A stretch of 64,000 nt of DNA. Source: Rubripirellula amarantea (lineage in GTDB: Bacteria; Planctomycetota; Planctomycetia; Pirellulales; Pirellulaceae). This document shows, one piece after another, positions 1 through 64,000 of the stretch. The stretch spans positions 1,178,001-1,242,000 of the forward strand of contig NZ_SJPI01000001.1 of NCBI RefSeq assembly GCF_007859865.1, read 5' to 3'. Under the pieces are notes generated by a model that saw nothing but the letters and a program-made list of their open reading frames with translations, did not search any database and was not told the DNA's origin. Both the position numbers and the translations under genes were made by a program. Positions within the stretch are counted from its first letter, which is position 1, and each line of letters opens with the position of its first letter.

Positions 1-234
1 GGACAAGCCAAAGTGAGAATTGCCAAACTGACGTCGCTCGGATGAACCTGGCTTCACGACTTCGGTGCTTCTTCGATCGACAAATGACTCAGCCTGTGTT
101 GCCACCGAACCAACCACAAACGACGAACCAGAAGATTGCGAACCGGATGCGAGAGCGTCAGTGGTTGAAGGGTTGGATGGCAACATAGAGATAGCTTTCA
201 CGTTTGTCAGAGTTTCCCGCGCGGTGAGTTCCAT
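1..234 (-). CDS. Hypothetical protein, 5' end only (cut by window edge)
   Basis: An uninterrupted reading frame of 78 codons runs from an ATG at 234 to the left edge of the window, so only the N-terminal part is present. The start is well supported: GGGAGGT lies 8 bases upstream of the ATG. The visible protein begins MELTARETLTNVKAI, has no signal peptide or membrane segment, is rich in Ser, Thr and Gly in the middle, and becomes charged near the edge (ERRQFGNSH). I do not recognise the family. It is the only feature that explains the first 234 bases. The gene is divergent from nothing visible and the rest lies outside the window. Confidence 0.7.
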   Translation of the reverse strand, partial: MELTARETLTNVKAISMLPSNPSTTDALASGSQSSGSSFVVGSVATQAESFVDRRSTEVVKPGSSERRQFGNSHFGLS

Positions 235-242
235 GCAAACCT

Positions 243-249
243 ACCTCCC
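243..249 (-). promoter_or_regulatory. Strong ribosome binding site
   Basis: GGGAGGT on the minus strand sits 8 bases before the ATG at 234. It is one of the clearest Shine-Dalgarno sequences in the window, where most genes have weak ones, and it fixes the start of the partial gene at the left edge. Confidence 0.6.
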
Positions 250-404
250 AAAGAATTGCGAGGTCGGGAAAAATTCGATCGCAACTGACCAAAATGGCAA
301 AACATCACTACGTCTCTACTGATTTCGCCCCCCAAAAGCGTCCGAATGTATCGAATGAAGGGACTGCAGCAGCTAGAAAAGCCAGTTGCTAGGAAAGCGG
401 GTAG

Positions 405-1337
405 CTACCGAAGTTGATCGATCGGCTGCCCGAGACGCTGAGTATCGCGAGCGATACGTTCTTGTTCAGCTCGAAACCCGTCCATCCAACCGTTCGCGTG
501 AGCCGCTTCGGGGTCAATGGTCATCGCCATGCTAAGCGCCAGGTTCGCTTCATGCAGGTTGCCTTGCTGCATCTCTAGCGTTGCCAATTCCAAATGCGAG
601 TAAGGGTCCTGGGGGTCTTTCTTTGTGGCACGGACAAGGCATCGCCGAGCCTCTTCGGGACGTTCCAATTGTCGCATCGCGATCCCTTGCAAAACGTCAG
701 CGCGAGCGGGCGTCTTTTCAACCCCGACGTTGTCTTGCAAACGGTCCAGCGTGGCCAACAAGCGGTCGAACCTTTGTTGGCTTCCGTATATTTCGGCAGC
801 TTGCAATTGGACCTGGGGAAAATCCGGCTGGAGTGCGAGCGCGCGATGATAGGCCGCCAGCGCTTCGGCTTCATTGCCAGCCGCCCGTAAACAATCACCT
901 CGAAGTCGCCATGCATCTGCGGAATTGCGAGTTGCCCTTAGCGCGATTTGGCTTTGCTGGTCGGCATCCGACATACGGCCGAGGTTCAAATACATTTCAC
1001 CGAGCCGACCGACAAACTTAGGATCGCCGGCGCTAAGCCGAACGGCTTGTTCCATTTGGTTGACAGCCAGTTCCTTCTCGCCACGATTCCAATAGGCTTC
1101 GGCAAGTCCCCAGTGGGCTCGGTCATCCGTTTTGGAAACATCCAAAGCGTCCGAGAACAGTGTTTCGGCGATGTCCCACTTGCCATCGTGCATCGCCTGA
1201 AACCCTTGGCCGGAAAGCCTTCGAGCGGCAATGGATTGTCGACTTTCGCCAAACCGACGAATCGCTCGACAACCGCAGCTGCTTAGCGCAATCAACGATA
1301 CCAAGAGAAGGACGGCGCGCAACGACGAGACTTTCAT
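405..1337 (-). CDS. Tetratricopeptide-repeat lipoprotein
   Basis: This 310-residue protein begins with a lipoprotein signal peptide: MKVSSLR, a hydrophobic stretch, then a lipobox ending LSSC with Cys21. Residues about 45 to 280 are a chain of tetratricopeptide repeats, recognisable by the spacing of small and aromatic residues in segments such as AHWGLAEAYWNRGEKELAV and AWRLRGDCLRAAGNEAEAL. TPR arrays are protein-binding scaffolds, so the likely role is assembly or anchoring of a complex at the membrane facing the periplasm. No catalytic motif is visible. The ATG at 1337 is chosen because the signal peptide starts there. No close operon partner is present on the minus strand. Confidence 0.85.
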   Translation of the reverse strand: MKVSSLRAVLLLVSLIALSSCGCRAIRRFGESRQSIAARRLSGQGFQAMHDGKWDIAETLFSDALDVSKTDDRAHWGLAEAYWNRGEKELAVNQMEQAVRLSAGDPKFVGRLGEMYLNLGRMSDADQQSQIALRATRNSADAWRLRGDCLRAAGNEAEALAAYHRALALQPDFPQVQLQAAEIYGSQQRFDRLLATLDRLQDNVGVEKTPARADVLQGIAMRQLERPEEARRCLVRATKKDPQDPYSHLELATLEMQQGNLHEANLALSMAMTIDPEAAHANGWMDGFRAEQERIARDTQRLGQPIDQLR

Positions 1338-1757
1338 TGAAAAGGAATCCTAGGAACGCCAGGATTAGCAGAAAACGGGGTGCCACGACAAGTTGAAGTC
1401 GGGCGGCAGGGAGCTGGCCAGACCGAAACCGGCCGATTTCCGACAGCTAAGCCTTCCTACCGAGTTGCGGGTCGCCTCACCTCGACGGTTCCGGTGGCAA
1501 TCAATACCCTGGTCTGTCTTCGACACGATTGTTCGACAGACGATGAGCGTGAAAAATTCCTTTCCTCGCGAACGCTCGTGGTGGCTGAACTCCCTGTTCA
1601 AGACGACTCGGGGCCAGTCGAGGATGATTGGATCGGTCAGGTCGCAGCTTGTTGACAGCGACCACGACGTGAAGATCATGAACGTAGCAGTTCTTGTCGA
1701 AAACCTGTTCTCAGATACTCCTAAACTCCACGGCTCTCGCTTTCCCTACCGCTGCAC
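1338..1757. other. Intergenic stretch, about 420 bases, no gene seen
   Basis: This lies upstream of both the TPR lipoprotein (minus) and the small protein at 1758 (plus), so it should hold the two divergent promoters. Short open frames occur on both strands, but none has a ribosome binding site, a recognisable protein pattern or a start away from chance. I see no RNA gene or strong inverted repeat. Confidence 0.5.
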
Positions 1758-2210
1758 ATGCCCGCCATTTACGAATCTCTCGGACTGAAATTCCTTTACC
1801 CTGATAACTGGGTGCTGGCTGAACGAGCGCCCGAAGATGGAATAGATGGCGTGACCTTCGATCTGCCAAAGGGTGGTTTCTTTAGTATCGATCGAACCCG
1901 ACGACCGGACGCGTCCGAGAGTCCCAGCCTAAGTGAGGACGAGTTGATCGAGAAGATCGAAAAGGCAATTGCGGACGACTACGGCGAGGTAGAACGGCAA
2001 GAGGTGAGCACCGAACTTCTTGGTGAAAACACTCGCCAAGTGGAATTCAGCTTCTATTATCTGGATCTGATGATTCAATCGCGATTGGTGTTCGCGACGA
2101 TCAACAACAATCGCTTTGCTATTCAGTTTCAAGCCGAGAGCCGCGATTTCGATGAAAACGAACTCGTGTTCGCAGCCATCATCAAGCAGTTACAAGAAGC
2201 TCAGGACTAG
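1758..2210 (+). CDS. Hypothetical cytoplasmic protein (possible PsbP/DcrB-like fold)
   Basis: The product has 150 residues, no signal peptide and no membrane segment. The pattern near the start (ESLGLKFLYPDNWVLAE), followed by alternating beta strands and a helical segment with acidic residues (SLSEDELIEKIEKAI), resembles small proteins of the PsbP/DcrB type that begin with 'F.yP..W'. This is inference from pattern only and no function follows from it. The ATG at 1758 is the first in frame after the non-coding stretch. The gene is convergent with the Fur-family gene, whose end lies 41 bases away. I do not recognise a specific family. Confidence 0.7.
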   Translation: MPAIYESLGLKFLYPDNWVLAERAPEDGIDGVTFDLPKGGFFSIDRTRRPDASESPSLSEDELIEKIEKAIADDYGEVERQEVSTELLGENTRQVEFSFYYLDLMIQSRLVFATINNNRFAIQFQAESRDFDENELVFAAIIKQLQEAQD

Positions 2211-2251
2211 ATTCGCAAGTCGGACAATTTACGGTCGTCCACGCGACGGTA

Positions 2252-2755
2252 CTACACTAAGTCTTGTTTGCGTTTCTTGCGGCGTCCCTTAGTGCATTCA
2301 CGGCATATACCTTGAATGATCATTCGGTGTCCCGTCACTCGGAACCCCATCTCGCTGGCGACCTTATCTCGCATTTCAACGAGCAGATCGCTTTGGAACT
2401 CGAACAACTGCTTACACTTGGTGCAATACAGGTGATCATGTTGAGGGTAACCATAATCAAGTTCGTAAACCGTCCGGCCATCAAGCTGAAAGCTCTTTAG
2501 CAGGCCCGCATCTACGAATTCTCGAAGCGTCCGATAGACAGTCGCCGAACTGACGTAGTTCTTTTCCCCGCGCCGGGGCAAGCGATCAATCAACTCGTCG
2601 GCGTCAAAATGCTCGTGCTCATCGAACACCGCATCGATCAAAAACTTGCGCTGACTTGTTTGCCGAAGCCCGCGTGTTTGAAGGTACTCCTCGAACCGCT
2701 CTTGGGGAGAGAGCGAAACATCGAGCGGTTGCAAAGATTCTGGCGACGTAGACAC
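2252..2755 (-). CDS. Fur-family metal-dependent transcriptional regulator
   Basis: This is a 167-residue Fur-family repressor, a winged-helix DNA-binding protein that senses a metal ion or peroxide. The N-terminal half has the family pattern (TSQRKFLIDAVF, then SSATVYRTLREFVDAGL for the recognition helix). The C-terminal half has the metal and dimer region HDHLYCTKCKQLFEF and a second Cys pair, CREC, near residue 154, so both CxxC pairs of the structural zinc site are present. Whether it senses iron, zinc, manganese or peroxide cannot be told from sequence. The best start is GTG at 2755, since no ATG precedes the conserved region; the ribosome binding site is weak. The lysine-arginine-rich tail (GRRKKRKQ) is unusual. 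Confidence 0.9.
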   Translation of the reverse strand: MSTSPESLQPLDVSLSPQERFEEYLQTRGLRQTSQRKFLIDAVFDEHEHFDADELIDRLPRRGEKNYVSSATVYRTLREFVDAGLLKSFQLDGRTVYELDYGYPQHDHLYCTKCKQLFEFQSDLLVEMRDKVASEMGFRVTGHRMIIQGICRECTKGRRKKRKQDLV

Positions 2756-2942
2756 AAACAGCGATTTCTAACAGCGAGTCAAACAGGGATCCAAGACCTC
2801 GTCGCCTCCAAACGGCGACGTGGCCTTACCCCTAGCATACTGGAGGCCACCGCAGTTCCCAAACGAATCAGTACGGATCGGAATCAAGCGAGGCAAAGCT
2901 TCCATTAGACAGCCCGAAAGTTGGGGCCGTTCGCCTTGGATA

Positions 2943-3236
2943 CTATCCAAGTTGGTCAAGCAAGCTATCCAGAGCGGCGTCTAATTTCTCGGTCGTTTCG
3001 TAGCTGCCATCGGCGATTTCACGCCGAATTTGGGCGACTTTATCAATGCGGATCTCGCCCCCACCTGCAATGGCCGAGCTTTGGTCGAGACGGTTCGATG
3101 CCGACAAATCGAGTTGGTCGGCTTGAGGAGCACGTGGCTTGGCAGCGGTTTGAGCCGCATTCTGTACGCGATTGGTCGGGCTTGCGGCGCCGGTGGCTTG
3201 AGTCGTGGAAACCCGGAAAGGTCCGTAAATTTGCAT
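2943..3236 (-). CDS. flgM: FlgM-like anti-sigma-28 factor
   Basis: The 97-residue product has an N-terminal disordered part and a C-terminal segment (KVAQIRREIADGSY, then EKLDAALDSLLDQ) that matches the sigma-binding helices of FlgM, the inhibitor of the flagellar sigma factor FliA. The ATG at 3236 (MQIYGPFRVS) is preferred because GGGAG lies upstream at a suitable distance; a TTG 12 codons earlier also opens the frame. No other flagellar or chemotaxis gene is in the window, so the partner sigma factor must lie elsewhere. In planctomycetes FlgM-like genes are often scattered. Function is assigned from the C-terminal pattern and length. Confidence 0.75.
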   Translation of the reverse strand: MQIYGPFRVSTTQATGAASPTNRVQNAAQTAAKPRAPQADQLDLSASNRLDQSSAIAGGGEIRIDKVAQIRREIADGSYETTEKLDAALDSLLDQLG

Positions 3237-3693
3237 CGTGGAATTGCTCCCTTGTGGGACTGGAACGTTCAACCACTATCTTTGGGGCCCGATCCTAGGC
3301 ATCCGAAAATATTGGCAGAATGTGAATAAGCGCTATGTGAGGTCGATCAGCCACCCGACAAATCATCCCGATTTGTAAGTTGGTATTAATCGTTTCCGCG
3401 TATGACCTCAGCGCCGCGATCCTTGTCCCAGGATGCAATCCATCAGCGAATAGAGACTTTCGTGCGCAAAGCGGGCGGAAACATTTGTTTCATCGTCCAT
3501 CGCGTTGGCAAACCTAAGCTGTAATCGCAAAAACAGACTGTATTCTGGGAGGTTTGGTTCTGGGACTCTCGGATCTAGGCGGACATTATCAAAAGCGGGA
3601 AACTCTTGCCAATGGCAATGGTCCACCTACCTTGAGCAAATCTTGGCAAATTCTAGAGGATTTCTAATTGCCTCTTGCATGCAAAGCGTCGTG
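3237..3693. other. Intergenic stretch, about 457 bases, with one small inverted repeat
   Basis: This lies between the starts of flgM (minus, upstream side) and the end of the transporter gene (minus). It should contain the flgM promoter. At 3358-3376 there is a perfect 7-base inverted repeat, ACAAATC and GATTTGT, separated by 5 bases, which could be an operator or short hairpin. A GTG-started frame of 72 codons on the minus strand (3408-3626) is open, but its product resembles nothing and I do not call it. Confidence 0.45.
3358..3376. repeat. Short inverted repeat upstream of flgM
   Basis: ACAAATC at 3358-3364 pairs with GATTTGT at 3370-3376 across a 5-base loop. It lies about 120 bases upstream of the flgM start. 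It is seen directly in the sequence; a role as operator is inference. Confidence 0.35.
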
Positions 3694-4647
3694 TTAGGTC
3701 TTCGTTTTGGCACGCCAACGATCCGCGATCACGGTATCAATGAGCAACTGACACACATGGTAAGCCAGCATCGGCACGACGCTAAAGCCGCAATCAATCG
3801 CGATTTCCAATCCCACCATCAGCGTTTTCTGACTGCCTGAGATTCCACAGGCGATCTGCTGACCACGACTGACACCGAGTATTCGCGAACTCCCTAAGGC
3901 GATCACTAACGCAAGCGTGTGAATCACGCTGGCAAGAAGCACAACGGCAATGAATCCGCCGATTGAAATTCCGCTGACGCGAGAACCCGCCGCAATCGCG
4001 CTTTGGGCTGACCCAAAGACGACCATCACCAACACACCAACTTGACCCAGCCAAGCGAGTTTCACCTTATGGCGATCCGCCCACGACGCCCAACCGGTTG
4101 CCCTCATGACCTGGGCTATCACTAGCGGAGCGACAATCAATCCGCCCAGTTTGCCAATTTGCGATCCTGGCGACGGCAGGCTGTCCGAAGCGTCCATGCC
4201 CGAAGACAAAACGCTTAATCCCACAGGAATCACCGCCACACAGGCCAAGTTCGTCACCACCGTCGTGAGCATCGCGATGGAATCATCTCCCCCGGCTTTG
4301 CGAGTCCATACGGAAGCCGACGCAAGCGTACAAGGCACTAATGATGCGATGAACAGGCCGCGAAAAAGGTCGACGGGCAACAGCCACATCGTCGGCAAAG
4401 TCAGCAGCGGCACCAACAACACGCTTGAGGTGATCGCCACCAATGCCGCCCGCGGCTTTCCTACGCTCTGACGAATCGAATCCGCTCGCAGGGTTACGCC
4501 CATCGCCCACATGACAGCAAAGACCACAAACTCCCGTAAATACGGGACATTGGCGACTTGATCAACCGGGCCGGCCAGTCCATAGCCGCCCATAAAACAC
4601 GCAGCCAGCGTGATCAAGAACCAGTGTTTGCGAAGTTTTGCCCACAT
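3694..4647 (-). CDS. Bile acid:sodium symporter family protein (SLC10A7/YfeH-like)
   Basis: The 317-residue product is almost wholly hydrophobic, with nine or ten membrane spans, and starts with a short cytoplasmic segment (MWAKLRKHWFLI). Conserved pieces include SLVPCTLASASVWTRKAGG near residue 100 and ISGSQKTLMVGLEIA near residue 275, the pattern of the SBF-like branch that contains bacterial YfeH, fungal Rch1 and animal SLC10A7. Members of this branch are secondary carriers of the inner membrane or are linked to calcium homeostasis; the substrate here is unknown. Length is normal for the family. It is divergent from the AsmA-like gene at 4781, with an inverted repeat between them. Confidence 0.85.
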   Translation of the reverse strand: MWAKLRKHWFLITLAACFMGGYGLAGPVDQVANVPYLREFVVFAVMWAMGVTLRADSIRQSVGKPRAALVAITSSVLLVPLLTLPTMWLLPVDLFRGLFIASLVPCTLASASVWTRKAGGDDSIAMLTTVVTNLACVAVIPVGLSVLSSGMDASDSLPSPGSQIGKLGGLIVAPLVIAQVMRATGWASWADRHKVKLAWLGQVGVLVMVVFGSAQSAIAAGSRVSGISIGGFIAVVLLASVIHTLALVIALGSSRILGVSRGQQIACGISGSQKTLMVGLEIAIDCGFSVVPMLAYHVCQLLIDTVIADRWRAKTKT

Positions 4648-4722
4648 CGTGCATTTTGCTCGAAAGACCTATCGGTGAATTCCTGCCTGAATCTATGATC
4701 GGACCGACCTCATTGGGAACCC

Positions 4723-4746
4723 GTGCTAGCCATCAGACGCTAGCAC
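4723..4746. repeat. Inverted repeat between divergent genes (possible operator)
   Basis: GTGCTAGC at 4723-4730 and GCTAGCAC at 4739-4746 form a perfect 8-base inverted repeat with an 8-base spacer. It lies between two divergently transcribed genes, 34 bases before the plus-strand start at 4781 and 76 bases from the minus-strand start. The position and dyad symmetry fit a dimeric regulator site; no regulator gene is adjacent. Confidence 0.4.
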
Positions 4747-4780
4747 CCCGTCAACAACCGGTCGCCGGAGAAATCCACGC

Positions 4781-6151
4781 ATGCATGAACGAACGCAGCG
4801 AAGCCTAGCCCGGCTTGTGTTCGTTGCCTGCTGCGCACTTCCCACCCTTCTAACCCTGGCCTGTATCGCCGCGACGTGGACTCCGTGGTACGACCGGCGA
4901 TGCCGCACCGCAATCGAAGCTCGATTGTCCAACGAAACGGGGTTACAGGTTGCGATCGAAGACTTCACGATCCTTTCACCCTACGCAACTCAACTTGACC
5001 GCGTCCGGCTGAGTGAACCTGAAACCGGTGCCGAAGTTGCCACTGTTGCCAGTGTTCATTGGTCAGAAGAAAACGGTCAAACCGTGATCGTGCTTCAACA
5101 GCCTGAACTGCAAGCCTCGACGCTACGTTGGTCTTGGCGACTGATTCACGATCGCTTTCTATGTCGACCCGAACGGCAAAAAACGGTCACTCGCTTTGCC
5201 GCCAATGACCTGACGATTCATTCAAAGCAAGAACCGATTACGCTGCGTGATGTGCAAGCGTGGATTGAGCCACAGAGCGACGTGAATTCTTCGGGTGACG
5301 CGATCGAGTCCATCCAGGCGACGATTGCATGCGTAACCGCAAGCGACCCATCCGCGACTCCGATCCGTGTTTCCATTCGTCGCGAACTCGCTGGCAAGAT
5401 TCCTGAAACGCTTTGGTCGCTGCAAACCGGTGACACTGCCCTACCCTGCTCTTTTCTCGCCGAGTACTTTTCGTCTCAATGGAGCAATCTGGGTAATAAC
5501 GCCACTTTCACCGGGACCTTGGCTGTTCGCTTGCAAGAAGGTCATTGGGCGGTGGATGCCAATGGAAGACTCGGTCAGTTGGCTCTCGATCGAATCTTTG
5601 AACGACAAACACATCGTCTATCCGGAACAGCAACCCTGCACTTGGATCGCTGCCGAATTGAGCCTGCACGCGAGTTGGTTGACATCTCGGGTGCGGTTGA
5701 AGCGGCCGACGGCGTGATTGGCCGTTCTCTACTTTACGCAGCCAAGAACCATTTGGATTTTGCCATCGCAATGCCTGAGGGTGACGAAGATATTCTGTAC
5801 GATCGCTTAGCAATGCAGTTTAACCTGCACGGTCCGGACCTTCGCATTCATGGCATGTGTCGGCAAGAACTGGGCTTCGAACGAATGCCCGTCGATGTTG
5901 CGATGCGAATCAAAGACATGCCGCTAGCACTATCCTCACCGGACAAACTACCCGCCGTACGCCTGATGGCTTTGCTGGCACCATCGCATAGCGAACTGGT
6001 TCCGTTGGCCGATCAAAATCGCCATCTGCTACCGCTGATCATACCGCCGCGACACGCTTCACCGGCAACGATGCAAAACGCATCGCCGCCGAGAATCCGT
6101 TCTGCCCGTCGCTACGAAGGCAACGGCCCGCTGACCGGCCAGCCTCGCTAG
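4781..6151 (+). CDS. Membrane-anchored AsmA-like hypothetical protein
   Basis: The 456-residue product has an N-terminal membrane anchor at about residues 12 to 33, followed by a large periplasmic part. The segment after the anchor (RLSNETGLQVAIEDFTILS, then a strand-rich stretch naming 'layers' of beta strands) resembles the start of AsmA-type and related bridge-like lipid-transfer proteins, in which a helix is followed by repeated beta strands. That resemblance is by pattern and modest. The last 50 residues are rich in Pro, Arg and Ser and look disordered. The ATG at 4781 directly precedes the anchor. It converges with the cytochrome assembly gene, with only 21 bases between them. Confidence 0.6.
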   Translation: MHERTQRSLARLVFVACCALPTLLTLACIAATWTPWYDRRCRTAIEARLSNETGLQVAIEDFTILSPYATQLDRVRLSEPETGAEVATVASVHWSEENGQTVIVLQQPELQASTLRWSWRLIHDRFLCRPERQKTVTRFAANDLTIHSKQEPITLRDVQAWIEPQSDVNSSGDAIESIQATIACVTASDPSATPIRVSIRRELAGKIPETLWSLQTGDTALPCSFLAEYFSSQWSNLGNNATFTGTLAVRLQEGHWAVDANGRLGQLALDRIFERQTHRLSGTATLHLDRCRIEPARELVDISGAVEAADGVIGRSLLYAAKNHLDFAIAMPEGDEDILYDRLAMQFNLHGPDLRIHGMCRQELGFERMPVDVAMRIKDMPLALSSPDKLPAVRLMALLAPSHSELVPLADQNRHLLPLIIPPRHASPATMQNASPPRIRSARRYEGNGPLTGQPR

Positions 6152-6172
6152 TCGCCGATCACGCCGAGGGGC

Positions 6173-9100
6173 TTAGCTTTGCGATGGAGCCATGGGTGTA
6201 GAGCGTGACGATTGAAACAGGCCTACAAGCATGTCGATGACGATCACGATTAGCTGAGAAGCCACAAACACGCTGAGCCACCACATCACACCCGTAGTGA
6301 AACCGTAGCTGTGCAAACCGATACCAAGTTCATTGGTCCCGAACCAGGACCATGCGGTAACGATGTTGCCGACGATGGCTAGCCGGGCAAACCCTCGGCC
6401 TTTGACCATGCCGTCCCAACGAGCATGCAAGAGCAACGCGTTCCAAATCACAATCAACAGAGCGCCGTTTTCTTTGGGGTCCCATCCCCAAAATCGACCC
6501 CAACTATCATCAGCCCACAAGCCGCCCAAGACTGTTCCGATAAAGCTGAATAAGATTCCAAAGCAAGCCGCACCATAGCAACAGCGATAGATATCACGCA
6601 GCGACTTTTCGTCTTTTCCTATCCATCCCGAAATCAGATAACCAATTCCGAACGCACCCGCTACCAACGTCGCCACGTATCCCAGCGTGACGCTAATGAC
6701 GTGCGTTGCTAACCAGAACTGAGTATCCAGTACCGCTTGCAGCACGGGCATCGTGTCCCCTTTGTTCAAGCCATAGGCGACCAACAGGGTCATCACACCT
6801 GAAGCGGCCGATAACAGATTACCGATTCCGTACTTAAAGATCCGCTCGATCACCATACCGAACAACACCGAAGCCCAACCGATAAACACAGCGGAAGAAT
6901 ACAGATTGATCACTGGGGCTCGGCCCGTGATCGTGATCCGGCACAAGATCGCAACCGTATGAATCATCAACGCCAACGCGAGCGTTCCCCACACTGCTTC
7001 TCGAAGCGCCGGTTTGTCATAGAACAGGTACAGCAACCCCATCACAAGAGCACACAGGTAAATCACCGTTGCCACACCGGTCGGCCAATTGTTTTGCATC
7101 CAACGTTCAAGTGACACTAGTCCCGGCTTGTATCCCGGGATCTCTCGCTCCTTTATCGCGGACAAGTGTTGGTCGACCGCTTCATTGAATGCAGCGTAAT
7201 CCTTGCCAGCGTACGCCTTGATCATGTCGCCAAAGGATTCAACACCGATTGGCCCATTCGGCTCGGCGTCCAAGTCCGCCGACATGGCCAGTTCACTGTA
7301 GTGGCCGAAGAATGCCGGCGAGAATGTACTCCACGTGGGCTGGCCAACCGATGACGCGATCTCTTTTTCGGTCGGCACCACAATGGCAGGAGTTTCCATC
7401 CGAGCGAGCGAGTCCATGCGGCGTTCAAGTTCGCGGATCATCAGCATTTGACGCGTTTGTTCATCCGCATCAGGAATCACTTCTTTGATCTTCTCTAAAG
7501 GAATATCGTCAGGCACCGGCAATTGAAAGGATGCCGAAGCTACGTAGAACTGCTGCAATCGCCGATTGAGTTCAAGGACCTTTTTCTCCTTAAACGACAA
7601 GTCTCCCGATTCTTTCTCACGGGCGGCAGCGACGACTCGATCCATGTGAGACGACTTCGAGATGATCTCATCGAGCGAATACAACTTGCTCTTTCGTCGG
7701 TTCAGATCTAGTTCGCTGCGAACTTCCTCGGCATCAATTCGGAACATTCGCAACTCGCGTAGTTCTGGTTTATCGATCGCCGATTCCATCAACCACTGCA
7801 TCGCTGACAAACTGCGCTTCGATTGTGAACGCGACTTGATTCCCAGCGGCGCTTCATCCAGCGGTACCGATTCTTTATTGCTCATCGATTTGAGTGTTTG
7901 ACGAGCGTAGGCATCCAGGGGCATCACACGCCCACCAAACTGAACCGGAATTTTCCCTGCCGCATAGAAGTCAAAACTTTCCGTACGCGTCTCGGGCCGT
8001 CGAGCGGACATCACCGCCGACCACGGCACTAACATGTAGGTCGCGAGGGCGGAAAAACCAAGCACCGTTAAGACCACGGGCATACGGGATCGCTTGGGGA
8101 CTTCGAACCCAGCTAGATCCGCTTGTTCCTTTTTCGTTTCGCGTTCACGCCGACGAACGAACCGAGTGAGTGTCCCTAAGAAGTGCACCAACATCCCTAA
8201 CCCCGTGATGCTGCAGGCCACATAGGGAATCAACCACCCCGAGTTTTGAACCACCTGAATCCCGGTCTGCTCTTTTCCGTTGGGAAGAGTGTTGTAGTTG
8301 GACTGGTAAAATGTTTCGCCACGATAACGCAGTGGATTGTTCATCCACACGCGTTCGTTCAGATCGTCGCCTTCATCTTCATTGATGATCCGAATGTAGG
8401 AAGAAAAGTCCCGTGGAGTGCTCGTACCGCTATAGGTGACCTGCTTCACATCTTCAAGTTGAACCCAGTACGGCTTTACTTCCCGGTGGAAACGCAATCC
8501 GATCTCGTACATTTCGCCGTCAATTTCAAATTCGTCAAACAAGTCCTTGACCTGCTTGTCCGGCATTAACATCTCTTGCTCGGACAACAACTGACTGACC
8601 AAGTGAACGCCCAGCGAAGACTTGGAATCCTTATCGAGCAACTCGACGTAAGCAGAAACAAGGTTCGATTTGCTATCGGCACCGCCAAACTTATCGCGGC
8701 CCGTTGCCATTACCTTTAATCCATTACCCGCGGTCGCCAAGTTTTGGTCGTTCACATCGGCAAAGGTCGAGTTGTCGTAGTACTCTAAGACGCGGATATC
8801 GACCGGAAGCGAAGGGTCACTGATCAAAGTGTCGGGAACCTGATCGCCGGGCTGCTTGCTACCCACAGCCAAGTTGGCTGACTGCAATCGACTACCCGGC
8901 ACAGCGGTGACGCGTTTTTCATCACCGACGGTTTGAATGAAGGTTAGCTCAATTTCGTTGAGGTTAACCAGCGTGTTGGTCGATTGCCCCTCGACCAAAT
9001 TGAGCCGTTGTTCGAGTTGGCGGTCGCCGAACACGAACTGACCAAGCATCAAGAGACCAACGCCCAAGTGCAGCAGCACATTCCCGCCTTGCTTTTCGAA

Positions 9101-9853
9101 CACAAGTAAGCACCCAACCATCAACACGAGCCCAGCACCAAGACCTTTGGCCAGTTGCCAAACGATACGTAGACCCGGGTCGCCGATTCGAAAGTCGGTC
9201 AGAAGTGCGTAGCCAACAAAAGCGATCAACGACGCCGAACCAACAAACGCGACATTGCGAAGCGTTGGCTGAGTTAGCTTACTGGCACCGTAGAACCCGC
9301 TCATACCGAGCAACGCCGTGCCCGCGAGTGTCAGTGCCCAAAGTGGTTGATAGCCAATTCCTGGCTCGCCCTGTAACCCATCGGCACTGTTCCCCGCCCA
9401 CACGATCAAAGCCGCCGTTGCGATCCCCAATGCAATGAAGGCAATCCCACTAATAAGCTTTCCGCCTCGCGAATGAACCTTGAATCGGGTCGCTTTGGCA
9501 GCCACCAAGTTCAACATCAACATCAATCCGATCAGCGTCCCACCGGGAAACGGAATCACCAATGAGAGCGGTTCCTCGTGTGGAAAGAACGATTTGGGGA
9601 AGAAGTCATCCACATGCATCGGAGCGATCCACGACAGGAAGTATCGCTGCTTCACCTCCAGCATGTTCATCTCGTCTTGGGCAAGCGTTCCCACCAAGAC
9701 GATGACGAGCGAACAAGCAAACAAAACGACGGTCAGCTTAAGCGAACCGAGCAGACGCAGAGCATCCCAAAACACACCTACATCCGTGCGACGCGAACCC
9801 GCATCGGGATAATCGAGAATGTCAGAATCAATATCTTTTGAGATCGTTGCCAT
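6173..9853 (-). CDS. ccsBA: Fused cytochrome c biogenesis protein CcsB-CcsA (System II)
   Basis: This 1226-residue membrane protein joins the two System II cytochrome c synthetase parts. The N-terminal part is ResB/CcsB-like: membrane spans from residue 30 (LKLTVVLFACSLVIVLVGT), a large periplasmic domain and another span near 560 and 605. The C-terminal 300 residues are CcsA/ResC-like with several spans and the WWD haem-handling motif at about 1113 to 1130 (WGRFWGWDPKENGALL), plus the conserved histidines in ATHVISVTLGY and GIGLHSYGF. The complex carries haem to the outside of the membrane and attaches it to CxxCH motifs. A long periplasmic segment of about 300 residues between the halves is larger than in simple CcsBA fusions. 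The acidic lipoprotein gene is 27 bases upstream and probably cotranscribed. Confidence 0.92.
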   Translation of the reverse strand: MATISKDIDSDILDYPDAGSRRTDVGVFWDALRLLGSLKLTVVLFACSLVIVLVGTLAQDEMNMLEVKQRYFLSWIAPMHVDDFFPKSFFPHEEPLSLVIPFPGGTLIGLMLMLNLVAAKATRFKVHSRGGKLISGIAFIALGIATAALIVWAGNSADGLQGEPGIGYQPLWALTLAGTALLGMSGFYGASKLTQPTLRNVAFVGSASLIAFVGYALLTDFRIGDPGLRIVWQLAKGLGAGLVLMVGCLLVFEKQGGNVLLHLGVGLLMLGQFVFGDRQLEQRLNLVEGQSTNTLVNLNEIELTFIQTVGDEKRVTAVPGSRLQSANLAVGSKQPGDQVPDTLISDPSLPVDIRVLEYYDNSTFADVNDQNLATAGNGLKVMATGRDKFGGADSKSNLVSAYVELLDKDSKSSLGVHLVSQLLSEQEMLMPDKQVKDLFDEFEIDGEMYEIGLRFHREVKPYWVQLEDVKQVTYSGTSTPRDFSSYIRIINEDEGDDLNERVWMNNPLRYRGETFYQSNYNTLPNGKEQTGIQVVQNSGWLIPYVACSITGLGMLVHFLGTLTRFVRRRERETKKEQADLAGFEVPKRSRMPVVLTVLGFSALATYMLVPWSAVMSARRPETRTESFDFYAAGKIPVQFGGRVMPLDAYARQTLKSMSNKESVPLDEAPLGIKSRSQSKRSLSAMQWLMESAIDKPELRELRMFRIDAEEVRSELDLNRRKSKLYSLDEIISKSSHMDRVVAAAREKESGDLSFKEKKVLELNRRLQQFYVASASFQLPVPDDIPLEKIKEVIPDADEQTRQMLMIRELERRMDSLARMETPAIVVPTEKEIASSVGQPTWSTFSPAFFGHYSELAMSADLDAEPNGPIGVESFGDMIKAYAGKDYAAFNEAVDQHLSAIKEREIPGYKPGLVSLERWMQNNWPTGVATVIYLCALVMGLLYLFYDKPALREAVWGTLALALMIHTVAILCRITITGRAPVINLYSSAVFIGWASVLFGMVIERIFKYGIGNLLSAASGVMTLLVAYGLNKGDTMPVLQAVLDTQFWLATHVISVTLGYVATLVAGAFGIGYLISGWIGKDEKSLRDIYRCCYGAACFGILFSFIGTVLGGLWADDSWGRFWGWDPKENGALLIVIWNALLLHARWDGMVKGRGFARLAIVGNIVTAWSWFGTNELGIGLHSYGFTTGVMWWLSVFVASQLIVIVIDMLVGLFQSSRSTPMAPSQS

Positions 9854-9880
9854 GGCACGAAACGTCTATGAAAGGTTGGT

Positions 9881-11221
9881 TTAGAGGTTGAACTTCAACG
9901 AAGCTAAGAAATCGGCGATCTTGCTGGACTGTTCTTCAACAGTCGATCGCGGCCCGGTCATCTTGATAAACAGACTCATTCCGCCTTCGAGCGGAATGAT
10001 CGTCGCGTCAATCGCGGTGGCGTCCGCATCGGCGCCGGCGCTTTCAGTGTCCATGTCAGATTCAGCATCAGCGTCGGCATCAGTGTCAGTGTCAGTGTCT
10101 GCATTGGTATCAGCGTCTTCGACTTCGACTTCGACTTCAGCATCGGCATCGCCTTCGCCTTCGCCTTCAGCATCGGCGCCATTGTCGCCTTCAGCATCGG
10201 CACTGTCCGCTACCGCATCTTCACCGCCGGAACTGTCTTCGGCTGTTAGAAAGAACCGTTGTCCTTCGCGTCCATCAACAGTAACCAGTTGAGCCGACTG
10301 AATCGCTTTATCTACGACTTCATCCGGGGCAACACTTCCTCGAACCTGCCCAATCCACCTTGCCACGTTCCCTCGCAAGTCTCCTCCGGCGGGGATGACT
10401 GTGATTTCGGCAGGTGATTCCTCTGGGCCCACATTGAACGCGGCCATTCGCATGCTACTCATACGTCCATCTCGCCAGCCTTCGGGACGTTCAAACTTCA
10501 CCCGGGGATCGGGCTCACTTGGTGCGTCGGCAGCATCGGGTTGGGCCAACATCGGTGGGACTGAAGCCGGCATTTGAGAACGGCTAGCCGCACCGCCAGC
10601 AAACGGTGCGTTCATCGACGAACCCATCGCTGAACCCATCATCGAAGATGAACTCGCCGAAGCATCACCTACGATATCAAGCCAAACCGAATCGCCGTCC
10701 GCTGTTTCGACTTCCAGTGCCGCTGCCGAAGCCCATTTATCTTGGCTCGGTGGCAATCCAAGTTGTCCTCGCCAACGGTTCACGTTCATCGCTACGAACG
10801 CATCCCAATCCGCTTGACGGCCCAACTTTGAAACGCTGATGTCGAGCTGCTTGCTTGGCGTTTCCACATTGATCGATGCGTACCGAAATTGAGACTCACC
10901 GCCGCTGAGTTTCCAGCCCTCGGGCAACTGTGACAATTCGGGAGCATCGTCGTCCCATTGAATCGTCTCGATGAACTTACGAAAGTCTTCGGCTACCAAT
11001 TCAATGGCTTCTTCCGGACCAGTTACCTTAAAGAACCAGACATCGGATCCATGCGGCACCATGCCGGCAAGCATCCGCTGACTCGCTTCACGCAACTCCG
11101 CCGGTGCGCGGGTGGGAATCGTGTAAGTAGTGATTGGTTCAGTGCGTTCACAACCGGTTGCGAAGACAAGTCCGCTAACAATTAGCAGGAACCAAAAGGT
11201 ATTCCGAGGGTGCGTCGACAT
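9881..11221 (-). CDS. Acidic lipoprotein with Asp/Ala/Glu low-complexity tract
   Basis: The 446-residue product starts with a lipoprotein signal peptide whose lipobox ends FATGC with Cys24. Residues 30 to 330 form a mixed domain that includes segments such as VPHGSDVWFFKVTGP, a pattern that recurs near the C-terminus (LEGGMSLFIKMTGP), suggesting two related halves that bracket a linker. That linker, roughly residues 340 to 405, is almost only Asp, Ala, Glu, Thr and Val. I do not know the function. The gene is just upstream of ccsBA in the same direction, which suggests a link to cytochrome c maturation or export, by context only. The ATG at 11221 precedes the signal peptide. Confidence 0.75.
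   Translation of the reverse strand: MSTHPRNTFWFLLIVSGLVFATGCERTEPITTYTIPTRAPAELREASQRMLAGMVPHGSDVWFFKVTGPEEAIELVAEDFRKFIETIQWDDDAPELSQLPEGWKLSGGESQFRYASINVETPSKQLDISVSKLGRQADWDAFVAMNVNRWRGQLGLPPSQDKWASAAALEVETADGDSVWLDIVGDASASSSSMMGSAMGSSMNAPFAGGAASRSQMPASVPPMLAQPDAADAPSEPDPRVKFERPEGWRDGRMSSMRMAAFNVGPEESPAEITVIPAGGDLRGNVARWIGQVRGSVAPDEVVDKAIQSAQLVTVDGREGQRFFLTAEDSSGGEDAVADSADAEGDNGADAEGEGEGDADAEVEVEVEDADTNADTDTDTDADADAESDMDTESAGADADATAIDATIIPLEGGMSLFIKMTGPRSTVEEQSSKIADFLASLKFNL
10018..10206 (-). repeat. Degenerate 6-base-type repeats encoding the Asp/Ala/Glu tract
   Basis: Within the lipoprotein gene the sequence becomes a run of related short units (GTCAGT, GACTTC, GCCTTC and GCATCG variants on the plus strand) that encode DADA, DTDT and EVEV blocks. 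Short runs are exact, for example three copies of GTCAGT near 10081 and repeated GACTTC near 10120. Such tracts change length easily by slippage. Confidence 0.7.
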
Positions 11222-11573
11222 ATCGACCTAGAGGGGGCGAGCCAGCAAAGGAGGGAATTGGCAAGGGCTCCGTTGAGAGCCGATCCTTCAGCCATCCATT
11301 GACGCAGGCGACGTCAATGTTTTTCCGTTTCTCTTAGTCTAACGCCCCAGGCGATCGACTCGTACCCGACATTCTTAAATCGGGGCGACAGATTGACGCT
11401 TCACTAGCCACAACCAAGGCAACCATGGGTCAACCAGTCGCTTCGGCCGCAAACATCTGGCGAAAACCTAAGCGGCAAGATAACCAGCCGCTGAAAAAAC
11501 GAGGTCGGGATGGCAACCTTGCCGCTACCCCAACACGGACGTCCCAAAAGCAAAAACTGCGGGAATACGCAGA
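11222..11573. other. Intergenic stretch, about 352 bases, with one hairpin
   Basis: The stretch lies upstream of the acidic lipoprotein and downstream of the large acidic membrane protein, all on the minus strand, so it should hold the promoter of the lipoprotein-ccsBA pair. A hairpin is present at 11297-11319. No gene is recognised; a plus-strand open frame at its right end overlaps the real minus-strand gene and looks like chance. Confidence 0.45.
11297..11324 (+). terminator. Hairpin followed by T run (terminator-like, plus strand)
   Basis: CATTGACG at 11297-11304 pairs with CGTCAATG at 11312-11319 over a 7-base loop and is followed by five T at 11320-11324. The form is that of a weak intrinsic terminator on the plus strand, but no plus-strand gene precedes it, so it may block antisense transcription or be a regulator site. 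Confidence 0.35.
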
Positions 11574-13424
11574 CTATTCGATCAGGCTGATCAGTGAATC
11601 CGTCAATGCACTCACTGGTGCCGACGTTTCGCTATAAGTCCACATGTTGCGAACCAGATCAGTCATCAGCATGCCACCGAGAGCCATCACGCAAAGGACC
11701 AACATCAACGATACGCACTGAAGCATGCTGAAGGGGATCTCGTAGGCTGAAACGGCCGCACCGGATGCAGAAGCCATCGAGGATCCGTCCAAGGCAATCG
11801 CTTCGCCGTCATCTTCGATGGCCACGGCTTCGTCGCCGTCGCCGAATCCGCCAAAACCGTCTCCGGCATCGCCGAACGCATTATCCGCGTCGAGCCCGGG
11901 CGCGTCCCCGAATACGTCTCCACCAAAGGGATCTGCTTCGACTGCACCGACATCTTCAAACTCAACCGCTTCACCAATCGCCTCGGCGGAATCTTCCACT
12001 TCGATGACCTGGGAACCGCTCTCGATGTCCGCATCAAGCCCAACTCCTGAAGGCGACAATTGGAATTCTTCATCGGCTTGGAAGTCAACCATCGAACCGC
12101 TTCCGCCGCCAACACCACTGCCGCTGCTGCCGCCATCCGAAAGTTCTGCACCAAGATCCAATGCCGAGATACTGCTGCCGGCTAAGTCCAAAGGTTCACT
12201 TTCAAGCGACAAGCCGCTGTCCGACGGGCTCATCAAGTTGATGCCGCTGTCACCTGCAACCGAGATATCGCTTCCCGCACTGCTGATTACCAAGTCATCG
12301 TCGTCATCGGCAATGACCAAATCGTCATCGTCGGCCAACGCATCATCGATGTCGCCCAAGGCCGAATCGCCAAGCATGTCGACTCCCATGCTGCTGCCCA
12401 ACCCAGAGCTGTTGGACACGCCCGACGAACCGAGCAGGTCTTCGCTGTCACCGCTGATCAATCCGCTGCCCTGCTGTTCCGCACTCAGCAAATCGAGTTC
12501 ACTCAGAACGTCGGCGCCTCGTGATCCGCCAAGGACGTCCGGCGCCGAGTCTTCCGAATCCAGTCCAAGATCGCTCATCAATTCTAAGCTGCTAGCGCCC
12601 GCCGATTTGACGGTACCGATGTCACTGCCAATGACATCCATGGCACTATCATCGTCGTCCTCGCCAATTAGCTCTTCGCCGCTGTCATCGTCTGGCTCAG
12701 ATCCCGAAAAGCTCAAATCGCTATCAGTGTTGAGTTTGATTTCATCGTCGCCGATTCCTAGCAAGCTGCCACTATCGCTCGATGAGAGGCTGCCAACGTC
12801 CGATAGAATACCCGAATCGTTGGAAGCCACCGAATCCAAACTGATATCGCTCTCGGGCGCTAGAACATCGGGATGCGACTCTGATATTTCTTTGAGTTCT
12901 GCATCGGTAACTGGGCCGGTGCTACCTGCGTTAGGTTCGATCGCGAGATCGAGTTGTGCTGAATCGTGCAGGATAGCCGGATCGTTAAGCTGCAAGTCGG
13001 CCGAGTCGATTTCAAGAAGATCAACGCCGCTGCTTTCCTTCAACAGGTCAGTATCACTGGCAACAATTGCAACGTCGCTTCCGTCACCTTCAGAAGCGAC
13101 CAAATTGACATCGCTGCCGCTCACACCTAACAACCCTGACTCGCTGCCAATCCCAAGATCGCTACCATCATCGGACAATGCGTGATCGCCGCCGATAATG
13201 CTGCTGCTAAGCATCAGGTCGTCATCTTCAACCAAGATTCCGCTGCCGCCTGAAAGTGCGTCACCTAATTCATCTTGCAGACGATCGATCTCGTTCTCTG
13301 GAAACTTCCAGCTCGCGCCATCACGAAAACCTCGGATCTGACCTTGGCTACGCAGTTCCACCAACTTCTCTGTGGGAACACCGAGCTTCTTTGCTGCTTC
13401 TTCAAGGGATAAGTAGTTTGCCAT
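11574..13424 (-). CDS. Membrane-tethered protein with excisionase-type HTH and acidic linker
   Basis: The 616-residue product has three parts. Residues 1 to 50 (SLEEAAKKLGVPTEKLVEL, then GASWKFPENEIDRL) match the excisionase/MerR-type helix-turn-helix that binds DNA or, in some planctomycete proteins, serves as an adaptor. Residues about 50 to 555 are an extremely acidic low-complexity region made of Asp, Ser, Gly, Leu and Glu, with repeating 'DSGLL/DDDLV' blocks. Residues about 566 to 588 form a membrane span, followed by a short tail. With the HTH first and no signal peptide, the N-terminus should be in the cytoplasm. The function is unknown. The opposite strand also holds a long open frame here, which is a by-product of the biased codons. 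Confidence 0.8.
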   Translation of the reverse strand: MANYLSLEEAAKKLGVPTEKLVELRSQGQIRGFRDGASWKFPENEIDRLQDELGDALSGGSGILVEDDDLMLSSSIIGGDHALSDDGSDLGIGSESGLLGVSGSDVNLVASEGDGSDVAIVASDTDLLKESSGVDLLEIDSADLQLNDPAILHDSAQLDLAIEPNAGSTGPVTDAELKEISESHPDVLAPESDISLDSVASNDSGILSDVGSLSSSDSGSLLGIGDDEIKLNTDSDLSFSGSEPDDDSGEELIGEDDDDSAMDVIGSDIGTVKSAGASSLELMSDLGLDSEDSAPDVLGGSRGADVLSELDLLSAEQQGSGLISGDSEDLLGSSGVSNSSGLGSSMGVDMLGDSALGDIDDALADDDDLVIADDDDDLVISSAGSDISVAGDSGINLMSPSDSGLSLESEPLDLAGSSISALDLGAELSDGGSSGSGVGGGSGSMVDFQADEEFQLSPSGVGLDADIESGSQVIEVEDSAEAIGEAVEFEDVGAVEADPFGGDVFGDAPGLDADNAFGDAGDGFGGFGDGDEAVAIEDDGEAIALDGSSMASASGAAVSAYEIPFSMLQCVSLMLVLCVMALGGMLMTDLVRNMWTYSETSAPVSALTDSLISLIE

Positions 13425-13620
13425 GCGTGGTGAGGCTCCGCGTATGTCGCTTGATCAACCAACCAACGTCAAACGACGTTCGATCGGACCAAGCTCATGA
13501 ATGAGTATTTTGGGTGACCCAGCCAAAGAAAGAAGACTGTTCAGCACGACGCAACATCGGCGCCACCACAACCCATTCACCCCTACCGCCCCAATGTGAC
13601 GCGTCTGGGAGGCGGTAAAG

Positions 13621-14097
13621 CTAGCGTCCACCCAGTTGGCGAATCTCGTTCGGCAACGGGGCAGTGGCATTGAGTTGCAGCGAAAAGTCGGCCTCGATCG
13701 GTCGACTGCTGACCAGCCGGATTTTCCCCGACCTATCAATATGATACACGGCCATCCACGCTTTGCTGGTATCAACCAGCGTAATTGTCTGAGTTCCCCC
13801 GCCGTCAGAATGGGAAAATCCGATCATGTCACCCGCAGCACCTACCTTTGGACCAGAACCACCCGAAAGAGCGGGTTGAGTCGCAGCGATTGCGGCTGCT
13901 GAGGCGGAGTTTTCGGGTTCTGATGGTTGACTTTGTACCGGTTGGCCAAACGCGACCGGTGAACTGGTGTTCGGGATCGCCGGGGGTTCTTGCGCCCAGT
14001 TCGCTTGGTCACCCATTCCGATACTTGCCAACATTGCGACCACGGCAACGATCGGAAACCACGATCGAAGCAAGAAACGACGGGGCGGGAAACTCAT
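13621..14097 (-). CDS. Small exported protein of unknown function
   Basis: The 158-residue product begins with a positively charged segment and a hydrophobic stretch (residues 13 to 30, WFPIVAVVAMLASIGMG) typical of a Sec signal peptide. Residues 35 to 85 are rich in Pro, Ser, Gln and Ala and probably disordered. The last 70 residues form a compact pattern of strands (QTITLVDTSKAWMAVYHID, then SGKIRLVSSRPIEADF), which reads like a small beta domain found in planctomycete exported proteins. I assign no function. The gene lies about 200 bases upstream of the acidic HTH membrane protein, in the same direction. Confidence 0.7.
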   Translation of the reverse strand: MSFPPRRFLLRSWFPIVAVVAMLASIGMGDQANWAQEPPAIPNTSSPVAFGQPVQSQPSEPENSASAAAIAATQPALSGGSGPKVGAAGDMIGFSHSDGGGTQTITLVDTSKAWMAVYHIDRSGKIRLVSSRPIEADFSLQLNATAPLPNEIRQLGGR

Positions 14098-14393
14098 GGC
14101 TGGCTGCCTAACTGAAAAGAAGACCTATCAAACACGTAGACCGCAACTTATCCGCGATCAATTCCAGCCAACAAGATGAATCCGCGGACATCACAAGCAA
14201 ATCAGCAACCTCGGTTGCCGACGAGGGACGCTAAAACGCTCGGTTTTTCGGCTCACGCGAACTCCATGTCAAACCTTGCGGATTGGATAAAGTCTGGCGA
14301 ACGTAACGGTCGAAATAGAGGAAAGGAGGACCGTCTTTCGGTCTGATCACGCCGACATTCCGGCGAGAACACCCTCTCGATGAAATCATTGTG

Positions 14394-15779
14394 ATGAACG
14401 AAGCAAACGTCATTCAGGCAGCCGAGCAGCAAGATTCGGCCGGGCACAGTCAATCTGCCCAGGGTTACCGAATGGGGAATCCCGCGTTCGCGTTCGGCAT
14501 TGGCTTGGTCATGGCTAGCGGTGTCTATGCCGCGATCTATGCGTTTTCCTCGTTCGGCGCTACTGAATCTCTTGTGGCGCCACTTCGGCGGTACTTCTTG
14601 GGACACCCCGTCGCGGTTGCTGCGACCATTCTATTCTGCTTTGCCTTGGGAACTTTGATCGCCAAGTCTTGGGCCGTGATGGTTCAAAACAATTTTCTTA
14701 ATCGCATCGCCGACGATCATCTGCTGCCGTCGCTGAGCGATGCATCAAGTCCCGCGAAGCAATGGCTTGCCCAAAACGACGCTGGCCATGTCGCTAAACA
14801 ATGGCAGGCTAGTCTTTCATCACTTTCCCAAGCCACTCGCCAATCGCAGTTGGTTCGACGACTCGACGAGGTTCTCTCACGACAATCTCAACGTGGATCA
14901 TCAAAACAACTCCCCGATGACTTACGAGAACTATCAAGCCGCGATGCAGACGCCGCTCATGATTCGCTTGGCATGGTTCGGATCATTGTTTGGGCCATTC
15001 CCATGTTGGGATTCCTTGGAACTGTGATCGGGATCACGCAAACGTTGGGCGGTCTCGATTTCACGAACGGTTCGGCCGCGGTAGACAATCTTAAGAGTGG
15101 TTTGTACGTCGCCTTTGATACGACAGCGGTTGGTTTGGTGTTATCGGTCGTCGCGATCTTCATTCAGTTCCCCGTCGAGCGAGCCGAGCAGCAGATGCTC
15201 GATACCATCGACGCTCGGATCGGCAGACTGGTTTCGGCGAATCTGCCCAGCGATGAAGCATCCGACAATCAAACCGCATTGATCGCGGACCTTTGTCGAG
15301 GCGTTCAGGCTGCGGTTGCAGAGTCGCTTGAAAACCAAGCGGAACTCTGGAAGAACACCATCGAGTCGGCGCAAAACCAATGGCAGTCGGTTCATGATCA
15401 CAACAATGACAAGATTGTCGAAGCGTTCAAAGTCAGTCTCGTCCCTGCACTCGTCCAACATTCCGAAGTGCTATCGAAGTCACAGGATCGTTTCGACTCA
15501 CTGGCCATGATTGAACAGTCGCTCGATAAGAACCTGCAAATGCTCGCGCGCACTACTGCGGCAATCGAACAAAACCAAGACCACAGGTTCCAACTTCGTT
15601 CGGAAACGGACCAGTCGATGGCAGATGCGGTTCGCACACTCGCTCGAGCCGTGGATGTCTTAACCCGACATATGGCCAAGCAAGAAGTTTCCACTCATGG
15701 CACTTCGCATTCCAAGCTAAACGTGGAAAGCGTGTCTTCGACGAACACGAATCAACCTTCACTTAGGCGGGCAGCATGA
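14394..15779 (+). CDS. MotA/TolQ/ExbB-type proton channel protein with coiled-coil tail
   Basis: The 461-residue product has four membrane spans: two near residues 32 to 95, then the MotA/ExbB pair near 198 to 220 (IPMLGFLGTVIGITQTLGG) and 245 to 268 (YVAFDTTAVGLVLSVVAIF), the region that forms the ion channel around a motor partner. The last 190 residues are helical and Gln/Glu-rich, a probable cytoplasmic coiled coil much longer than in ExbB. The family uses the proton or sodium gradient to drive a partner across the envelope. GTG at 14391 and ATG at 14394 are adjacent in frame; ATG is preferred. The gene overlaps the next by 4 bases (ATGA), so translation is probably coupled. Confidence 0.85.
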   Translation: MNEANVIQAAEQQDSAGHSQSAQGYRMGNPAFAFGIGLVMASGVYAAIYAFSSFGATESLVAPLRRYFLGHPVAVAATILFCFALGTLIAKSWAVMVQNNFLNRIADDHLLPSLSDASSPAKQWLAQNDAGHVAKQWQASLSSLSQATRQSQLVRRLDEVLSRQSQRGSSKQLPDDLRELSSRDADAAHDSLGMVRIIVWAIPMLGFLGTVIGITQTLGGLDFTNGSAAVDNLKSGLYVAFDTTAVGLVLSVVAIFIQFPVERAEQQMLDTIDARIGRLVSANLPSDEASDNQTALIADLCRGVQAAVAESLENQAELWKNTIESAQNQWQSVHDHNNDKIVEAFKVSLVPALVQHSEVLSKSQDRFDSLAMIEQSLDKNLQMLARTTAAIEQNQDHRFQLRSETDQSMADAVRTLARAVDVLTRHMAKQEVSTHGTSHSKLNVESVSSTNTNQPSLRRAA

Positions 15780-17851
15780 GCGGGGGACGTCGCGCGACTC
15801 TCTCGCCATCCCTGTTCCCGTTTCTAGCGGTGCTCATTTGCACGCTCGGAACGTTGATTTTGCTGCTGGCGTTGGTCGCCCAGAACGCAAGTGAACACGC
15901 GGTTGCCGAGGCGACGCAGAAAGCGAAAGCAACCAGCAACGTCGCCGATGACGAGGCTGCAGCACAGCACGCTGGTCTTCGCGCCCAGGTCGTGGATTCC
16001 ATGGTTGAGGAAGAACAGTTTCGTGTTGAGAAACTGGTATCGTTTCGCAAGCAACAAACCGCGGATATTGAAGAACGACGTGACCGAATTGCTCACGTGG
16101 AAGCTCACATGCAGAAGCTTCGCGAGCAACTAGCTCGGCTCAGCAGCGAAGTCGAACGAGCGTTATCGTCCGATGATGTCAAGCTGAGCGAGAATCGCCT
16201 CGAAAGCCTCCAACGTGAACTGGCTGATGAGTCAGAGCTACTTGAAAAGTTGAAGGCCGAATCGGGAACCCAGAAGCCGCGTGTCGTGATTGTGCCTCAC
16301 AAAGGACCCAACGGAACCGATCGCCGACCTATCTATTTGGAATGCACAGAACAGGGCATGGTCGTGTGGCCCGAACAAATTCAGATTAGCGTCGATCAAC
16401 TCGAACGTAGTCAGCCCGGAGCCAATCCTGTTGAAGCCGCGCTTCGCGTGGTTCGCAATCACGCCATGCAAGTCTATGGCGATGCCGCACCGCCCTACCC
16501 TTTGCTGGTTGTCCGTCCCGATGGAATCGAAACCTACGCGGCCGCTCGTGGTGCGATGAAGGATTACGACGATCAATTTGGTTACGAACTGGTCCCTGCC
16601 GACGTTCAACTCGCTATGCCGAGTCCAGATCCCAACCTTCGGCAAAGCATGCAGCAGGCTGTGACGCAGTCAATTGAAAAACAGGTTCAACTAGCTTCAA
16701 TCGCTCGCAGCAATAATGTTCGCCAGTCGAGTCGATTGCCCGTCCTTTCGGCTGCCTCGCTTGATCGCCAAGGTCGCACCGGTGGTTATCGCGAAGTGAC
16801 GCGAGATGATGCACGTTATGGATTTGCCGGCGGCAATGATGCCACCAACGCTGCCCGCGCCTACGCAACTCAGCAAAACCGCTACTCAAGCCCCTCCTCA
16901 ACGACGTCCAACGCTATGGGATCGGGATACAGTGCGGAAGTCTCTGGGGCATCCAGTGGCATTGATCCTGCTCAAGAACAAAAGTGGGCCAACGACATGC
17001 GTGACGCAGCCGCTGAACTTCGCGGTCGCGGTAGTAGCCTGGACGAAAGCCTTGGTGGTCTTGGCGATCAGCCGATGACTGGCGCTTTAGGTGGCCACGG
17101 TGACGACGATGCTTCGACTGAAGATAGGCAAACAACGTCGAAGGACGATTTCAATAACGCGGGCTATACCATGCCTGATTCTTCGCTTCGTGGTCCTTCG
17201 CTTGCCGCTTCGGATTTCAAATCACAAGACGGCACTTTCCATGAACTTCCCGATGGGCAATTGGAGGATCAGGAAGGTTCCTCTTCGGCGTCACACGCCG
17301 GCGGAAGTGAAGCCCAGGGGTCGGCTAAGTCGATGCCAAACCAGCCGGTGAACTCGCAAGGGAGTGGCTCTGGATCGCCACAAATGAAGGGACAAATGGC
17401 TGGTCAGCAAAACGCGAAGGCCGATAGGCAACCGCCGCCGCAAAGTTCGTACAGCCAAACGCCAGCATCGCAACTGGCTCAACCAGGTCAGAAAGAATGG
17501 GCCCTGCCGCGGAATGTCGCTGGCATGAATGGCAGTTCGATTGTGCGAACAATGAAAGCCCAGTCGCACGAAGATCGCTTCGTCCTACTAGGAACCAACC
17601 GGGGCGAACCAACGGAAGTCTTCGGCGTGTTCAACAATGATCCGCGCCGAGCCATTCTAGAAATGGCGACCGCAGTTCGCGATCGTGTTGATCGTTGGGG
17701 CGTGGCGTTGCCCGGGGGAAGATGGCAACCGCAACTTGAAGTCGAAGTCCTGCCCGGCGGCGAAACCCGTTTCACGCAGTTGCAACGTCTGATGCAAGAC
17801 AGCGGTGTGGATGTCGTTGCCAAGCTAAGTGACGCTAACCTCAAACCTTAA
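15776..17851 (+). CDS. Single-pass membrane protein with coiled coil, proton-channel partner
   Basis: The 691-residue product has one membrane span near residues 12 to 38 (FPFLAVLICTLGTLILLLA). This is placed as in ExbD or MotB, but the proton-carrying Asp of those families is absent. A coiled coil of about 110 residues follows (residues 55 to 165), then a domain with the piece PRVVIVPHKGPNG, a long disordered Gly/Ser/Gln-rich part (about 350 to 590) and a C-terminal region that repeats the style of the first domain (RFVLLGTNRGEPTEVFG). It overlaps the proton-channel gene by 4 bases and is followed by the third gene of the cluster after 16 bases. The role is probably the periplasmic effector of the motor; the cargo is unknown. 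Confidence 0.75.
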   Translation: MSGGRRATLSPSLFPFLAVLICTLGTLILLLALVAQNASEHAVAEATQKAKATSNVADDEAAAQHAGLRAQVVDSMVEEEQFRVEKLVSFRKQQTADIEERRDRIAHVEAHMQKLREQLARLSSEVERALSSDDVKLSENRLESLQRELADESELLEKLKAESGTQKPRVVIVPHKGPNGTDRRPIYLECTEQGMVVWPEQIQISVDQLERSQPGANPVEAALRVVRNHAMQVYGDAAPPYPLLVVRPDGIETYAAARGAMKDYDDQFGYELVPADVQLAMPSPDPNLRQSMQQAVTQSIEKQVQLASIARSNNVRQSSRLPVLSAASLDRQGRTGGYREVTRDDARYGFAGGNDATNAARAYATQQNRYSSPSSTTSNAMGSGYSAEVSGASSGIDPAQEQKWANDMRDAAAELRGRGSSLDESLGGLGDQPMTGALGGHGDDDASTEDRQTTSKDDFNNAGYTMPDSSLRGPSLAASDFKSQDGTFHELPDGQLEDQEGSSSASHAGGSEAQGSAKSMPNQPVNSQGSGSGSPQMKGQMAGQQNAKADRQPPPQSSYSQTPASQLAQPGQKEWALPRNVAGMNGSSIVRTMKAQSHEDRFVLLGTNRGEPTEVFGVFNNDPRRAILEMATAVRDRVDRWGVALPGGRWQPQLEVEVLPGGETRFTQLQRLMQDSGVDVVAKLSDANLKP

Positions 17852-17867
17852 GCCGAGCGGCAAGAAC

Positions 17868-18914
17868 ATGGCCAAGGGTCGAAAAAAAAGATCAGCGATT
17901 GAACTCGGACACGATGCCTTCTTGGACATCGTCGCAAACCTCGTTGGCATTCTAATCATTCTTGTCGTCGTCCTCGGCGCTCAGTCAACCGCCGTTATCG
18001 AGCAAGTCACTGAGGACGAAGACGCAACCGTGGTGAATCTCACCAACGAAGAATTTGCCACTGACCAACAGCTAGAAGTGTTGGCGGGCGTGACCATGCG
18101 AGCCGCCGCGGCGCAAGCGGATTCCAATCGACTCGAACGATTGGTCACTCAGTACGATGCAGAACTCGAGGCGCGAATGGAACAGCGAGGCATGTTGATG
18201 GACTTGCTTTCCGAAGCCCAAGCCGCCTGGCAAGCCAAACAACGTGACCTTGACCAGGACAAACTAGCAGCCGCCAAGCTGCAAACCGAACTAGAAATTA
18301 CCGAGCAGCAACTAGCGCAGATTCGGGGTGAGCGAGAGCGAATCGAAGGCGAACCCGCGCCCGTGGTCGCCGTTGCACATTTGCCGACTCCCATGGCCAA
18401 GACCGTCTTTGGTGAAGAAATTCACTTGCGTCTTAAAGACAACCGTTTGTCAGTCGTTCCCCTAGAACGTTTGCTTGAAGAAATCAAAGACGACCTTCAA
18501 CGCGCCATGAACGGATCTCGAAACGGCGAAATTGACGGAGCCGTTGGCCCCGTCCGCGGATATGTCGCACGGTACGCAATGGACAAAAGCCAGGGACTGA
18601 TTTCGCGAGGAGGCACGGCTCAGATGGCAACGCGAGTCCAATTGGTAGGACTCATGCTCGAACCAATGAGCGAACCTTATGGACAAGAAATTGAGAAAGT
18701 GTTCGCGGGAAAGAGCGAACTCGACATTGAGCTTGCCGGTCGTGATCCCAATACAACCACCATCACAGTCTGGGTTTATCCCGACAGCTTCGCATCTTTT
18801 CGGCGACTCAAGGAAGTGCTTTACACTCGCGGCTTCGCCACCGCTGCTCGGCCTTTGCCCCAGAACGCAAAGATCACCGGCAGCGCCAACGGATCACGAT
18901 CCGACGCGCAGTAG
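17868..18914 (+). CDS. Single-pass membrane protein with ExbD-like Asp, proton-channel partner
   Basis: The 348-residue product has a basic N-terminus (MAKGRKKRSA), then HDAFLDIVANLVGILIILV, in which an Asp lies at the start of the single membrane span, as in ExbD, TolR and MotB. A coiled coil follows (about residues 75 to 165, LEARMEQRGML to QIRGERERIEG). The C-terminal domain has strands and helices and no known motif. The start is ATG at 17868; a GTG further upstream would overlap the previous gene's end and is less likely. Together with the two preceding genes it looks like a motor with one channel protein and two rod-like partners, of which only this one keeps the ion-binding Asp. Confidence 0.75.
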   Translation: MAKGRKKRSAIELGHDAFLDIVANLVGILIILVVVLGAQSTAVIEQVTEDEDATVVNLTNEEFATDQQLEVLAGVTMRAAAAQADSNRLERLVTQYDAELEARMEQRGMLMDLLSEAQAAWQAKQRDLDQDKLAAAKLQTELEITEQQLAQIRGERERIEGEPAPVVAVAHLPTPMAKTVFGEEIHLRLKDNRLSVVPLERLLEEIKDDLQRAMNGSRNGEIDGAVGPVRGYVARYAMDKSQGLISRGGTAQMATRVQLVGLMLEPMSEPYGQEIEKVFAGKSELDIELAGRDPNTTTITVWVYPDSFASFRRLKEVLYTRGFATAARPLPQNAKITGSANGSRSDAQ

Positions 18915-18985
18915 CCGACTTGGTAAAGCAGGTACAAGACGCCGCTGTATCGGATCAAAATCAAAACAACCCTTAGGCGTCGTCG

Positions 18986-20050
18986 TTAACCCTTCTTCGA
19001 CTTCGTGATTTGTTCCTTGGCCCAGGCAGCGGCGCCAAGCACACCAGCGTCGTCGCCCAACTTAGCGGCCACCACGTCGAACCGATCCTTGTAAACGCTC
19101 ATCACGCTTTTCTGTGCCGTTTTCTTGACGGTGCTGACGATCAAGTCCTCCATCGCCTCCACGAGTCCACCACCCAGGATGATCTTGTCAGGTGCCAAGA
19201 TGTGGACAATGTTCATGACTGCCATACCGATCGCTTCCGCAGCTTCTTCAACAAGTTTGCGAACCACCTTGTCGCCATTCTCGATCGAATCGGCAATCGC
19301 ACCGCTCCGGATCTCAACGACATCAGTGCCTGTCTTCTTGAAAAGATACGGCGCGTCGCCGCGAATCGCAGCCTTGGCTGCTTCCGCGGCAATCGTCAAT
19401 CGACTGGCCTCGGATTCAACGGTCCCCGGAATCGCGAATCCACTACCTCGCGTGCTGCTGGCGATCTTGGTGTGCCCGATCTCCATGCAACTGATGCCGG
19501 CCCCCTGAAGGATCTTCCCTTCGTAAACGCATCCGCCACCGACGCCCGTTCCCGGGAAAATACCCACGGCGCATCGTGACCCTTTGGCGGCACCGAATTG
19601 ATACTCACCAAACACGCCTGCATCGACGTCATTGAGAACGACGGTAGGACACTTGAAGTGCTTGGTAAGCAAACTGCCGATTTGGACATCATCCCAGCCT
19701 AAGTTGGGCGTGCTCAGAATGTCGCCCTTCACCAGATCGATCGGACCGGGACAACCAATTCCAATGCCAGCGATATCGCCCACGTCGAGTTCGTTCTCGT
19801 CGAGCAAGCGAGTGATCGTCGAGATAATACGATGAGACCCGCTGTCGCTTCCCTCGCGCCCCCTTGTCTTTCGGCGGCGGCGGCCAAGTTCTTTCCAGTC
19901 ATCGTCGTAAGCGATGGTAAGCATCTTCGTGCCACCAAGATCAAACCCGATCCAGAACTTCTTTCCGGAGTTTTTCTTGCTCACGACCGAGGAGCTAGTT
20001 TTTTTATCATCCGTTTTCTTATCTTCAGGCAGCTTTTCTTCGTCGGGCAT
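18986..20050 (-). CDS. ROK-family sugar kinase (glucokinase-like), no zinc cysteines
   Basis: The 354-residue product has an ATP-binding start (WIGFDLGGTKMLTIA, residues 33 to 47), the phosphate and sugar region (GIGIGCPGPIDL; VLNDVDAGVFGEYQFGAAKG; GIFPGTGVGGGCVYEG) and the family's EIGH motif. ROK kinases phosphorylate glucose, N-acetylmannosamine and similar sugars at the start of glycolysis or amino-sugar use. The usual CxCGxxGC zinc cluster that follows EIGH is missing: the segment reads TKIASSTRGSGFAIPG, with no cysteine. The lysine-rich N-terminal extension of 30 residues is also unusual. It is transcribed convergently with the proton-channel cluster and divergently from the sigma-factor operon. 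The substrate cannot be decided from sequence. Confidence 0.85.
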   Translation of the reverse strand: MPDEEKLPEDKKTDDKKTSSSVVSKKNSGKKFWIGFDLGGTKMLTIAYDDDWKELGRRRRKTRGREGSDSGSHRIISTITRLLDENELDVGDIAGIGIGCPGPIDLVKGDILSTPNLGWDDVQIGSLLTKHFKCPTVVLNDVDAGVFGEYQFGAAKGSRCAVGIFPGTGVGGGCVYEGKILQGAGISCMEIGHTKIASSTRGSGFAIPGTVESEASRLTIAAEAAKAAIRGDAPYLFKKTGTDVVEIRSGAIADSIENGDKVVRKLVEEAAEAIGMAVMNIVHILAPDKIILGGGLVEAMEDLIVSTVKKTAQKSVMSVYKDRFDVVAAKLGDDAGVLGAAAWAKEQITKSKKG

Positions 20051-20244
20051 CTCAGACTCCTAGGCACCAGTGAATCCATCAGGTCGGCAAAATCACAGCG
20101 AAACACCGTGTTCGTTTACGATTTAAGCAGACTCAAACCGGTTGAAATCATCAACCCGGGCACAATTACGACATTTTCTTCTTAAACGCGAAATAATCGG
20201 GCCCACTGGCGCATCTTCTATCCAGGTACCGACACCCCCAACCT

Positions 20245-20865
20245 TTGTCAGAGCAGCCAACATCGCCGAATACTCCAGCAAGCCCAAAAGTGATGGGTAA
20301 CCTCACGACTTCGAACTCAGCTGAATCGAACAAAACCGAATTGGCCAGCGAGCAAGAATCGTGCTGGGAGGAAACACTTGCCTTGACGCTGCCCGGACTG
20401 CGAGCGTTCCTGCGTTCCCGAAAGCTTCAAGAATCCGACATTGACGACTGCCTGCAAAGTGTTGCCATGAAAGCCATCGTCTCGGGCGAGCAAATTCCTC
20501 CGATCGCTAGGCGAGCTTGGTTGTTTCGAGTCGCGTCCAACGAAGCCGCCAAGTTCTGGAGAACCCAAGCAACCTCTCGAGTCTCGAACAATGAGGAGGT
20601 CGATCGCGGCATGGCAACCGACGTACCCATCGAACCATTGATTCAACAGGAAACGCTTGCGGAACTGAAAGCCAAACTGCTGACGCTACCAAAGACAACT
20701 CAAACTATCATTCAGATGAAACTGCACCAAGACATGACGTTTCAACAGATCGCGGATCATTTAGACATCCCCATTGGGACCGCTTTAACTCGGATGCGAA
20801 GAGGTCTGGCAAGGCTTAGAGAACACATGAACGTAGAAAACAATGACCCGAGCAAGTCGACATGA
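20245..20865 (+). CDS. ECF-type RNA polymerase sigma factor
   Basis: The 206-residue product shows the two-domain layout of extracytoplasmic-function sigma factors: a sigma-2 region (LALTLPGLRAFLRSRKLQES, DIDDCLQSVAMKAI, RRAWLFRVASNEAAKFWR) and a sigma-4 helix-turn-helix (QTIIQMKLHQDMTFQQIAD, then IPIGTALTRMRRGLARL). It directs RNA polymerase to a small set of promoters. The start is uncertain: TTG at 20245 gives a natural-looking MSEQP N-terminus, while ATG at 20293 is the next strong candidate; neither has a clear ribosome binding site. It overlaps the following gene by 4 bases, the usual arrangement of a sigma factor with its membrane anti-sigma factor. Confidence 0.88.
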   Translation: MSEQPTSPNTPASPKVMGNLTTSNSAESNKTELASEQESCWEETLALTLPGLRAFLRSRKLQESDIDDCLQSVAMKAIVSGEQIPPIARRAWLFRVASNEAAKFWRTQATSRVSNNEEVDRGMATDVPIEPLIQQETLAELKAKLLTLPKTTQTIIQMKLHQDMTFQQIADHLDIPIGTALTRMRRGLARLREHMNVENNDPSKST

Positions 20866-21527
20866 AACGAACATCCTTAACTAAATTTGATGACGATAAA
20901 CTTGCCGACGAAGACCTTTGCCTCGCGTACTTGCTTGGCGACCTGGACGCTGTTCAACAAGGACAATTCGAACATCGTCTGGCGTCTGATTCGCGACTAG
21001 CCGAAGTGTTGCTGATGCAATCCGACTTGATTGTGCAGCTTTCGACCGAAGCAGAACCCGCTCCGCTCGTGCAGAAAGCCGAACCCCAAACGACTTGGGT
21101 TGCTTGGGTTTCGATTGCCATTGCCGTTGGTTTGGGCGGAATCATCGTTGGCATATGGCCCAAAGGTTCATCAATTGGCACGCCCCAACAATCCGGCGAT
21201 ACCATCGCGTCCACCACACCAAGCAACGCCTTCACTGCAACAAGCCCCGACCAACTCGATCACAATGTTATCGACAACTCGGAAACGTCACTCATTGCCG
21301 TCGCGTGGGCGAACGATCTTAGCTTCGACAATGCGAGTGACACCGCGACTGGTGTTTTGGACGAAATGGAATTCGACGACTCAGACTTGATTGCCGACGA
21401 TGCTACCGAAGACTTCAACGAAGCCCCAAACGATGACCTAGACCAAGACGACGTGGATTGGATCTTCGTGGGTCTTACATCGATAGAATTCGACGCCGAT
21501 GGAGAACTAAACCATGACGAAGGTTAG
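20862..21527 (+). CDS. Putative membrane anti-sigma factor
   Basis: The 221-residue product has an N-terminal helical region (ADEDLCLAYLLGDLDAVQQ, EHRLASDSRLAEVL) that resembles the start of anti-sigma domains, a single membrane span at about residues 78 to 99, and an acidic 120-residue part outside. It lacks the HxxxCxxC zinc signature found in many anti-sigma factors. The assignment rests on size, topology, and the 4-base overlap with the ECF sigma gene upstream. The acidic tail (DLIADDATEDF) is unusual. The gene overlaps the next by 14 bases. Its likely role is to hold the sigma factor at the membrane until an envelope signal arrives. Confidence 0.65.
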   Translation: MKRTSLTKFDDDKLADEDLCLAYLLGDLDAVQQGQFEHRLASDSRLAEVLLMQSDLIVQLSTEAEPAPLVQKAEPQTTWVAWVSIAIAVGLGGIIVGIWPKGSSIGTPQQSGDTIASTTPSNAFTATSPDQLDHNVIDNSETSLIAVAWANDLSFDNASDTATGVLDEMEFDDSDLIADDATEDFNEAPNDDLDQDDVDWIFVGLTSIEFDADGELNHDEG

Positions 21528-22236
21528 TCAAAAGATTATCCGAGTTGGTGCAATGGTCACCGTGCTGGCAACAATCGCGGCGCCCCATACGCTCGCCAAC
21601 GAGCGAGTTGCTCAAACCGTCACGGCGGATCGCGACAGCGAAGAAAAGACGGGCGAGTCACCGACCGTTCGCAAATCAACAAGCGGGGCAGAAGCTTCGC
21701 GTAAGAATGTCGTTTTGGACGCCACGACCGAAGCGTCGGCATTGCAACTTGTCGATTCGCACCTGCCCGAACTTCGTCCGATCCTAGAAAACCTACGTCG
21801 CGTTCAACCAAAGGCCTATCGCAAAGCGGTCATTGGATTAGCGAGGTCATCGCGTCGCCTCGAAGCACTTCGACAACGTGATGAACCCACCTTTGATGTT
21901 GAACTGCAAGAGTTGAAACTGCGAACGCAAGTCGATCTGTTGACTGCGAAACTGAAGGTCCGAGACAGTGACAAGGATCGCAGCGAACTGCAGACCGCCG
22001 TTACGAACCTTCAATCTGTTCAAGTTCAGCGATTGCAACTAGAAGTTGAATTCCTAAAGCAACGTGTCGCGAACGCGAAACAAACTCTCGAAACGGCTCA
22101 AGAACGTTTGAAGTCAAAGCAATCGGACGCCTCAAAGCAAATCGAAAAAGCCATCGAAGCATCCCTTCGTAAAGCTGGCCGACTCGATGCTGGCAGAAAA
22201 CGCAATAGCAAGGAAACGGTAGCCAACGATGAATAG
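21514..22236 (+). CDS. Exported coiled-coil protein of the sigma-factor operon
   Basis: The 240-residue product begins with a signal peptide (residues 1 to about 28, VGAMVTVLATIAAPHTLA). Residues 70 to 215 are almost wholly helical with heptad spacing (LRPILENLRRVQPKAYRKA, then QRLQLEVEFLKQRVANAK), a coiled coil in the periplasm. The shape recalls periplasmic sensors of the CpxP or Spy type, but the family's LTxxQ motif is not visible, so I do not assign it. The gene overlaps both neighbours (14 bases upstream, 8 downstream), so it is translated with the anti-sigma factor and the DUF1549 protein. Confidence 0.7.
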   Translation: MTKVSQKIIRVGAMVTVLATIAAPHTLANERVAQTVTADRDSEEKTGESPTVRKSTSGAEASRKNVVLDATTEASALQLVDSHLPELRPILENLRRVQPKAYRKAVIGLARSSRRLEALRQRDEPTFDVELQELKLRTQVDLLTAKLKVRDSDKDRSELQTAVTNLQSVQVQRLQLEVEFLKQRVANAKQTLETAQERLKSKQSDASKQIEKAIEASLRKAGRLDAGRKRNSKETVANDE

Positions 22237-25186
22237 TTCAATCCCCATGATCCGCGTGTCGCGTTGGATCAGCATTGCAATGTTGATGACTTGCAGCACC
22301 CTCGTACTAAGCGAATTCGCATGGAACGTCGCAGCGATCAATGCAGGCGAGCTTAAGTCCGCTGACGGTTCTGCCGGTACGTCGGAAGCCGATCGTGCTC
22401 AGCCCTTTGCCCCGCTTAGTGATCGATTCGCGGACGGGTCAACGGAAGAGATCCCTGATTTCCAAAAGCACATCACACCTCTTTTGGGGCGACTGGGTTG
22501 CAACGGCCGTGCCTGTCATGGATCGTTCCAAGGTCGTGGGGGCTTTGCGCTCTCACTGTTCGGGTACGACTTCCAAGCGGACCATTCGGCCTTGATGGAA
22601 GAATCAAGCGGGCGGGTTGATGTTGATGATCCCGATGAAAGCTTGATCCTATCCAAGCCGCTTGATGCGGATTCCCATGAAGGAGGAAAACGCTTTGACG
22701 AGGGGAGTTGGCAACATCATGTGCTTCGCCGTTGGATTGAATCTGGAGCCACGCTTGATGCGGGTAAGCCAAAAGCATTGGATGCTTTGGATGTGTATCC
22801 CAGTGAGATCATCTTTGCAAACTCTGATGGAACAGCCCAACTAAAGGTGATCGCCAAGTGGCAGGATGGCACCCGTGAGGACGTGACTGAACTTTGCCGC
22901 TTTCAAACCAACGATGATTCAATCGCAATCATCGACGAAGACGGACAAGTAGCCGCAGGAATGTACGGCGACACACACGTGGTCGTCTTTTATGACAACT
23001 CCGTCGTTCCGATCCCCGTTCTTCGCCCCCGGTCTGATCATGGATCAGCGACTGCGTACGTGGATTCCACTTCCATCAATTCTTCGGATCACATGATCGA
23101 CAAACTCGTCGATCAGAAACTACGCAAGCTCGCCATCGTTCCCTCAGGCACCTGTAGCGACGCTGATTTCATACGGCGGGCTAGCCTTGATGTGTGTGGA
23201 ACGCTTCCGACCACGCAACGAGTCCGCGAATTTCTAAACGATTCGTCACCGGACAAACGGGAACGATTGATTGACGAACTTCTTGATTCTCCCGCCTACG
23301 CTGCGTGGTGGGCTACACGATTGTCGGATTGGACAGGAAATAGCGAACCGCAAATGCGCAACCTGCTGCCGATTCCTGAAGTCGCCAGCAAACTTTGGTA
23401 CGAATGGTTGCGCAAACGAGTTGCCGACAACATGCCCTACGACAAAATTGTCGAAGGCATCGTCATGGCCAGCAGTCGTGAACCCGGTGAAGACTACGAA
23501 ACATATTGCGCCAACATGAGCGACGCATGTCGAGAAGGTGGCGAGAAACAGTTTGCCCAACGATCGAGCATGCCGCTTTATTGGGGACGTCAAAACTTCC
23601 AGAAAAACGAGGACCGGGCGATCGGTTTTGGTTACTCATTCTTAGGCGTTCGCATCGAGTGCGCTCAATGTCACAAGCATCCCTTCGACAGTTGGTCGAA
23701 ACAAGATTTCGATCAGTTTGCCAAGCTGTTCAGTCCGATTCGAATGAACCGGGGCGCGGTGGCTCCTGATTCGCTCGCTGCTCGCAATAAGATGCTCCAA
23801 AAACTTAGCGGAAGCGATTCGCTGGAGAAGAAAAAGATTGGAATGCTGCTGCAAGGAGCCGGAAAGCTGATCAAACAAGGCGAAGTGGCACCTTTTGGTG
23901 AACTGGTCGTCAACGAACGCAAGCCGATTCGAGCCAACGTCGACAACGACCCAAAGTCGAACACCAACAATAAGAAGTCGAAGAAGCAGGCTAAGAAGAG
24001 ACCCCAGCGGCGTGTCCCCAGTGGCATTATCCTCGGAGAGGAAGTCGGCATCACGTTGGACAAGGACCCACGCGAAGAGTTGATGCAGTGGTTACGGGCC
24101 GAAGACAATCCTTACTTTGCCAAAGCGATCGTGAACCGCGTATGGGCCAACTATTTCGGTATCGGAATCGTCAATCCCGTGGATGATTTGAACCTTGCCA
24201 ATCCACCGAGCAACGCCGATTTACTGAACGAATTGGCGGAGCAATTCATCGAACAGGATTTCGATTTGAAGTGGCTGCATCGAACGATCACGACGAGTCA
24301 AACCTATGCCCGGTCTTCTGAACCCAATGAAACTAATAGCAGTGACCAATCCAATTTTTCGCGGCACATACCGCACCGCTTACCCGCCGAAGTACTGGCC
24401 GATTGCGTGACGCTGGCCACGGCATCGGATTCCGTGGGCACACAGTTCCGGAGTGAACTGAAATCGTTAGCGATTGCAAACGGAAAGGCTCAAGGCCGCA
24501 ATCGGCGAGACTACGCGATGCAAGTGTTCGGACAATCGACCCGCGCATCGAATTGCGATTGCGATCGCAGTGACTCACCCAGCCTTTTGCAGTCAGTTTA
24601 TCTGCGGAACGACATCGACATTCATCGCGGCATATCTGCGACCGATGGTTGGGTAAACCAAGCGTGTCGTGATTTAGGCGAAGCAGGTCCCACAGCCATT
24701 GCCATGAACAATGTGTCGACGAAGGTGACGCAGGGTGAAAAATCTCGAGTCCGTATGATTGAGATTGCCAAAAGGTATGCGACGCTCGACAAGCCAGCCA
24801 ACCAATCCGCTCGAAAACAAATGCGGCGAACTTACGACAAAATCGCCAAGCGAATGATGTCGTTCAACTTTGCGGCGCCCAAACTCGACGAACTAGCTAA
24901 AGATCCCGAATCTTGGACGATGCTAACCACGATTGCGGGCACCCCCGTTGGTCCCAATAGCTTAGACGCGACTGACGAACGAGAAAAAGCGAATGAATCA
25001 GCCAAAGTGATGTCGCTTGATGACATTGTGGATGATGCCTACCTACGTTCCCTTTCGCGTTTTCCAGATGAAGAAGAGCGTCAGATTAGCATCGCGTTTA
25101 TCGAGGAATCTGACTCGCTGGCCAGCGGACTCAGTTCGCTTATCTGGGCATTGGTCAACACCAAAGAATTCGTGCTGACTCATTGA
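22229..25186 (+). CDS. Planctomycete DUF1549/DUF1553 protein with CX4CH motif
   Basis: The 985-residue product has a signal peptide (residues 1 to about 40) and the layout of the large planctomycete cytochrome-like family. Residues 75 to 180 form the first domain, with LGCNGRACHG at 90 to 97, a CX4CH instead of the usual CxxCH. A Big_2-like beta domain follows (residues 185 to 265, DVYPSEIIFANSDG). DUF1549 follows (ADFIRRASLDVCGTLPT) with a standard CxxCH, CAQCHKHPFD at 478 to 487. DUF1553 is at the C-terminus (EVLADCVTLATASDS). A short lysine-arginine-rich insertion (about 575 to 590) separates the two. The family is thought to handle electron transfer or polysaccharide breakdown with its DUF1501 partner, which follows here. 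It overlaps the upstream gene by 8 bases. Confidence 0.88.
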   Translation: MNSSIPMIRVSRWISIAMLMTCSTLVLSEFAWNVAAINAGELKSADGSAGTSEADRAQPFAPLSDRFADGSTEEIPDFQKHITPLLGRLGCNGRACHGSFQGRGGFALSLFGYDFQADHSALMEESSGRVDVDDPDESLILSKPLDADSHEGGKRFDEGSWQHHVLRRWIESGATLDAGKPKALDALDVYPSEIIFANSDGTAQLKVIAKWQDGTREDVTELCRFQTNDDSIAIIDEDGQVAAGMYGDTHVVVFYDNSVVPIPVLRPRSDHGSATAYVDSTSINSSDHMIDKLVDQKLRKLAIVPSGTCSDADFIRRASLDVCGTLPTTQRVREFLNDSSPDKRERLIDELLDSPAYAAWWATRLSDWTGNSEPQMRNLLPIPEVASKLWYEWLRKRVADNMPYDKIVEGIVMASSREPGEDYETYCANMSDACREGGEKQFAQRSSMPLYWGRQNFQKNEDRAIGFGYSFLGVRIECAQCHKHPFDSWSKQDFDQFAKLFSPIRMNRGAVAPDSLAARNKMLQKLSGSDSLEKKKIGMLLQGAGKLIKQGEVAPFGELVVNERKPIRANVDNDPKSNTNNKKSKKQAKKRPQRRVPSGIILGEEVGITLDKDPREELMQWLRAEDNPYFAKAIVNRVWANYFGIGIVNPVDDLNLANPPSNADLLNELAEQFIEQDFDLKWLHRTITTSQTYARSSEPNETNSSDQSNFSRHIPHRLPAEVLADCVTLATASDSVGTQFRSELKSLAIANGKAQGRNRRDYAMQVFGQSTRASNCDCDRSDSPSLLQSVYLRNDIDIHRGISATDGWVNQACRDLGEAGPTAIAMNNVSTKVTQGEKSRVRMIEIAKRYATLDKPANQSARKQMRRTYDKIAKRMMSFNFAAPKLDELAKDPESWTMLTTIAGTPVGPNSLDATDEREKANESAKVMSLDDIVDDAYLRSLSRFPDEEERQISIAFIEESDSLASGLSSLIWALVNTKEFVLTH

Positions 25187-25277
25187 ACCAGCACGCTGAC
25201 CTGTGACGACATGGGATCGCCACTCCAAGTATCTAGTAACGTTTTCCAATCGTTTTCTCAATTCTGATCGAACTGTT

Positions 25278-26603
25278 ATGCACCGAACCTGTGATGGCAT
25301 GCGCCGACGAGATTTGCTTCGCGCCGGCGTGATTGCGACCGGTACCCTGCCCTTCGCGGGTCTGCCCTCGGGAAACCTGGGACTCGATGGATTTCTGCGG
25401 ATGGCGGATGCGGGCGAGCTGAAATCGGCACGCGCCGACCGAGCGATCTTCATCGAACTTCCCGGCGGTCCATCGCACATGGATACGTTTGACTTAAAGC
25501 CCAACGCACCAGCCGAAGTGCGAGGCAAGTTCAATCCGATCAAGACCAATGTGCCAGGCATCGAGATTTGCGAACACTTACCCAAACTTGCCGCGGTGGC
25601 GGACAAGTTTGCGATCTTGCGGGGAGTTTCCCATACGTTGGCCGCTCACCAGCTGGGCCAGGAATACGTTAACACAGGTAGCCGCCCCGTTCCTTCGCTC
25701 GAGTACCCCAGCTTCGGGAGCGTGATGGGGAAGGAACGACCGACCGATCCGGACCTGCCGAATCAAGTTGCGATTCCGCGAGCCGCTCAGGGTGCTGGAT
25801 TTCTTGGCATTGCCCATGCTCCCTTGGAAACGAACGCGACGCCCGTCGCGGGAAAACGCTTTGCCGTTCGAGGACTTTCGCTAGTGGGCGGCATCACGGT
25901 CGATGAGGTCCGACGTCGACAATCGTTGCTGAACAAACTTGACCGGCGATTTGCCAATGTGCAAAGCAACGATGCTTTGCTCGAAGGTCTCGACCAGTTT
26001 GGCATGCGAGCTTACGACATGATCACATCGGCGCGAGCACGTGAGGCGTTTGACATCAGCCGCGAACCAGAGAGCTTTGCCAAACCGTTTGGTGACTCAG
26101 CTTTCGGCCAAAGCTGCTTGCTGGCACTTCGACTTGTCGAATCCGGAGTCCGACTTGCGAGCGTGCAGTATGGCGGTTGGGACACTCACACGGATAACTT
26201 TACTCGGCTCCAAGAACGATTGCCTGCCTTTGACGAAGGTCTTAGTGCTTTATTCGCCGGACTTGAAATGCGAGGCCTACTGGAATCCACCGCTGTTTAC
26301 GTCACCGGCGAGTTCGGTCGAACGCCTAAGATCAACGATCGATCTACCGAAGGCGGACGAGACCATTATCCTCGTTGCATGTTCATGTTGATGGCTGGCG
26401 GTGGTGTCCGCGGTGGCCAAGTGATTGGTGAGAGCGATGACACCGCGGCGGGACCTCGTCACGAGGCCATCAAACCTGATGACGTCGCAGCTAGCTTCTA
26501 CGCCAATTTAGGTATCGATCCCAAGTCCGAGTACCAAACTAGCACCGGTCGCCCGATCACGTTGGTCCGCGACGGCGAAGTGATCCCTGAGTTATTCGCT
26601 TAG
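25278..26603 (+). CDS. DUF1501 protein (sulfatase-like fold), Tat-type signal
   Basis: The 441-residue product is the usual partner of DUF1549/DUF1553 proteins. Its N-terminus, MHRTCDGMRRRDLLRAG, has the twin-arginine style of Tat-exported proteins. The body matches the DUF1501 pattern: IFIELPGGPSHMDTFDLK near residue 55, PGIEICEHLPKLAAVADKF, YGGWDTHTDNF and VTGEFGRTPKIN, with the conserved Asp and His residues of an alkaline-phosphatase-like metal site. The substrate is unknown. ATG at 25278 is preferred over GTG at 25203, because the Tat motif then sits near the start. The gene closes the sigma-factor operon, 91 bases after the DUF1553 gene, and a hairpin follows it at 26638. Confidence 0.88.
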   Translation: MHRTCDGMRRRDLLRAGVIATGTLPFAGLPSGNLGLDGFLRMADAGELKSARADRAIFIELPGGPSHMDTFDLKPNAPAEVRGKFNPIKTNVPGIEICEHLPKLAAVADKFAILRGVSHTLAAHQLGQEYVNTGSRPVPSLEYPSFGSVMGKERPTDPDLPNQVAIPRAAQGAGFLGIAHAPLETNATPVAGKRFAVRGLSLVGGITVDEVRRRQSLLNKLDRRFANVQSNDALLEGLDQFGMRAYDMITSARAREAFDISREPESFAKPFGDSAFGQSCLLALRLVESGVRLASVQYGGWDTHTDNFTRLQERLPAFDEGLSALFAGLEMRGLLESTAVYVTGEFGRTPKINDRSTEGGRDHYPRCMFMLMAGGGVRGGQVIGESDDTAAGPRHEAIKPDDVAASFYANLGIDPKSEYQTSTGRPITLVRDGEVIPELFA

Positions 26604-26637
26604 CCTCGCGATTGAATTTGCGACTAGGGAAATCAGA

Positions 26638-26663
26638 TCGCTGACTTCACACAAAGTCAGCGA
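26638..26663 (+). terminator. Strong hairpin after the sigma-factor operon
   Basis: TCGCTGACTT at 26638-26647 pairs perfectly with AAGTCAGCGA at 26654-26663 over a 6-base loop, 34 bases after the DUF1501 stop codon. No T run follows, so it may protect the 3' end of the operon message or pause polymerase instead of ending transcription by itself. A second hairpin, CTTTTCGA with TCGAAAAG, lies at 26677-26694. Confidence 0.5.
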
Positions 26664-26900
26664 GGTCGCCGCCATGCTTTTCGAAATCGAAAAGGTCGTG
26701 CAACTTACAACGCACGGTCAGCATCGTTGCGAGGATATTGCGTTTTCAAGAACAAGTGTGTGCTTTAGCAAGTTATGACCGGCGCTACTAGCGAATAGAG
26801 TTTTTCGCGAAGGTGTTGAACCGTGCAGAGGAGCCCCAAACTCGCTAACTATGACAGGCGCAGAAATCATGCTTTGAAAGGACTCGCTCGACTGCACGCG

Positions 26901-26947
26901 CAAAAAAGAAGGGCCATGGTGAAGCCCTCCCTGCCTCACCATGGCCC
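26901..26947 (-). terminator. Intrinsic terminator for the cysteine-rich gene
   Basis: On the minus strand a 12-base stem (GGGCCATGGTGA at 26936-26947 and its partner at 26911-26922) with a 13-base loop is followed by TTCTTTTTTG at 26901-26910. Stem length, G+C content and the T run fit a Rho-independent terminator, about 140 bases after the stop codon of the cysteine-rich gene. Confidence 0.75.
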
Positions 26948-26978
26948 GTCAATGCTGGAATGATGGCACCGATCATTC

Positions 26979-27061
26979 CACCCTCCCAATCCATGGGTAC
27001 CACTGTTTTCGGCATGGACCCGCTTGGCGCTGAAACAGAATTGCTGGGAGGGTGTTTTTTT
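26979..27061 (+). terminator. Long-loop hairpin ending in seven T, plus strand
   Basis: CACCCTCCCA at 26979-26988 pairs with TGGGAGGGTG at 27045-27054, followed directly by seven T at 27055-27061. Inside the 56-base loop CTGTTT and AAACAG can form an inner stem. The arrangement is that of an intrinsic terminator at the end of a plus-strand RNA; it lies 380 bases after the last plus-strand gene, so it may end a separate small RNA. Confidence 0.5.
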
Positions 27062-27086
27062 CGTGGAAAACTCGAGTTTGCCGGCC

Positions 27087-27923
27087 CTAACGACCGCATC
27101 CGCAGCCACAGTTTGCCTGATCGTCACATCCTGCCTGGCCGCAGGGCTGTGCAGGCAAGATCTCGCCGCACCCACCGCCGCCCAAACAGCTCTTACGGTC
27201 TTTCTTAATGTGGCAGTCACAGGTTCCGTGGATGTGTTTGTGGTGGCTACCACACTCTTGAGAGTAACCGTCCCACACGTTGGTGTAGCAGCGATTGCTG
27301 CGGAAGTACTCACGGAGCGAGGACTGAGGAAGATTCACTTCACGACGCGGCATGCAAACCTTCGGTTCTTCCTCATGATGCCGTTTGCTCAAACAGGACT
27401 GGTGTCCACCACATCCACAATCACAACCGTCGGGAGGCAGCACGACACAGGATTCGCAGGCCGGTTTGCGAAGGCGTTTTCGAACCGGTTCGTACGAATC
27501 GCATCCGCCATCACAGGCACCGTCGCATCCACTATTGCACGCGGCGTGGATCTTCATAAAGCCGACGGAATTCGCTGAAACGGAATCTGAGGCTTCGGCG
27601 AGTTCTTGTTGTGCCAAGTTTGCATCAAAGTGATTGGGAACTTGCAACGATTGATCCGAATGAGCAACCGGGGCCTTCAGCGTCACATACGACGGTGCTT
27701 GATCGTCGGGCAGGGTGAAGCCTTGTTGAGCTTGATGCAATGGTGCTGGCTTGAGTTGTTCGCCGACTCCCATGGTGGCAACGCCTAAGCGTGTGGCCTT
27801 AAGACCGTGGGCCGGTGGTTGGCTAAATGACAAGTCGCGAAGAAGTGTTTGCAGATCGTCGGCTGATGCTGTTGTGAAACTCAGCAGAAACGCAAAAGCA
27901 GTGAGCGTGATTGTTGAACGCAT
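27087..27923 (-). CDS. Secreted cysteine-rich protein of unknown function
   Basis: The 278-residue product starts with a clear signal peptide (MRSTITLTAFAFLLSF, cleavage after TASA). The N-terminal half has no cysteine, while the last 150 residues carry 22, in blocks such as CNSGCDGACDGGCD, CDCGCGGHQSC and CGQAGCDDQANCGCGCG. His-rich pieces (GSHHKHIHGTCDCH) occur among them. It could bind metal or be cross-linked by disulfide bonds into a cell-surface structure; planctomycetes have protein-rich walls. The start is chosen at 27923 because the signal peptide begins there; other in-frame ATGs lie at 27938, 27965 and 27995. It ends before a strong terminator and appears to be a single-gene unit. 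Confidence 0.8.
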   Translation of the reverse strand: MRSTITLTAFAFLLSFTTASADDLQTLLRDLSFSQPPAHGLKATRLGVATMGVGEQLKPAPLHQAQQGFTLPDDQAPSYVTLKAPVAHSDQSLQVPNHFDANLAQQELAEASDSVSANSVGFMKIHAACNSGCDGACDGGCDSYEPVRKRLRKPACESCVVLPPDGCDCGCGGHQSCLSKRHHEEEPKVCMPRREVNLPQSSLREYFRSNRCYTNVWDGYSQECGSHHKHIHGTCDCHIKKDRKSCLGGGGCGEILPAQPCGQAGCDDQANCGCGCGR

Positions 27924-28322
27924 GATAGTGACATCCATGAAGGAGGGACGGGCAGTTTCATTCATCGTTCCCGATACTCGTCTCGCCAGTTCCATGCTGA
28001 GGAAAGAATCCCCTAGTAGCGCTAACTGAGAAATGAGTTGATCGCTGGCAAAACCCCGGATGATGAGGTGTTTGCGTTGTCAGTCGCGTTGAGTTTCCTC
28101 GTGCGTCTGGCAAGCCACACCGCCACAGGTGGTCGGGTTCGCCGTGCGATCACGGTCGATGAACCGTTGAAAGATTGCCGCGCCTGTCAATAGCTGCAAC
28201 TGAATGTTGCTCAAAGAAGCCAAAACTCTAGCGCAGAAGCAAACACAATCGCAATGAACGGCAATCTACCACGCAAGCATTACAGTCGCCGCCAATCGTT
28301 AAGGTCACCCGCGCAGGCAACC
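27924..28322. other. Intergenic stretch, about 399 bases, no gene seen
   Basis: This lies upstream of the cysteine-rich gene and downstream of glnD, both on the minus strand, so it should contain the promoter of the cysteine-rich gene. The first 72 bases (27924-27995) could belong to that gene if an earlier start is used. I see no RNA gene, strong hairpin or ribosome binding site of note. Confidence 0.45.
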
Positions 28323-30995
28323 TCAGCCGATCACATCGAGCAATGCCTGCCGGACTTCTGACTGCCGATCAGAATTCGTAATTCGTGAACCGTCGGATTC
28401 ACTGACATAAAAAACGTCGGCGACCTGGTCGAGGTGAGTGTCAATCTTCGCAAACGATAAAACCAATCGCAGCTTGGTTAGCGTCGCGGCGATCCTCGAT
28501 AACAATCCCACTTCGTCGTACGCAAAGATCGAGATGATGGTGTAGCGCTCGATCGTGTCGTTATCAAAAACAACCTTCTTGGGTAGCAGGTTGACACTTT
28601 CAGGCTCTGCTATGTCCGCGGCCTTCCACGTCTTACGGTGCGGTGGCAGCGGCAGATCCGGAGAATCAATAAGGCTACGGAGGCGTTCGCAAACTTGATC
28701 GGCGCGACGTTGGTCGAAGACCGGGGCCGTCGCGGGGTCGTTCGGGACGAGCGGTTTCATAGCATTAGGGTCGGTCGCCCAGAAGTGGTCCCAAGCGTAG
28801 TCGTCAACCGTTTCGATCTGAGCTCGCAGAATGCTCAAACCGCTGGTGGACAACGCGCCTGTCGCTCTCGAAAACGTTCCGATGGACAGGCTGTCTTCCT
28901 GGCGGATCACGGTGTAACGAGTGGCGTTGATCGCCGGATCGTACTTCGCGGTGCAAATGGTTCCGCTTTCGCCGCTGAGCTTTTGCTTGGCGACAAGGAT
29001 GATCTCTTCGGCTAACGACTCAGGGTCGCCTCGCGTGATTAACGAGAATGGCAATCGACTAAGCAAGTTCTCGGCAGCTTCAGTTTCCTCACTCGAAGAT
29101 GCATTCTTTTTGCCGAGTTCAAAGATTGATTCACGAATACGCGTCCGGTTTCGTTCGACCTCTGGATCGTCGGGGCTTCCCGGCAGGTCACCAGAGTCGA
29201 AATAGCGACGCGTGCGACGATACAAGTCCTCGATCAAATTCACTTTCCAATCCGTCGCCACTCCCGGACCAACCGCTTTTAGATCGGCGTAGGTGTGAAC
29301 GACCAATAACTCAAGGCGTCTGATCGATCCGACTTCTGCGGCAAAAGACAACACGATTTGCGGATCACTTAAGTCGTGGCGAAACGCAACAACGTTCACG
29401 GCCAAGTGTTTAAGCACCAACCATTCGAGCGTTTCGGCGGTGGAACTATCGAGGTTCAATCGTTCGGCGGTTCGCCGAGCGATTTCGGCTCCGACGATGC
29501 AGTGATCTTCTTCGTATCCTTTGCCGATGTCATGAATCAACAGCGCCAAGTGCAGCAAGCGTTTGTCTTCAATTCGGCGGTAGCGTCGCCCCATGCCACC
29601 TTCGCTGTTTTCCAAGTCCGTGGCCGCTTCCACGGCTAAGAAACTGTGGGCATCAACGGTGTACTTGTGATAGGCATTGAACTGCAACAGCCCTCGCATC
29701 CGAGCAAACTCGGGAATGATTTGCTCGATCAAGCGCAGCTCATGCAATCGCCGAAGCAAACTGGCCAATCGGCCGGGACGACTTAGCAATGACAAAAACG
29801 CTTCGATGGATTCCGAATCCGGTTGACTCGGTTCCCGATCTCGCATGGCTAGTCGAATTGCCAACCACGTCTTGTGTTGAATTCGTCGGCGGTGTTGGTT
29901 AGCAAAACTCATCAAACGAAGCACGTCAGGCAAATTAGACGCAAACGACTCGAGCGAATCATTGCGAACCCAAATACTGGTGGGTCCCATCAAGATCTTG
30001 TCGTCAATCTTGCGAGAGAAAACTCGCTCGACGATTCGCGAGAGCAACGGTTGGCTTCGCGCGTCTTCAACAAAGTAGGCTGCCGAGTAACGGACTTCAC
30101 GAGTCTTTTCAAAGTAGTCCTGCATGAACTGCTCTACCGGCAGCACGCCTTCGGTTCCCTCGTATCCCCATTCGGCAGCAATTTCCATTTGCGTTGCACG
30201 GTCGAGAACATCCTGACTTTTCCCCGATCGAAAATGCAACTCATGACGCAACCGCAACATGAACCCATAGGCGTTTCGCAATAACCGAAAGTCATCTTCG
30301 GGCAGGGCGCCAAGTTTCAAAAGTCGATCAAGGTCCGTTTCACCAAACCTGGCAAACCCAATCCAACGAATCAATTGAATGTCACGCAGGGCACCACGCG
30401 AGCGTTTGACGTTGGGTCGAAGCAAGTAGTTGGTTTCACCCCATTTCTCGCGTTCTTCCTGTCGCGCGGCGACGATGTTCTTTACCAAGCGGCGGCTGCG
30501 ACGAATCGAACCATGCCGATAATGGTCGAAGAACTTTTTGTAGAGCTGCAGACTACCGGCCAAGAACCTAGACTCGGCCAGCGACGAAAAAACAACCGCG
30601 TCGCTCCAGGACAACGAACACGCTTCGCTTGGTGTTCGGATAGAAAGGCCGGGATCGATACCGATGTCCGACAAGTCACGAGTCAAATTCCCCGCAAGCT
30701 TAGTGGCCAAGCCTTCGCTGTCTCGCATGCTCAGCAGCATCAGGTCGGCATCGGAATAAGGCGCGAGGTCTCGCCGCCCGAATCCACCGTGGGCAATCAG
30801 CGAAACTCCGCTGAGCCGGTCATCGTCGCCGTGTTCGGCGACGGCTTCATTCCAGACTTCCAAAACGACCTCATCGTAGAGGTCGGCCAGTTGCGTGGAC
30901 ACCTGCATGCCAAGGGTGCCCTGGCGATGCAACGCATATGCTTTCTCACGCCCTTCTTCGAGAAGATGACGACATCGTAGAACGAAGGGACGCAT
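28323..30995 (-). CDS. glnD: [Protein-PII] uridylyltransferase/uridylyl-removing enzyme
   Basis: The 890-residue product has the full GlnD layout. An N-terminal nucleotidyltransferase domain carries GGFGRRDLAPYSDADLMLL near residues 70 to 88, with the two metal-binding Asp. A helical region follows, then an HD hydrolase domain (YTVDAHSFLAVEAATDLEN; LALLIHDIGKGYEEDH), then two ACT domains that bind glutamine (about 700 to 760, and 810 to 880 with IISIFAYDEVGLLSRIAAT). The enzyme adds UMP to the PII protein when glutamine is low and removes it when glutamine is high. The glnB gene is 15 bases upstream, so sensor and modifying enzyme are made together. Confidence 0.95.
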   Translation of the reverse strand: MRPFVLRCRHLLEEGREKAYALHRQGTLGMQVSTQLADLYDEVVLEVWNEAVAEHGDDDRLSGVSLIAHGGFGRRDLAPYSDADLMLLSMRDSEGLATKLAGNLTRDLSDIGIDPGLSIRTPSEACSLSWSDAVVFSSLAESRFLAGSLQLYKKFFDHYRHGSIRRSRRLVKNIVAARQEEREKWGETNYLLRPNVKRSRGALRDIQLIRWIGFARFGETDLDRLLKLGALPEDDFRLLRNAYGFMLRLRHELHFRSGKSQDVLDRATQMEIAAEWGYEGTEGVLPVEQFMQDYFEKTREVRYSAAYFVEDARSQPLLSRIVERVFSRKIDDKILMGPTSIWVRNDSLESFASNLPDVLRLMSFANQHRRRIQHKTWLAIRLAMRDREPSQPDSESIEAFLSLLSRPGRLASLLRRLHELRLIEQIIPEFARMRGLLQFNAYHKYTVDAHSFLAVEAATDLENSEGGMGRRYRRIEDKRLLHLALLIHDIGKGYEEDHCIVGAEIARRTAERLNLDSSTAETLEWLVLKHLAVNVVAFRHDLSDPQIVLSFAAEVGSIRRLELLVVHTYADLKAVGPGVATDWKVNLIEDLYRRTRRYFDSGDLPGSPDDPEVERNRTRIRESIFELGKKNASSSEETEAAENLLSRLPFSLITRGDPESLAEEIILVAKQKLSGESGTICTAKYDPAINATRYTVIRQEDSLSIGTFSRATGALSTSGLSILRAQIETVDDYAWDHFWATDPNAMKPLVPNDPATAPVFDQRRADQVCERLRSLIDSPDLPLPPHRKTWKAADIAEPESVNLLPKKVVFDNDTIERYTIISIFAYDEVGLLSRIAATLTKLRLVLSFAKIDTHLDQVADVFYVSESDGSRITNSDRQSEVRQALLDVIG

Positions 30996-31010
30996 TCCTG
31001 AGCGCTGGCG

Positions 31011-31400
<390 letters not shown>

Positions 31401-31558
31401 TCATCACGCAAGCATTGTACATCCGCAGAGACTGATAACCAGCGGGCTTTCTTGCTCGGCAACAGCTTTCTGTTTTTCCGGCCCTTGTCGGACAACTGAC
31501 ACTACCGCTCGTTTTCGAGGCAAAGAGGGTCCCATCCGACGACTGAGGATCGGTTTCG

Positions 31559-32125
31559 CTACTTTTCCTTCGTAGTTTCGGGTCGAATCCATGGAACGTC
31601 CGCAATTCCAGCCTGGTGGTTCACCACCCGAGTCAGGACGAACAGAAAATCGCTGAGCCGATTCAAATAGATGATCAATTCTTCCGAAATATTTGTTTCG
31701 TGATGGCGAACCAGCGTCACCACACGACGTTCGGCTCTTCGGCAGATTCCACGGGCTAGGTGCAAAGTCGCCGATGCCGGGTGCCCCATTGGTAAAATGA
31801 AATTCTTCAACGGTGCAATGGATTGCTCGTGTTGGTCAATCCATGATTCCAATACTGCGATGTGCGATTCGTCGATGATCCGCATCTGATGTGCGTCGGG
31901 GTCAGGTGTAGCAAGTTCAGCTCCGATTGAAAACAATTCGTGCTGAATCGTGTCCAGTTGCTTATCGATCTCTTCGGCGACGCCCATCGCCCGAGCCATA
32001 CCAATAGCCGCATTGAGTTCATCGACCGTTCCGTAGGATTCGATTCGATCATCGTCCTTGGAAACTCGAGGGCCACCGAATAGTCCGGTACTGCCAGTAT
32101 CACCGGTGCGTGTATAAATTTTCAT
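31559..32125 (-). CDS. Cob(I)alamin adenosyltransferase, PduO type
   Basis: The 188-residue product starts with the ATP-binding motif YTRTGDTGSTGLFGGPRV, followed by RIESYGTVDELNAAIG, and has the conserved CRRAERRVV helix and LNRLSDFLFVLTR near the end. These are the marks of the PduO/MMAB family, which moves the adenosyl group of ATP onto reduced cobalamin to give coenzyme B12. ATG at 32125 is chosen because the motif begins there; AAGG lies upstream. I see no cobalamin riboswitch before it. It is not in a cobalamin biosynthesis cluster, so it probably serves salvage for a B12-dependent enzyme elsewhere. Confidence 0.92.
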   Translation of the reverse strand: MKIYTRTGDTGSTGLFGGPRVSKDDDRIESYGTVDELNAAIGMARAMGVAEEIDKQLDTIQHELFSIGAELATPDPDAHQMRIIDESHIAVLESWIDQHEQSIAPLKNFILPMGHPASATLHLARGICRRAERRVVTLVRHHETNISEELIIYLNRLSDFLFVLTRVVNHQAGIADVPWIRPETTKEK

Positions 32126-32362
32126 CGTCAGGTTTGATGCCTTGTGATCATGCTTTGAAAAATTGACCTCCACCGCAACGACAATGACGCGGCATGACAG
32201 TTTCGGCGGTGGGCAAGAGAATCATGCCGGGCAACGCTGCCAAAACGAGGCGGTACTACCCGAACCAAGCGACATTTTCAGAAATCGCGAAGACGACCCT
32301 TCGGCGGGCATTCCGCAAACGATCCATCACGGACGTCTCTTACCTACAAATCGAATTTAACC

Positions 32363-32791
32363 ATGAATGATCATCAGGTGCGAGCGGCGGGCTTCATTGT
32401 GATGTGCAAGATTGATGGCAATCCCCACGTCTTGCTGATGCGACACGCCAAACGCTGGGACTTCCCCAAAGGGCACTGCGATGGCGACGAGTCGTTCGAA
32501 GAAGCGGCCTTTCGAGAACTCGAGGAAGAAACGGGAATCTCTCGAGAGATCATCGAGATGGACCCGGACTTCCATTTTGATCTTCAGTACGAAGTCACGT
32601 ACAAGCGGCACGGCAAACAGCGTTTCCAAAAGCTCGTTCGGTACTACCTAGGCTACCTGGATCATGAACCCGAGATCGAAGTCACCGAGCACGAAGGGTT
32701 TCAGTGGCTGCCATGGGCGCCGCCTCACCAAATTCAAACGCAAACGATCGACGCAGCGCTAGCCGCCGTCGCAATGCATTTGTCGCAGTGA
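32363..32791 (+). CDS. Nudix hydrolase, possible diadenosine polyphosphatase
   Basis: The 142-residue product has a perfect Nudix box at residues 37 to 59 (GHCDGDESFEEAAF followed by RELEEETGI), which binds the metal and cuts a nucleoside diphosphate linked to another group. The pieces before and after (LLMRHAKRWDFPKGH; KLVRYYLGYLDHEPEIEV; EGFQWLPWAPP) resemble Ap4A hydrolases of the NUDT2 type. That would make it a housecleaning enzyme in the cytoplasm. The ATG at 32363 is preceded by TTTAACC, without a clear ribosome binding site. It is divergent from the adenosyltransferase gene and convergent with the transglutaminase-like lipoprotein. Confidence 0.88.
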   Translation: MNDHQVRAAGFIVMCKIDGNPHVLLMRHAKRWDFPKGHCDGDESFEEAAFRELEEETGISREIIEMDPDFHFDLQYEVTYKRHGKQRFQKLVRYYLGYLDHEPEIEVTEHEGFQWLPWAPPHQIQTQTIDAALAAVAMHLSQ

Positions 32792-32816
32792 AACCCAGGT
32801 CGGATCTTCGAAGCGT

Positions 32817-34532
32817 TTAGTAGGCCGCATTGACCACTCTTACTCGGATACGCGAGACCGCATCCATGAATGGCACAAACACCTTGTTTTGACTCGATTC
32901 GTCCAGCGCGGAAGTGGTCAAGATAATGCGGTCGCATGCTCCCATGTCGCCGTCATCGACGTCCAGGTGAATCCACTGGTCATCGACAAATGCTAGAACC
33001 CAAGAGTGATACACCATTCGAGACGGCGAGCCTTGTTGGTAGCGCAATCCGATCGCCAACCTAGCGGGAATATCCTTCGCACGCAGCATCGCCATTAACA
33101 AAATGGCGCGTCCGGTCTGGCTCGCCTTTCCTTCTTGCGCCACGACGCTCGCTCGCATCAAACCAATCTTGTCCGGCTCGACTTCAATCAAGCTGTTGGC
33201 CGTGCGAGTCAATTCCAAGGCGACCTCACGACGCGAAAGTTCCGATCGTGAAGCGACCGCCGCGCTGGCAAAACGCCGAACGAGCCCATTGCGAAAATCC
33301 ACATACGAGTTGACCGACAAATCAGCATCGGACGGTTTCAGATCGGATCCTTCGAAACTTTTCAGATTGGTTTCTTGCTTGCGACTAACGAGTAGTTGAA
33401 ATTGATTCGACTTCGTTTTTCGCACCCACTGACCGGGTTCGGGAACCATTTTGATCAGTTCTTCGCTTTCCTCACCCTCAGCGGTCTTTTTAACTTGTTG
33501 AACGGGTGTGACTTCAAAGGCAATGCGTTTGGCTTCAAGAGGTCGGTCGATTTCCCCTTCGATCGGCAATAGGACGGAAATGTTGCTTGGCTCGACAAAA
33601 TCGGTCGCCGATTGCTTGTTCGTTCGATACGCCACTAGCTTGATGCCCGGGGAGTATGTCCGACGAATCGCGCCTTCATCGTCGATCCAGATGGTGGAGT
33701 AAGTGTTGCTCCCGTCATCAAGTTGGATTTCACAACTAATTTCGGTCATCGGAAGCATCGTTCCATCCTGCATGGGTACGGATGCTGGGCCGCTACACTT
33801 CAACTTGGCGGTACCGATCTTGTAATTTCCTGGCACCAACATCTTCAAAAAGCGGATATCACCTTTTTTGGTCAGCGGTTTTTGCCGCAGGGATTGCTCG
33901 ATCGCCACCAGACCTCGGTAGGTCGAATCCCAGGCCAAGAAGGCAGAAGTCTCATTCCTACCCTTTCGTGTTTTCACTCGCACACGCATCTCTTTGCCAC
34001 TATCGCCGGCGTCTTCAACGACTTCACCTGAATAGTTCGTTACCACGGGCCCGACTTGCAACGAGCTCTCGAAGTCAATCAAGCGGCCGTTCTTATCTTC
34101 GGTGCTAGTTTGCTGCAGGCGTTGAACGGTTCGGGCTTGCCCCTGGTTCACCAAAAGCAAGTTGTCCATCAGATAGCTCATCTTGCCGCTGGAGTCGTTC
34201 TCTACGGGCTTTGCGACGACGTGGTTGTATCCAACGTGTTGGTCACCCACGTAATAGGCATCCCACGTTTCCCATGCCTGGTTGGCGATGATGCTAGGCG
34301 GTTCGAGGTAGTTCGCTGAATCGGCGAAACTGGGCTCCGCGACCGATGCCCCGTCACCTTCGACGGCATTGCCCCCTGATCGAGCCTGCAACTCGTCGAG
34401 GGACTCAGGACGCAGCGGAGGCCGTTCGGGAATGTCACATCCGACTAAGACGAGAATCGTCAAAGCAGTAGCCAATGTTCCGACCGATCGCCTTCGCCAA
34501 AACGAGAGAGAGCGATTTTCAGATCGCGACAT
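32817..34532 (-). CDS. Lipoprotein with transglutaminase-like domain lacking the Cys nucleophile
   Basis: The 571-residue product has a lipoprotein signal ending LVGC with the lipid-linked Cys near residue 31. A large domain covers residues 60 to 400 (segments such as AWETWDAYYVGDQHVGYNHV), followed by a transglutaminase-like fold at about 460 to 560. The catalytic region reads SQTGRAILLMAMLRAKDIPAR, where the usual Cys before the helix is replaced by Gln. The His and Asp of the triad are present in YHSWVLAFVDDQWIHLDVDD. Enzymatic action by the usual route is unlikely, so a binding or structural role is inferred. ATG at 34532 is favoured; ATG at 34565 is possible. The gene is isolated. Confidence 0.8.
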   Translation of the reverse strand: MSRSENRSLSFWRRRSVGTLATALTILVLVGCDIPERPPLRPESLDELQARSGGNAVEGDGASVAEPSFADSANYLEPPSIIANQAWETWDAYYVGDQHVGYNHVVAKPVENDSSGKMSYLMDNLLLVNQGQARTVQRLQQTSTEDKNGRLIDFESSLQVGPVVTNYSGEVVEDAGDSGKEMRVRVKTRKGRNETSAFLAWDSTYRGLVAIEQSLRQKPLTKKGDIRFLKMLVPGNYKIGTAKLKCSGPASVPMQDGTMLPMTEISCEIQLDDGSNTYSTIWIDDEGAIRRTYSPGIKLVAYRTNKQSATDFVEPSNISVLLPIEGEIDRPLEAKRIAFEVTPVQQVKKTAEGEESEELIKMVPEPGQWVRKTKSNQFQLLVSRKQETNLKSFEGSDLKPSDADLSVNSYVDFRNGLVRRFASAAVASRSELSRREVALELTRTANSLIEVEPDKIGLMRASVVAQEGKASQTGRAILLMAMLRAKDIPARLAIGLRYQQGSPSRMVYHSWVLAFVDDQWIHLDVDDGDMGACDRIILTTSALDESSQNKVFVPFMDAVSRIRVRVVNAAY

Positions 34533-34971
34533 ACCAGAACTCGATAAAAACGGGGCCGATTGCATGATGTAGCAAGTGCAGAGAAAACGAACGTGAAGTC
34601 CCGATGGATGAACCACAGGATACACCGTTTGCATTTTAACGACTTGGACTTCTTGCCAAGACCTTTCGCGACTCGAATTGGTGTCCGGCTAATCCCTCCA
34701 AGTCGACGATTCGGATCCGACCCGCACGACACTCCGCCGATGACCTCGCTCTTCGCTATAGCCGCCAAGAATCGGACGCATTAGTAGGGCTGTAGGGATT
34801 ATCCGGAATGTTCTTCCCCCATTCCCCTTGGAATCGGCAAGGTTTTGCTGAACAGGAGTCCCCAGTCGCGAAGCTAACCTAGCGTTGGTTATGAAGGGAT
34901 GACCGCTAGGTCATACGGTTTCGCGAACCGACATTCGCACCAACCAACGCTGATCAATCAAGCGGATAAAA
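34533..34971. other. Intergenic stretch, about 439 bases, with one inverted repeat
   Basis: This lies between divergent genes, so both promoters should be here. The bases 34533-34634 are open in the frame of the lipoprotein gene but only as an upstream extension. At 34877-34911 ACCTAGCG and CGCTAGGT form a perfect 8-base inverted repeat with a 19-base spacer, about 60 bases before the plus-strand start. No gene is seen. Confidence 0.45.
34877..34911. repeat. Inverted repeat upstream of the gene at 34972
   Basis: ACCTAGCG at 34877-34884 and CGCTAGGT at 34904-34911 are exact inverted copies, 19 bases apart. It shares the core CTAGC with the repeat at 4723-4746, also found between divergent genes. 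A regulator site is possible; the spacing differs, so the two may be unrelated. Confidence 0.35.
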
Positions 34972-35682
34972 ATGGGTTTCCTTAAACGTATTCTTCGAGG
35001 CGGGTCTAGTGACGAAACACTTCGCAGTGTTTCCGACGGAAGTTTCGAGACTTTGACAGAAGAAGAACTGCAAGCCCACATGGGCATTCGCACGTACGGC
35101 GTCTTCGAACTAACCGACGCGATTCGCCCCTCGTACGATCTGCAGATCATTCCCAAGCAAGGCTTTCGTCATGATGAATACATCGACGAAACCAACGGGA
35201 CCAAGACACCGGTCATCATGGCGTCGGCGACTCGCGAATCGCTCATTGACCTTTTCCTGGAAATGATCGAACCTCTGGGTGACGTCGTCGATGTCGTCTT
35301 GGAAACAAGTCACAAGTCCGGCGAAGGCCACGAGGACCTGTACCGCGAACACATTGACATGCCCGTCTTGAAGAGCATCTTGCTCGAATTCGAAGACGTG
35401 TTGCTCAATGATGGTTGTGCCGGCATCGCCGTGATCAACCCAGCGAAACGGCAAGAGGTTCAACTTGATGAACACAAGCTTCTGATCGCTTACGGCGAGC
35501 CACTCGACCAGTTCAAGCAAATCCTGATCGACACCGACGTCTATCCCGATGAAGACATCAAGTTCATCACCGAAGCCGAGCACGTTCACAGTAGCTGCGA
35601 ACGTCTTTACGACCAATTTAACGTGCTAAAAACTCGCTTAGGAATGGACAGCGAAAGCTGCAGCGACGATTGGTGCAGGTAG
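34972..35682 (+). CDS. Conserved-looking hypothetical cytoplasmic protein
   Basis: The 236-residue product has no signal peptide or membrane span. It begins MGFLKRILRGGSSDE and consists of alternating strands and helices (AHMGIRTYGVFELTDAIRP; VDVVLETSHKSGEGHEDL; GCAGIAVINPAKRQEVQLD), ending in a Cys- and Asp-containing tail (SESCSDDWCR). I do not recognise the family. The well-ordered pattern and codon use show that it is a real gene; it may be limited to planctomycetes. A pair of divergent promoters probably lies in the stretch before it, together with an inverted repeat. No function can be proposed from the neighbours. Confidence 0.8.
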   Translation: MGFLKRILRGGSSDETLRSVSDGSFETLTEEELQAHMGIRTYGVFELTDAIRPSYDLQIIPKQGFRHDEYIDETNGTKTPVIMASATRESLIDLFLEMIEPLGDVVDVVLETSHKSGEGHEDLYREHIDMPVLKSILLEFEDVLLNDGCAGIAVINPAKRQEVQLDEHKLLIAYGEPLDQFKQILIDTDVYPDEDIKFITEAEHVHSSCERLYDQFNVLKTRLGMDSESCSDDWCR

Positions 35683-35690
35683 CCACCCGA

Positions 35691-35714
35691 TTCGACGATT
35701 TCATACGCGTCGAA
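35691..35714. repeat. Hairpin just after the gene at 34972
   Basis: TTCGACG at 35691-35697 pairs with CGTCGAA at 35708-35714 over a 10-base loop, 8 bases after the stop codon. No T run follows, so it is at best a weak terminator or message-stabilising hairpin. Confidence 0.35.
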
Positions 35715-35819
35715 GTCGGCCAATAGCAAAACGATTACTGGGCGAGCTAGCGAGAGGAAACCATCAAGGTTATTCTCTGTTAGGTCGCCTTTTTCGTTTA
35801 TCGCTACAAGCTTGCATTC

Positions 35820-36341
35820 ATGATTCTTGTCATCAGTTCATCGCTGCACCCGGATTCTCGCAGCCGAATCCTTGCAAGCGCGTGTATCTCGCGACTTGAA
35901 TCTCTTGGCGAAACGGTTGAAAGCTTTGACCTTTCCCAAACGGCGTTGCCTCAATGCGATGGCATGGCCGCCTATGGCGACGCAAATGTTCAAACGCTCA
36001 CCAGCCTGATCAAGAAAGCTGACGGCATTCTGTTGGCCTCGCCCGTCTATAACTATGACGTTAACTCAGCCGCCAAGAACGCGATCGAGTTGACCGGGAA
36101 AGCATGGACGGGAAAAGTGGTGGGGATGATGTTGGCCGCGGGCGGCCAAGGCAGCTACATGTCGGCCATGGGCTTGGCCAATAGCTTGATGCTCGATTTT
36201 CGATGCGTGATCGTGCCACGCTTCATCTACGCCACCGGCGAATCATTTGAAGGCAACTCGTTAGCGGATGAAATGATCCAAGAGCGCGTCGATACACTGG
36301 TTGCCGAAACCTTGCGACTAGCCAAAGCACTTGCATCATGA
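35820..36341 (+). CDS. NAD(P)H-dependent FMN reductase
   Basis: The 173-residue product has the flavodoxin-like fold of NADPH-dependent FMN reductases: VISSSLHPDSRSRILA for the phosphate of FMN, LASPVYNYDVNSAAKNAIE for the flavin, and GKVVGMMLAAGGQGSYMSAM for the ring. These enzymes reduce FMN, quinones or azo compounds with NAD(P)H in the cytoplasm. The start is the ATG at 35820. The gene overlaps the following O-methyltransferase by 4 bases, so the two are likely made together. A two-gene unit of flavin reductase and catechol-type methyltransferase suggests handling of aromatic or quinone compounds, by inference. Confidence 0.88.
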   Translation: MILVISSSLHPDSRSRILASACISRLESLGETVESFDLSQTALPQCDGMAAYGDANVQTLTSLIKKADGILLASPVYNYDVNSAAKNAIELTGKAWTGKVVGMMLAAGGQGSYMSAMGLANSLMLDFRCVIVPRFIYATGESFEGNSLADEMIQERVDTLVAETLRLAKALAS

Positions 36342-37021
36342 CAGACTCGCCATCGCATCATTCCGAGATCGACAGCGTTCTAAGCAAACTCCTGCTAGCG
36401 ACGTCAAACTCAGCAATCGACTTTGATTCCATCATTGACGCCAATCACAAAGCCGGCTTGCCAGCGATCGACGTTTCTCCGTTGCAGGGAAAGCTACTGC
36501 AACTGCTCGTTCAAATCTCTGCCGCTAAGCGGGTCCTAGAAATTGGAACTCTTGGTGGCTACAGCACCGCGTGGATGGCGACTGGCCTTCCCGAAGGTGG
36601 CAGGGTGACCACGGTCGAAGTCAACGCCACGCACGCGGGGGTTGCCGCGTCAAACTTAAAAGAAGCCGGGTTAGCTGACCGAGTCACGCTTCGCTTGGGA
36701 CAGGCAGCGAAGATTCTCGACGAAATGATCAACGACGATGTCGATCCGTTTGACTTCGTTTTCATCGATGCCGATAAGCCTTCTGGGGTCACCTACTTTG
36801 AAGCTGCGATGAAACTTACACGTCCGGGCAGCGTCGTCGTTTGCGACAACGTGGTGCGATCGGGCCAGATCCTTGACCTGGAAACCGACGATCCCGACGT
36901 GATCGGGACACAACAATTGTTGCGTCGGATTGCCGACGAGCCTCGTGTTTGTGCAACCGCGATCCAGACCGTCGGCCAGAAAGGTCATGACGGGTTTGCG
37001 ATCGTGCGCGTTAACAGCTAA
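36338..37021 (+). CDS. O-methyltransferase, class I SAM-dependent (COMT-like)
   Basis: The 227-residue product has the SAM-binding motif VLEIGTLGGYSTAWMATGL near residue 68, the acidic strand VTTVEVNATHAGVAAS, and the metal-region pattern FVFIDADKPSGVTYFEAA and VVCDNVVRSG. This is the layout of the small cation-dependent O-methyltransferases, which act on catechols, caffeoyl-CoA and related compounds. The bacterial substrate is unknown. It starts in a 4-base overlap with the FMN reductase and ends 27 bases before the end of the convergent nadD gene. The length is normal. Confidence 0.9.
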   Translation: MTDSPSHHSEIDSVLSKLLLATSNSAIDFDSIIDANHKAGLPAIDVSPLQGKLLQLLVQISAAKRVLEIGTLGGYSTAWMATGLPEGGRVTTVEVNATHAGVAASNLKEAGLADRVTLRLGQAAKILDEMINDDVDPFDFVFIDADKPSGVTYFEAAMKLTRPGSVVVCDNVVRSGQILDLETDDPDVIGTQQLLRRIADEPRVCATAIQTVGQKGHDGFAIVRVNS

Positions 37022-37047
37022 CAACAATCCAAGTAGCGGACGACTCG

Positions 37048-37662
37048 CTAACGTTGATAGATCTTGTTTGCGTGAAGGTACGCCTCGACCGCAGCGGGGA
37101 CTTGGTAGCGGATGCTCTTTCCATTCGCCAAGCGATTGCGAACGTCCGTACTGCTCGCTTGGATCAATGGCATGGGCACCACCGAAACAGCGTTTTGATT
37201 CGGTTCGTTGGCATCGACGTACTGATCGACCACACTCACATCGACCACTGGATCGCCCCCTCGCTGAATCACCGCCAGTGTCACCAGTTCCAGCAATCGC
37301 TTCGGCTCACGCCAGCGATCAAATGTTTCGAGCGAATCGCTTCCTATGATGAGAAAGAAGTTATCACCGGGATGCTCTGCGACGAGTTCCGTCATCGTGT
37401 CGACCGTATAGCTCATTTCGCCTCGACGTAGCTCACGCTCGTCTAAGACAAAATGGGAATTTCCCGAGATTGCTAGTCTCACCATCTGCAAACGATCTTC
37501 GTCCGAGGCAATCGGTCCGTTAGTTTTCAGCGGCGACGTGGCAGCAGGTATCCAACGAACTTCGTCAAGCGACAGATGCTCGCGAGCGGCTTCTGCGATC
37601 CAGAGGTGCCCGATATGAACGGGGTCAAACGATCCTCCAAAAACGCCAATTCGTTTGCTCAT
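37048..37662 (-). CDS. nadD: Nicotinate-nucleotide adenylyltransferase
   Basis: The 204-residue product begins MSKRIGVFGGSFDPVHIGH, the nucleotidyltransferase signature with the HxGH motif, and continues with IPAATSPLKTNGP, MSYTVDTMTELV, FFLIIGSDSLETFDRW and the C-terminal ASSTDVRNRLANG, all typical of NadD. It joins ATP and nicotinate mononucleotide to give nicotinate adenine dinucleotide in NAD synthesis. ATG at 37662 is preferred over the ATG 11 codons upstream, because the conserved strand begins three residues later. It stands alone and is divergent from priA. Confidence 0.93.
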   Translation of the reverse strand: MSKRIGVFGGSFDPVHIGHLWIAEAAREHLSLDEVRWIPAATSPLKTNGPIASDEDRLQMVRLAISGNSHFVLDERELRRGEMSYTVDTMTELVAEHPGDNFFLIIGSDSLETFDRWREPKRLLELVTLAVIQRGGDPVVDVSVVDQYVDANEPNQNAVSVVPMPLIQASSTDVRNRLANGKSIRYQVPAAVEAYLHANKIYQR

Positions 37663-37811
37663 CGAAATCTCAAATATCGGACGGAATACCGCCATTGCCT
37701 AGCGGGACGGGTCATTCACTCTATGTCGGACAACCTGATTGACCAGCCTTGTCCTGCCAAGAGCGACAATAGGTTTGGTGGCATTTTTATAGGAATGGTT
37801 CCGAACTAACC

Positions 37812-40256
37812 ATGGTATTCATTATGTTGACAGACGCTTCATCCTCTACTGCCCTGCCCTCCCCCGTTTCACCATCGACACTGCCTACTTCAATGTCCAA
37901 CCCGTTTGACGACATTCCGACCGGCGAAACGAAGGGCAAAACAAAGCAGTCCGAACAAAAAGAAGCCGCACAAGGTGAGCTTTTTGAAACCGCGCCGCCG
38001 CCTTGGGAACTTGCTGTTGCAGACGATGTGGCGATCGCGACCATCGTCTTCAGTGAAGCTCCACACGGCCCCTACGATTATCGCATTCCGGATGACTTGC
38101 GAGAAGATTTGAAGCCGGGAATGCGAGTCAAGGTCCCGTTGGGACATCGCCGCAAAGCGATGATCGGTTGGTGCATTGAAACCAAGATGGGGTCCTCTGC
38201 TTCACGCTCATTGCGTGACGTCGCCGAAGTCCTTGATGATGAACCGCTTTGCGATCCCCCTTTGGTTCGGCTCGTGATGTGGATGAGCCATTATTATCAA
38301 GCCCCTGCGGGTCAGGTTTTTGACACGCTGATTCCCTCGAGTGTCCGTGCCAACGCTGGAACTCGCGAACGAACCTACTACGAATTGACCAACAAGAAGC
38401 TTGACGACGCAACGATCGAATCATTGCCAGCTAAGCAACAGCAAATTATCCGCACCCTGATTGCCGTCGCTCGGCCAATGACCTCGGCGCAAATCATGGT
38501 GGAAGCCGACTGCACGAGCAGTCCCATCAAGACCCTCGAAAAGAAAGGATTGATTTCGTCCGAGAGTCGTCGCGAGATGGCAACCAGCAGTCCGATGCGA
38601 TGGCAGCTCGATGACGGCGAAAAGGAAACCAAGCATGACCTAACCGACGATCAAACCCATGCCTTGGAAAAGATAACGGCGGCAGTTGATTCCGAGGAAG
38701 GAAAGACACTGCTTTTGCATGGTGTTACGGGAAGCGGAAAAACTGAGGTTTACATCCGAGCGATTGAACATGTCGTCAAGTTCGGCCGCAGCGCCATAGT
38801 GCTGGTTCCTGAAATCTCGCTTACTCCGCAAACTCGTGGTCGATTCGAACGTCGTTTTCCTGGTGTCGCTGTGTTGCATTCACAAATGACGCCAGCCGAA
38901 CGCCATTTCCAATGGCAACGGATCCGCCGAGGCGAAGTTCAAGTCGTGATCGGCCCACGCAGCGCTGTGTTCGCGCCGCTGCCGCGATTGGGTTTGATCA
39001 TCCTTGACGAGGAACACGATGGATCCTTCAAACAAGACACCGCGCCTCGCTACCACGCTCGCAAGGTTGCCTTTGCGCGAGCGATGTCTTTAAAGGTTCC
39101 GCTGGTACTGGGCACGGCGACTCCCTCGCTTGAATCATGGCATGCTTGCAACACTGGTCATGCCGAGTTGATTTCGATGCCTTCGCGCGTTGGCAACCGA
39201 CCGATGCCCGATGTGCAACTGGTCGACCTACGTGTACGTGACGACCGAACCAGCGGCGCGATTAGCCGACCGCTTCACAAGGCCGTTCAGGAAACACTCG
39301 ATGACAAAGGCCAAGTCATCTTACTTCTTAATCGACGTGGATTTGCGACAACCATTCAGTGCCCCTCGTGCGGCCATGTGGTTGCTTGCCCTGACTGCGA
39401 CATGCCACTGACGCATCACCGCGATGGTGGCAAAGCCGTCTGCCATTACTGCGACTACACGATTGGTACACCGCCATGGTGCCCCGCGTGTCGCTTTGAT
39501 GGGATACGCTACGGTGGGCTCGGTACACAACGACTTGAAGTAGAAGTCAAAAGTCGTTTCCCCAACGCTCGGGTCGCGAGAATGGACGGAGACACGATGC
39601 GTCGCCCCGGTAGTCACCAAAAAGTGCTCTCGGCATTTCGCAGTGGCGAGATTGACATCTTGCTCGGTACGCAAATGATCGCCAAAGGGCTCGATTTCCC
39701 CAACGTGCTCTTGGTGGGAGTGATCAACGCGGACTCCGCCCTTCACTTCCCTGATTTCCGGGCTGCCGAGCGAACCTTTGGGTTAGTCACCCAGGTTTCC
39801 GGCCGGACCGGTCGTGGCAATCGTGGCGGACGCGTGATTGTGCAAACGTTTTCGCCAGAGCACCCTGCGATCCAAGCCGCGTCCAGACACGATTACGAAC
39901 AATTCGCTCATGACGAAATGAACGCGCGCCGCAAGTTCAATTATCCGCCGCTTGGCAGTGTCGCTCGCATCATTATCCGAGGGACTGTCGAGGATGTAAC
40001 CGAGTCAACCGCCGAGTCGCTGGTGCAACGGTTGGAGCAAGCTCGAGAAAAACTCGGCCATGAAGTTCGCATTCTTGGTCCCGCGCCACCGCCGATGAGC
40101 AAACTGCGAGGTAAGTATCGCTTCCATATCCTGCTGCAAGCCACGGAACCCGGCCCCCTGGGCGACACGATCCGCACCGCCACGGAGAAGTTCGTGATCC
40201 CCGAGAAAGATGATGTGCAGTACGTGGTGGACATCGATCCAATTGACATGTTGTAA
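37812..40256 (+). CDS. priA: Primosomal protein N', replication restart helicase
   Basis: The 814-residue product has all parts of PriA. The N-terminal DNA-binding domain (HGPYDYRIPDDLREDLKPG) is followed by a helicase core with Walker A HGVTGSGKTEVY near residue 303, DEEHDGSFK near 397, and TATPSLESWH. The zinc-binding insertion is at about 516 to 565 (CPSCGHVVACPDCDMPL; CHYCDYTIGTPPWCPAC), and helicase motifs V and VI follow (LLGTQMIAKGLDFPN; QVSGRTGRGNRGG). PriA reloads the replication machine at stalled forks. A 75-residue N-terminal extension rich in Ser, Pro, Lys and Gln precedes the first domain; a later start is possible, but none is better supported. Confidence 0.95.
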   Translation: MVFIMLTDASSSTALPSPVSPSTLPTSMSNPFDDIPTGETKGKTKQSEQKEAAQGELFETAPPPWELAVADDVAIATIVFSEAPHGPYDYRIPDDLREDLKPGMRVKVPLGHRRKAMIGWCIETKMGSSASRSLRDVAEVLDDEPLCDPPLVRLVMWMSHYYQAPAGQVFDTLIPSSVRANAGTRERTYYELTNKKLDDATIESLPAKQQQIIRTLIAVARPMTSAQIMVEADCTSSPIKTLEKKGLISSESRREMATSSPMRWQLDDGEKETKHDLTDDQTHALEKITAAVDSEEGKTLLLHGVTGSGKTEVYIRAIEHVVKFGRSAIVLVPEISLTPQTRGRFERRFPGVAVLHSQMTPAERHFQWQRIRRGEVQVVIGPRSAVFAPLPRLGLIILDEEHDGSFKQDTAPRYHARKVAFARAMSLKVPLVLGTATPSLESWHACNTGHAELISMPSRVGNRPMPDVQLVDLRVRDDRTSGAISRPLHKAVQETLDDKGQVILLLNRRGFATTIQCPSCGHVVACPDCDMPLTHHRDGGKAVCHYCDYTIGTPPWCPACRFDGIRYGGLGTQRLEVEVKSRFPNARVARMDGDTMRRPGSHQKVLSAFRSGEIDILLGTQMIAKGLDFPNVLLVGVINADSALHFPDFRAAERTFGLVTQVSGRTGRGNRGGRVIVQTFSPEHPAIQAASRHDYEQFAHDEMNARRKFNYPPLGSVARIIIRGTVEDVTESTAESLVQRLEQAREKLGHEVRILGPAPPPMSKLRGKYRFHILLQATEPGPLGDTIRTATEKFVIPEKDDVQYVVDIDPIDML

Positions 40257-40359
40257 ACGCACTTTTTCTATCCGAAAAACTCGGGACGACGCGATTTGGC
40301 AAAGTCAGTACACTGCGGCGAGTTCAGCTTGAATCCGCAACGTGTCATTGACCTTTACC

Positions 40360-42339
40360 ATGGCTCCTGAAATTCGTCGTGCCTTCTTTGTCCTTGCTGG
40401 TGTGATCGCAATGGTCATGCTGGTTTGGGCCGCTCGATTTGACCCCATGCCACCGGCCGAGTTCAGCTTTCAAAACGGCACGGACCCTAAAACGCTGGAC
40501 CCCCATCGTGCCACCGGGCAACCCGAGAGTCGCATTATCTTTAATGTTTTCGCGGGGTTGCTTCAGGCGTTACCGATGGGCGAGCCCGACCCCGACACTG
40601 GCGTCCAACCCATGGGGGCGCAGCCAGCGATCGCCAAAAGCTACCAGGTGTCTCCCGACGGCAAAACGTACACCTTCCAGCTCCGTGAAGACGCCGTGTG
40701 GTCTGACGGTGTGCCAATCACGTCTGCGGATTTCGTGTGGTCATGGACGCGAATGTTGCATCCCGAGACGTTGTGTCAGTACGGTTTTCAGCTTTACAGC
40801 CTTCCCCATGCCGAAGCCTACAACACCGGCGAAGTGACGATTGGCGACCGAGTTGAAGTGGAGCTATGGGATCGCCCCGGTGACGTTCCCGGTGGCGACA
40901 GCGACATCAACAACTTCCCTCGTGGAACCATGCGATACGGCACGTTGAAGGACATCATCAAACCGGATGAGCCAGAGCTTCCTGAAACGATGGCGGCCGA
41001 TGATCGTGATCGCAAATTGGCACGATGGAAAGAGGATTGGGTTTTCCGAATCGAACTAGCCAGCGAGTCTGAAGACGGCGAAGTGAATTGGGATGATGTC
41101 GTTGGCACGCAAGACTATTGCCGACATCCACTTACTTCCCAAGCCGCTACCGAAGATACGCAGGCCACCCATGGTGTGCTTATCGCGTTTAATAAACTCG
41201 GTGCCGTCAGGGCTCCAAACGATCATACGTTCATCGTTCAACTCAATGCTCCGGTGCCCTACTTCCCCGATCTATTGGCCTACTATCCAACATTCGCATT
41301 ACCAAAGCACTGCATTGAAGAACACGGTGTTCCGATGTGGACCAAAGCTGAAAACATCGTTTGCAACGGACCGTACAAGGTGGGCGCTAGGCTGCTTCGC
41401 GATCGCGTTCGGCTGGTGAAGAACGAGAAGTACTTTGATGCTGATGAGGTCGCAATCGAAACGATTGATGCCATGTCGACCGAAAGCGGGAATACGGCAT
41501 TGAACATGTACGAAACCGGCCAGATCGATTGGGTCTACGATCCACCTTCGTTGTTACTTGATGAACTTCGAGATCGAGACGACTTCATTCCCGCGCCGAT
41601 GTTGTCGGTCTACTTCTATCGGATCAATACCACTCGCCCACCGATGAACGATGTGCGAGTGCGTCGGGCATTAGCGATGGCAATCAATCGCGATCAAATC
41701 GTTTCGCAAATTACTAAGGCAGGCCAGATCCCCGCCTACACGCTCGTCCCACCCGGAATCGCAGGTTACGAAAGTCCTCCCGGCTTCAAACCCGACATCA
41801 ACGAAGCGAAGCGTCTGCTTTCTGAAGCGGGTTTTCCCGGCGGTCGCGGATTTCCCAAGGTTACGATTCTCTACAACACTCAAAGCATGCACCGCGCGAT
41901 CGCGGAAGTGATCCAGCAACAATTACTCAATACACTGAACATCAAAGTCGAACTGCAAAACATGGAATGGGGCAGTTATCTCGACAAGGTGGATCAACTC
42001 AACTACGACATCGCCCGAGCAGGCTGGGTGGGTGACTTTGCGGATCCCACCACCTTCCTTGACCTGTGGGTTACTGACGGTGCTCAAAACAGCACAGGCT
42101 GGGGAAATGAGAATTTCGATCAACTACTCAAAGACGCTGCCGAAGCCGGTGGCGAGCCTGACAAGCGAATGAAGTTGCTCAGCCAAGCTGAAGCCATTTG
42201 GATTGAAGAGATGCCCGTGATCCCTATGTACTTTTATGTGTCCAAGAACCTTGTCAAACCTTACGTCGAAGGCTTCTCTCCCACGCCCCAGGACCGGCAT
42301 CCGTTTCACTTATTGCGATTGCGAAAGGATGCAAAATGA
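40360..42339 (+). CDS. oppA: Oligopeptide ABC transporter, substrate-binding protein
   Basis: The 659-residue product has an N-terminal membrane or signal segment (residues 8 to 28, FFVLAGVIAMVMLVWAA) and the family-5 solute-binding fold: NGTDPKTLDPHRATGQPES, AIAKSYQVSPDGKTYTFQL, WSDGVPITSADFVWSWTRM and later VRVRRALAMAINRDQI. It binds oligopeptides outside the inner membrane and passes them to the permeases. An extra segment of about 90 residues with acidic blocks (roughly 165 to 255) lies inside the binding protein. No lipobox is seen, so it is probably held by its uncut anchor. ATG at 40360 is chosen over GTG at 40342. It overlaps oppB by 4 bases. Confidence 0.92.
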   Translation: MAPEIRRAFFVLAGVIAMVMLVWAARFDPMPPAEFSFQNGTDPKTLDPHRATGQPESRIIFNVFAGLLQALPMGEPDPDTGVQPMGAQPAIAKSYQVSPDGKTYTFQLREDAVWSDGVPITSADFVWSWTRMLHPETLCQYGFQLYSLPHAEAYNTGEVTIGDRVEVELWDRPGDVPGGDSDINNFPRGTMRYGTLKDIIKPDEPELPETMAADDRDRKLARWKEDWVFRIELASESEDGEVNWDDVVGTQDYCRHPLTSQAATEDTQATHGVLIAFNKLGAVRAPNDHTFIVQLNAPVPYFPDLLAYYPTFALPKHCIEEHGVPMWTKAENIVCNGPYKVGARLLRDRVRLVKNEKYFDADEVAIETIDAMSTESGNTALNMYETGQIDWVYDPPSLLLDELRDRDDFIPAPMLSVYFYRINTTRPPMNDVRVRRALAMAINRDQIVSQITKAGQIPAYTLVPPGIAGYESPPGFKPDINEAKRLLSEAGFPGGRGFPKVTILYNTQSMHRAIAEVIQQQLLNTLNIKVELQNMEWGSYLDKVDQLNYDIARAGWVGDFADPTTFLDLWVTDGAQNSTGWGNENFDQLLKDAAEAGGEPDKRMKLLSQAEAIWIEEMPVIPMYFYVSKNLVKPYVEGFSPTPQDRHPFHLLRLRKDAK

Positions 42340-43265
42340 GTGACGTCTTTTCGTACATCGGCAAACGTTTTCTTTGGATGATCGCCACGGTGTGGTTGGT
42401 TTATACCGTTTCGTTTGCATTGATGCGTTTGGCTCCTGGCGGTCCCTTTAGCGCCGAGCGAAAAGTGCCACCGGCAATCGAACGACAAATGGAAGCTAGG
42501 TTCAATCTCGACGGCACATACGTTGAACAATACTTCGACTACCTCAAAGGAATCTTGACCAAGGGTGACTTAGGTTGGTCGTTGAAGCTGGAAGACTACA
42601 GCGTCAACGAGGTCATCGCACAAGGCTTTCCCATTTCAGTTTCGTTAGCCGTTTTCGCATTGATTTTTGCGGTCGTGTTGGGCGTAACCGCTGGTGTGAT
42701 CTCCGCCGTGTATCGCGGTACGTTCGCCGACACATCCATGATGATTGCAGCCGTGATCGGGATTGCGGTGCCGAACTTCGTGCTGGCCAGCGTCGCTATT
42801 TTGTTATTCGTTTTTGGTATTTCTATCTTTCCAGCCGCAGGCTGGGGAACACTTCAACAGGTCCTCTTACCCGCACTCTGCTTGGGAGCACCTATCGCGG
42901 CATACATCGCTCGGCTATCCCGAACCGGCATGTTGGAATCGCTCTCGCGGGAACACGTGCGAACAGCCTTTGCAAAAGGTTTGCCAAAGTCAACGGTGAT
43001 CTTCAAACACGTTTTGCCTGGGGCGATGCTTCCCGTGGTTTCTTACCTCGGCCCTGCGACCGCGCGAGTCTTGACCGGATCACTGGTGCTTGAACAGATC
43101 TTTGCTTTACCCGGTATGGGCAGCCACTTCATCAACGCCGCGTTGCAACGGGACTATCCGCTCGCGATGGGAATGGTGTTAACGTACACGGTGATCTTGT
43201 TCGTTATGAACAGCCTTGTTGACTTGTCCTACGCCATCATCGACCCCAGGGTGAAACTGCAATGA
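42336..43265 (+). CDS. oppB: Oligopeptide ABC transporter, permease OppB
   Basis: The 309-residue product has six membrane spans and the typical start of DppB/OppB permeases (GKRFLWMIATVWLVYTVSF, then RLAPGGPFSAERKVPP). The EAA loop that contacts the ATPases is near residues 205 to 225 (SREHVRTAFAKGLPKSTVI), and VLTGSLVLEQIFALPGMG follows, as usual. Together with OppC it forms the inner-membrane channel. AAGGA lies 7 bases before its ATG, and it overlaps both neighbours by 4 bases, which fits translational coupling. Length is normal for the family. Confidence 0.95.
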   Translation: MSDVFSYIGKRFLWMIATVWLVYTVSFALMRLAPGGPFSAERKVPPAIERQMEARFNLDGTYVEQYFDYLKGILTKGDLGWSLKLEDYSVNEVIAQGFPISVSLAVFALIFAVVLGVTAGVISAVYRGTFADTSMMIAAVIGIAVPNFVLASVAILLFVFGISIFPAAGWGTLQQVLLPALCLGAPIAAYIARLSRTGMLESLSREHVRTAFAKGLPKSTVIFKHVLPGAMLPVVSYLGPATARVLTGSLVLEQIFALPGMGSHFINAALQRDYPLAMGMVLTYTVILFVMNSLVDLSYAIIDPRVKLQ

Positions 43266-44503
43266 CGCAAACACCCAATTCAACAACAGCGCCACCCAAG
43301 CTAGAAGCGTTGCTCGATCCGTCGCAGCAAGTTCAAGGCGTATCGCTTTGGCAAGATGCTTGGCGACGACTCAAACGCAATCGCATTGCCTACCGTTCGC
43401 TCTATCTGCTGATTGGATTAGCAATCGCAACGCTGCTGACGCCCTTGTTGCCTCTTCAATCGCCCATTGATAAGGATCTCAACAACGGTCAGTTTTTGCC
43501 GCCGACTTTAGCTTCGTCGGTAATGGGCAGCCGTGAAGGATTGAAGTTCGAGAACAATCGGCTGACATCGGAACTCGCCCAGGTCGAATCAGAGATCAAG
43601 AATCTCAAACAACAACTCTCGCAGGCTCAAACGGAGTCCGAGCGGACTGAACTTGAGCAATCCATTACGCAAAAGCAGGTCGTTGAACATCCCTTTAGCC
43701 AGCTTTGGAATAACCTCGGTCCGCTGTCGTGGATGATGTGTCGCGCTCGCGTGGCAATTTTTGGTGACTTTGCAATTCCGTCGATCTTCGGCACCGATCA
43801 ACTCGGTCGCGACGTTCTATCTCGGATCATGTGGGGCGCACGAATCTCATTAACCGTTGGCATTGTCGCAACGCTGGTGAGCCTCGTTATCGGGGTTAGC
43901 TATGGTGCAATCGCCGGTTACTTTGGCGGCTGGATTGACGCGATCATGATGCGGATCGTGGATACTTTGTACTCAGTCCCGTTCATCTTTGTCGTAATTT
44001 TCATCATGACTTTTCTAGGTGAAGACTCCGTCAAAAAGAAACTCGAGTCCTACGGCGTCAGCCAACTGACCGTTTTCTACTTAATCATCGGCGCCATCTA
44101 TTGGCTGACGATGTCCCGTGTCGTTCGGGGTCAGGTGCTTTCACTCAAACACGAACAATTCGTTGAAGCCGCTCGCACGATCGGTGCTTCACCCGCACGA
44201 ATCGTGTTCCGACATTTGGTTCCCAACGTCTTGGGAATCGTAATCGTCTACCTGACATTGACGATTCCAGCCGTGATGCTATTCGAGGCTTTTTTATCGT
44301 TCCTAGGACTGGGCGTTTCGCCGCCGGATGTTTCGTGGGGTTTGATGTTGAAGGATGGCGTGGATGCGTTATCAAGCGTAAAGCTTTTTTGGTGGATGGT
44401 TGTGTTTCCTGGCGCGGCACTCGCGTTGACGCTATTCGCACTTAATTTTCTTGGTGACGGTCTGCGTGATGCGTTGGACCCGAAGATGAAGAACAAGGAT
44501 TGA
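43262..44503 (+). CDS. oppC: Oligopeptide ABC transporter, permease OppC with coiled-coil insertion
   Basis: The 413-residue product is about 100 residues longer than common OppC. The first span (residues 43 to 63, [20 protein letters not shown]) is followed by about 115 extra residues that include a heptad-patterned coiled coil (residues 99 to 135, [18 protein letters not shown]). Then comes the normal permease core with [19 protein letters not shown] and the EAA loop [18 protein letters not shown], ending [14 protein letters not shown]. The insertion must face the periplasm, where it could touch the binding protein or another partner. The gene overlaps oppB by 4 bases and ends 2 bases before oppD. 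Confidence 0.93.
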
Positions 44504-44505
44504 CC

Positions 44506-45543
44506 ATGAACCGGCCCTTGCTTGAAGTCGACAACCTAGAAGTGTCGTTCCGAACGGACGAAGGATTGGTACGAGCCGTTCGTGGAGTCTCGTTTGACGT
44601 TCATGCTGGCGAAACGCTAGGGATCGTTGGTGAATCCGGTAGCGGAAAATCGGTGACCAACCTAGCAATGATGGGGTTGATTCCTATGCCGCCAGGCAAG
44701 ATCGAGGGCGGAACGGCAATGTTTGATGGAGTCGATCTATTGCGTTCGAGCGAATCCGAGATCCGTAAGATTCGCGGACGCCGTATCGCTATGATCTTTC
44801 AAGATCCAATGACCGCGCTCAATCCGCTCATGACCATCGAACAACAATTGGTGGAAGCACCGCGTTTGCATCTGGGAATGTCTCGCAAAGATGCCAAACG
44901 GCGTGCTGCTGAAATGCTCGATGTTGTCGGTATCGCATCACCTGAAAAACGGATGCGAGACTACCCTCACCAATTCAGTGGTGGCATGCGGCAACGTGTG
45001 ATGATCGCGATGGCGCTTTCGTGCGAGCCGGACTTGCTGATCGCCGATGAACCCACCACCGCGCTTGACGTCACCATCCAGGCTCAGATCCTCGACTTGC
45101 TATCCGAATTACAAGCTCGCAAGGGTACCAGCATTATCCTGATTACGCACGACTTGGGTGTCGTTGCGGGTCATTGTGATCGGGTCTTGGTGATGTATGC
45201 CGGGCGAGTTGTGGAAAAGGCGAGTACGGATGACTTGTTTGCCTCTCCTCGGCATCCTTACACCGCTGGACTACTCGAATCGCTACCACGTTTCGATGAA
45301 ACTCACCGCGAACGATTGTTGGCAATCCCAGGCCAACCACCGGACATGACTAACGTACCCGATGGATGTTCGTTTCGCCCTCGTTGTCCGTATTCGATCG
45401 ACCGATGCTCGGCCGAAGATCCACCACTGATTCCAGTCGGCGGTGATCGTGAATGCGCATGCTTGGTTGATTTGAAAACCGCCATTCGCCACAAGCCGAT
45501 GATTGAAACCGAAAACGCGATCGAGCTGGGGACTGAAGCATGA
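44506..45543 (+). CDS. oppD: Oligopeptide ABC transporter, ATPase OppD
   Basis: The 345-residue ATPase has Walker [10 protein letters not shown], the Q-loop [14 protein letters not shown], signature [15 protein letters not shown], Walker [13 protein letters not shown] and the switch His ([13 protein letters not shown]). The C-terminal OppD/DppD extension with four Cys ([20 protein letters not shown] and CACL) is present, which in this family can bind an iron-sulfur cluster. It powers peptide uptake together with OppF. AAGGA lies 7 bases before the ATG at 44506; a TTG at 44500 overlaps the oppC stop and is less likely. It overlaps oppF by 4 bases. Confidence 0.95.
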
Positions 45544-46544
45544 GTTCATCATCGCCGCCACTGTTAGAAGTGGAAAACTTATCGGTTCATTTCCCATTCA
45601 CGCGAGGGTCAATGTTTCGCCCCGAGCACGGTGTCATTCGAGCCGTTGATGGAATCTCGTTTCAGATACGAGAAGGCGAAACGCTTGGACTCGTTGGTGA
45701 ATCGGGTTGTGGAAAATCAACAACCGCACGAACGATCGTGGGATTGTCAAAACCTACTAGCGGAAAAATCCGACTCTGCGGAGATTCGATTGCGGGACTT
45801 TCTGACCGAGCGATGTTGCCCTATCGGCGAATCGTACAAATGGTTTTTCAAGATCCATTCGCTTCTTTGAATCCACGAATGACAGTCGGAGGAATCATCG
45901 GTGAACCGATGGCGATTCACCGCCTGGCAAAAGGGAATGACCGTAAACTCGAAGTATTGCGTTTGATGGAATTGGTGGGACTTAACCCTAGGTTCCTTAA
46001 TCGCTATCCACACGAGTTTAGCGGCGGACAACGACAGAGAATTGGAATTGCACGCGCCCTAGCCGTTGATCCGAAGTTGATCCTATGCGACGAGCCGGTT
46101 TCGGCTCTTGATGTTTCCATCCAAGCCCAAATCATCAATTTGATGATGGACTTGCAGCAAAAACTCGGGCTTTCGTACCTATTCATTGCTCACGACCTAT
46201 CCGTTGTTCGACATATCGCCACTCGCGTTGGCGTGATGTATTTGGGACGCATTGCCGAGCTATCTGAAGCATCGGAACTGTACGCCAATCCGACACATCC
46301 TTACACCGAAGCGTTGTTGTCGGCCGTCCCCGTTCCCGACCCAGTGCTGTCACGAACTCGACAACGCATCAAGCTTGAGGGCGAAGTCCCATCCCCGGAT
46401 CGCCTTTATCCAGGTTGCAACTTTCATGAGCGGTGCCCGCTTGCGGAAGCTTACTGTCGTGAGAAAAGGCCTCAATTGATTCAGATCGGTGAATCAGAGG
46501 ACCACGAAGTCGCTTGCTTGGTGAGAAATCCCGCAGCCGTTTGA
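45540..46544 (+). CDS. oppF: Oligopeptide ABC transporter, ATPase OppF
   Basis: The 334-residue ATPase has Walker [14 protein letters not shown]-loop [14 protein letters not shown], signature [15 protein letters not shown], Walker [13 protein letters not shown] and switch His ([11 protein letters not shown]). The C-terminal oligopeptide-type extension has [17 protein letters not shown] and CL, with the family's Cys cluster. It is the second ATPase of the transporter and closes the five-gene operon oppABCDF. The start overlaps oppD by 4 bases. The following gene, the cryptochrome, begins 51 bases later and may or may not share the transcript. Confidence 0.95.
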
Positions 46545-46595
46545 CAGATGGCCACAATGTCTTGATCGAACTTCTTCACTCACGACTGAGCTTTC

Positions 46596-48089
46596 ATGAC
46601 GACTTCGCTAGTTTGGTTTCGAAACGACCTTCGCCTGCACGACCATCGCGCACTTAGTCGAGCCGTTCAGCAATCCGATCAAGTGGCCTGCGTATTCGTG
46701 GTCGCACCGTCGGCATTCGAACGAACAAGCTTCGGATACGAACGTGTTGGCCCCTTCCGATTGCAATTTTTACGCGAGTCTTTGATAGACCTGCGAGACA
46801 ACCTTCACAAGATTGGCGGTGTGCTGCACGTCGTCGTTGGTGAACCTGAAATTGTGCTTCCTAGGATTGCTGCCGACATTGAAGCTTCGACGGTTTACTG
46901 CCACCAAGAATACGCCACTGAGGAAACGACGACGCAAACTCGATTGGAAAGCTCGCTTTGCGAATCGGGATGTTCGCTTGAAGTGTCGTCAGCCAACACG
47001 TTGCTCGAAGCGGACGACCTACCGTTTCCGATCGACGAACTACCAGAACTCTTCACACACTTCCGCAACAAGATTGAGCATCGCACCGAAGTTCTATCGC
47101 CCTTAGCTGCACCGACTCGAGTTCCACGTCTTGACGAAAAGACATCCGCCAAGATCCCAGACCAACCAATCGACTCGATTGATTTGCTATGCAGAAACCC
47201 CAGCCGTGACGATGACCAAGCAACCTATGTCGATCGAGCGGTCTTGAAATTCGTTGGTGGTGAATCCGCCGGCCTCGCGAGGGTTGATGACTACCTATGG
47301 AAAAGTGATTGCCTGCGGACGTACAAAGAAACTCGCAACGGAATGATTGGTGCAAACTACTCGTCCAAGTTTTCCGCGTGGTTGGCGATGGGATGTTTGT
47401 CACCTCGGAAGATTTACGAAGAAGTATTGCGATATGAAAAGGAACGCATCCGGAATGAGTCAACGTACTGGATGTACTTCGAATTACTTTGGCGAGACTA
47501 TTTTGCGTTTGTGGTCGCCAAACATGGCCAGCATGTTTTTCAAGTGGGAGGCCTTAGACAGGAGTCGTTGGACTGGAACCAAGACACCGCGTGGTTTGAT
47601 GCATGGCGGAAAGGAAAGACCGGCTATCCGTTGATTGACGCCAACATGCGAGAACTTGAGGAAACGGGATTCATGAGCAACCGTGGACGCCAAAACGTTG
47701 CCAGTTTTCTTACCAAGAACTTGGGTATCGATTGGCGGATGGGAGCCGAGTGGTTTGAATCTCTTTTGATCGACTACGATCCTTGCAGCAATTACGGAAA
47801 TTGGAACTACGTTTCCGGAGTGGGAAACGACGCCCGATCGTTTCGGTGGTTCAATCCTATCAAGCAAGCCTCGGACTATGACCCCGAAGGTAGCTACGTA
47901 AAGCATTGGATACCTGAACTCGCCAGCGTACCGAGCGACAAAGTTCATACGCCGTGGAAGTTGAGCCAAGAGGAACAGCATCGTTATGGAGTCGTGATTG
48001 GTGATCACTACCCTGCCCCGTTGGTTGATCTGTTTCAATCTGCCGATGTTCAAAAGCAACGGTTCATGAAAGCTCGATCGCACCGATGA
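46596..48089 (+). CDS. Cryptochrome DASH-type photolyase-family flavoprotein
   Basis: The 497-residue product starts with the antenna domain (TSLVWFRNDLRLHDHRAL) and ends with the FAD domain, in which SAWLAMGCLSPRKIYEE, ELLWRDYFAFVVAKHG, FMSNRGRQNVASFLTKN and DPCSNYGNWNYVSGVGNDA are conserved. The pieces SNYGNWNYVSGVG and LLWRDYF mark the CRY-DASH branch rather than classic CPD photolyase. These proteins bind FAD and usually a folate and repair cyclobutane dimers in single-stranded DNA, or act as light sensors. The length is normal for CRY-DASH. No carotenoid or light-response genes are nearby. Confidence 0.93.
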   Translation: MTTSLVWFRNDLRLHDHRALSRAVQQSDQVACVFVVAPSAFERTSFGYERVGPFRLQFLRESLIDLRDNLHKIGGVLHVVVGEPEIVLPRIAADIEASTVYCHQEYATEETTTQTRLESSLCESGCSLEVSSANTLLEADDLPFPIDELPELFTHFRNKIEHRTEVLSPLAAPTRVPRLDEKTSAKIPDQPIDSIDLLCRNPSRDDDQATYVDRAVLKFVGGESAGLARVDDYLWKSDCLRTYKETRNGMIGANYSSKFSAWLAMGCLSPRKIYEEVLRYEKERIRNESTYWMYFELLWRDYFAFVVAKHGQHVFQVGGLRQESLDWNQDTAWFDAWRKGKTGYPLIDANMRELEETGFMSNRGRQNVASFLTKNLGIDWRMGAEWFESLLIDYDPCSNYGNWNYVSGVGNDARSFRWFNPIKQASDYDPEGSYVKHWIPELASVPSDKVHTPWKLSQEEQHRYGVVIGDHYPAPLVDLFQSADVQKQRFMKARSHR

Positions 48090-48135
48090 AATCGTGGCAG
48101 GAACGCTTGCCGGTACCATCTACGCTGAACGTCGT

Positions 48136-48777
48136 TCACGGTGCCAGTCGCACGATGTTCCAATTGCCGACATCGCGTTGGTATAAAATTCGGTCATGCA
48201 GACGACTCGGTCGGCCTTGCCAAAATTCAATCTTCATGGGTTCGACTGCGTACCCACCCCAGTGTTCGGGGCACGGCACCTCTTTGCCTTCGAAGGTTTG
48301 TTGCAACTCCTTCATCCGCGCATCTAATTGGTCTGCCGTCACAACCGTCGATTGTTCACTTACATTCGCACCGAGTTGACTTTCACGAGGTCGCGAATGG
48401 AAATAGTCCTCGGATTGTTGTCGAGACGTTTTAGTCACTTTGCCTTCAACCCGCACTTGTCGCTGCAAGTGTGGCCAATAGAAACACAGGGAGGCCACGG
48501 GGTTGTCCGCCAAATCCTCTCCCTTGGCCGAAAGGTAGTTCGTATAGAACAAGAATCGTCCGTTTTCGATTCCTTTCAAAAGCAGGATGCGTGAGCTTAC
48601 CGCCCCTGAACGGGTAGACGTCGACACCGTCATTGCATTGATCTCGACCCAATCCGGTAGATCGGCGAGCTCTGCTTCGCCAAACCAGCGTTGAAACTGA
48701 ACCAATGGGTCTGAATCGACGTCTTTCTCGGACAGACCACCCATGGTGTAAGTCTTACGCATGCTGTGAATCGACAT
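48136..48777 (-). CDS. pdxH: Pyridoxamine 5'-phosphate oxidase
   Basis: The 213-residue product has the FMN-binding split-barrel pattern of PdxH: AMTVSTSTRSGAVSSRILL, FLFYTNYLSAKGEDLADNP, LCFYWPHLQRQVRVEG, QSEDYFHSRPRESQLGA and the C-terminal KIEFWQGRPSRLHDR. It makes pyridoxal 5'-phosphate, the cofactor of aminotransferases, from pyridoxamine or pyridoxine phosphate with FMN and oxygen. All conserved substrate-binding residues that I can place are present. The ATG at 48777 is first in the frame. The gene is convergent with the cryptochrome and divergent from the YqgE gene. Confidence 0.95.
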   Translation of the reverse strand: MSIHSMRKTYTMGGLSEKDVDSDPLVQFQRWFGEAELADLPDWVEINAMTVSTSTRSGAVSSRILLLKGIENGRFLFYTNYLSAKGEDLADNPVASLCFYWPHLQRQVRVEGKVTKTSRQQSEDYFHSRPRESQLGANVSEQSTVVTADQLDARMKELQQTFEGKEVPCPEHWGGYAVEPMKIEFWQGRPSRLHDRILYQRDVGNWNIVRLAP

Positions 48778-48918
48778 TCTGAGTCCTTGTTCCTATTCTT
48801 CGACCGCGAATTTTGAAGAGCGAACGGCTTTTGGCGCGCCGGTTGCCTCTCTTTGTAGGTCGAAATTGAATCACTGCCAACGTGGCAGTAATCGGTCACC
48901 TGTGCGCCTGGATATTAC

Positions 48919-49560
48919 ATGAACGATTCGTTGACGGGTCATTTATTGGTCGCTTCTTCCCTTGTTACCGATCCCATTTACGCCGGTGGCGTTTGCTTGG
49001 TGGTCCACGAGGACGGTGGGCAAGTAATCGGAGTGATGCTCAATCGACCGATGAAACCAAGCCCTGAAGCTTTGTTGACGCTGCTAAAGAATCATCAGTC
49101 CGCCGATCAGGATTCGCCGTCCAAATCAGAGTCTGGCAACCGTCTTGCGCCGCCCTCGTCGCCGGTTCAACCTTCCCCTCAGAGCCTTTCCATCATCGAA
49201 TCCTTGCACTTTGGGGGACCGATTTCCGGACCTGTGGTAGCAATTCACCAAGATTTCAAAATGGCCGAAGCGGAAACGGGAGACGGAATTTACGTCGCAG
49301 CACAAAAGCATCATTTGGAACAATTGGTCCAGGAACGTCAAACTCCGTTTCGGCTCATTGTGGGGCATCTCGATTGGACTCGCGAACAACTGAATGCCGA
49401 GATCTTGGCAGGGATTTGGCACTGCGTACCTGCCACCCGTCAGGCGGTTTTTGCTGCTCCGCAAGACATGTGGGCGAGCGTAATTCGCCGGGCAACCACG
49501 AATTCTATGTCACGTTGGTTGGGACTCCCTGACCTAATCAACGCCAACGAGTTAAACTGA
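48919..49560 (+). CDS. YqgE/AlgH family protein with an inserted loop
   Basis: The 213-residue product follows the YqgE pattern: GHLLVASSLVTDPIYAGG, GQVIGVMLNRPMKPSP, LHFGGPISGPVVAIHQ and VGHLDWTREQLNAEILAG. The family is widespread and of uncertain function; AlgH has been linked to alginate control in Pseudomonas. Here about 30 extra residues rich in Ser, Pro and Gln (roughly 60 to 92) interrupt the usual loop before the conserved FGGP. It is likely cytoplasmic, with no signal peptide or span. The cold-shock-domain gene starts 51 bases later in the same direction. Confidence 0.88.
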   Translation: MNDSLTGHLLVASSLVTDPIYAGGVCLVVHEDGGQVIGVMLNRPMKPSPEALLTLLKNHQSADQDSPSKSESGNRLAPPSSPVQPSPQSLSIIESLHFGGPISGPVVAIHQDFKMAEAETGDGIYVAAQKHHLEQLVQERQTPFRLIVGHLDWTREQLNAEILAGIWHCVPATRQAVFAAPQDMWASVIRRATTNSMSRWLGLPDLINANELN

Positions 49561-49611
49561 CCGAAACCTTTCCGTTTCTCCGTTTATCCTGCTCGGCAGC
49601 TTTAGATCTCC

Positions 49612-50112
49612 ATGGAAGACAAACCTCGACCTTCGAAACCCGTCTATCGTGGTGCACCCCACCAGCGAGATGCTGCCCCCAAGTCAGATCTTCCGCCTCG
49701 ACCTCGACGCCCCAAGTCGCCGCCGCCGAACGCAAAGACCCTCGAGGAAATCAAACGCAAATTTCGCATTCAACGTAAGCGTTTGGGAAAGATCATTGCG
49801 TTAAAGCCGGATTCGACTTTCGGTTTTATCGACGCCGAGGATTTTCGCGAAGATGTGTTTTTTCACCGCGACGTCTGGCAAGGAATGGAAACCAGAGGTG
49901 ATCGACAAGTTCGCATCAACCCAGAAGAAGGCATGTGGGTCGAGTTTGAAATCGACGACATTAGGTTCGAAGCGGAAGGTAAGCTTCGTGCGACGGTGGT
50001 ACGTCCTACTCGACGTCCGATTGGCCGCAAACTATCGGGCCGCGACGCTACCTTTAACATCGTCACTCATCACCCTCGCGCTCGCCGAAAACGGCCTACC
50101 TGGCGCGAATGA
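49612..50112 (+). CDS. Cold-shock-domain nucleic-acid-binding protein
   Basis: The 166-residue product has a basic, proline-rich N-terminal arm of about 50 residues and a cold-shock-like domain at about 58 to 130. That domain carries the two RNA-binding patches GKIIALKPDSTFGFIDAED and EDVFFHRDVW, followed by VEFEIDDIRFEAEGK. Such domains bind single-stranded RNA or DNA and act as chaperones of RNA. The tail is again very basic (RARRKRPTWRE). The sequence is longer and more decorated than the classical 70-residue Csp proteins. It converges with the operon that ends at 50180. Confidence 0.85.
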   Translation: MEDKPRPSKPVYRGAPHQRDAAPKSDLPPRPRRPKSPPPNAKTLEEIKRKFRIQRKRLGKIIALKPDSTFGFIDAEDFREDVFFHRDVWQGMETRGDRQVRINPEEGMWVEFEIDDIRFEAEGKLRATVVRPTRRPIGRKLSGRDATFNIVTHHPRARRKRPTWRE

Positions 50113-50179
50113 ATTGATCGAATCGGACTTCGCTGTATCGCGATATCATTACGACGCAATCGTGACGAAGTGATCGCCA

Positions 50180-52174
50180 TCATTGCGTGGGCGTAGTCTC
50201 GGCCACGTTTCCGCTTTCGTCATCGGCCACGGCAACCTCTTCCCCCTCATCATCATCCTTGGGTTTGGCAGCCGGTAGTTTTCCGCCATTCTGGGTGGCT
50301 TTGATGATATCAGTTTCTAAATCGCGAATAAGCTTAGGATTGATATGCTTTGCCAATAGGTCGCGAGTCGTCGTGAACATTTGGTCGACTTGGCGACGTT
50401 GATTCGGCCCCTCTTTTTCAAGCAGCTTTAAGTAGATTGCTTGCTTCTTCCCCATGTCATCGGCAAGTGCCTCGTTGCTGGGCTGTTCGTTGAGTGCGTT
50501 CATCAGCTCTTTTGCATTGTCGAGTTCGCCTCGCTCAAGTCTCATGCGAATACGAGCTTTGAACAACTCACGAACAGCAACCAAGTCGATGATCGAATTC
50601 TGGACACCTCGAATGTACGCTTCGGCTTGCAAACGCAAATCGTCACCACGTAAGTCGGCGATGACAACCGGCTCCAGACCAGGAACCATGGGCAGACGAG
50701 CCAGCACTGCTCCACCGTTCTTAACATACATCAATCGAAGTGGTTCATCGGTTCGATCGACCTTCAACCTACCACTCCAATCAGTACGCCCAATGAATGT
50801 CATGCTTTTAGATGTTAGTTCTTTTTGGTAGATCTCATATCCGATAAGCGGTTCGTTCGGTTTTCCTTGAGCATGCAAACGCAAGATCGTGTGATCCTGC
50901 TGAGGCTTGGCTTTGATCGCCGTTCGGAACGTTCGATTATTCTTGCGACCTTGCAGACCACCACTTCGACCAGCGTAAAAGTCCATCTCTACCGAAGTGC
51001 CTTCACGTTTATCGACGACAAGGTAAGCCCAATCGATCGGACCAATCAAAAAGGGATTGCCGTTTCGGTCATTCTTTCGAGTCAATGGCCTCAAAACGTC
51101 ACCTGCGGACACTAGGCCTGGTGATTCGTCGGTGATGATCAACCCAGATGCGCGGAGCAAACCCGAAGCATTCTTCTGGCCTGCGTTGTCGATGCGAACC
51201 GTAGGCGCAAACGCATCCATCAAACCTAAACCAACGGTCTGACTAGGCGTGGCACCAACGTTGATCGGCATTCGGCTAACAGGACCGAAATATCGCATGA
51301 GCACATCCATCTCGACGATCTCTACTCGCGGATGCACATCGTTGGTCTTCACGTTGACCAAGTAAACCTTATCGAAGTCTTCGACCTGATCGGCAATCAA
51401 ACCTTGGACGTCGGGTTTAACCAACTTGGCCTCGGGTTCATCCAGAGTCAGGGCCAGCCCTCGCGAGACAAGAATGGCTTCGGTACTTGGATCCGTCCAC
51501 TTTTCCGCCACAACAATCGGATTGTCGCTGACAACTTCAAAGCGCTGCACTAATCCACCAAGCGTCGCGTCACCGCTTGCTTCACCGCGAGCCACAAGAG
51601 AATCAACTGCATCCTTAGTCGTGTAAATTTTCTTGACGAACTTGGCGACGTCGTCAGCCACTCGAATGCGAATGGCCTCGTCGTGATCTTTCTTCACCGC
51701 CAATACCGGATCGACCCCAGTGATCGAGTCGTAGTTAAGTAGCCCCATATCGCGATTCATGATCGCGTGCAGAGAAGACGGCGTTTGCCGAACTTTCATT
51801 CGCCAGATCGAAGCGAAGTCTCGATCCAAAAAGTCTCGTAGAGGTTCAGCAATCGCATCCGCGTCGAACCTTGCGTCGTCTGAAGCCACCCACACCAAAA
51901 CTCGGTATGGTGAATAATCCCATGCTTCGTTTGCAACGTCGTCCTGATCGGATTCCGCTACGACATCCTCCGAAACGGTCGCTTTGTCGGAACCACTACC
52001 TGCTTCACTGGCATCTGGAAGTGGCGATGAACTTGCAGCAGGTGCATCATCTTGGACGTCCGCCGCAGTAACAATACTCGGGATCGTAGCCTGACCCCAA
52101 AACGCTACGAAAAGAAACACCAGAGTGCTGCATGATCGAGGTCGAGACCATCGAAACGTGAACTGATTTATCAT
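50180..52174 (-). CDS. Exported protein of unknown function, last gene of the ExbB/ExbD operon
   Basis: The 664-residue product has a signal peptide (MINQFTFRWSRPRSC, hydrophobic core, cut near TAADV) and then an acidic linker. Residues 90 to 440 contain strands and helices with no known motif (YSPYRVLVWVASDDARFDA; VDKREGTSVEMDFYAGRSG). A helical part near 520 to 600 and an acidic C-terminal tail follow. The sequence does not match a family I know. The start is ATG at 52174; upstream in-frame codons would overlap the previous gene. It begins 4 bases after the end of the peptide-binding-like gene, which shows that it belongs to the same operon and probably to the same envelope assembly. Confidence 0.75.
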   Translation of the reverse strand: MINQFTFRWSRPRSCSTLVFLFVAFWGQATIPSIVTAADVQDDAPAASSSPLPDASEAGSGSDKATVSEDVVAESDQDDVANEAWDYSPYRVLVWVASDDARFDADAIAEPLRDFLDRDFASIWRMKVRQTPSSLHAIMNRDMGLLNYDSITGVDPVLAVKKDHDEAIRIRVADDVAKFVKKIYTTKDAVDSLVARGEASGDATLGGLVQRFEVVSDNPIVVAEKWTDPSTEAILVSRGLALTLDEPEAKLVKPDVQGLIADQVEDFDKVYLVNVKTNDVHPRVEIVEMDVLMRYFGPVSRMPINVGATPSQTVGLGLMDAFAPTVRIDNAGQKNASGLLRASGLIITDESPGLVSAGDVLRPLTRKNDRNGNPFLIGPIDWAYLVVDKREGTSVEMDFYAGRSGGLQGRKNNRTFRTAIKAKPQQDHTILRLHAQGKPNEPLIGYEIYQKELTSKSMTFIGRTDWSGRLKVDRTDEPLRLMYVKNGGAVLARLPMVPGLEPVVIADLRGDDLRLQAEAYIRGVQNSIIDLVAVRELFKARIRMRLERGELDNAKELMNALNEQPSNEALADDMGKKQAIYLKLLEKEGPNQRRQVDQMFTTTRDLLAKHINPKLIRDLETDIIKATQNGGKLPAAKPKDDDEGEEVAVADDESGNVAETTPTQ

Positions 52175-52178
52175 GAGA

Positions 52179-54527
52179 CTAGTTTCCGATCCGCCAATTG
52201 TCGGCATTCTGGTAAAGCGAAACGATGTCGCTACCCATTCCAATAAGGTCTCGCCGATACGCGTAGGAGTCGACCATTTGCCAAAGTGGAATGATGGGCA
52301 ACTCGTGATGCGAGATTGCGTGCAAACTAATCAGCCCGTCGCGAACCTCTCGCCAATTCTTAGCCTCTTCGATCCTACGCAACCCCAACCCAACTAGCTG
52401 ATCGTTACTCTTGGCGAGCCCCTCGGGACCAAGCACTCGGCGAGCGTCGATCACCGGTTCCCAAACCGCAGCGGAGACATAAACGATGTCAGCGATGTCT
52501 TCGTCGGAATTTGGGAACGTTCGGCCAACCGGAAGTTCAACCAATTCCACTTCAAGTCCGATCAATTCCCATTGGCTTCGAATTGCTTCACACGCGACGC
52601 GAGACATGTTATCGCTAGGAAATGCCAAGCGAATGGGTGTAAGCTCGGGCACTTCTTCTTTCTTACGCTGAGCCATTGATTCCATTTGGTTCTTATTCAT
52701 CGCTAACAACAATTTCGCCAGCGGCGGTTCATAGTTGCGAGGCTTGATATTGCGATCGTAGGCGTAACCTAGCGGGTCATTCAGCTCGATTCCCGCTGGG
52801 AAAGGCCCTGACAGTACTCGACAACCTTCAAAGTCGAGACCTTCGAGCAGTTCACCTTTGAGGATGTCTTCCCGGTTGATTCCGTAGACCAACGCGCGCC
52901 GGAACGTTCGCTCGGCAAGATAGGGATGGTCCGAACACGGTACCAACATGTGAACGGTGGGTAATGGATAGTTGACGACCTTCACGTTTCGGCTTTTTCT
53001 TAGCCGCACCGCGTCAGCGGGAAACAATTGATCGAGCACATCCAATTCACCTCGAAGCAACTGGCCGACCCCTTCAGCACCCGAATCCAATCGGTTCTCG
53101 ACGATTTCACGAGGTTGGTTTTCCGTTTTGGGTTTTCCCGACAACACGTAACGAACCAACTTATAATCGTCTTCCACCAAGTCCGTTCGATAATCGCCAG
53201 TCGGAGATCCAGGTTCGCCACCAAACCAGCTTCCATCAACGGGAATTTGCAGCAAACAGATGGGCAAGACATGAGGGCGACGCAGGTTAAACGAAATCTG
53301 CTGCGGTCCGTCCAACGCGATGGTTTCCACCGCCGCCGCCCATGGCGAGAAATACTCTGAAGAGTTTTTCTGAGCTCGACGAGCCATCACGTCAGCTAGG
53401 TAATAGCCTTGGATTTGATCCAATGGCGGTTTGAGCTCCTGCGGAGTAAGCATCAAGTCAAACTGCATACGATTGGGATTCATCTCCGTATCGCCGAAGA
53501 TAAAACTGTACTCACCACCCTCTGGTCCCGCGCCCTGGATTTCAAACACGGTGCGGTAGAGCAATCGACCAGCGCGGCGAGCCGCCCAGTTGTCGATCCG
53601 AGTCGGTTCAAATACCGTCGCTGACTGCAACACACCAACGTTGACCAACGGATACGTGTTTTGAATCTGCCTTAATAGTTGAGTGTTGCCTTCGAGGTTG
53701 GGTTCAACGTACGCGCTTTCGCGAATGAAACGACGAGCGGATCGGTAGTCCTTTTCTTTAAAGGCCGCTATCGCTTGGTCTTGCTTGGCCTTCGCCATAG
53801 CCATGAATGTGTCATTCCATTTTTTGACCGCGTCGATCTTTTCGTTGGGATAATCCGATTCGATGCGAGTGAGCAACTGACGCGCGAGATCCAATTTTCC
53901 GTCTTCGACCAAGCCCTTCATCAAACGATCAATCACGCCGCTCATGGCCTTGATCACCTTGGATCGCTCAAAGCTTGGGTCGTATGCTTTAAGTTCTTCT
54001 AGCATCGCCAGCGTGGAAGCCCATTCCTGCTTTTTGGCGCGAGAGATCGCGTCCTTCCAAATGAACTCGCTACGCAACTTTCGCAGGCCGGGACGATTGG
54101 GGAAATCACGGATCAAGACGGAAAGGAATGGATAAGCACCAACAAAATCCGCTTTAGCGATACGCTCTTTTGCTTCCCGTTCCAGTCGGACTTCCCAAAG
54201 GTCAATCCTTTCGATGTCCGACCACTTGCACGTGAGGTCTTTACCCTCAACGCCCAGCACTTGAAACTTCACGCTCCCCGATGGGCTTGACGGTGGTTTT
54301 CGCCCAGGGAAATCTAGCAGGTGTGCTTTGCACCAGCCGCCACCAGACTTTTCCGTAAAGTAAATGATGTCGTGCGGCTCTTCTTGCAGAAGCGCTAATC
54401 CAGGCTCTTCCGGCATGCCTTCTTGCGCGAAGTTAAGAAGTTGCGCGGACGCATCCTTCCCTCCCAATACACCCGAGAGAGCGAACACCAACAATATTAA
54501 TGACAGATTGTAAATCGGTTTCCTCAT
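52179..54527 (-). CDS. Exported TPR plus peptide-binding-protein (SBP family 5) fusion
   Basis: The 782-residue product has a signal peptide (MRKPIYNLSLILLVFALSG). Residues about 110 to 290 are helical repeats of the TPR sort (LRSEFIWKDAISRAKKQEW; QAIAAFKEKDYRSARRFIR). From about 300 on it has the family-5 solute-binding fold: VLQSATVFEPTRIDN, ISFNLRRPHVLPICLLQIP, GQLLRGELDVLDQLFP, RTFRRALVYGINREDIL and LIGLEVELVELPVGRTF. In normal ABC systems this fold feeds a permease; here the operon contains ExbB/ExbD proteins and no ABC subunit. The function is probably binding of a peptide or glycopeptide. The start is the ATG at 54527, 2 bases after the preceding stop. Confidence 0.8.
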   Translation of the reverse strand: MRKPIYNLSLILLVFALSGVLGGKDASAQLLNFAQEGMPEEPGLALLQEEPHDIIYFTEKSGGGWCKAHLLDFPGRKPPSSPSGSVKFQVLGVEGKDLTCKWSDIERIDLWEVRLEREAKERIAKADFVGAYPFLSVLIRDFPNRPGLRKLRSEFIWKDAISRAKKQEWASTLAMLEELKAYDPSFERSKVIKAMSGVIDRLMKGLVEDGKLDLARQLLTRIESDYPNEKIDAVKKWNDTFMAMAKAKQDQAIAAFKEKDYRSARRFIRESAYVEPNLEGNTQLLRQIQNTYPLVNVGVLQSATVFEPTRIDNWAARRAGRLLYRTVFEIQGAGPEGGEYSFIFGDTEMNPNRMQFDLMLTPQELKPPLDQIQGYYLADVMARRAQKNSSEYFSPWAAAVETIALDGPQQISFNLRRPHVLPICLLQIPVDGSWFGGEPGSPTGDYRTDLVEDDYKLVRYVLSGKPKTENQPREIVENRLDSGAEGVGQLLRGELDVLDQLFPADAVRLRKSRNVKVVNYPLPTVHMLVPCSDHPYLAERTFRRALVYGINREDILKGELLEGLDFEGCRVLSGPFPAGIELNDPLGYAYDRNIKPRNYEPPLAKLLLAMNKNQMESMAQRKKEEVPELTPIRLAFPSDNMSRVACEAIRSQWELIGLEVELVELPVGRTFPNSDEDIADIVYVSAAVWEPVIDARRVLGPEGLAKSNDQLVGLGLRRIEEAKNWREVRDGLISLHAISHHELPIIPLWQMVDSYAYRRDLIGMGSDIVSLYQNADNWRIGN

Positions 54528-54529
54528 GC

Positions 54530-57500
54530 TTAATTGCCCGGAACTTCCGTGATGTAAATCACTCCTTCGGCGCCGGGTACTAACAAGCTCTTTCCTACCA
54601 AAATTGGTGAAGACGAAAGAGGTTGCCCCAAGTCGGATTGCCCCGTCAAATTGCCACTCGATGCATCGAGCTTCAACAACCATCCGGTACTTCCTGCCAG
54701 CAACCATTCCTCGCCCATTTCAACGGGAACCCCTACCGGATTGCCATCGGGGATGGAAATCGAAAACTTCTCACTGCCGTCCGGCCCAAACGCTCGCAGA
54801 TTCCCATCATCCGTCTTGATCAATGCATAGTCGTTGGTCGCCACGGGGCCCCACACGATCCTGCCGCCTAAAAGCGTACGAAACCCCTCTTCGAGCGATT
54901 CCATATCATGGCCAACGAGGTAATCCGCTGCCGGTCCGGATGCTCCCGCGATAAACGTGTCATTGACTGACGCAGCGGCTCCCAAGAACTCGGTCTTGAT
55001 GTCTTTAGAAGACAACTCTCGAATCAGACCATCGACCCGCAGACGATAAATTTTCTTTCGACTATCGGCGACGATGATCTGGTTGGGATCATCGGATCGC
55101 GCGACTGGATTGGTCCACTTCACCGTCCCCGCTGGATCGCTGGCGGGCTGGAAGGGTGCTCCGATGACAGCTCCGGTTTGCCAATTAATCAAGACGGCTC
55201 GCCCAGTCGTCAATGGCATGAACAATCCGCCACCGGCGTAGATCATCCCACCGCTTGGCTGACCGGCAGGCAGGCTCATTGTCACTTGCCTGAGTTTTTC
55301 ATTCTCACGCTGCGGTGCATAAACCAGAACGGTTTCTCCACCACCTTCATCCAAGAAAGCCACTCGTCCATCTTCCATCGCGACGGGTTTCTCAAATCGA
55401 ATATTGACGGATCGTCGCCCCGGGTTTTCGAGCGGTCCTTTTGTTGAACCTGATGCCAAAGATTCACGGTCAAGAGCAAACAAAGCAGCCTGGGAAGTAA
55501 CCGAATGAAAACCTCCCTCTGGTGCGGTCCCAATCATAGAAATTGGAACCCCCACATCCGTTCGCCAAATCTCTTCCCCTGTTTTAGGATTAGCGGCGGT
55601 CACGCGAGTGGCCGAGGTTCCGCGAAGCACGCGAGCGTAAACCAAGGTGTCATCCGCGATGAATGGTTTCCCGATGAAACGATCGAGCTCGTGAAGACTC
55701 CAATCGCGAATCACTTGACCAGTACTGATTTGCAACTTGTAGCGTCCTACGCGAGTACCCGTGATCCACATCGCGCTGCCTTGAGGATCGACCGCCATTT
55801 CAGTTGCGGTGGGCTCGTCATAGAACGGAGGCAAGCTCGCCACCACGGAAACCTTGTCTCCCTCGGCGGCCAATTCGATATCTAGAACCTTCACCTCACC
55901 GAGGTCCGTAAGCACGATCAATCGACGGCCTTGGATGATCGGCGACACGCGAACATTCCCCGCTAGGCGGATCGGATCCTGAGCGACCTCGACTTGCTCG
56001 CCTTGCTCGTTAACTTTCAGAACATGAACGAAGGCGTACTTGGTGCCGGCGTTTTCAATCACGAACAAGTGACCAAACAACGGAACCGGTGGGACAGCGA
56101 TCGTACCTTCTGAATGCCCGGTGTAGAAACTCTCGACACAGGTGCCATCTTGAGCGTTAATCACGTAAAGATTGCTGTGATTGCCAGGCATGTAGATTCG
56201 CCGGAGTCGACCATCAACCCCAGGCCCGGTCTCGAGCCCCTGGGGAATTAGAGTCGCCCATTTGGCATCGCCAGAATCAGCATCCATGGAGATCAATCGT
56301 CCGCCATCGGTCGCCACGAAGACATCACTCTTGACGACAACAGGCTCACTAAACGGCTCTCTCATTCGGGCTCGCCAAATCACGTCGCCGGTCTCGGCAT
56401 CGCAGCGAATGATATCGTTGGTGGAAGATTCGCTAAGCAGAACGCCCAATCCATCCTCCACACCGACCGGCGGCAAGTCATCAGAACTACCGACAAACTT
56501 TCGCCATTTCAATTTGCCGCTGTAGCCATCGAACGCCAACACGGAACCACCAGCTCGCAGGTAGAGAGCTTGCCCTCGCAAGTCCGGCGCTTCACGTCCT
56601 GCCAAGGATGTAAGCACGATGGACCGAGCAGCCTTGGATTCCGTTTGTCCCGGACTCGTCTCGGGAACATCCTTGGTCTTGGAGACTAATTTTTGTTGCG
56701 TGTCACTGGCTTCAGCAATCAAAACACTTAGCCGTTCGTGGTCATACAATTCGGGATAGTCACGAAGCAGAGCCTTCCGAGTATCGTAGGCGTCCTTCGT
56801 TTTCTGCTCTTTCAGCGACGCGATCATCTCAGCTTCGGCGATATCCAAGTCTCGGTTTCGGCTGATGTCTCGCTGAACCTTTGCGCGAGCCTCTTCGATA
56901 CTCTTGATTTGCCCTTCCAAAGCGACGCGACTGGTACTGGACATGTACTGTGGGTTTTCCATCAGCTTGCTGTGCTGATCAAGAGTCGCGAGCAGTTCTT
57001 CTTTGCGACTTGTCTCGCCCGCTTTCCCTGCAGCCGTTGCAATGTTCTGAGCGATTTCGACCAACAACTGGGCTAAGTTGTTGCGTTCTTCGTTCATGCC
57101 TTTTTCATCGGCAATCGTTGGCAATAGTTCTCGCGCCTTAGTCACGCCTTGTTCAGGTTCCTGCTTGAACGTTGCCGCCTTATACAACTGAGTCATCACG
57201 ATGCGAGTTCGGGCGAGTGACGAGTACTCCGTTTCTTCGCCGAAACTTTCTAAGAACCCGACGTACTTGCCTTGCGCAGCCTCGTAATTTTGTTGTTCGT
57301 AGGCTGCATTGGCATCGCCAATCACCGCTTCAACGCTCTCGCGTGACAAGATGAAATACAACGCTCCACCAACAACAAGTAACAACGCAATGATCCCGAG
57401 GTAGCCGTAAACCTTGAACGAATCCCAAACCGATTTCTGTGGTGGCGGCTTTCGACGCGTAGGTTGTGGACGATTGGCCATTGGAGTACTCCCTACTCCG

Positions 57501-57892
57501 CCGCCCATCGTTCCCATCGAACCTGACTCCACCGGCATCGCTTCAACCGGCACGGCTTCCATTGGAACCGCTTCAACAGCGACCGCTTCACCGAACACGT
57601 CGTCGTCATCAACGGCCGATACCATTTCCACGTCGGTGGCGACATCAAGTCCAGCGGTTAGATCGACCTCTTCCACTTCAACGGGTTCATCGTATTGGCT
57701 GCTACGCAATTCTCCGATGAGCTTGGAGGCTTGAAACGTAGTCAATTGGCCATTGTCAACTAACAACTTAGCGACCGCCTCGGGGGTCACACGTGACCCA
57801 CCTTGATCGAGTTGTTGACGTAGTGCTTCGATGATCTCTTGATCAAGCAAACCAAGTCGCTCAAGTCGGTCGATCAAGTCTTTAGCGAGCAT
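54530..57892 (-). CDS. Membrane-anchored PQQ-type beta-propeller protein
   Basis: The 1120-residue product has a cytoplasmic N-terminal helical domain (residues 1 to 65, DLIDRLERLGLLDQEIIEA and LVDNGQLTTFQASKLIG) like that found before kinase domains in planctomycetes. An acidic and Val-Glu-Ala-Met repeat stretch (70 to 125) follows, then one membrane span at 162 to 182 and a helical TPR-like section up to about 400. The rest is a beta-propeller of the PQQ/BamB type, seen in repeats such as GSVLAFDGYSGKLKWRKFVG, DAETGDVIWRARM and MDADSGDAKWATLI. No quinone ligand pattern is obvious, so a binding scaffold in the periplasm is more likely than a dehydrogenase. The ATG at 57892 is the first in frame. 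Confidence 0.85.
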   Translation of the reverse strand: MLAKDLIDRLERLGLLDQEIIEALRQQLDQGGSRVTPEAVAKLLVDNGQLTTFQASKLIGELRSSQYDEPVEVEEVDLTAGLDVATDVEMVSAVDDDDVFGEAVAVEAVPMEAVPVEAMPVESGSMGTMGGGVGSTPMANRPQPTRRKPPPQKSVWDSFKVYGYLGIIALLLVVGGALYFILSRESVEAVIGDANAAYEQQNYEAAQGKYVGFLESFGEETEYSSLARTRIVMTQLYKAATFKQEPEQGVTKARELLPTIADEKGMNEERNNLAQLLVEIAQNIATAAGKAGETSRKEELLATLDQHSKLMENPQYMSSTSRVALEGQIKSIEEARAKVQRDISRNRDLDIAEAEMIASLKEQKTKDAYDTRKALLRDYPELYDHERLSVLIAEASDTQQKLVSKTKDVPETSPGQTESKAARSIVLTSLAGREAPDLRGQALYLRAGGSVLAFDGYSGKLKWRKFVGSSDDLPPVGVEDGLGVLLSESSTNDIIRCDAETGDVIWRARMREPFSEPVVVKSDVFVATDGGRLISMDADSGDAKWATLIPQGLETGPGVDGRLRRIYMPGNHSNLYVINAQDGTCVESFYTGHSEGTIAVPPVPLFGHLFVIENAGTKYAFVHVLKVNEQGEQVEVAQDPIRLAGNVRVSPIIQGRRLIVLTDLGEVKVLDIELAAEGDKVSVVASLPPFYDEPTATEMAVDPQGSAMWITGTRVGRYKLQISTGQVIRDWSLHELDRFIGKPFIADDTLVYARVLRGTSATRVTAANPKTGEEIWRTDVGVPISMIGTAPEGGFHSVTSQAALFALDRESLASGSTKGPLENPGRRSVNIRFEKPVAMEDGRVAFLDEGGGETVLVYAPQRENEKLRQVTMSLPAGQPSGGMIYAGGGLFMPLTTGRAVLINWQTGAVIGAPFQPASDPAGTVKWTNPVARSDDPNQIIVADSRKKIYRLRVDGLIRELSSKDIKTEFLGAAASVNDTFIAGASGPAADYLVGHDMESLEEGFRTLLGGRIVWGPVATNDYALIKTDDGNLRAFGPDGSEKFSISIPDGNPVGVPVEMGEEWLLAGSTGWLLKLDASSGNLTGQSDLGQPLSSSPILVGKSLLVPGAEGVIYITEVPGN

Positions 57893-57972
57893 AAATTCTA
57901 AGTATCTGGTTTTAGGTAGTAAGTAGTTTGCGACATCAGTGGTCAGCTAAGAACAGCCGGAGCCGTTCTTCG

Positions 57973-58740
57973 TCAGTCAAAGCTGTCGACTTGAGTAACT
58001 TCGAGTTGGGCGTAGCCTGCGATCGTCCCTGCGTCCATCGCATCAACGAGCGCTTTGAGCTTTGCCATTTCATGGACCTTGATTACCAATCGCATCCCGT
58101 CCTTGTTGGCGGCAATTGCTTCACGCAGTGCTGAAATCAAGTTCTGCTTGCCGGGCGTTTCGCGTTCCCAATCTGGCGCCATCACCAGGAACGATCCAAA
58201 TTCGTCGACCTGAAGTTCGACCATGTCGAGATCTTCGGTTTCTTCTTCGATGACCGCGGTACTGGGTGCGTCGGTTTGTTGACGCGGCATCATGATTGAC
58301 TTTTGCAAACTGAACGCGGCCGTCACCATGAAGAAGATAAGCAACAGGAACGTCACATCCACCATCGGTGTCATGTCCATCTCTTCCTCGGGTCGATTGC
58401 CCCGCGGAAGCACCTTGTCGTCCTCATCTTCATCGTCATCGCTTGCGAACTGGCCACCGGCCGACGCAGCATTGGGCATCGAGGGAGTCGCCATCAAGGG
58501 TGACGGCGATAGATCGCTGGCAACGTCGATTTCAACGGGATCAACGCTCACCGGTTCAGCCTCGACAACCTCAACATTGATGGGCTCGACTTCAATAGCT
58601 TTGGCTTCAGAGGTCTCGACCGTCAATTCGGGAACCGCCACCGCGTTCTCGCAGCTCGGACAACGTACACTTCGCCCCGCCAAACGCTCGTTGACGTGGT
58701 GACTACTTCCGCATGCTTGGCAGGTTACTTCGATGGACAT
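57973..58740 (-). CDS. ExbD/TolR-family protein with N-terminal zinc ribbon
   Basis: The 255-residue product starts with a zinc-ribbon of two CxxC pairs (TCQACGSSHHVNERLAG, then RCPSC, residues 7 to 30), which must lie in the cytoplasm. An acidic, Val/Glu/Pro-rich linker follows, then the ExbD span with its Asp (DMTPMVDVTFLLLIFFMV, about residues 122 to 140) and a periplasmic domain (DLDMVELQVDEFGSFLVMA; MRLVIKVHEMAKLKALVDA). ExbD and TolR couple proton flow through ExbB to movement of an envelope partner. A ribbon on ExbD is not usual. The gene lies about 80 bases from the propeller gene and 87 bases from the next ExbD. Confidence 0.9.
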   Translation of the reverse strand: MSIEVTCQACGSSHHVNERLAGRSVRCPSCENAVAVPELTVETSEAKAIEVEPINVEVVEAEPVSVDPVEIDVASDLSPSPLMATPSMPNAASAGGQFASDDDEDEDDKVLPRGNRPEEEMDMTPMVDVTFLLLIFFMVTAAFSLQKSIMMPRQQTDAPSTAVIEEETEDLDMVELQVDEFGSFLVMAPDWERETPGKQNLISALREAIAANKDGMRLVIKVHEMAKLKALVDAMDAGTIAGYAQLEVTQVDSFD

Positions 58741-58827
58741 CAGACGGCCTTGGGTTGGCTAACGAAAACGCAGATGCAATGAGTGATTAGAAAAACAAAG
58801 GAGTTGAGAAACACGAGTCTTAACGGT

Positions 58828-59295
58828 TTAGTTTTCTTTGACCGCGATGTACGTGGCATCAAGATCTTCAAACGCATCACCGATGATTTTTTGTATTCGC
58901 GTTATCTGACCTACGTTGACGTCAGCGTCGCCAAAAAGCATGACGTGTTGCTTACTTGCACCAAGTGACTTTTCTAACTCGGAAGTGATGTACTCAATGA
59001 TCTCGTTTGCCTGAGCATCTTCGTCTCGGGAAAACTCAGAGCTGTCAATCTTGGACAAGATCACCGAATCGTTGGGACCTGGATTGACGAAAATCACAGC
59101 CGCATTTTTTGCAGCAATCGCCAAACCGTTGTCCGCCTCAGGAATCGTGCCGATCTTGGTGGGGTCCATGGTTGAACACACAACGAAGAAGATCAGCAAC
59201 AAGAACGTGATGTCGATCATCGGAGTGATATCCATCTCGTCGTCGTCGCGTTTCTTACGCGGCAGCATCAGATCTTCGTCTTCGTCGTCGTCCAT
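58828..59295 (-). CDS. ExbD/TolR-family biopolymer transport protein
   Basis: The 155-residue product has a short acidic start (MDDDEDEDLMLPRKKRDDD), the ExbD span with the proton-carrying Asp (DITPMIDITFLLLIFFVVC, residues 22 to 40), and a periplasmic domain with AIAAKNAAVIFVNPGPNDS and KQHVMLFGDADVNVGQI. It forms the stator-like complex with the ExbB encoded directly upstream. The ATG at 59295 is favoured over a TTG four codons earlier. Two ExbD genes in one operon suggest a heteromeric ExbD pair. Confidence 0.92.
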   Translation of the reverse strand: MDDDEDEDLMLPRKKRDDDEMDITPMIDITFLLLIFFVVCSTMDPTKIGTIPEADNGLAIAAKNAAVIFVNPGPNDSVILSKIDSSEFSRDEDAQANEIIEYITSELEKSLGASKQHVMLFGDADVNVGQITRIQKIIGDAFEDLDATYIAVKEN

Positions 59296-59353
59296 TATTA
59301 AATTCAAGTGGGTTTATTGGGGGATGTTAGTTCAATCGAATCCACGTTCTTCA

Positions 59354-60064
59354 TCACTCCAGTTTGGATTGAACGGCTAAAGGTTCGACGGACTGGCCCG
59401 CTGAGGCATTGGGGCGAGCGGCTCCCGAAAACCGGCCGAGATTTTCGCGAAACGCAACCATGAATCGAGCCAAACCTGACCCGACAAGGTCTTCCATTTT
59501 GGCAATTCGAATATTCACACTGGCAACGAGGATCATCAACGGAATTGCGATCGCCAAACCGCAAGCCGTAGTTCGAAGAGCAACGTTGATATCGTCGGCC
59601 AAGGCCGAGGGCTCCACTGACTCAGCCGTCGCAAGCGTCTTAAACGCTCCCATCATGCCGAACACGGTCCCGAACAATCCGATCATGGGAGCACTCTTGA
59701 TCACTGTGCTGACCCAGCTCAATCGGTATTCAAGGTCACTCATGACGTCGCGTTGAAAACGGTCCATGACAAATTGACGAGCTTTCTTGTAGCCGAGTTG
59801 GCGATGGGTGCACGCCATTTCGGCAATCTGAGGAATCGCACGGTTGTCCCCGTCGCAATACTCAACCACTCCATCAAAATCGCCGGCGTCAAGCATCTGC
59901 TCAACGTCATCCATGAAAACGTCTTGCTCCTCTTCCGTCTTGAAACGCTTTTGACCGACGCGAGTCCAAACAACAACGATGCAATAGAGTCCCCAGAGCG
60001 CATTAGCAGCGAGCGCAAAGTAGGTCGTCTGAGAAATAAGGTCAAACAAGTCAGCAAAGATCAT
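59354..60064 (-). CDS. ExbB/TolQ-family proton channel protein
   Basis: The 236-residue product has three membrane spans as in ExbB: the first at about residues 9 to 32 (LISQTTYFALAANALWGLY), the others near 128 to 150 (SAPMIGLFGTVFGMMGAFK) and 170 to 195 (ALRTTACGLAIAIPLMILV). A cytoplasmic helical domain (TEEEQDVFMDDVEQMLDAG) lies between. ExbB proteins form a pentamer around an ExbD dimer and use the proton gradient. ATG at 60064 is chosen over a TTG at 60085. It sits between the 327-residue single-pass protein and the two ExbD genes, all in one direction with small gaps. Confidence 0.92.
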   Translation of the reverse strand: MIFADLFDLISQTTYFALAANALWGLYCIVVVWTRVGQKRFKTEEEQDVFMDDVEQMLDAGDFDGVVEYCDGDNRAIPQIAEMACTHRQLGYKKARQFVMDRFQRDVMSDLEYRLSWVSTVIKSAPMIGLFGTVFGMMGAFKTLATAESVEPSALADDINVALRTTACGLAIAIPLMILVASVNIRIAKMEDLVGSGLARFMVAFRENLGRFSGAARPNASAGQSVEPLAVQSKLE

Positions 60065-60121
60065 CGGTGCTGAAGTCCTGTACAAAAAGTGAAGAGGTTA
60101 GTTGATCAATTGAAAAGTGAA

Positions 60122-61105
60122 TTAACGACGTGGTTTGCGATAACGTTGACTAATCACTTTGAACGCATACCCATCGCCTTCGGCGGTGCTTTCAAAAACA
60201 GTCTTGGCCAGTTCGGTCACTGATTGGTGGCCTTTAGATTTGGCGAAGTCGAGTTCTATTTTGGCGAGTAGGTTTTCAAGATCCTTGGGGATCAATTTCA
60301 AAGTGCTACGACCGTCAAGTTGCACACCGGCCTGGGCCAACATTTGCCGGTCGTATTGCAGCAACGGGCTAGCGGTCTTGAACATGAAGTACAAGCGTTT
60401 TTCGGTGGAAGCGTCAGCGATGCGTCGAGCTTTCGGGCTCGAGACAAGGTTGTTGACGATGTCGAGACCTTGGATTTTCCCACCGACGGCTCCCAACTCG
60501 ATCTTGTAATAGTCGAGTTGCTTGGCGTAGGCCGTTTTGTCACGCGCACTGAAGTCAAGTTGCCACCGTTCGAACCGGGGGACGATATCTTCGCCTTCGC
60601 CTTCGGGACCAGGTGGCCGACTGTCACCGGCGCCAGTACCAGAAGTGGTTGCTGTAGCCGCGGTATCATTCGTGGTGAGCGACGCGGCAACGCTACTGAC
60701 CGCATCCGTGACGGCCTCGATGGTGTCCTGTAAAGTCGGCTCCATCAATTCCTCGACCTCTTCGGCCCCCGGCGGTTCAAAGTCGCGTTCAAACCCTTCA
60801 GGGTTTTCTCCGCGACCGGCGGGGTTCTCGATGATCGGTTCAATGGCGACTGGCCCAAATGAGAACCGACTGGTCAACCATATGATGAACAGCATCGTGA
60901 CAAAGATACCGATGAACAGCATCAACGCCATGAAAAAGGACGTCACCACATCGAAATGGCTAACGCGAAGGCGTTCTCGCTCTTGCTCTCGCTCGGCCTG
61001 AATCTGCTCGCGGCGTGTTTGGGAATCATGCGCATCGACATTTCCCACGACTTCGACCGAGTCGGCGTTATCCGAATTACCAAGTGAATCGTTCACCGAA
61101 GCCAC
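60122..61105 (-). CDS. Single-pass membrane protein of the ExbB/ExbD operon
   Basis: The 327-residue product has a charged N-terminal arm (RREQIQAEREQERERLRV), one membrane span at about residues 57 to 80 (SFFMALMLFIGIFVTMLFI), an acidic linker with Pro, Glu and Thr, and a C-terminal domain of about 150 residues (WQLDFSARDKTAYAKQLDY; KRLYFMFKTASPLLQYDRQ). Topology and place in the operon recall TonB, with cytoplasmic start, span, Pro/Glu linker and periplasmic end, but there is no sequence match to TonB. The start is GTG at 61105, since no ATG precedes the span. It is probably the moving partner of the motor, by inference. Confidence 0.75.
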   Translation of the reverse strand: MASVNDSLGNSDNADSVEVVGNVDAHDSQTRREQIQAEREQERERLRVSHFDVVTSFFMALMLFIGIFVTMLFIIWLTSRFSFGPVAIEPIIENPAGRGENPEGFERDFEPPGAEEVEELMEPTLQDTIEAVTDAVSSVAASLTTNDTAATATTSGTGAGDSRPPGPEGEGEDIVPRFERWQLDFSARDKTAYAKQLDYYKIELGAVGGKIQGLDIVNNLVSSPKARRIADASTEKRLYFMFKTASPLLQYDRQMLAQAGVQLDGRSTLKLIPKDLENLLAKIELDFAKSKGHQSVTELAKTVFESTAEGDGYAFKVISQRYRKPRR

Positions 61106-61187
61106 CGTGGGAACCTAAAAAGGCAAATGCAAGAAAAGAAAAAATGAAGCAAGAGAAGTGAAAGCGAATCGCGATCGCCACCGGGGT

Positions 61188-62909
61188 TTAGAGATCATAG
61201 TCCAAAAAGACGTGAGTCGGATCAACGGTGCGGTACCAGTCTCGCCATTTGTCCTGGACTTTTGAAACTTCCTGCTTCCAACGGTCCTTGACCGCGTCGT
61301 CGGCACTTGGGGGTGGACTTGGCGGCAGATCGTAACCATCAAACTTGCGACTGATGAACCGGAGCCCATCACGTGCGAAGCTCTGCACCACGCGATCCGG
61401 GTCGCTGAGTGCATAGATCAATGCCGGGGCGACTCGCAGTTCATCGCTCTTGCCCAACAACTTGGCTGCCACACGACGGGCTTGGTAGGAACGACTCCCG
61501 CGAACCAAACGCTCAAGCCGATCGATTTGGGCACGACGTGCCTTCGGATTGGGGTCGAGATCCAGATCATCGGGCAGCGATTTGTCACCAAGACTATCGG
61601 CGTTCTCATCTTCTTCGAGGATCGATAATAGGTCGGTAACCTGAGTGGCAATAGCCTGACCCTTGATTTGACTTCCATCGACACGAATGTTGGTGGTGTC
61701 TTCAGGAAATCCATAGCCGCCGGTAAGAGACCCTTGGCTGCTTTGGAAGATCGCTTTCTGAGTACTACGGATCAGAAACAGAAGAGCGAACGATGTGCTA
61801 ACAATCGGCGACGTATGGGCTCGATCATCCCAACCACCGCTGGCCCCTTGGAACGATTTCAGTTCCGCAGCGATTTCGTTGTACCAATCGGGACTCTTGT
61901 CCTTGGGGCGACCGTAGGCAATCTCCACAAACGACTCGTAGCGTTCACGAGTGTAGATGATGTAGTAGTAGAAGTCGCTCGACTTGGGCCGAGTGTAGGG
62001 ATTCGCCACTCGCCACTGATCAAAAAAGCTTGCTGAACGCTTGACGGGTTCTTGCGAAAGCTTGACCTTCCCTCGTCTTTTTTTATTGGCGTCTTCTTTG
62101 TAAAGCTGGATTGCCTTGGGCAGACCTGGGACACCGGGGTCAGCTTCATCAACGGTATCGCCCCACAGACGCAGCGCATCGCCAGCAATCAACAGACTGC
62201 TACCGCCCGCCAAACCCATCGACATCCCGACTCGTTCCCTTTGAGCGACGAGACCTTTTCCGGGGCCAGGGTCGTAAGCCTGATAGGGCCAAGCGCCTCG
62301 AATATCCTGCACCCTCATCAACCACTCGGCACAAGCAGCAACCTTGCCGTAGTCCAAAGGAATTCCATTTCGATCCAACGTCCAGATAGCCAAAACCACG
62401 TACTGGACCTGAGAAATATCCCCCGTGGCGTATCCTGGATACCCAAAACCTCCACCAGGCATCTGATGATCCATCAGATGATGCTGGAACGATTCCAACT
62501 GAGGCTTGTATCGAGCAGCGTCCACCTCGGCCAGCAACAGCGTTGCGACGGGAATTTCGTAGTTTCGCTTGTGACCGTGCTCGCCTGCCCCATTTTCAAG
62601 AGCCTTTTGCATGGCCAAAGCGGCTTGCACCCCCCGCTTCACCACCGGATTGTCGGGATCATGCCTGCATTTGTAGTGAGCGTAGGCAGCCAAAATCGGA
62701 ACACCTGAATAGTCGTCAAATGACCCAGGATTGGGCATCGTCATTTTTTGACTTTCCAGGTAGGCAACCCCGCGATCGATCATCTCTTGGACCACTGGGT
62801 CATCAGGCGAATAGGCGTGACTAGCAAATGGCGAAATGCCGTGCATCAGCGTGGCAAAGGCAAGGAAAACGAACCAGCCGAAAACTCGCTTCGTTTTTTG
62901 AGATTGCAT
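61188..62909 (-). CDS. Exported prenyltransferase-fold protein with HEAT-like end
   Basis: The 573-residue product has a signal peptide (RVFGWFVFLAFATLMHG). Residues 40 to 440 contain the repeats of the alpha/alpha barrel of squalene cyclases, prenyltransferases and complement-like proteins: RGVAYLESQK, GVQAALAMQKALENG, CAEWLMRVQDIRGAWPYQ and ELKSFQGASGGWDDR. The DxDD acid motif of squalene-hopene cyclase is not found at the usual place, so this is likely a non-enzymatic version. The C-terminal 120 residues (SYQARRVAAKLLGKSDELR; SDPDRVVQSFARDGLRF) resemble HEAT repeats. ATG at 62909 is chosen because the signal peptide starts there. It is the first gene of the eight-gene operon, next to the tRNA gene on the other strand. 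Confidence 0.82.
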   Translation of the reverse strand: MQSQKTKRVFGWFVFLAFATLMHGISPFASHAYSPDDPVVQEMIDRGVAYLESQKMTMPNPGSFDDYSGVPILAAYAHYKCRHDPDNPVVKRGVQAALAMQKALENGAGEHGHKRNYEIPVATLLLAEVDAARYKPQLESFQHHLMDHQMPGGGFGYPGYATGDISQVQYVVLAIWTLDRNGIPLDYGKVAACAEWLMRVQDIRGAWPYQAYDPGPGKGLVAQRERVGMSMGLAGGSSLLIAGDALRLWGDTVDEADPGVPGLPKAIQLYKEDANKKRRGKVKLSQEPVKRSASFFDQWRVANPYTRPKSSDFYYYIIYTRERYESFVEIAYGRPKDKSPDWYNEIAAELKSFQGASGGWDDRAHTSPIVSTSFALLFLIRSTQKAIFQSSQGSLTGGYGFPEDTTNIRVDGSQIKGQAIATQVTDLLSILEEDENADSLGDKSLPDDLDLDPNPKARRAQIDRLERLVRGSRSYQARRVAAKLLGKSDELRVAPALIYALSDPDRVVQSFARDGLRFISRKFDGYDLPPSPPPSADDAVKDRWKQEVSKVQDKWRDWYRTVDPTHVFLDYDL

Positions 62910-63160
62910 GGGATCCAACCGAATATTTTTGGGGTCATCTAAGCAAAAGGAGACCTGACTAGCCTCAGATTGCGACGTGAACCAATTGACGAATTGTTTT
63001 ATGATACCTACCATCCGAATTAATCGCGATGAGCACCCGGACTAATCACAATCGTTTAGGGCGTGTGTTTGCTGAACAAACTCGTGTATACCGGTCGTTC
63101 AGATCATCCCGATTGAAAGATTGTCGAGTTGATTTTGCTCGGCAATGCTTTGTGATTTAC

Positions 63161-63233
63161 GGTTAGATAGCTCAGTTGGTAGAGCACGGCCCTGAAAAGG
63201 CCGGTGTCGGCGGTTCGAGCCCGCCTCTAACCA
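63161..63233 (+). tRNA. tRNA-Phe (GAA)
   Basis: A full cloverleaf can be folded: acceptor stem GGTTAGA with TCTAACC, D-arm GCTC with GAGC, anticodon stem CGGCC with GGCCG and loop CTGAAAA, so the anticodon is GAA, and T-arm GGCGG with CCGCC and loop TTCGAGC. The discriminator base is A. The CCA end is not encoded. It is the only RNA gene that I can support in the window. Confidence 0.97.
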
Positions 63234-63375
63234 TTTTCTCTTGGGTGTCACTACGTTCACGGGCGACGAGATTACCTTCTCGCTGCCCAAATGCGTGTCT
63301 TCTTTCTTATAGGCGACATCCCCTGGTCATTGCGAACGCCGCAGGCCGTTTCTTTATGGTAAAGTCGTGCCGCAG

Positions 63376-63405
63376 AGCGGAAAACAGACATTTTCCGCTT
63401 TTTTT
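63376..63405 (+). terminator. Intrinsic terminator after tRNA-Phe
   Basis: AGCGGAAAA at 63376-63384 pairs perfectly with TTTTCCGCT at 63391-63399 over a 6-base loop, followed by T to 63405. It lies 143 bases after the tRNA and 60 bases before the transporter start, so it ends tRNA transcription, or attenuates read-through into the transporter. Confidence 0.8.
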
Positions 63406-63464
63406 GGTCGCATCAAAGTCCAGCTAGCCTCACGAATCTTCCGCAAGGAAAAAGGGTCGCGGTC

Positions 63465-64000
63465 ATGAAAGACTCGCCTTACCAGCCGCCGTCGGACAAT
63501 CCCGGTGACAACAACGATTCCGCCGACAACGATTCCATTGCCAATCACCAGGACAACATGGACTCAGAGCACACGAATTCGCAAAGCGAAACCAGCGATA
63601 ACGCTGGCTCTGCGGATTATATCCCGAAGGAGCAATGGGGATCGCGAATTGGAGTCATCCTGGCGGTTGCCGGATCAGCTGTGGGCCTGGGCAATTTCCT
63701 GCGATTTCCCGGTCAAGCGGCGCAAAATGGCGGGGGAGCATTCTTGCTTCCCTACTTCATCTCGCTTCTAGTCCTGGGCATCCCGTTGTGCTGGGCCGAA
63801 TGGACGATGGGACGGTTCTCGGGAGTCCGGGGATTTCACTCGGCACCAGGCGTATTTAGCATCGCGTGCCGGAACGCGAAGGCACGCTACCTAAGTGTCT
63901 TTGCCTTGTTAATCCCGCTGGTGATCTACATGTATTATATCGTGATCGAGGCATGGTGCCTTGGTTACGCCTGGAACTACGCCACGGGCAACCTGATGCT
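63465..64000 (+). CDS. Sodium:neurotransmitter symporter family transporter, 3' end cut
   Basis: The reading frame starts at ATG 63465 and is still open at the right edge after 178 codons, so the gene is partial. The first 60 residues are a polar, Asp/Asn/Ser-rich arm. The membrane part then begins with the family signature [19 protein letters not shown] followed by NFLRFP and [12 protein letters not shown], the LeuT-type first and second spans with the sodium and substrate site. Such carriers take up amino acids or similar compounds with sodium. The polar N-terminal extension is longer than in LeuT. No substrate can be assigned from this part. Confidence 0.93.

What the first reader, a model, noticed from the sequence alone, without database searches (positions are those of the whole stretch)
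50180..62909. Eight-gene energised envelope operon around ExbB and two ExbD proteins
Seen: eight minus-strand genes in tight order (gaps of 2, 4 and roughly 55 to 90 bases): prenyltransferase-fold/HEAT-like exported protein, single-pass protein, ExbB, ExbD, ExbD with zinc ribbon, anchored PQQ propeller, TPR plus peptide-binding fusion, and an exported unknown. Known: ExbB/ExbD pairs power TonB or Tol partners. Here no TonB, TolA or receptor is present, while every accessory protein is exported or anchored. Inference: a planctomycete-specific machine that uses the proton gradient to move or remodel an envelope substrate, perhaps large polysaccharides or peptides.
Basis: partly seen in the sequence, partly recalled or inferred. 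Interest (0 to 1): 0.8.

Follow-up and report, generated by a model that had tools for sequence, protein, structure and literature searches.

The report
Conserved planctomycete cell-envelope motor operon
Eight neighbouring genes in this planctomycete appear to build a proton-driven machine in the cell envelope: the core of the set is kept or lost together across most of the class Planctomycetia, has a built-in candidate arm in place of the usual TonB or TolA, and has no known function.

Summary
Eight minus-strand genes (62909-50180) encode PT, SP, ExbB, ExbD1, ExbD2, PQQ, SBP and END. The order is deeply conserved: 45 of 61 loci, all chosen for an SP hit, carry SP-ExbB-ExbD-ExbD-PQQ-SBP-END in that order; PT is the loosest member.

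In 224 class genomes (73 Gemmataceae/f121 genomes with remote SP set aside), the operon-type ExbB occurs in 201 of 204 SP-positive and 0 of 20 SP-negative genomes; the TPR-SBP protein in 203 of 204 and 0 of 20. In several lineages the modules sit apart in the genome but persist.

It fails the TonB/TolA SHLS test. The window's genome shows no TonB_C match.

In some relatives, kinase or FHA domains stand at the cytoplasmic ends of ExbD2 or PQQ.

Best reading: a new variant of the ExbBD/TolQR motor systems, probably working like Tol-Pal in envelope upkeep (inferred). Polymer uptake is unsupported. No phenotype is known.

The parts
61188..62909 (-). PT: exported protein, HEAT-like (squalene-cyclase-like in a relative); loosest member
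   Evidence: found in 34 of the 61 loci
60122..61105 (-). SP: single-pass protein, acidic linker, C-terminal periplasmic domain; proposed force transducer
   Evidence: matched in 265 of 297 class genomes, 61 of them weakly
59354..60064 (-). ExbB/TolQ-type motor subunit
   Evidence: PF01618 1.2e-22; tree
58828..59295 (-). ExbD1: first ExbD/TolR-type subunit
   Evidence: PF02472 4e-13; separate from ExbD2 on a tree
57973..58740 (-). ExbD2: second ExbD/TolR-type subunit with cytoplasmic zinc ribbon (Ser/Thr kinase in two relatives)
   Evidence: PF02472 7.4e-20
54530..57892 (-). PQQ: cytoplasmic N-terminal domain, one TM, TPR-like stretch, BamB-like propeller
   Evidence: PQQ_2 5.8e-24; TIGR03300 2.4e-24 but below its cut-off; FHA/kinase/YfiO matches in relatives
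52179..54527 (-).
   Evidence: PF00496 7.2e-14; PDB relatives AgaA, DppA, NikA
50180..52174 (-). END: exported protein of unknown fold, 4-base gap after SBP
   Evidence: no Pfam family; 48 sequences aligned

Best explanation
A trans-envelope machine conserved through most of class Planctomycetia. ExbB with two different ExbD subunits forms a proton-driven 5:2-type motor (family knowledge; the hetero-pair is inferred). SP is its dedicated transducer (inferred from topology, gene order and co-occurrence): its helix sits beside the motor, the acidic linker crosses the periplasm, and the C-terminal domain grips a partner. PQQ is a second inner-membrane protein whose TPR-like part and propeller, with soluble SBP, END and often PT, form the periplasmic gear. 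The most likely role is Tol-Pal-like: pulling on or positioning outer-membrane or cell-wall partners during growth and budding (inferred). The varying cytoplasmic domains (zinc ribbon, FHA, kinase) suggest regulation from the cytoplasm.
For: Order kept in 45 of 61 SP-selected loci. Co-occurrence with SP: ExbB 201/204 vs 0/20, SBP 203/204 vs 0/20 (Fisher p about 1e-25 and 1e-27, not corrected for kinship). Loss as a set within one genus: G048 has SP, ExbB and SBP, G660 lacks all three. Separated modules retained together: G430, G274 and G379 (ExbB-ExbD-ExbD-PQQ-SBP-END apart from SP) and G501, G434, G452 and G054 (motor apart). All 78 operon-type ExbBs fall on one side of a 100/95 branch; the only 3 other rows there come from genomes that also have SP-like genes. 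Both ExbDs keep the TM Asp motif in most members (41/47 and 43/47 by a strict pattern). No TonB_C in the window's genome. OmpA domains: 2 in the genome, one 480 bases after another ExbB (MotAB-like), the other not near any of the 7 ExbB hits. PMC8871954 (passages) puts Planctomycetes among phyla with a largely reduced Tol-Pal.
Against: No experiment. A His is found in the SP helix core of 0 of 59, and the ExbB position matching a TolQ Glu (recalled as E176 in ExbB) is V/L/F/I, so motor-SP contact would differ from Ton/Tol. Exceptions: G415, G055 and G595 have SP without the ExbB; G658 lacks the SBP. PT is found in only 34 of the 61 loci. Whole families (such as f8, 10 of 10 sampled) live without the system. 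No Pal or TolB-like domain is in the operon. TolB_N (PF04052) and TolA families were not searched genome-wide.
Confidence: 0.45

Rival explanations
1. An uptake machine: the motor opens an unknown outer-membrane channel and SBP binds the incoming peptide or sugar.
For: SBP belongs to the Dpp/Nik/Opp family; planctomycetes have been reported to take up macromolecules (PMC5394234, start of the abstract as listed; a term search of its text found no ExbB, ExbD, TonB or TolR).
Against: No receptor or permease among the eight; no conserved ligand Asp in SBP (motif recalled); near-universal in most sampled families of the class, and present in genomes without TonB_C.
Confidence: 0.2
2. An energised outer-membrane assembly aid: PQQ joins BamD-like TPR and BamB-like propeller parts and helps insert or position outer-membrane proteins.
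For: TIGR03300 BamB 2.4e-24; YfiO/BamD-like TPR match at E<=0.01 in 16 of 46 PQQ N-terminal parts.
Against: The BamB score is below its cut-off, as are the YfiO scores that I saw one by one; PQQ is anchored in the inner membrane; propellers and TPRs are common; no BamA-type domain among the eight.
Confidence: 0.15
3. A surface-motility, pilus or secretion motor, like AglRQS-Glt (one TolQ with two TolR) or GldLM.
For: One ExbB with two distinct ExbDs; several soluble periplasmic partners.
Against: No outer-membrane barrel or adhesin domain was recognised among the eight; the Agl and Gld parallels are recalled and their families were not searched.
Confidence: 0.1
4. An envelope sensor: the SBP and propeller sense the periplasm and the motor complex relays this to kinase/FHA-type domains inside.
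For: Kinase fused to ExbD2 in L087 and L091 and to PQQ in L056 and L060; FHA match in 12 of 46 PQQ N-terminal parts.
Against: Most members have neither; the two loci with kinase-ExbD2 have no FHA match on PQQ, and the two kinase-PQQ proteins have none either, so no kinase-FHA pair was seen.
Confidence: 0.1

Closest known systems
Tol-Pal system (TolQ-TolR-TolA-TolB-Pal-CpoB)
   Same: TolQ/TolR-type motor, single-pass partner, a propeller and TPR-like parts, broad conservation
   Different: SP lacks the SHLS motif and has no TonB_C/TolA Pfam match; BamB-type not TolB-type propeller, membrane-anchored; two ExbDs; no Pal among the eight; extra SBP, END and PT
Ton system (ExbB-ExbD-TonB)
   Same: Motor family
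   Different: No TonB_C match in the window's genome and no receptor among the eight
vWA force transducers of PVC and other bacteria (Williams-Jones 2025, PMC12204202; abstract, section 8 and passages seen)
   Same: tolQ-like gene with two different tolR-like genes and a TM-linker-domain partner
   Different: There the domain is vWA and many carry SHLS; SP matches no vWA family and has no TM His
AglRQS/Glt gliding motor (recalled)
   Same: One TolQ-type and two TolR-type subunits
   Different: Glt-type genes were not searched for; none was recognised by Pfam among the eight

Membership tests
ExbBD/TolQR motor superfamily | MotA_ExbB domain with ExbD/TolR TM Asp motif | tested here: met
Ton system | TonB C-terminal domain protein | tested here: not met
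   SP has no Pfam family at E<=1; PF03544 gave no match in G000 and matched 17 of the 40 genomes searched, G000 included
[quoted passage not shown] PMC12215075 passages) in the TM | tested here: not met
   His in the TM core of 0 of 59 SPs, TM placed by hydropathy
Ton/Tol transducers | TonB/TolA-like fold of the C-terminal domain | tested here: inconclusive
Tol-Pal | TolB and Pal encoded with the motor | tested here: not met
   no TolB or OmpA domain in the eight proteins; of two OmpA hits in G000 one follows a different ExbB and one is near none
Tol-Pal | needed for outer-membrane integrity or constriction | not testable with these tools
   needs a mutant
vWA force transducers | vWA C-terminal domain | tested here: not met
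   no Pfam match on SP at E<=1
ABC peptide importer | permease and ATPase genes with the SBP | tested here: not met
   none among the eight; an Opp-type SBP and permease lie at 40342-43265 on the other strand
AglRQS/Glt motor | Glt partner proteins | not tested
   no family search was run

The most novel reading that the evidence does not exclude
Budding, FtsZ-less Planctomycetia replaced a reduced Tol-Pal by an independently assembled proton motor with its own non-TonB/TolA transducer and a BamB/BamD-like and SBP-based periplasmic gear, controlled from the cytoplasm by zinc-ribbon, FHA or Ser/Thr-kinase domains.
Probability: 0.2. Interest if true: 0.85.

Novelty: new variant of a known kind. 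Interest (0 to 1): 0.68.

Why it matters
It is an envelope machine of unknown function present in most sampled genomes of a bacterial class whose division and envelope are a long-standing puzzle. It adds a second candidate non-TonB/TolA transducer next to the vWA proteins, and the kinase-ExbD fusion suggests a motor under phospho-control. It is directly testable in Planctopirus limnophila, which has genetics and a published essential-gene map (PMC10632474).

Tried and rejected
Rejected: TonB or TolA hidden in the operon. Rejected: a close-relative quirk. Doubtful and not pursued: the nearby Opp-type ABC set as a partner. Clustering of flanking ORFs showed the window's genes at 44470 and 45537 recurring in 5 of the other loci; the most frequent flanking cluster, in 14 loci, was not identified. 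A simple kinase-on-ExbD2 with FHA-on-PQQ pair was not seen in the two kinase-ExbD2 loci. SBP relatives outside the class (51 of the 91 matching phylum genomes; best E 5.6e-61): 9 regions fetched; 8 of 9 show no ExbB match, and one (L249) has an ExbB and two ExbDs about 6 kb downstream of the SBP, with other genes between.

Led nowhere: END structure (job lost; later tries unanswered) and the SP C-terminal domain alone (not completed). SP against PDB folds gave only weak matches; TonB/TolA chains were not among the rows shown, which does not exclude them. SP against PDB sequences gave nothing better than E 0.099. R. baltica exbB RB12053/exbD RB12055 are salt-induced (PMC2754498, one passage); I could not show that they are this operon.

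Rows dropped and thresholds: Gemmataceae (f118, 68 genomes) and f121 (5) were left out of the co-occurrence table because SP is weak there (56 of 68 and 5 of 5 matched) and the ExbB scores at paralogue level, although the tree puts the f121 ExbBs and one Gemmataceae ExbB on the operon side. Thresholds (ExbB E<=1e-30, SBP E<=1e-20) were set after seeing the data. For ExbB the nearest values are 9.0e-30 (G450, SP-negative) and 3.2e-34 (G487, SP-positive); the other ExbB-positive genomes are at 4e-49 or better. For SBP, 200 of the 203 are at 3e-56 or better; G341, G379 and G671 (one genus) are at about 1e-26 to 1e-27, a level that ordinary Dpp-like paralogues also reach. G379 is borne out by gene order and G341 by position near its ExbB; G671 was not checked. 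The best SP-negative value is 2.2e-12. Only some candidates per genome were scored (down to 2). One search counts genes on the SP strand only, so L069, with ExbB-ExbD-ExbD divergent beside SP, counts as SP alone. 4 of 94 ExbD sequences failed the motif pattern and were left off the ExbD tree; 1 of 90 fell on the wrong side, probably a labelling slip at L057. Of 209 ExbB matches, 39 duplicates or short ones were dropped and 29 of the remaining 170 were left off the tree. 46 of 51 PQQ proteins were scanned, N-terminal 450 residues only.
Full report
WHAT IS THERE. The window belongs to a Rubripirellula-like genome (names given to the nearest SP relatives). On the minus strand, from 62909 down to 50180, lie PT, SP, ExbB, ExbD1, ExbD2, PQQ, SBP and END, with gaps of 82, 57, 58, 87 and 80 bases and then 2 and 4 bases from the ATG starts. 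I read signal-peptide-like starts on PT, SBP and END, one N-terminal helix on SP, and one helix inside PQQ after about 160 residues (my reading; no signal-peptide program was run). A tRNA-Phe lies upstream.

CONSERVED ORDER. SP was found in 50 of 60 genomes, the own one included. Of 61 loci (60 fetched for an SP hit, including second copies and short contigs, plus the window), 45 hold SP-ExbB-ExbD-ExbD-PQQ-SBP-END in order, 21 of them as exactly the eight-gene set. The other 16 are six with SP alone on its strand (one, L069, has a divergent ExbB-ExbD-ExbD beside it), four with PT-SP-PQQ-SBP-END and no motor, three with PT-SP, and three cut short. In a sample of 297 class genomes of at least 90% completeness, SP matched in 265. 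In 392 phylum genomes SP matched in 40, all in the own class. That first profile listed no match in families f118 and f121, so absence outside the class is not proved.

CO-OCCURRENCE. Leaving out Gemmataceae (f118, 68 genomes; named by relatives of one member) and f121 (5), 224 genomes remain. SP is present in 204 and absent in 20. The operon-type ExbB (E<=1e-30) is in 201 of 204 and 0 of 20; exceptions are G415, G055 and G595. The SBP protein (E<=1e-20) is in 203 of 204 and 0 of 20; the exception is G658. Nearest values to each threshold, and three weak SBP cases, are told under Tried and rejected. The genomes are related, so the Fisher values overstate certainty, but the 20 absences fall in ten families (f3, f6, f8, f9, f12, f13, f16, f18, f119, f22). 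In three of these (f13, f119, f22) other members keep the set, and G048 and G660 share a genus; G471 (f22) is a 600-contig draft. Nine SP-less genomes searched separately had no SBP match above 48 bits.

UNLINKED BUT KEPT. In Isosphaeraceae (f22; named by relatives of one member, where G501 matches Aquisphaera giovannonii) three loci show SP-PQQ-SBP-END, two of them with PT, without ExbB/ExbD beside them (L092; L106, L108). In G501, G434, G452 and G054 the ExbB-ExbD-ExbD trio sits alone elsewhere (it stands alone in G455 too, whose SP I did not fetch); in G430, G274 and G379 the motor is with PQQ-SBP-END while SP is elsewhere. Of 21 genomes searched, 11 have an ExbB at 170 to 287 bits and 10 have none above 98 bits. 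The 10 comprise four SP-less genomes, five Gemmataceae/f121 genomes, and G055; two of them (G472, G484) have an ExbB that the tree still puts on the operon side. Retention after separation argues for joint function rather than hitch-hiking.

MOTOR FAMILY. On a tree of 141 ExbB rows (of 170 available), a branch with support 100/95 holds all 78 rows with 140 bits or more plus three others, while 60 rows, including paralogues of the same genomes and other phyla, lie outside. The three are L125 (Gemmataceae, beside an SP-like gene) and L140 and L142 (f121 genomes that also have SP-like genes). The root is unknown, so this is a split, not a proven clade. ExbD1 and ExbD2 fall on two sides of a branch with FastTree support 0.999, 1 of 90 misplaced. 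The ExbB position aligned with a Glu of TolQ is V, L, F or I, so the motor is not a standard TolQ or ExbB in detail.

OTHER PARTS. SBP aligns with AgaA, DppA and NikA, but the stretch DLxYxxxxxxEPxxDA shows no conserved Asp four residues before the Pro, where Opp/Dpp proteins hold the peptide amino end (recalled). It may bind something else or act as scaffold. PQQ has a BamB-type propeller; 16 of 46 PQQ N-terminal parts also match YfiO/BamD-type TPR at E<=0.01. PT is found in 34 of the 61 loci.

CYTOPLASMIC DOMAINS. Two of 47 ExbD2 proteins (L087, L091) are fused in one ORF to a Ser/Thr kinase (Pkinase 1.1e-48 with ExbD 1.6e-19 in L087). Two of 46 PQQ proteins (L056, L060) carry a kinase in the N-terminal part, and 12 of 46 match FHA. 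The two kinase-ExbD2 loci showed no FHA match on PQQ. Phospho-control is a suggestion, not a result.

WHAT IT PROBABLY DOES. Shown: a conserved, co-inherited set containing motor-family proteins. Inferred: proton-driven force through SP. Inferred more weakly: Tol-Pal-like envelope maintenance. The last rests on broad conservation, on no TonB_C match and no Tol-Pal-like cluster seen by ExbB and OmpA hits in this genome (TolA and TolB families were not searched), and on the statement that Tol-Pal is largely reduced in Planctomycetes (PMC8871954, passages). My split: one machine 0.9; SP is the transducer 0.65; Tol-Pal-like role 0.4.

IN PRINT. The listings of searches (titles and abstract starts) showed no paper on this operon; the library lacks most subscription papers. 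PMC12204202 (abstract, section 8 and passages) describes vWA transducers near tolQ and two tolR genes in PVC bacteria, a different partner. PMC10632474 (abstract, sections 9 and 12, passages) maps essential genes of P. limnophila; a term search of its main text found no ExbB or ExbD and its tables were not available. PMC2754498 (one passage) reports salt induction of an exbB/exbD pair in R. baltica, not shown to be this one.

Noticed in passing
window 14391-18914 (+): Another ExbB-type gene (462 aa, PF01618 2.3e-14) followed by two genes without Pfam matches; a different motor locus in the same window.
   Followed up: partly
window 40342-43265 (+): Opp/Dpp-type SBP_bac_5 protein (7.6e-91) and an ABC permease, start of an importer set on the other strand near the operon.
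   Followed up: partly
L087:6851-8440, L091:6718-8331: Ser/Thr protein kinase fused in one ORF to an ExbD subunit.
   Followed up: yes
L056:7210-8559, L060:7339-8688: Ser/Thr protein kinase in the N-terminal part of the PQQ propeller protein in family f2.
   Followed up: partly
L249:8555-10153, L251:9543-11228: In genomes outside the class, a distant SBP relative lies beside an MglA-like small GTPase gene (GTPase identity read by eye).
   Followed up: no
L040, L047: SP gene duplicated nearby; L040 also has an extra ExbD.
   Followed up: no
G055 (L068): PT, SP, SBP and END kept but no operon-type ExbB found and only a weak PQQ match; possible decay or motor replacement.
   Followed up: partly
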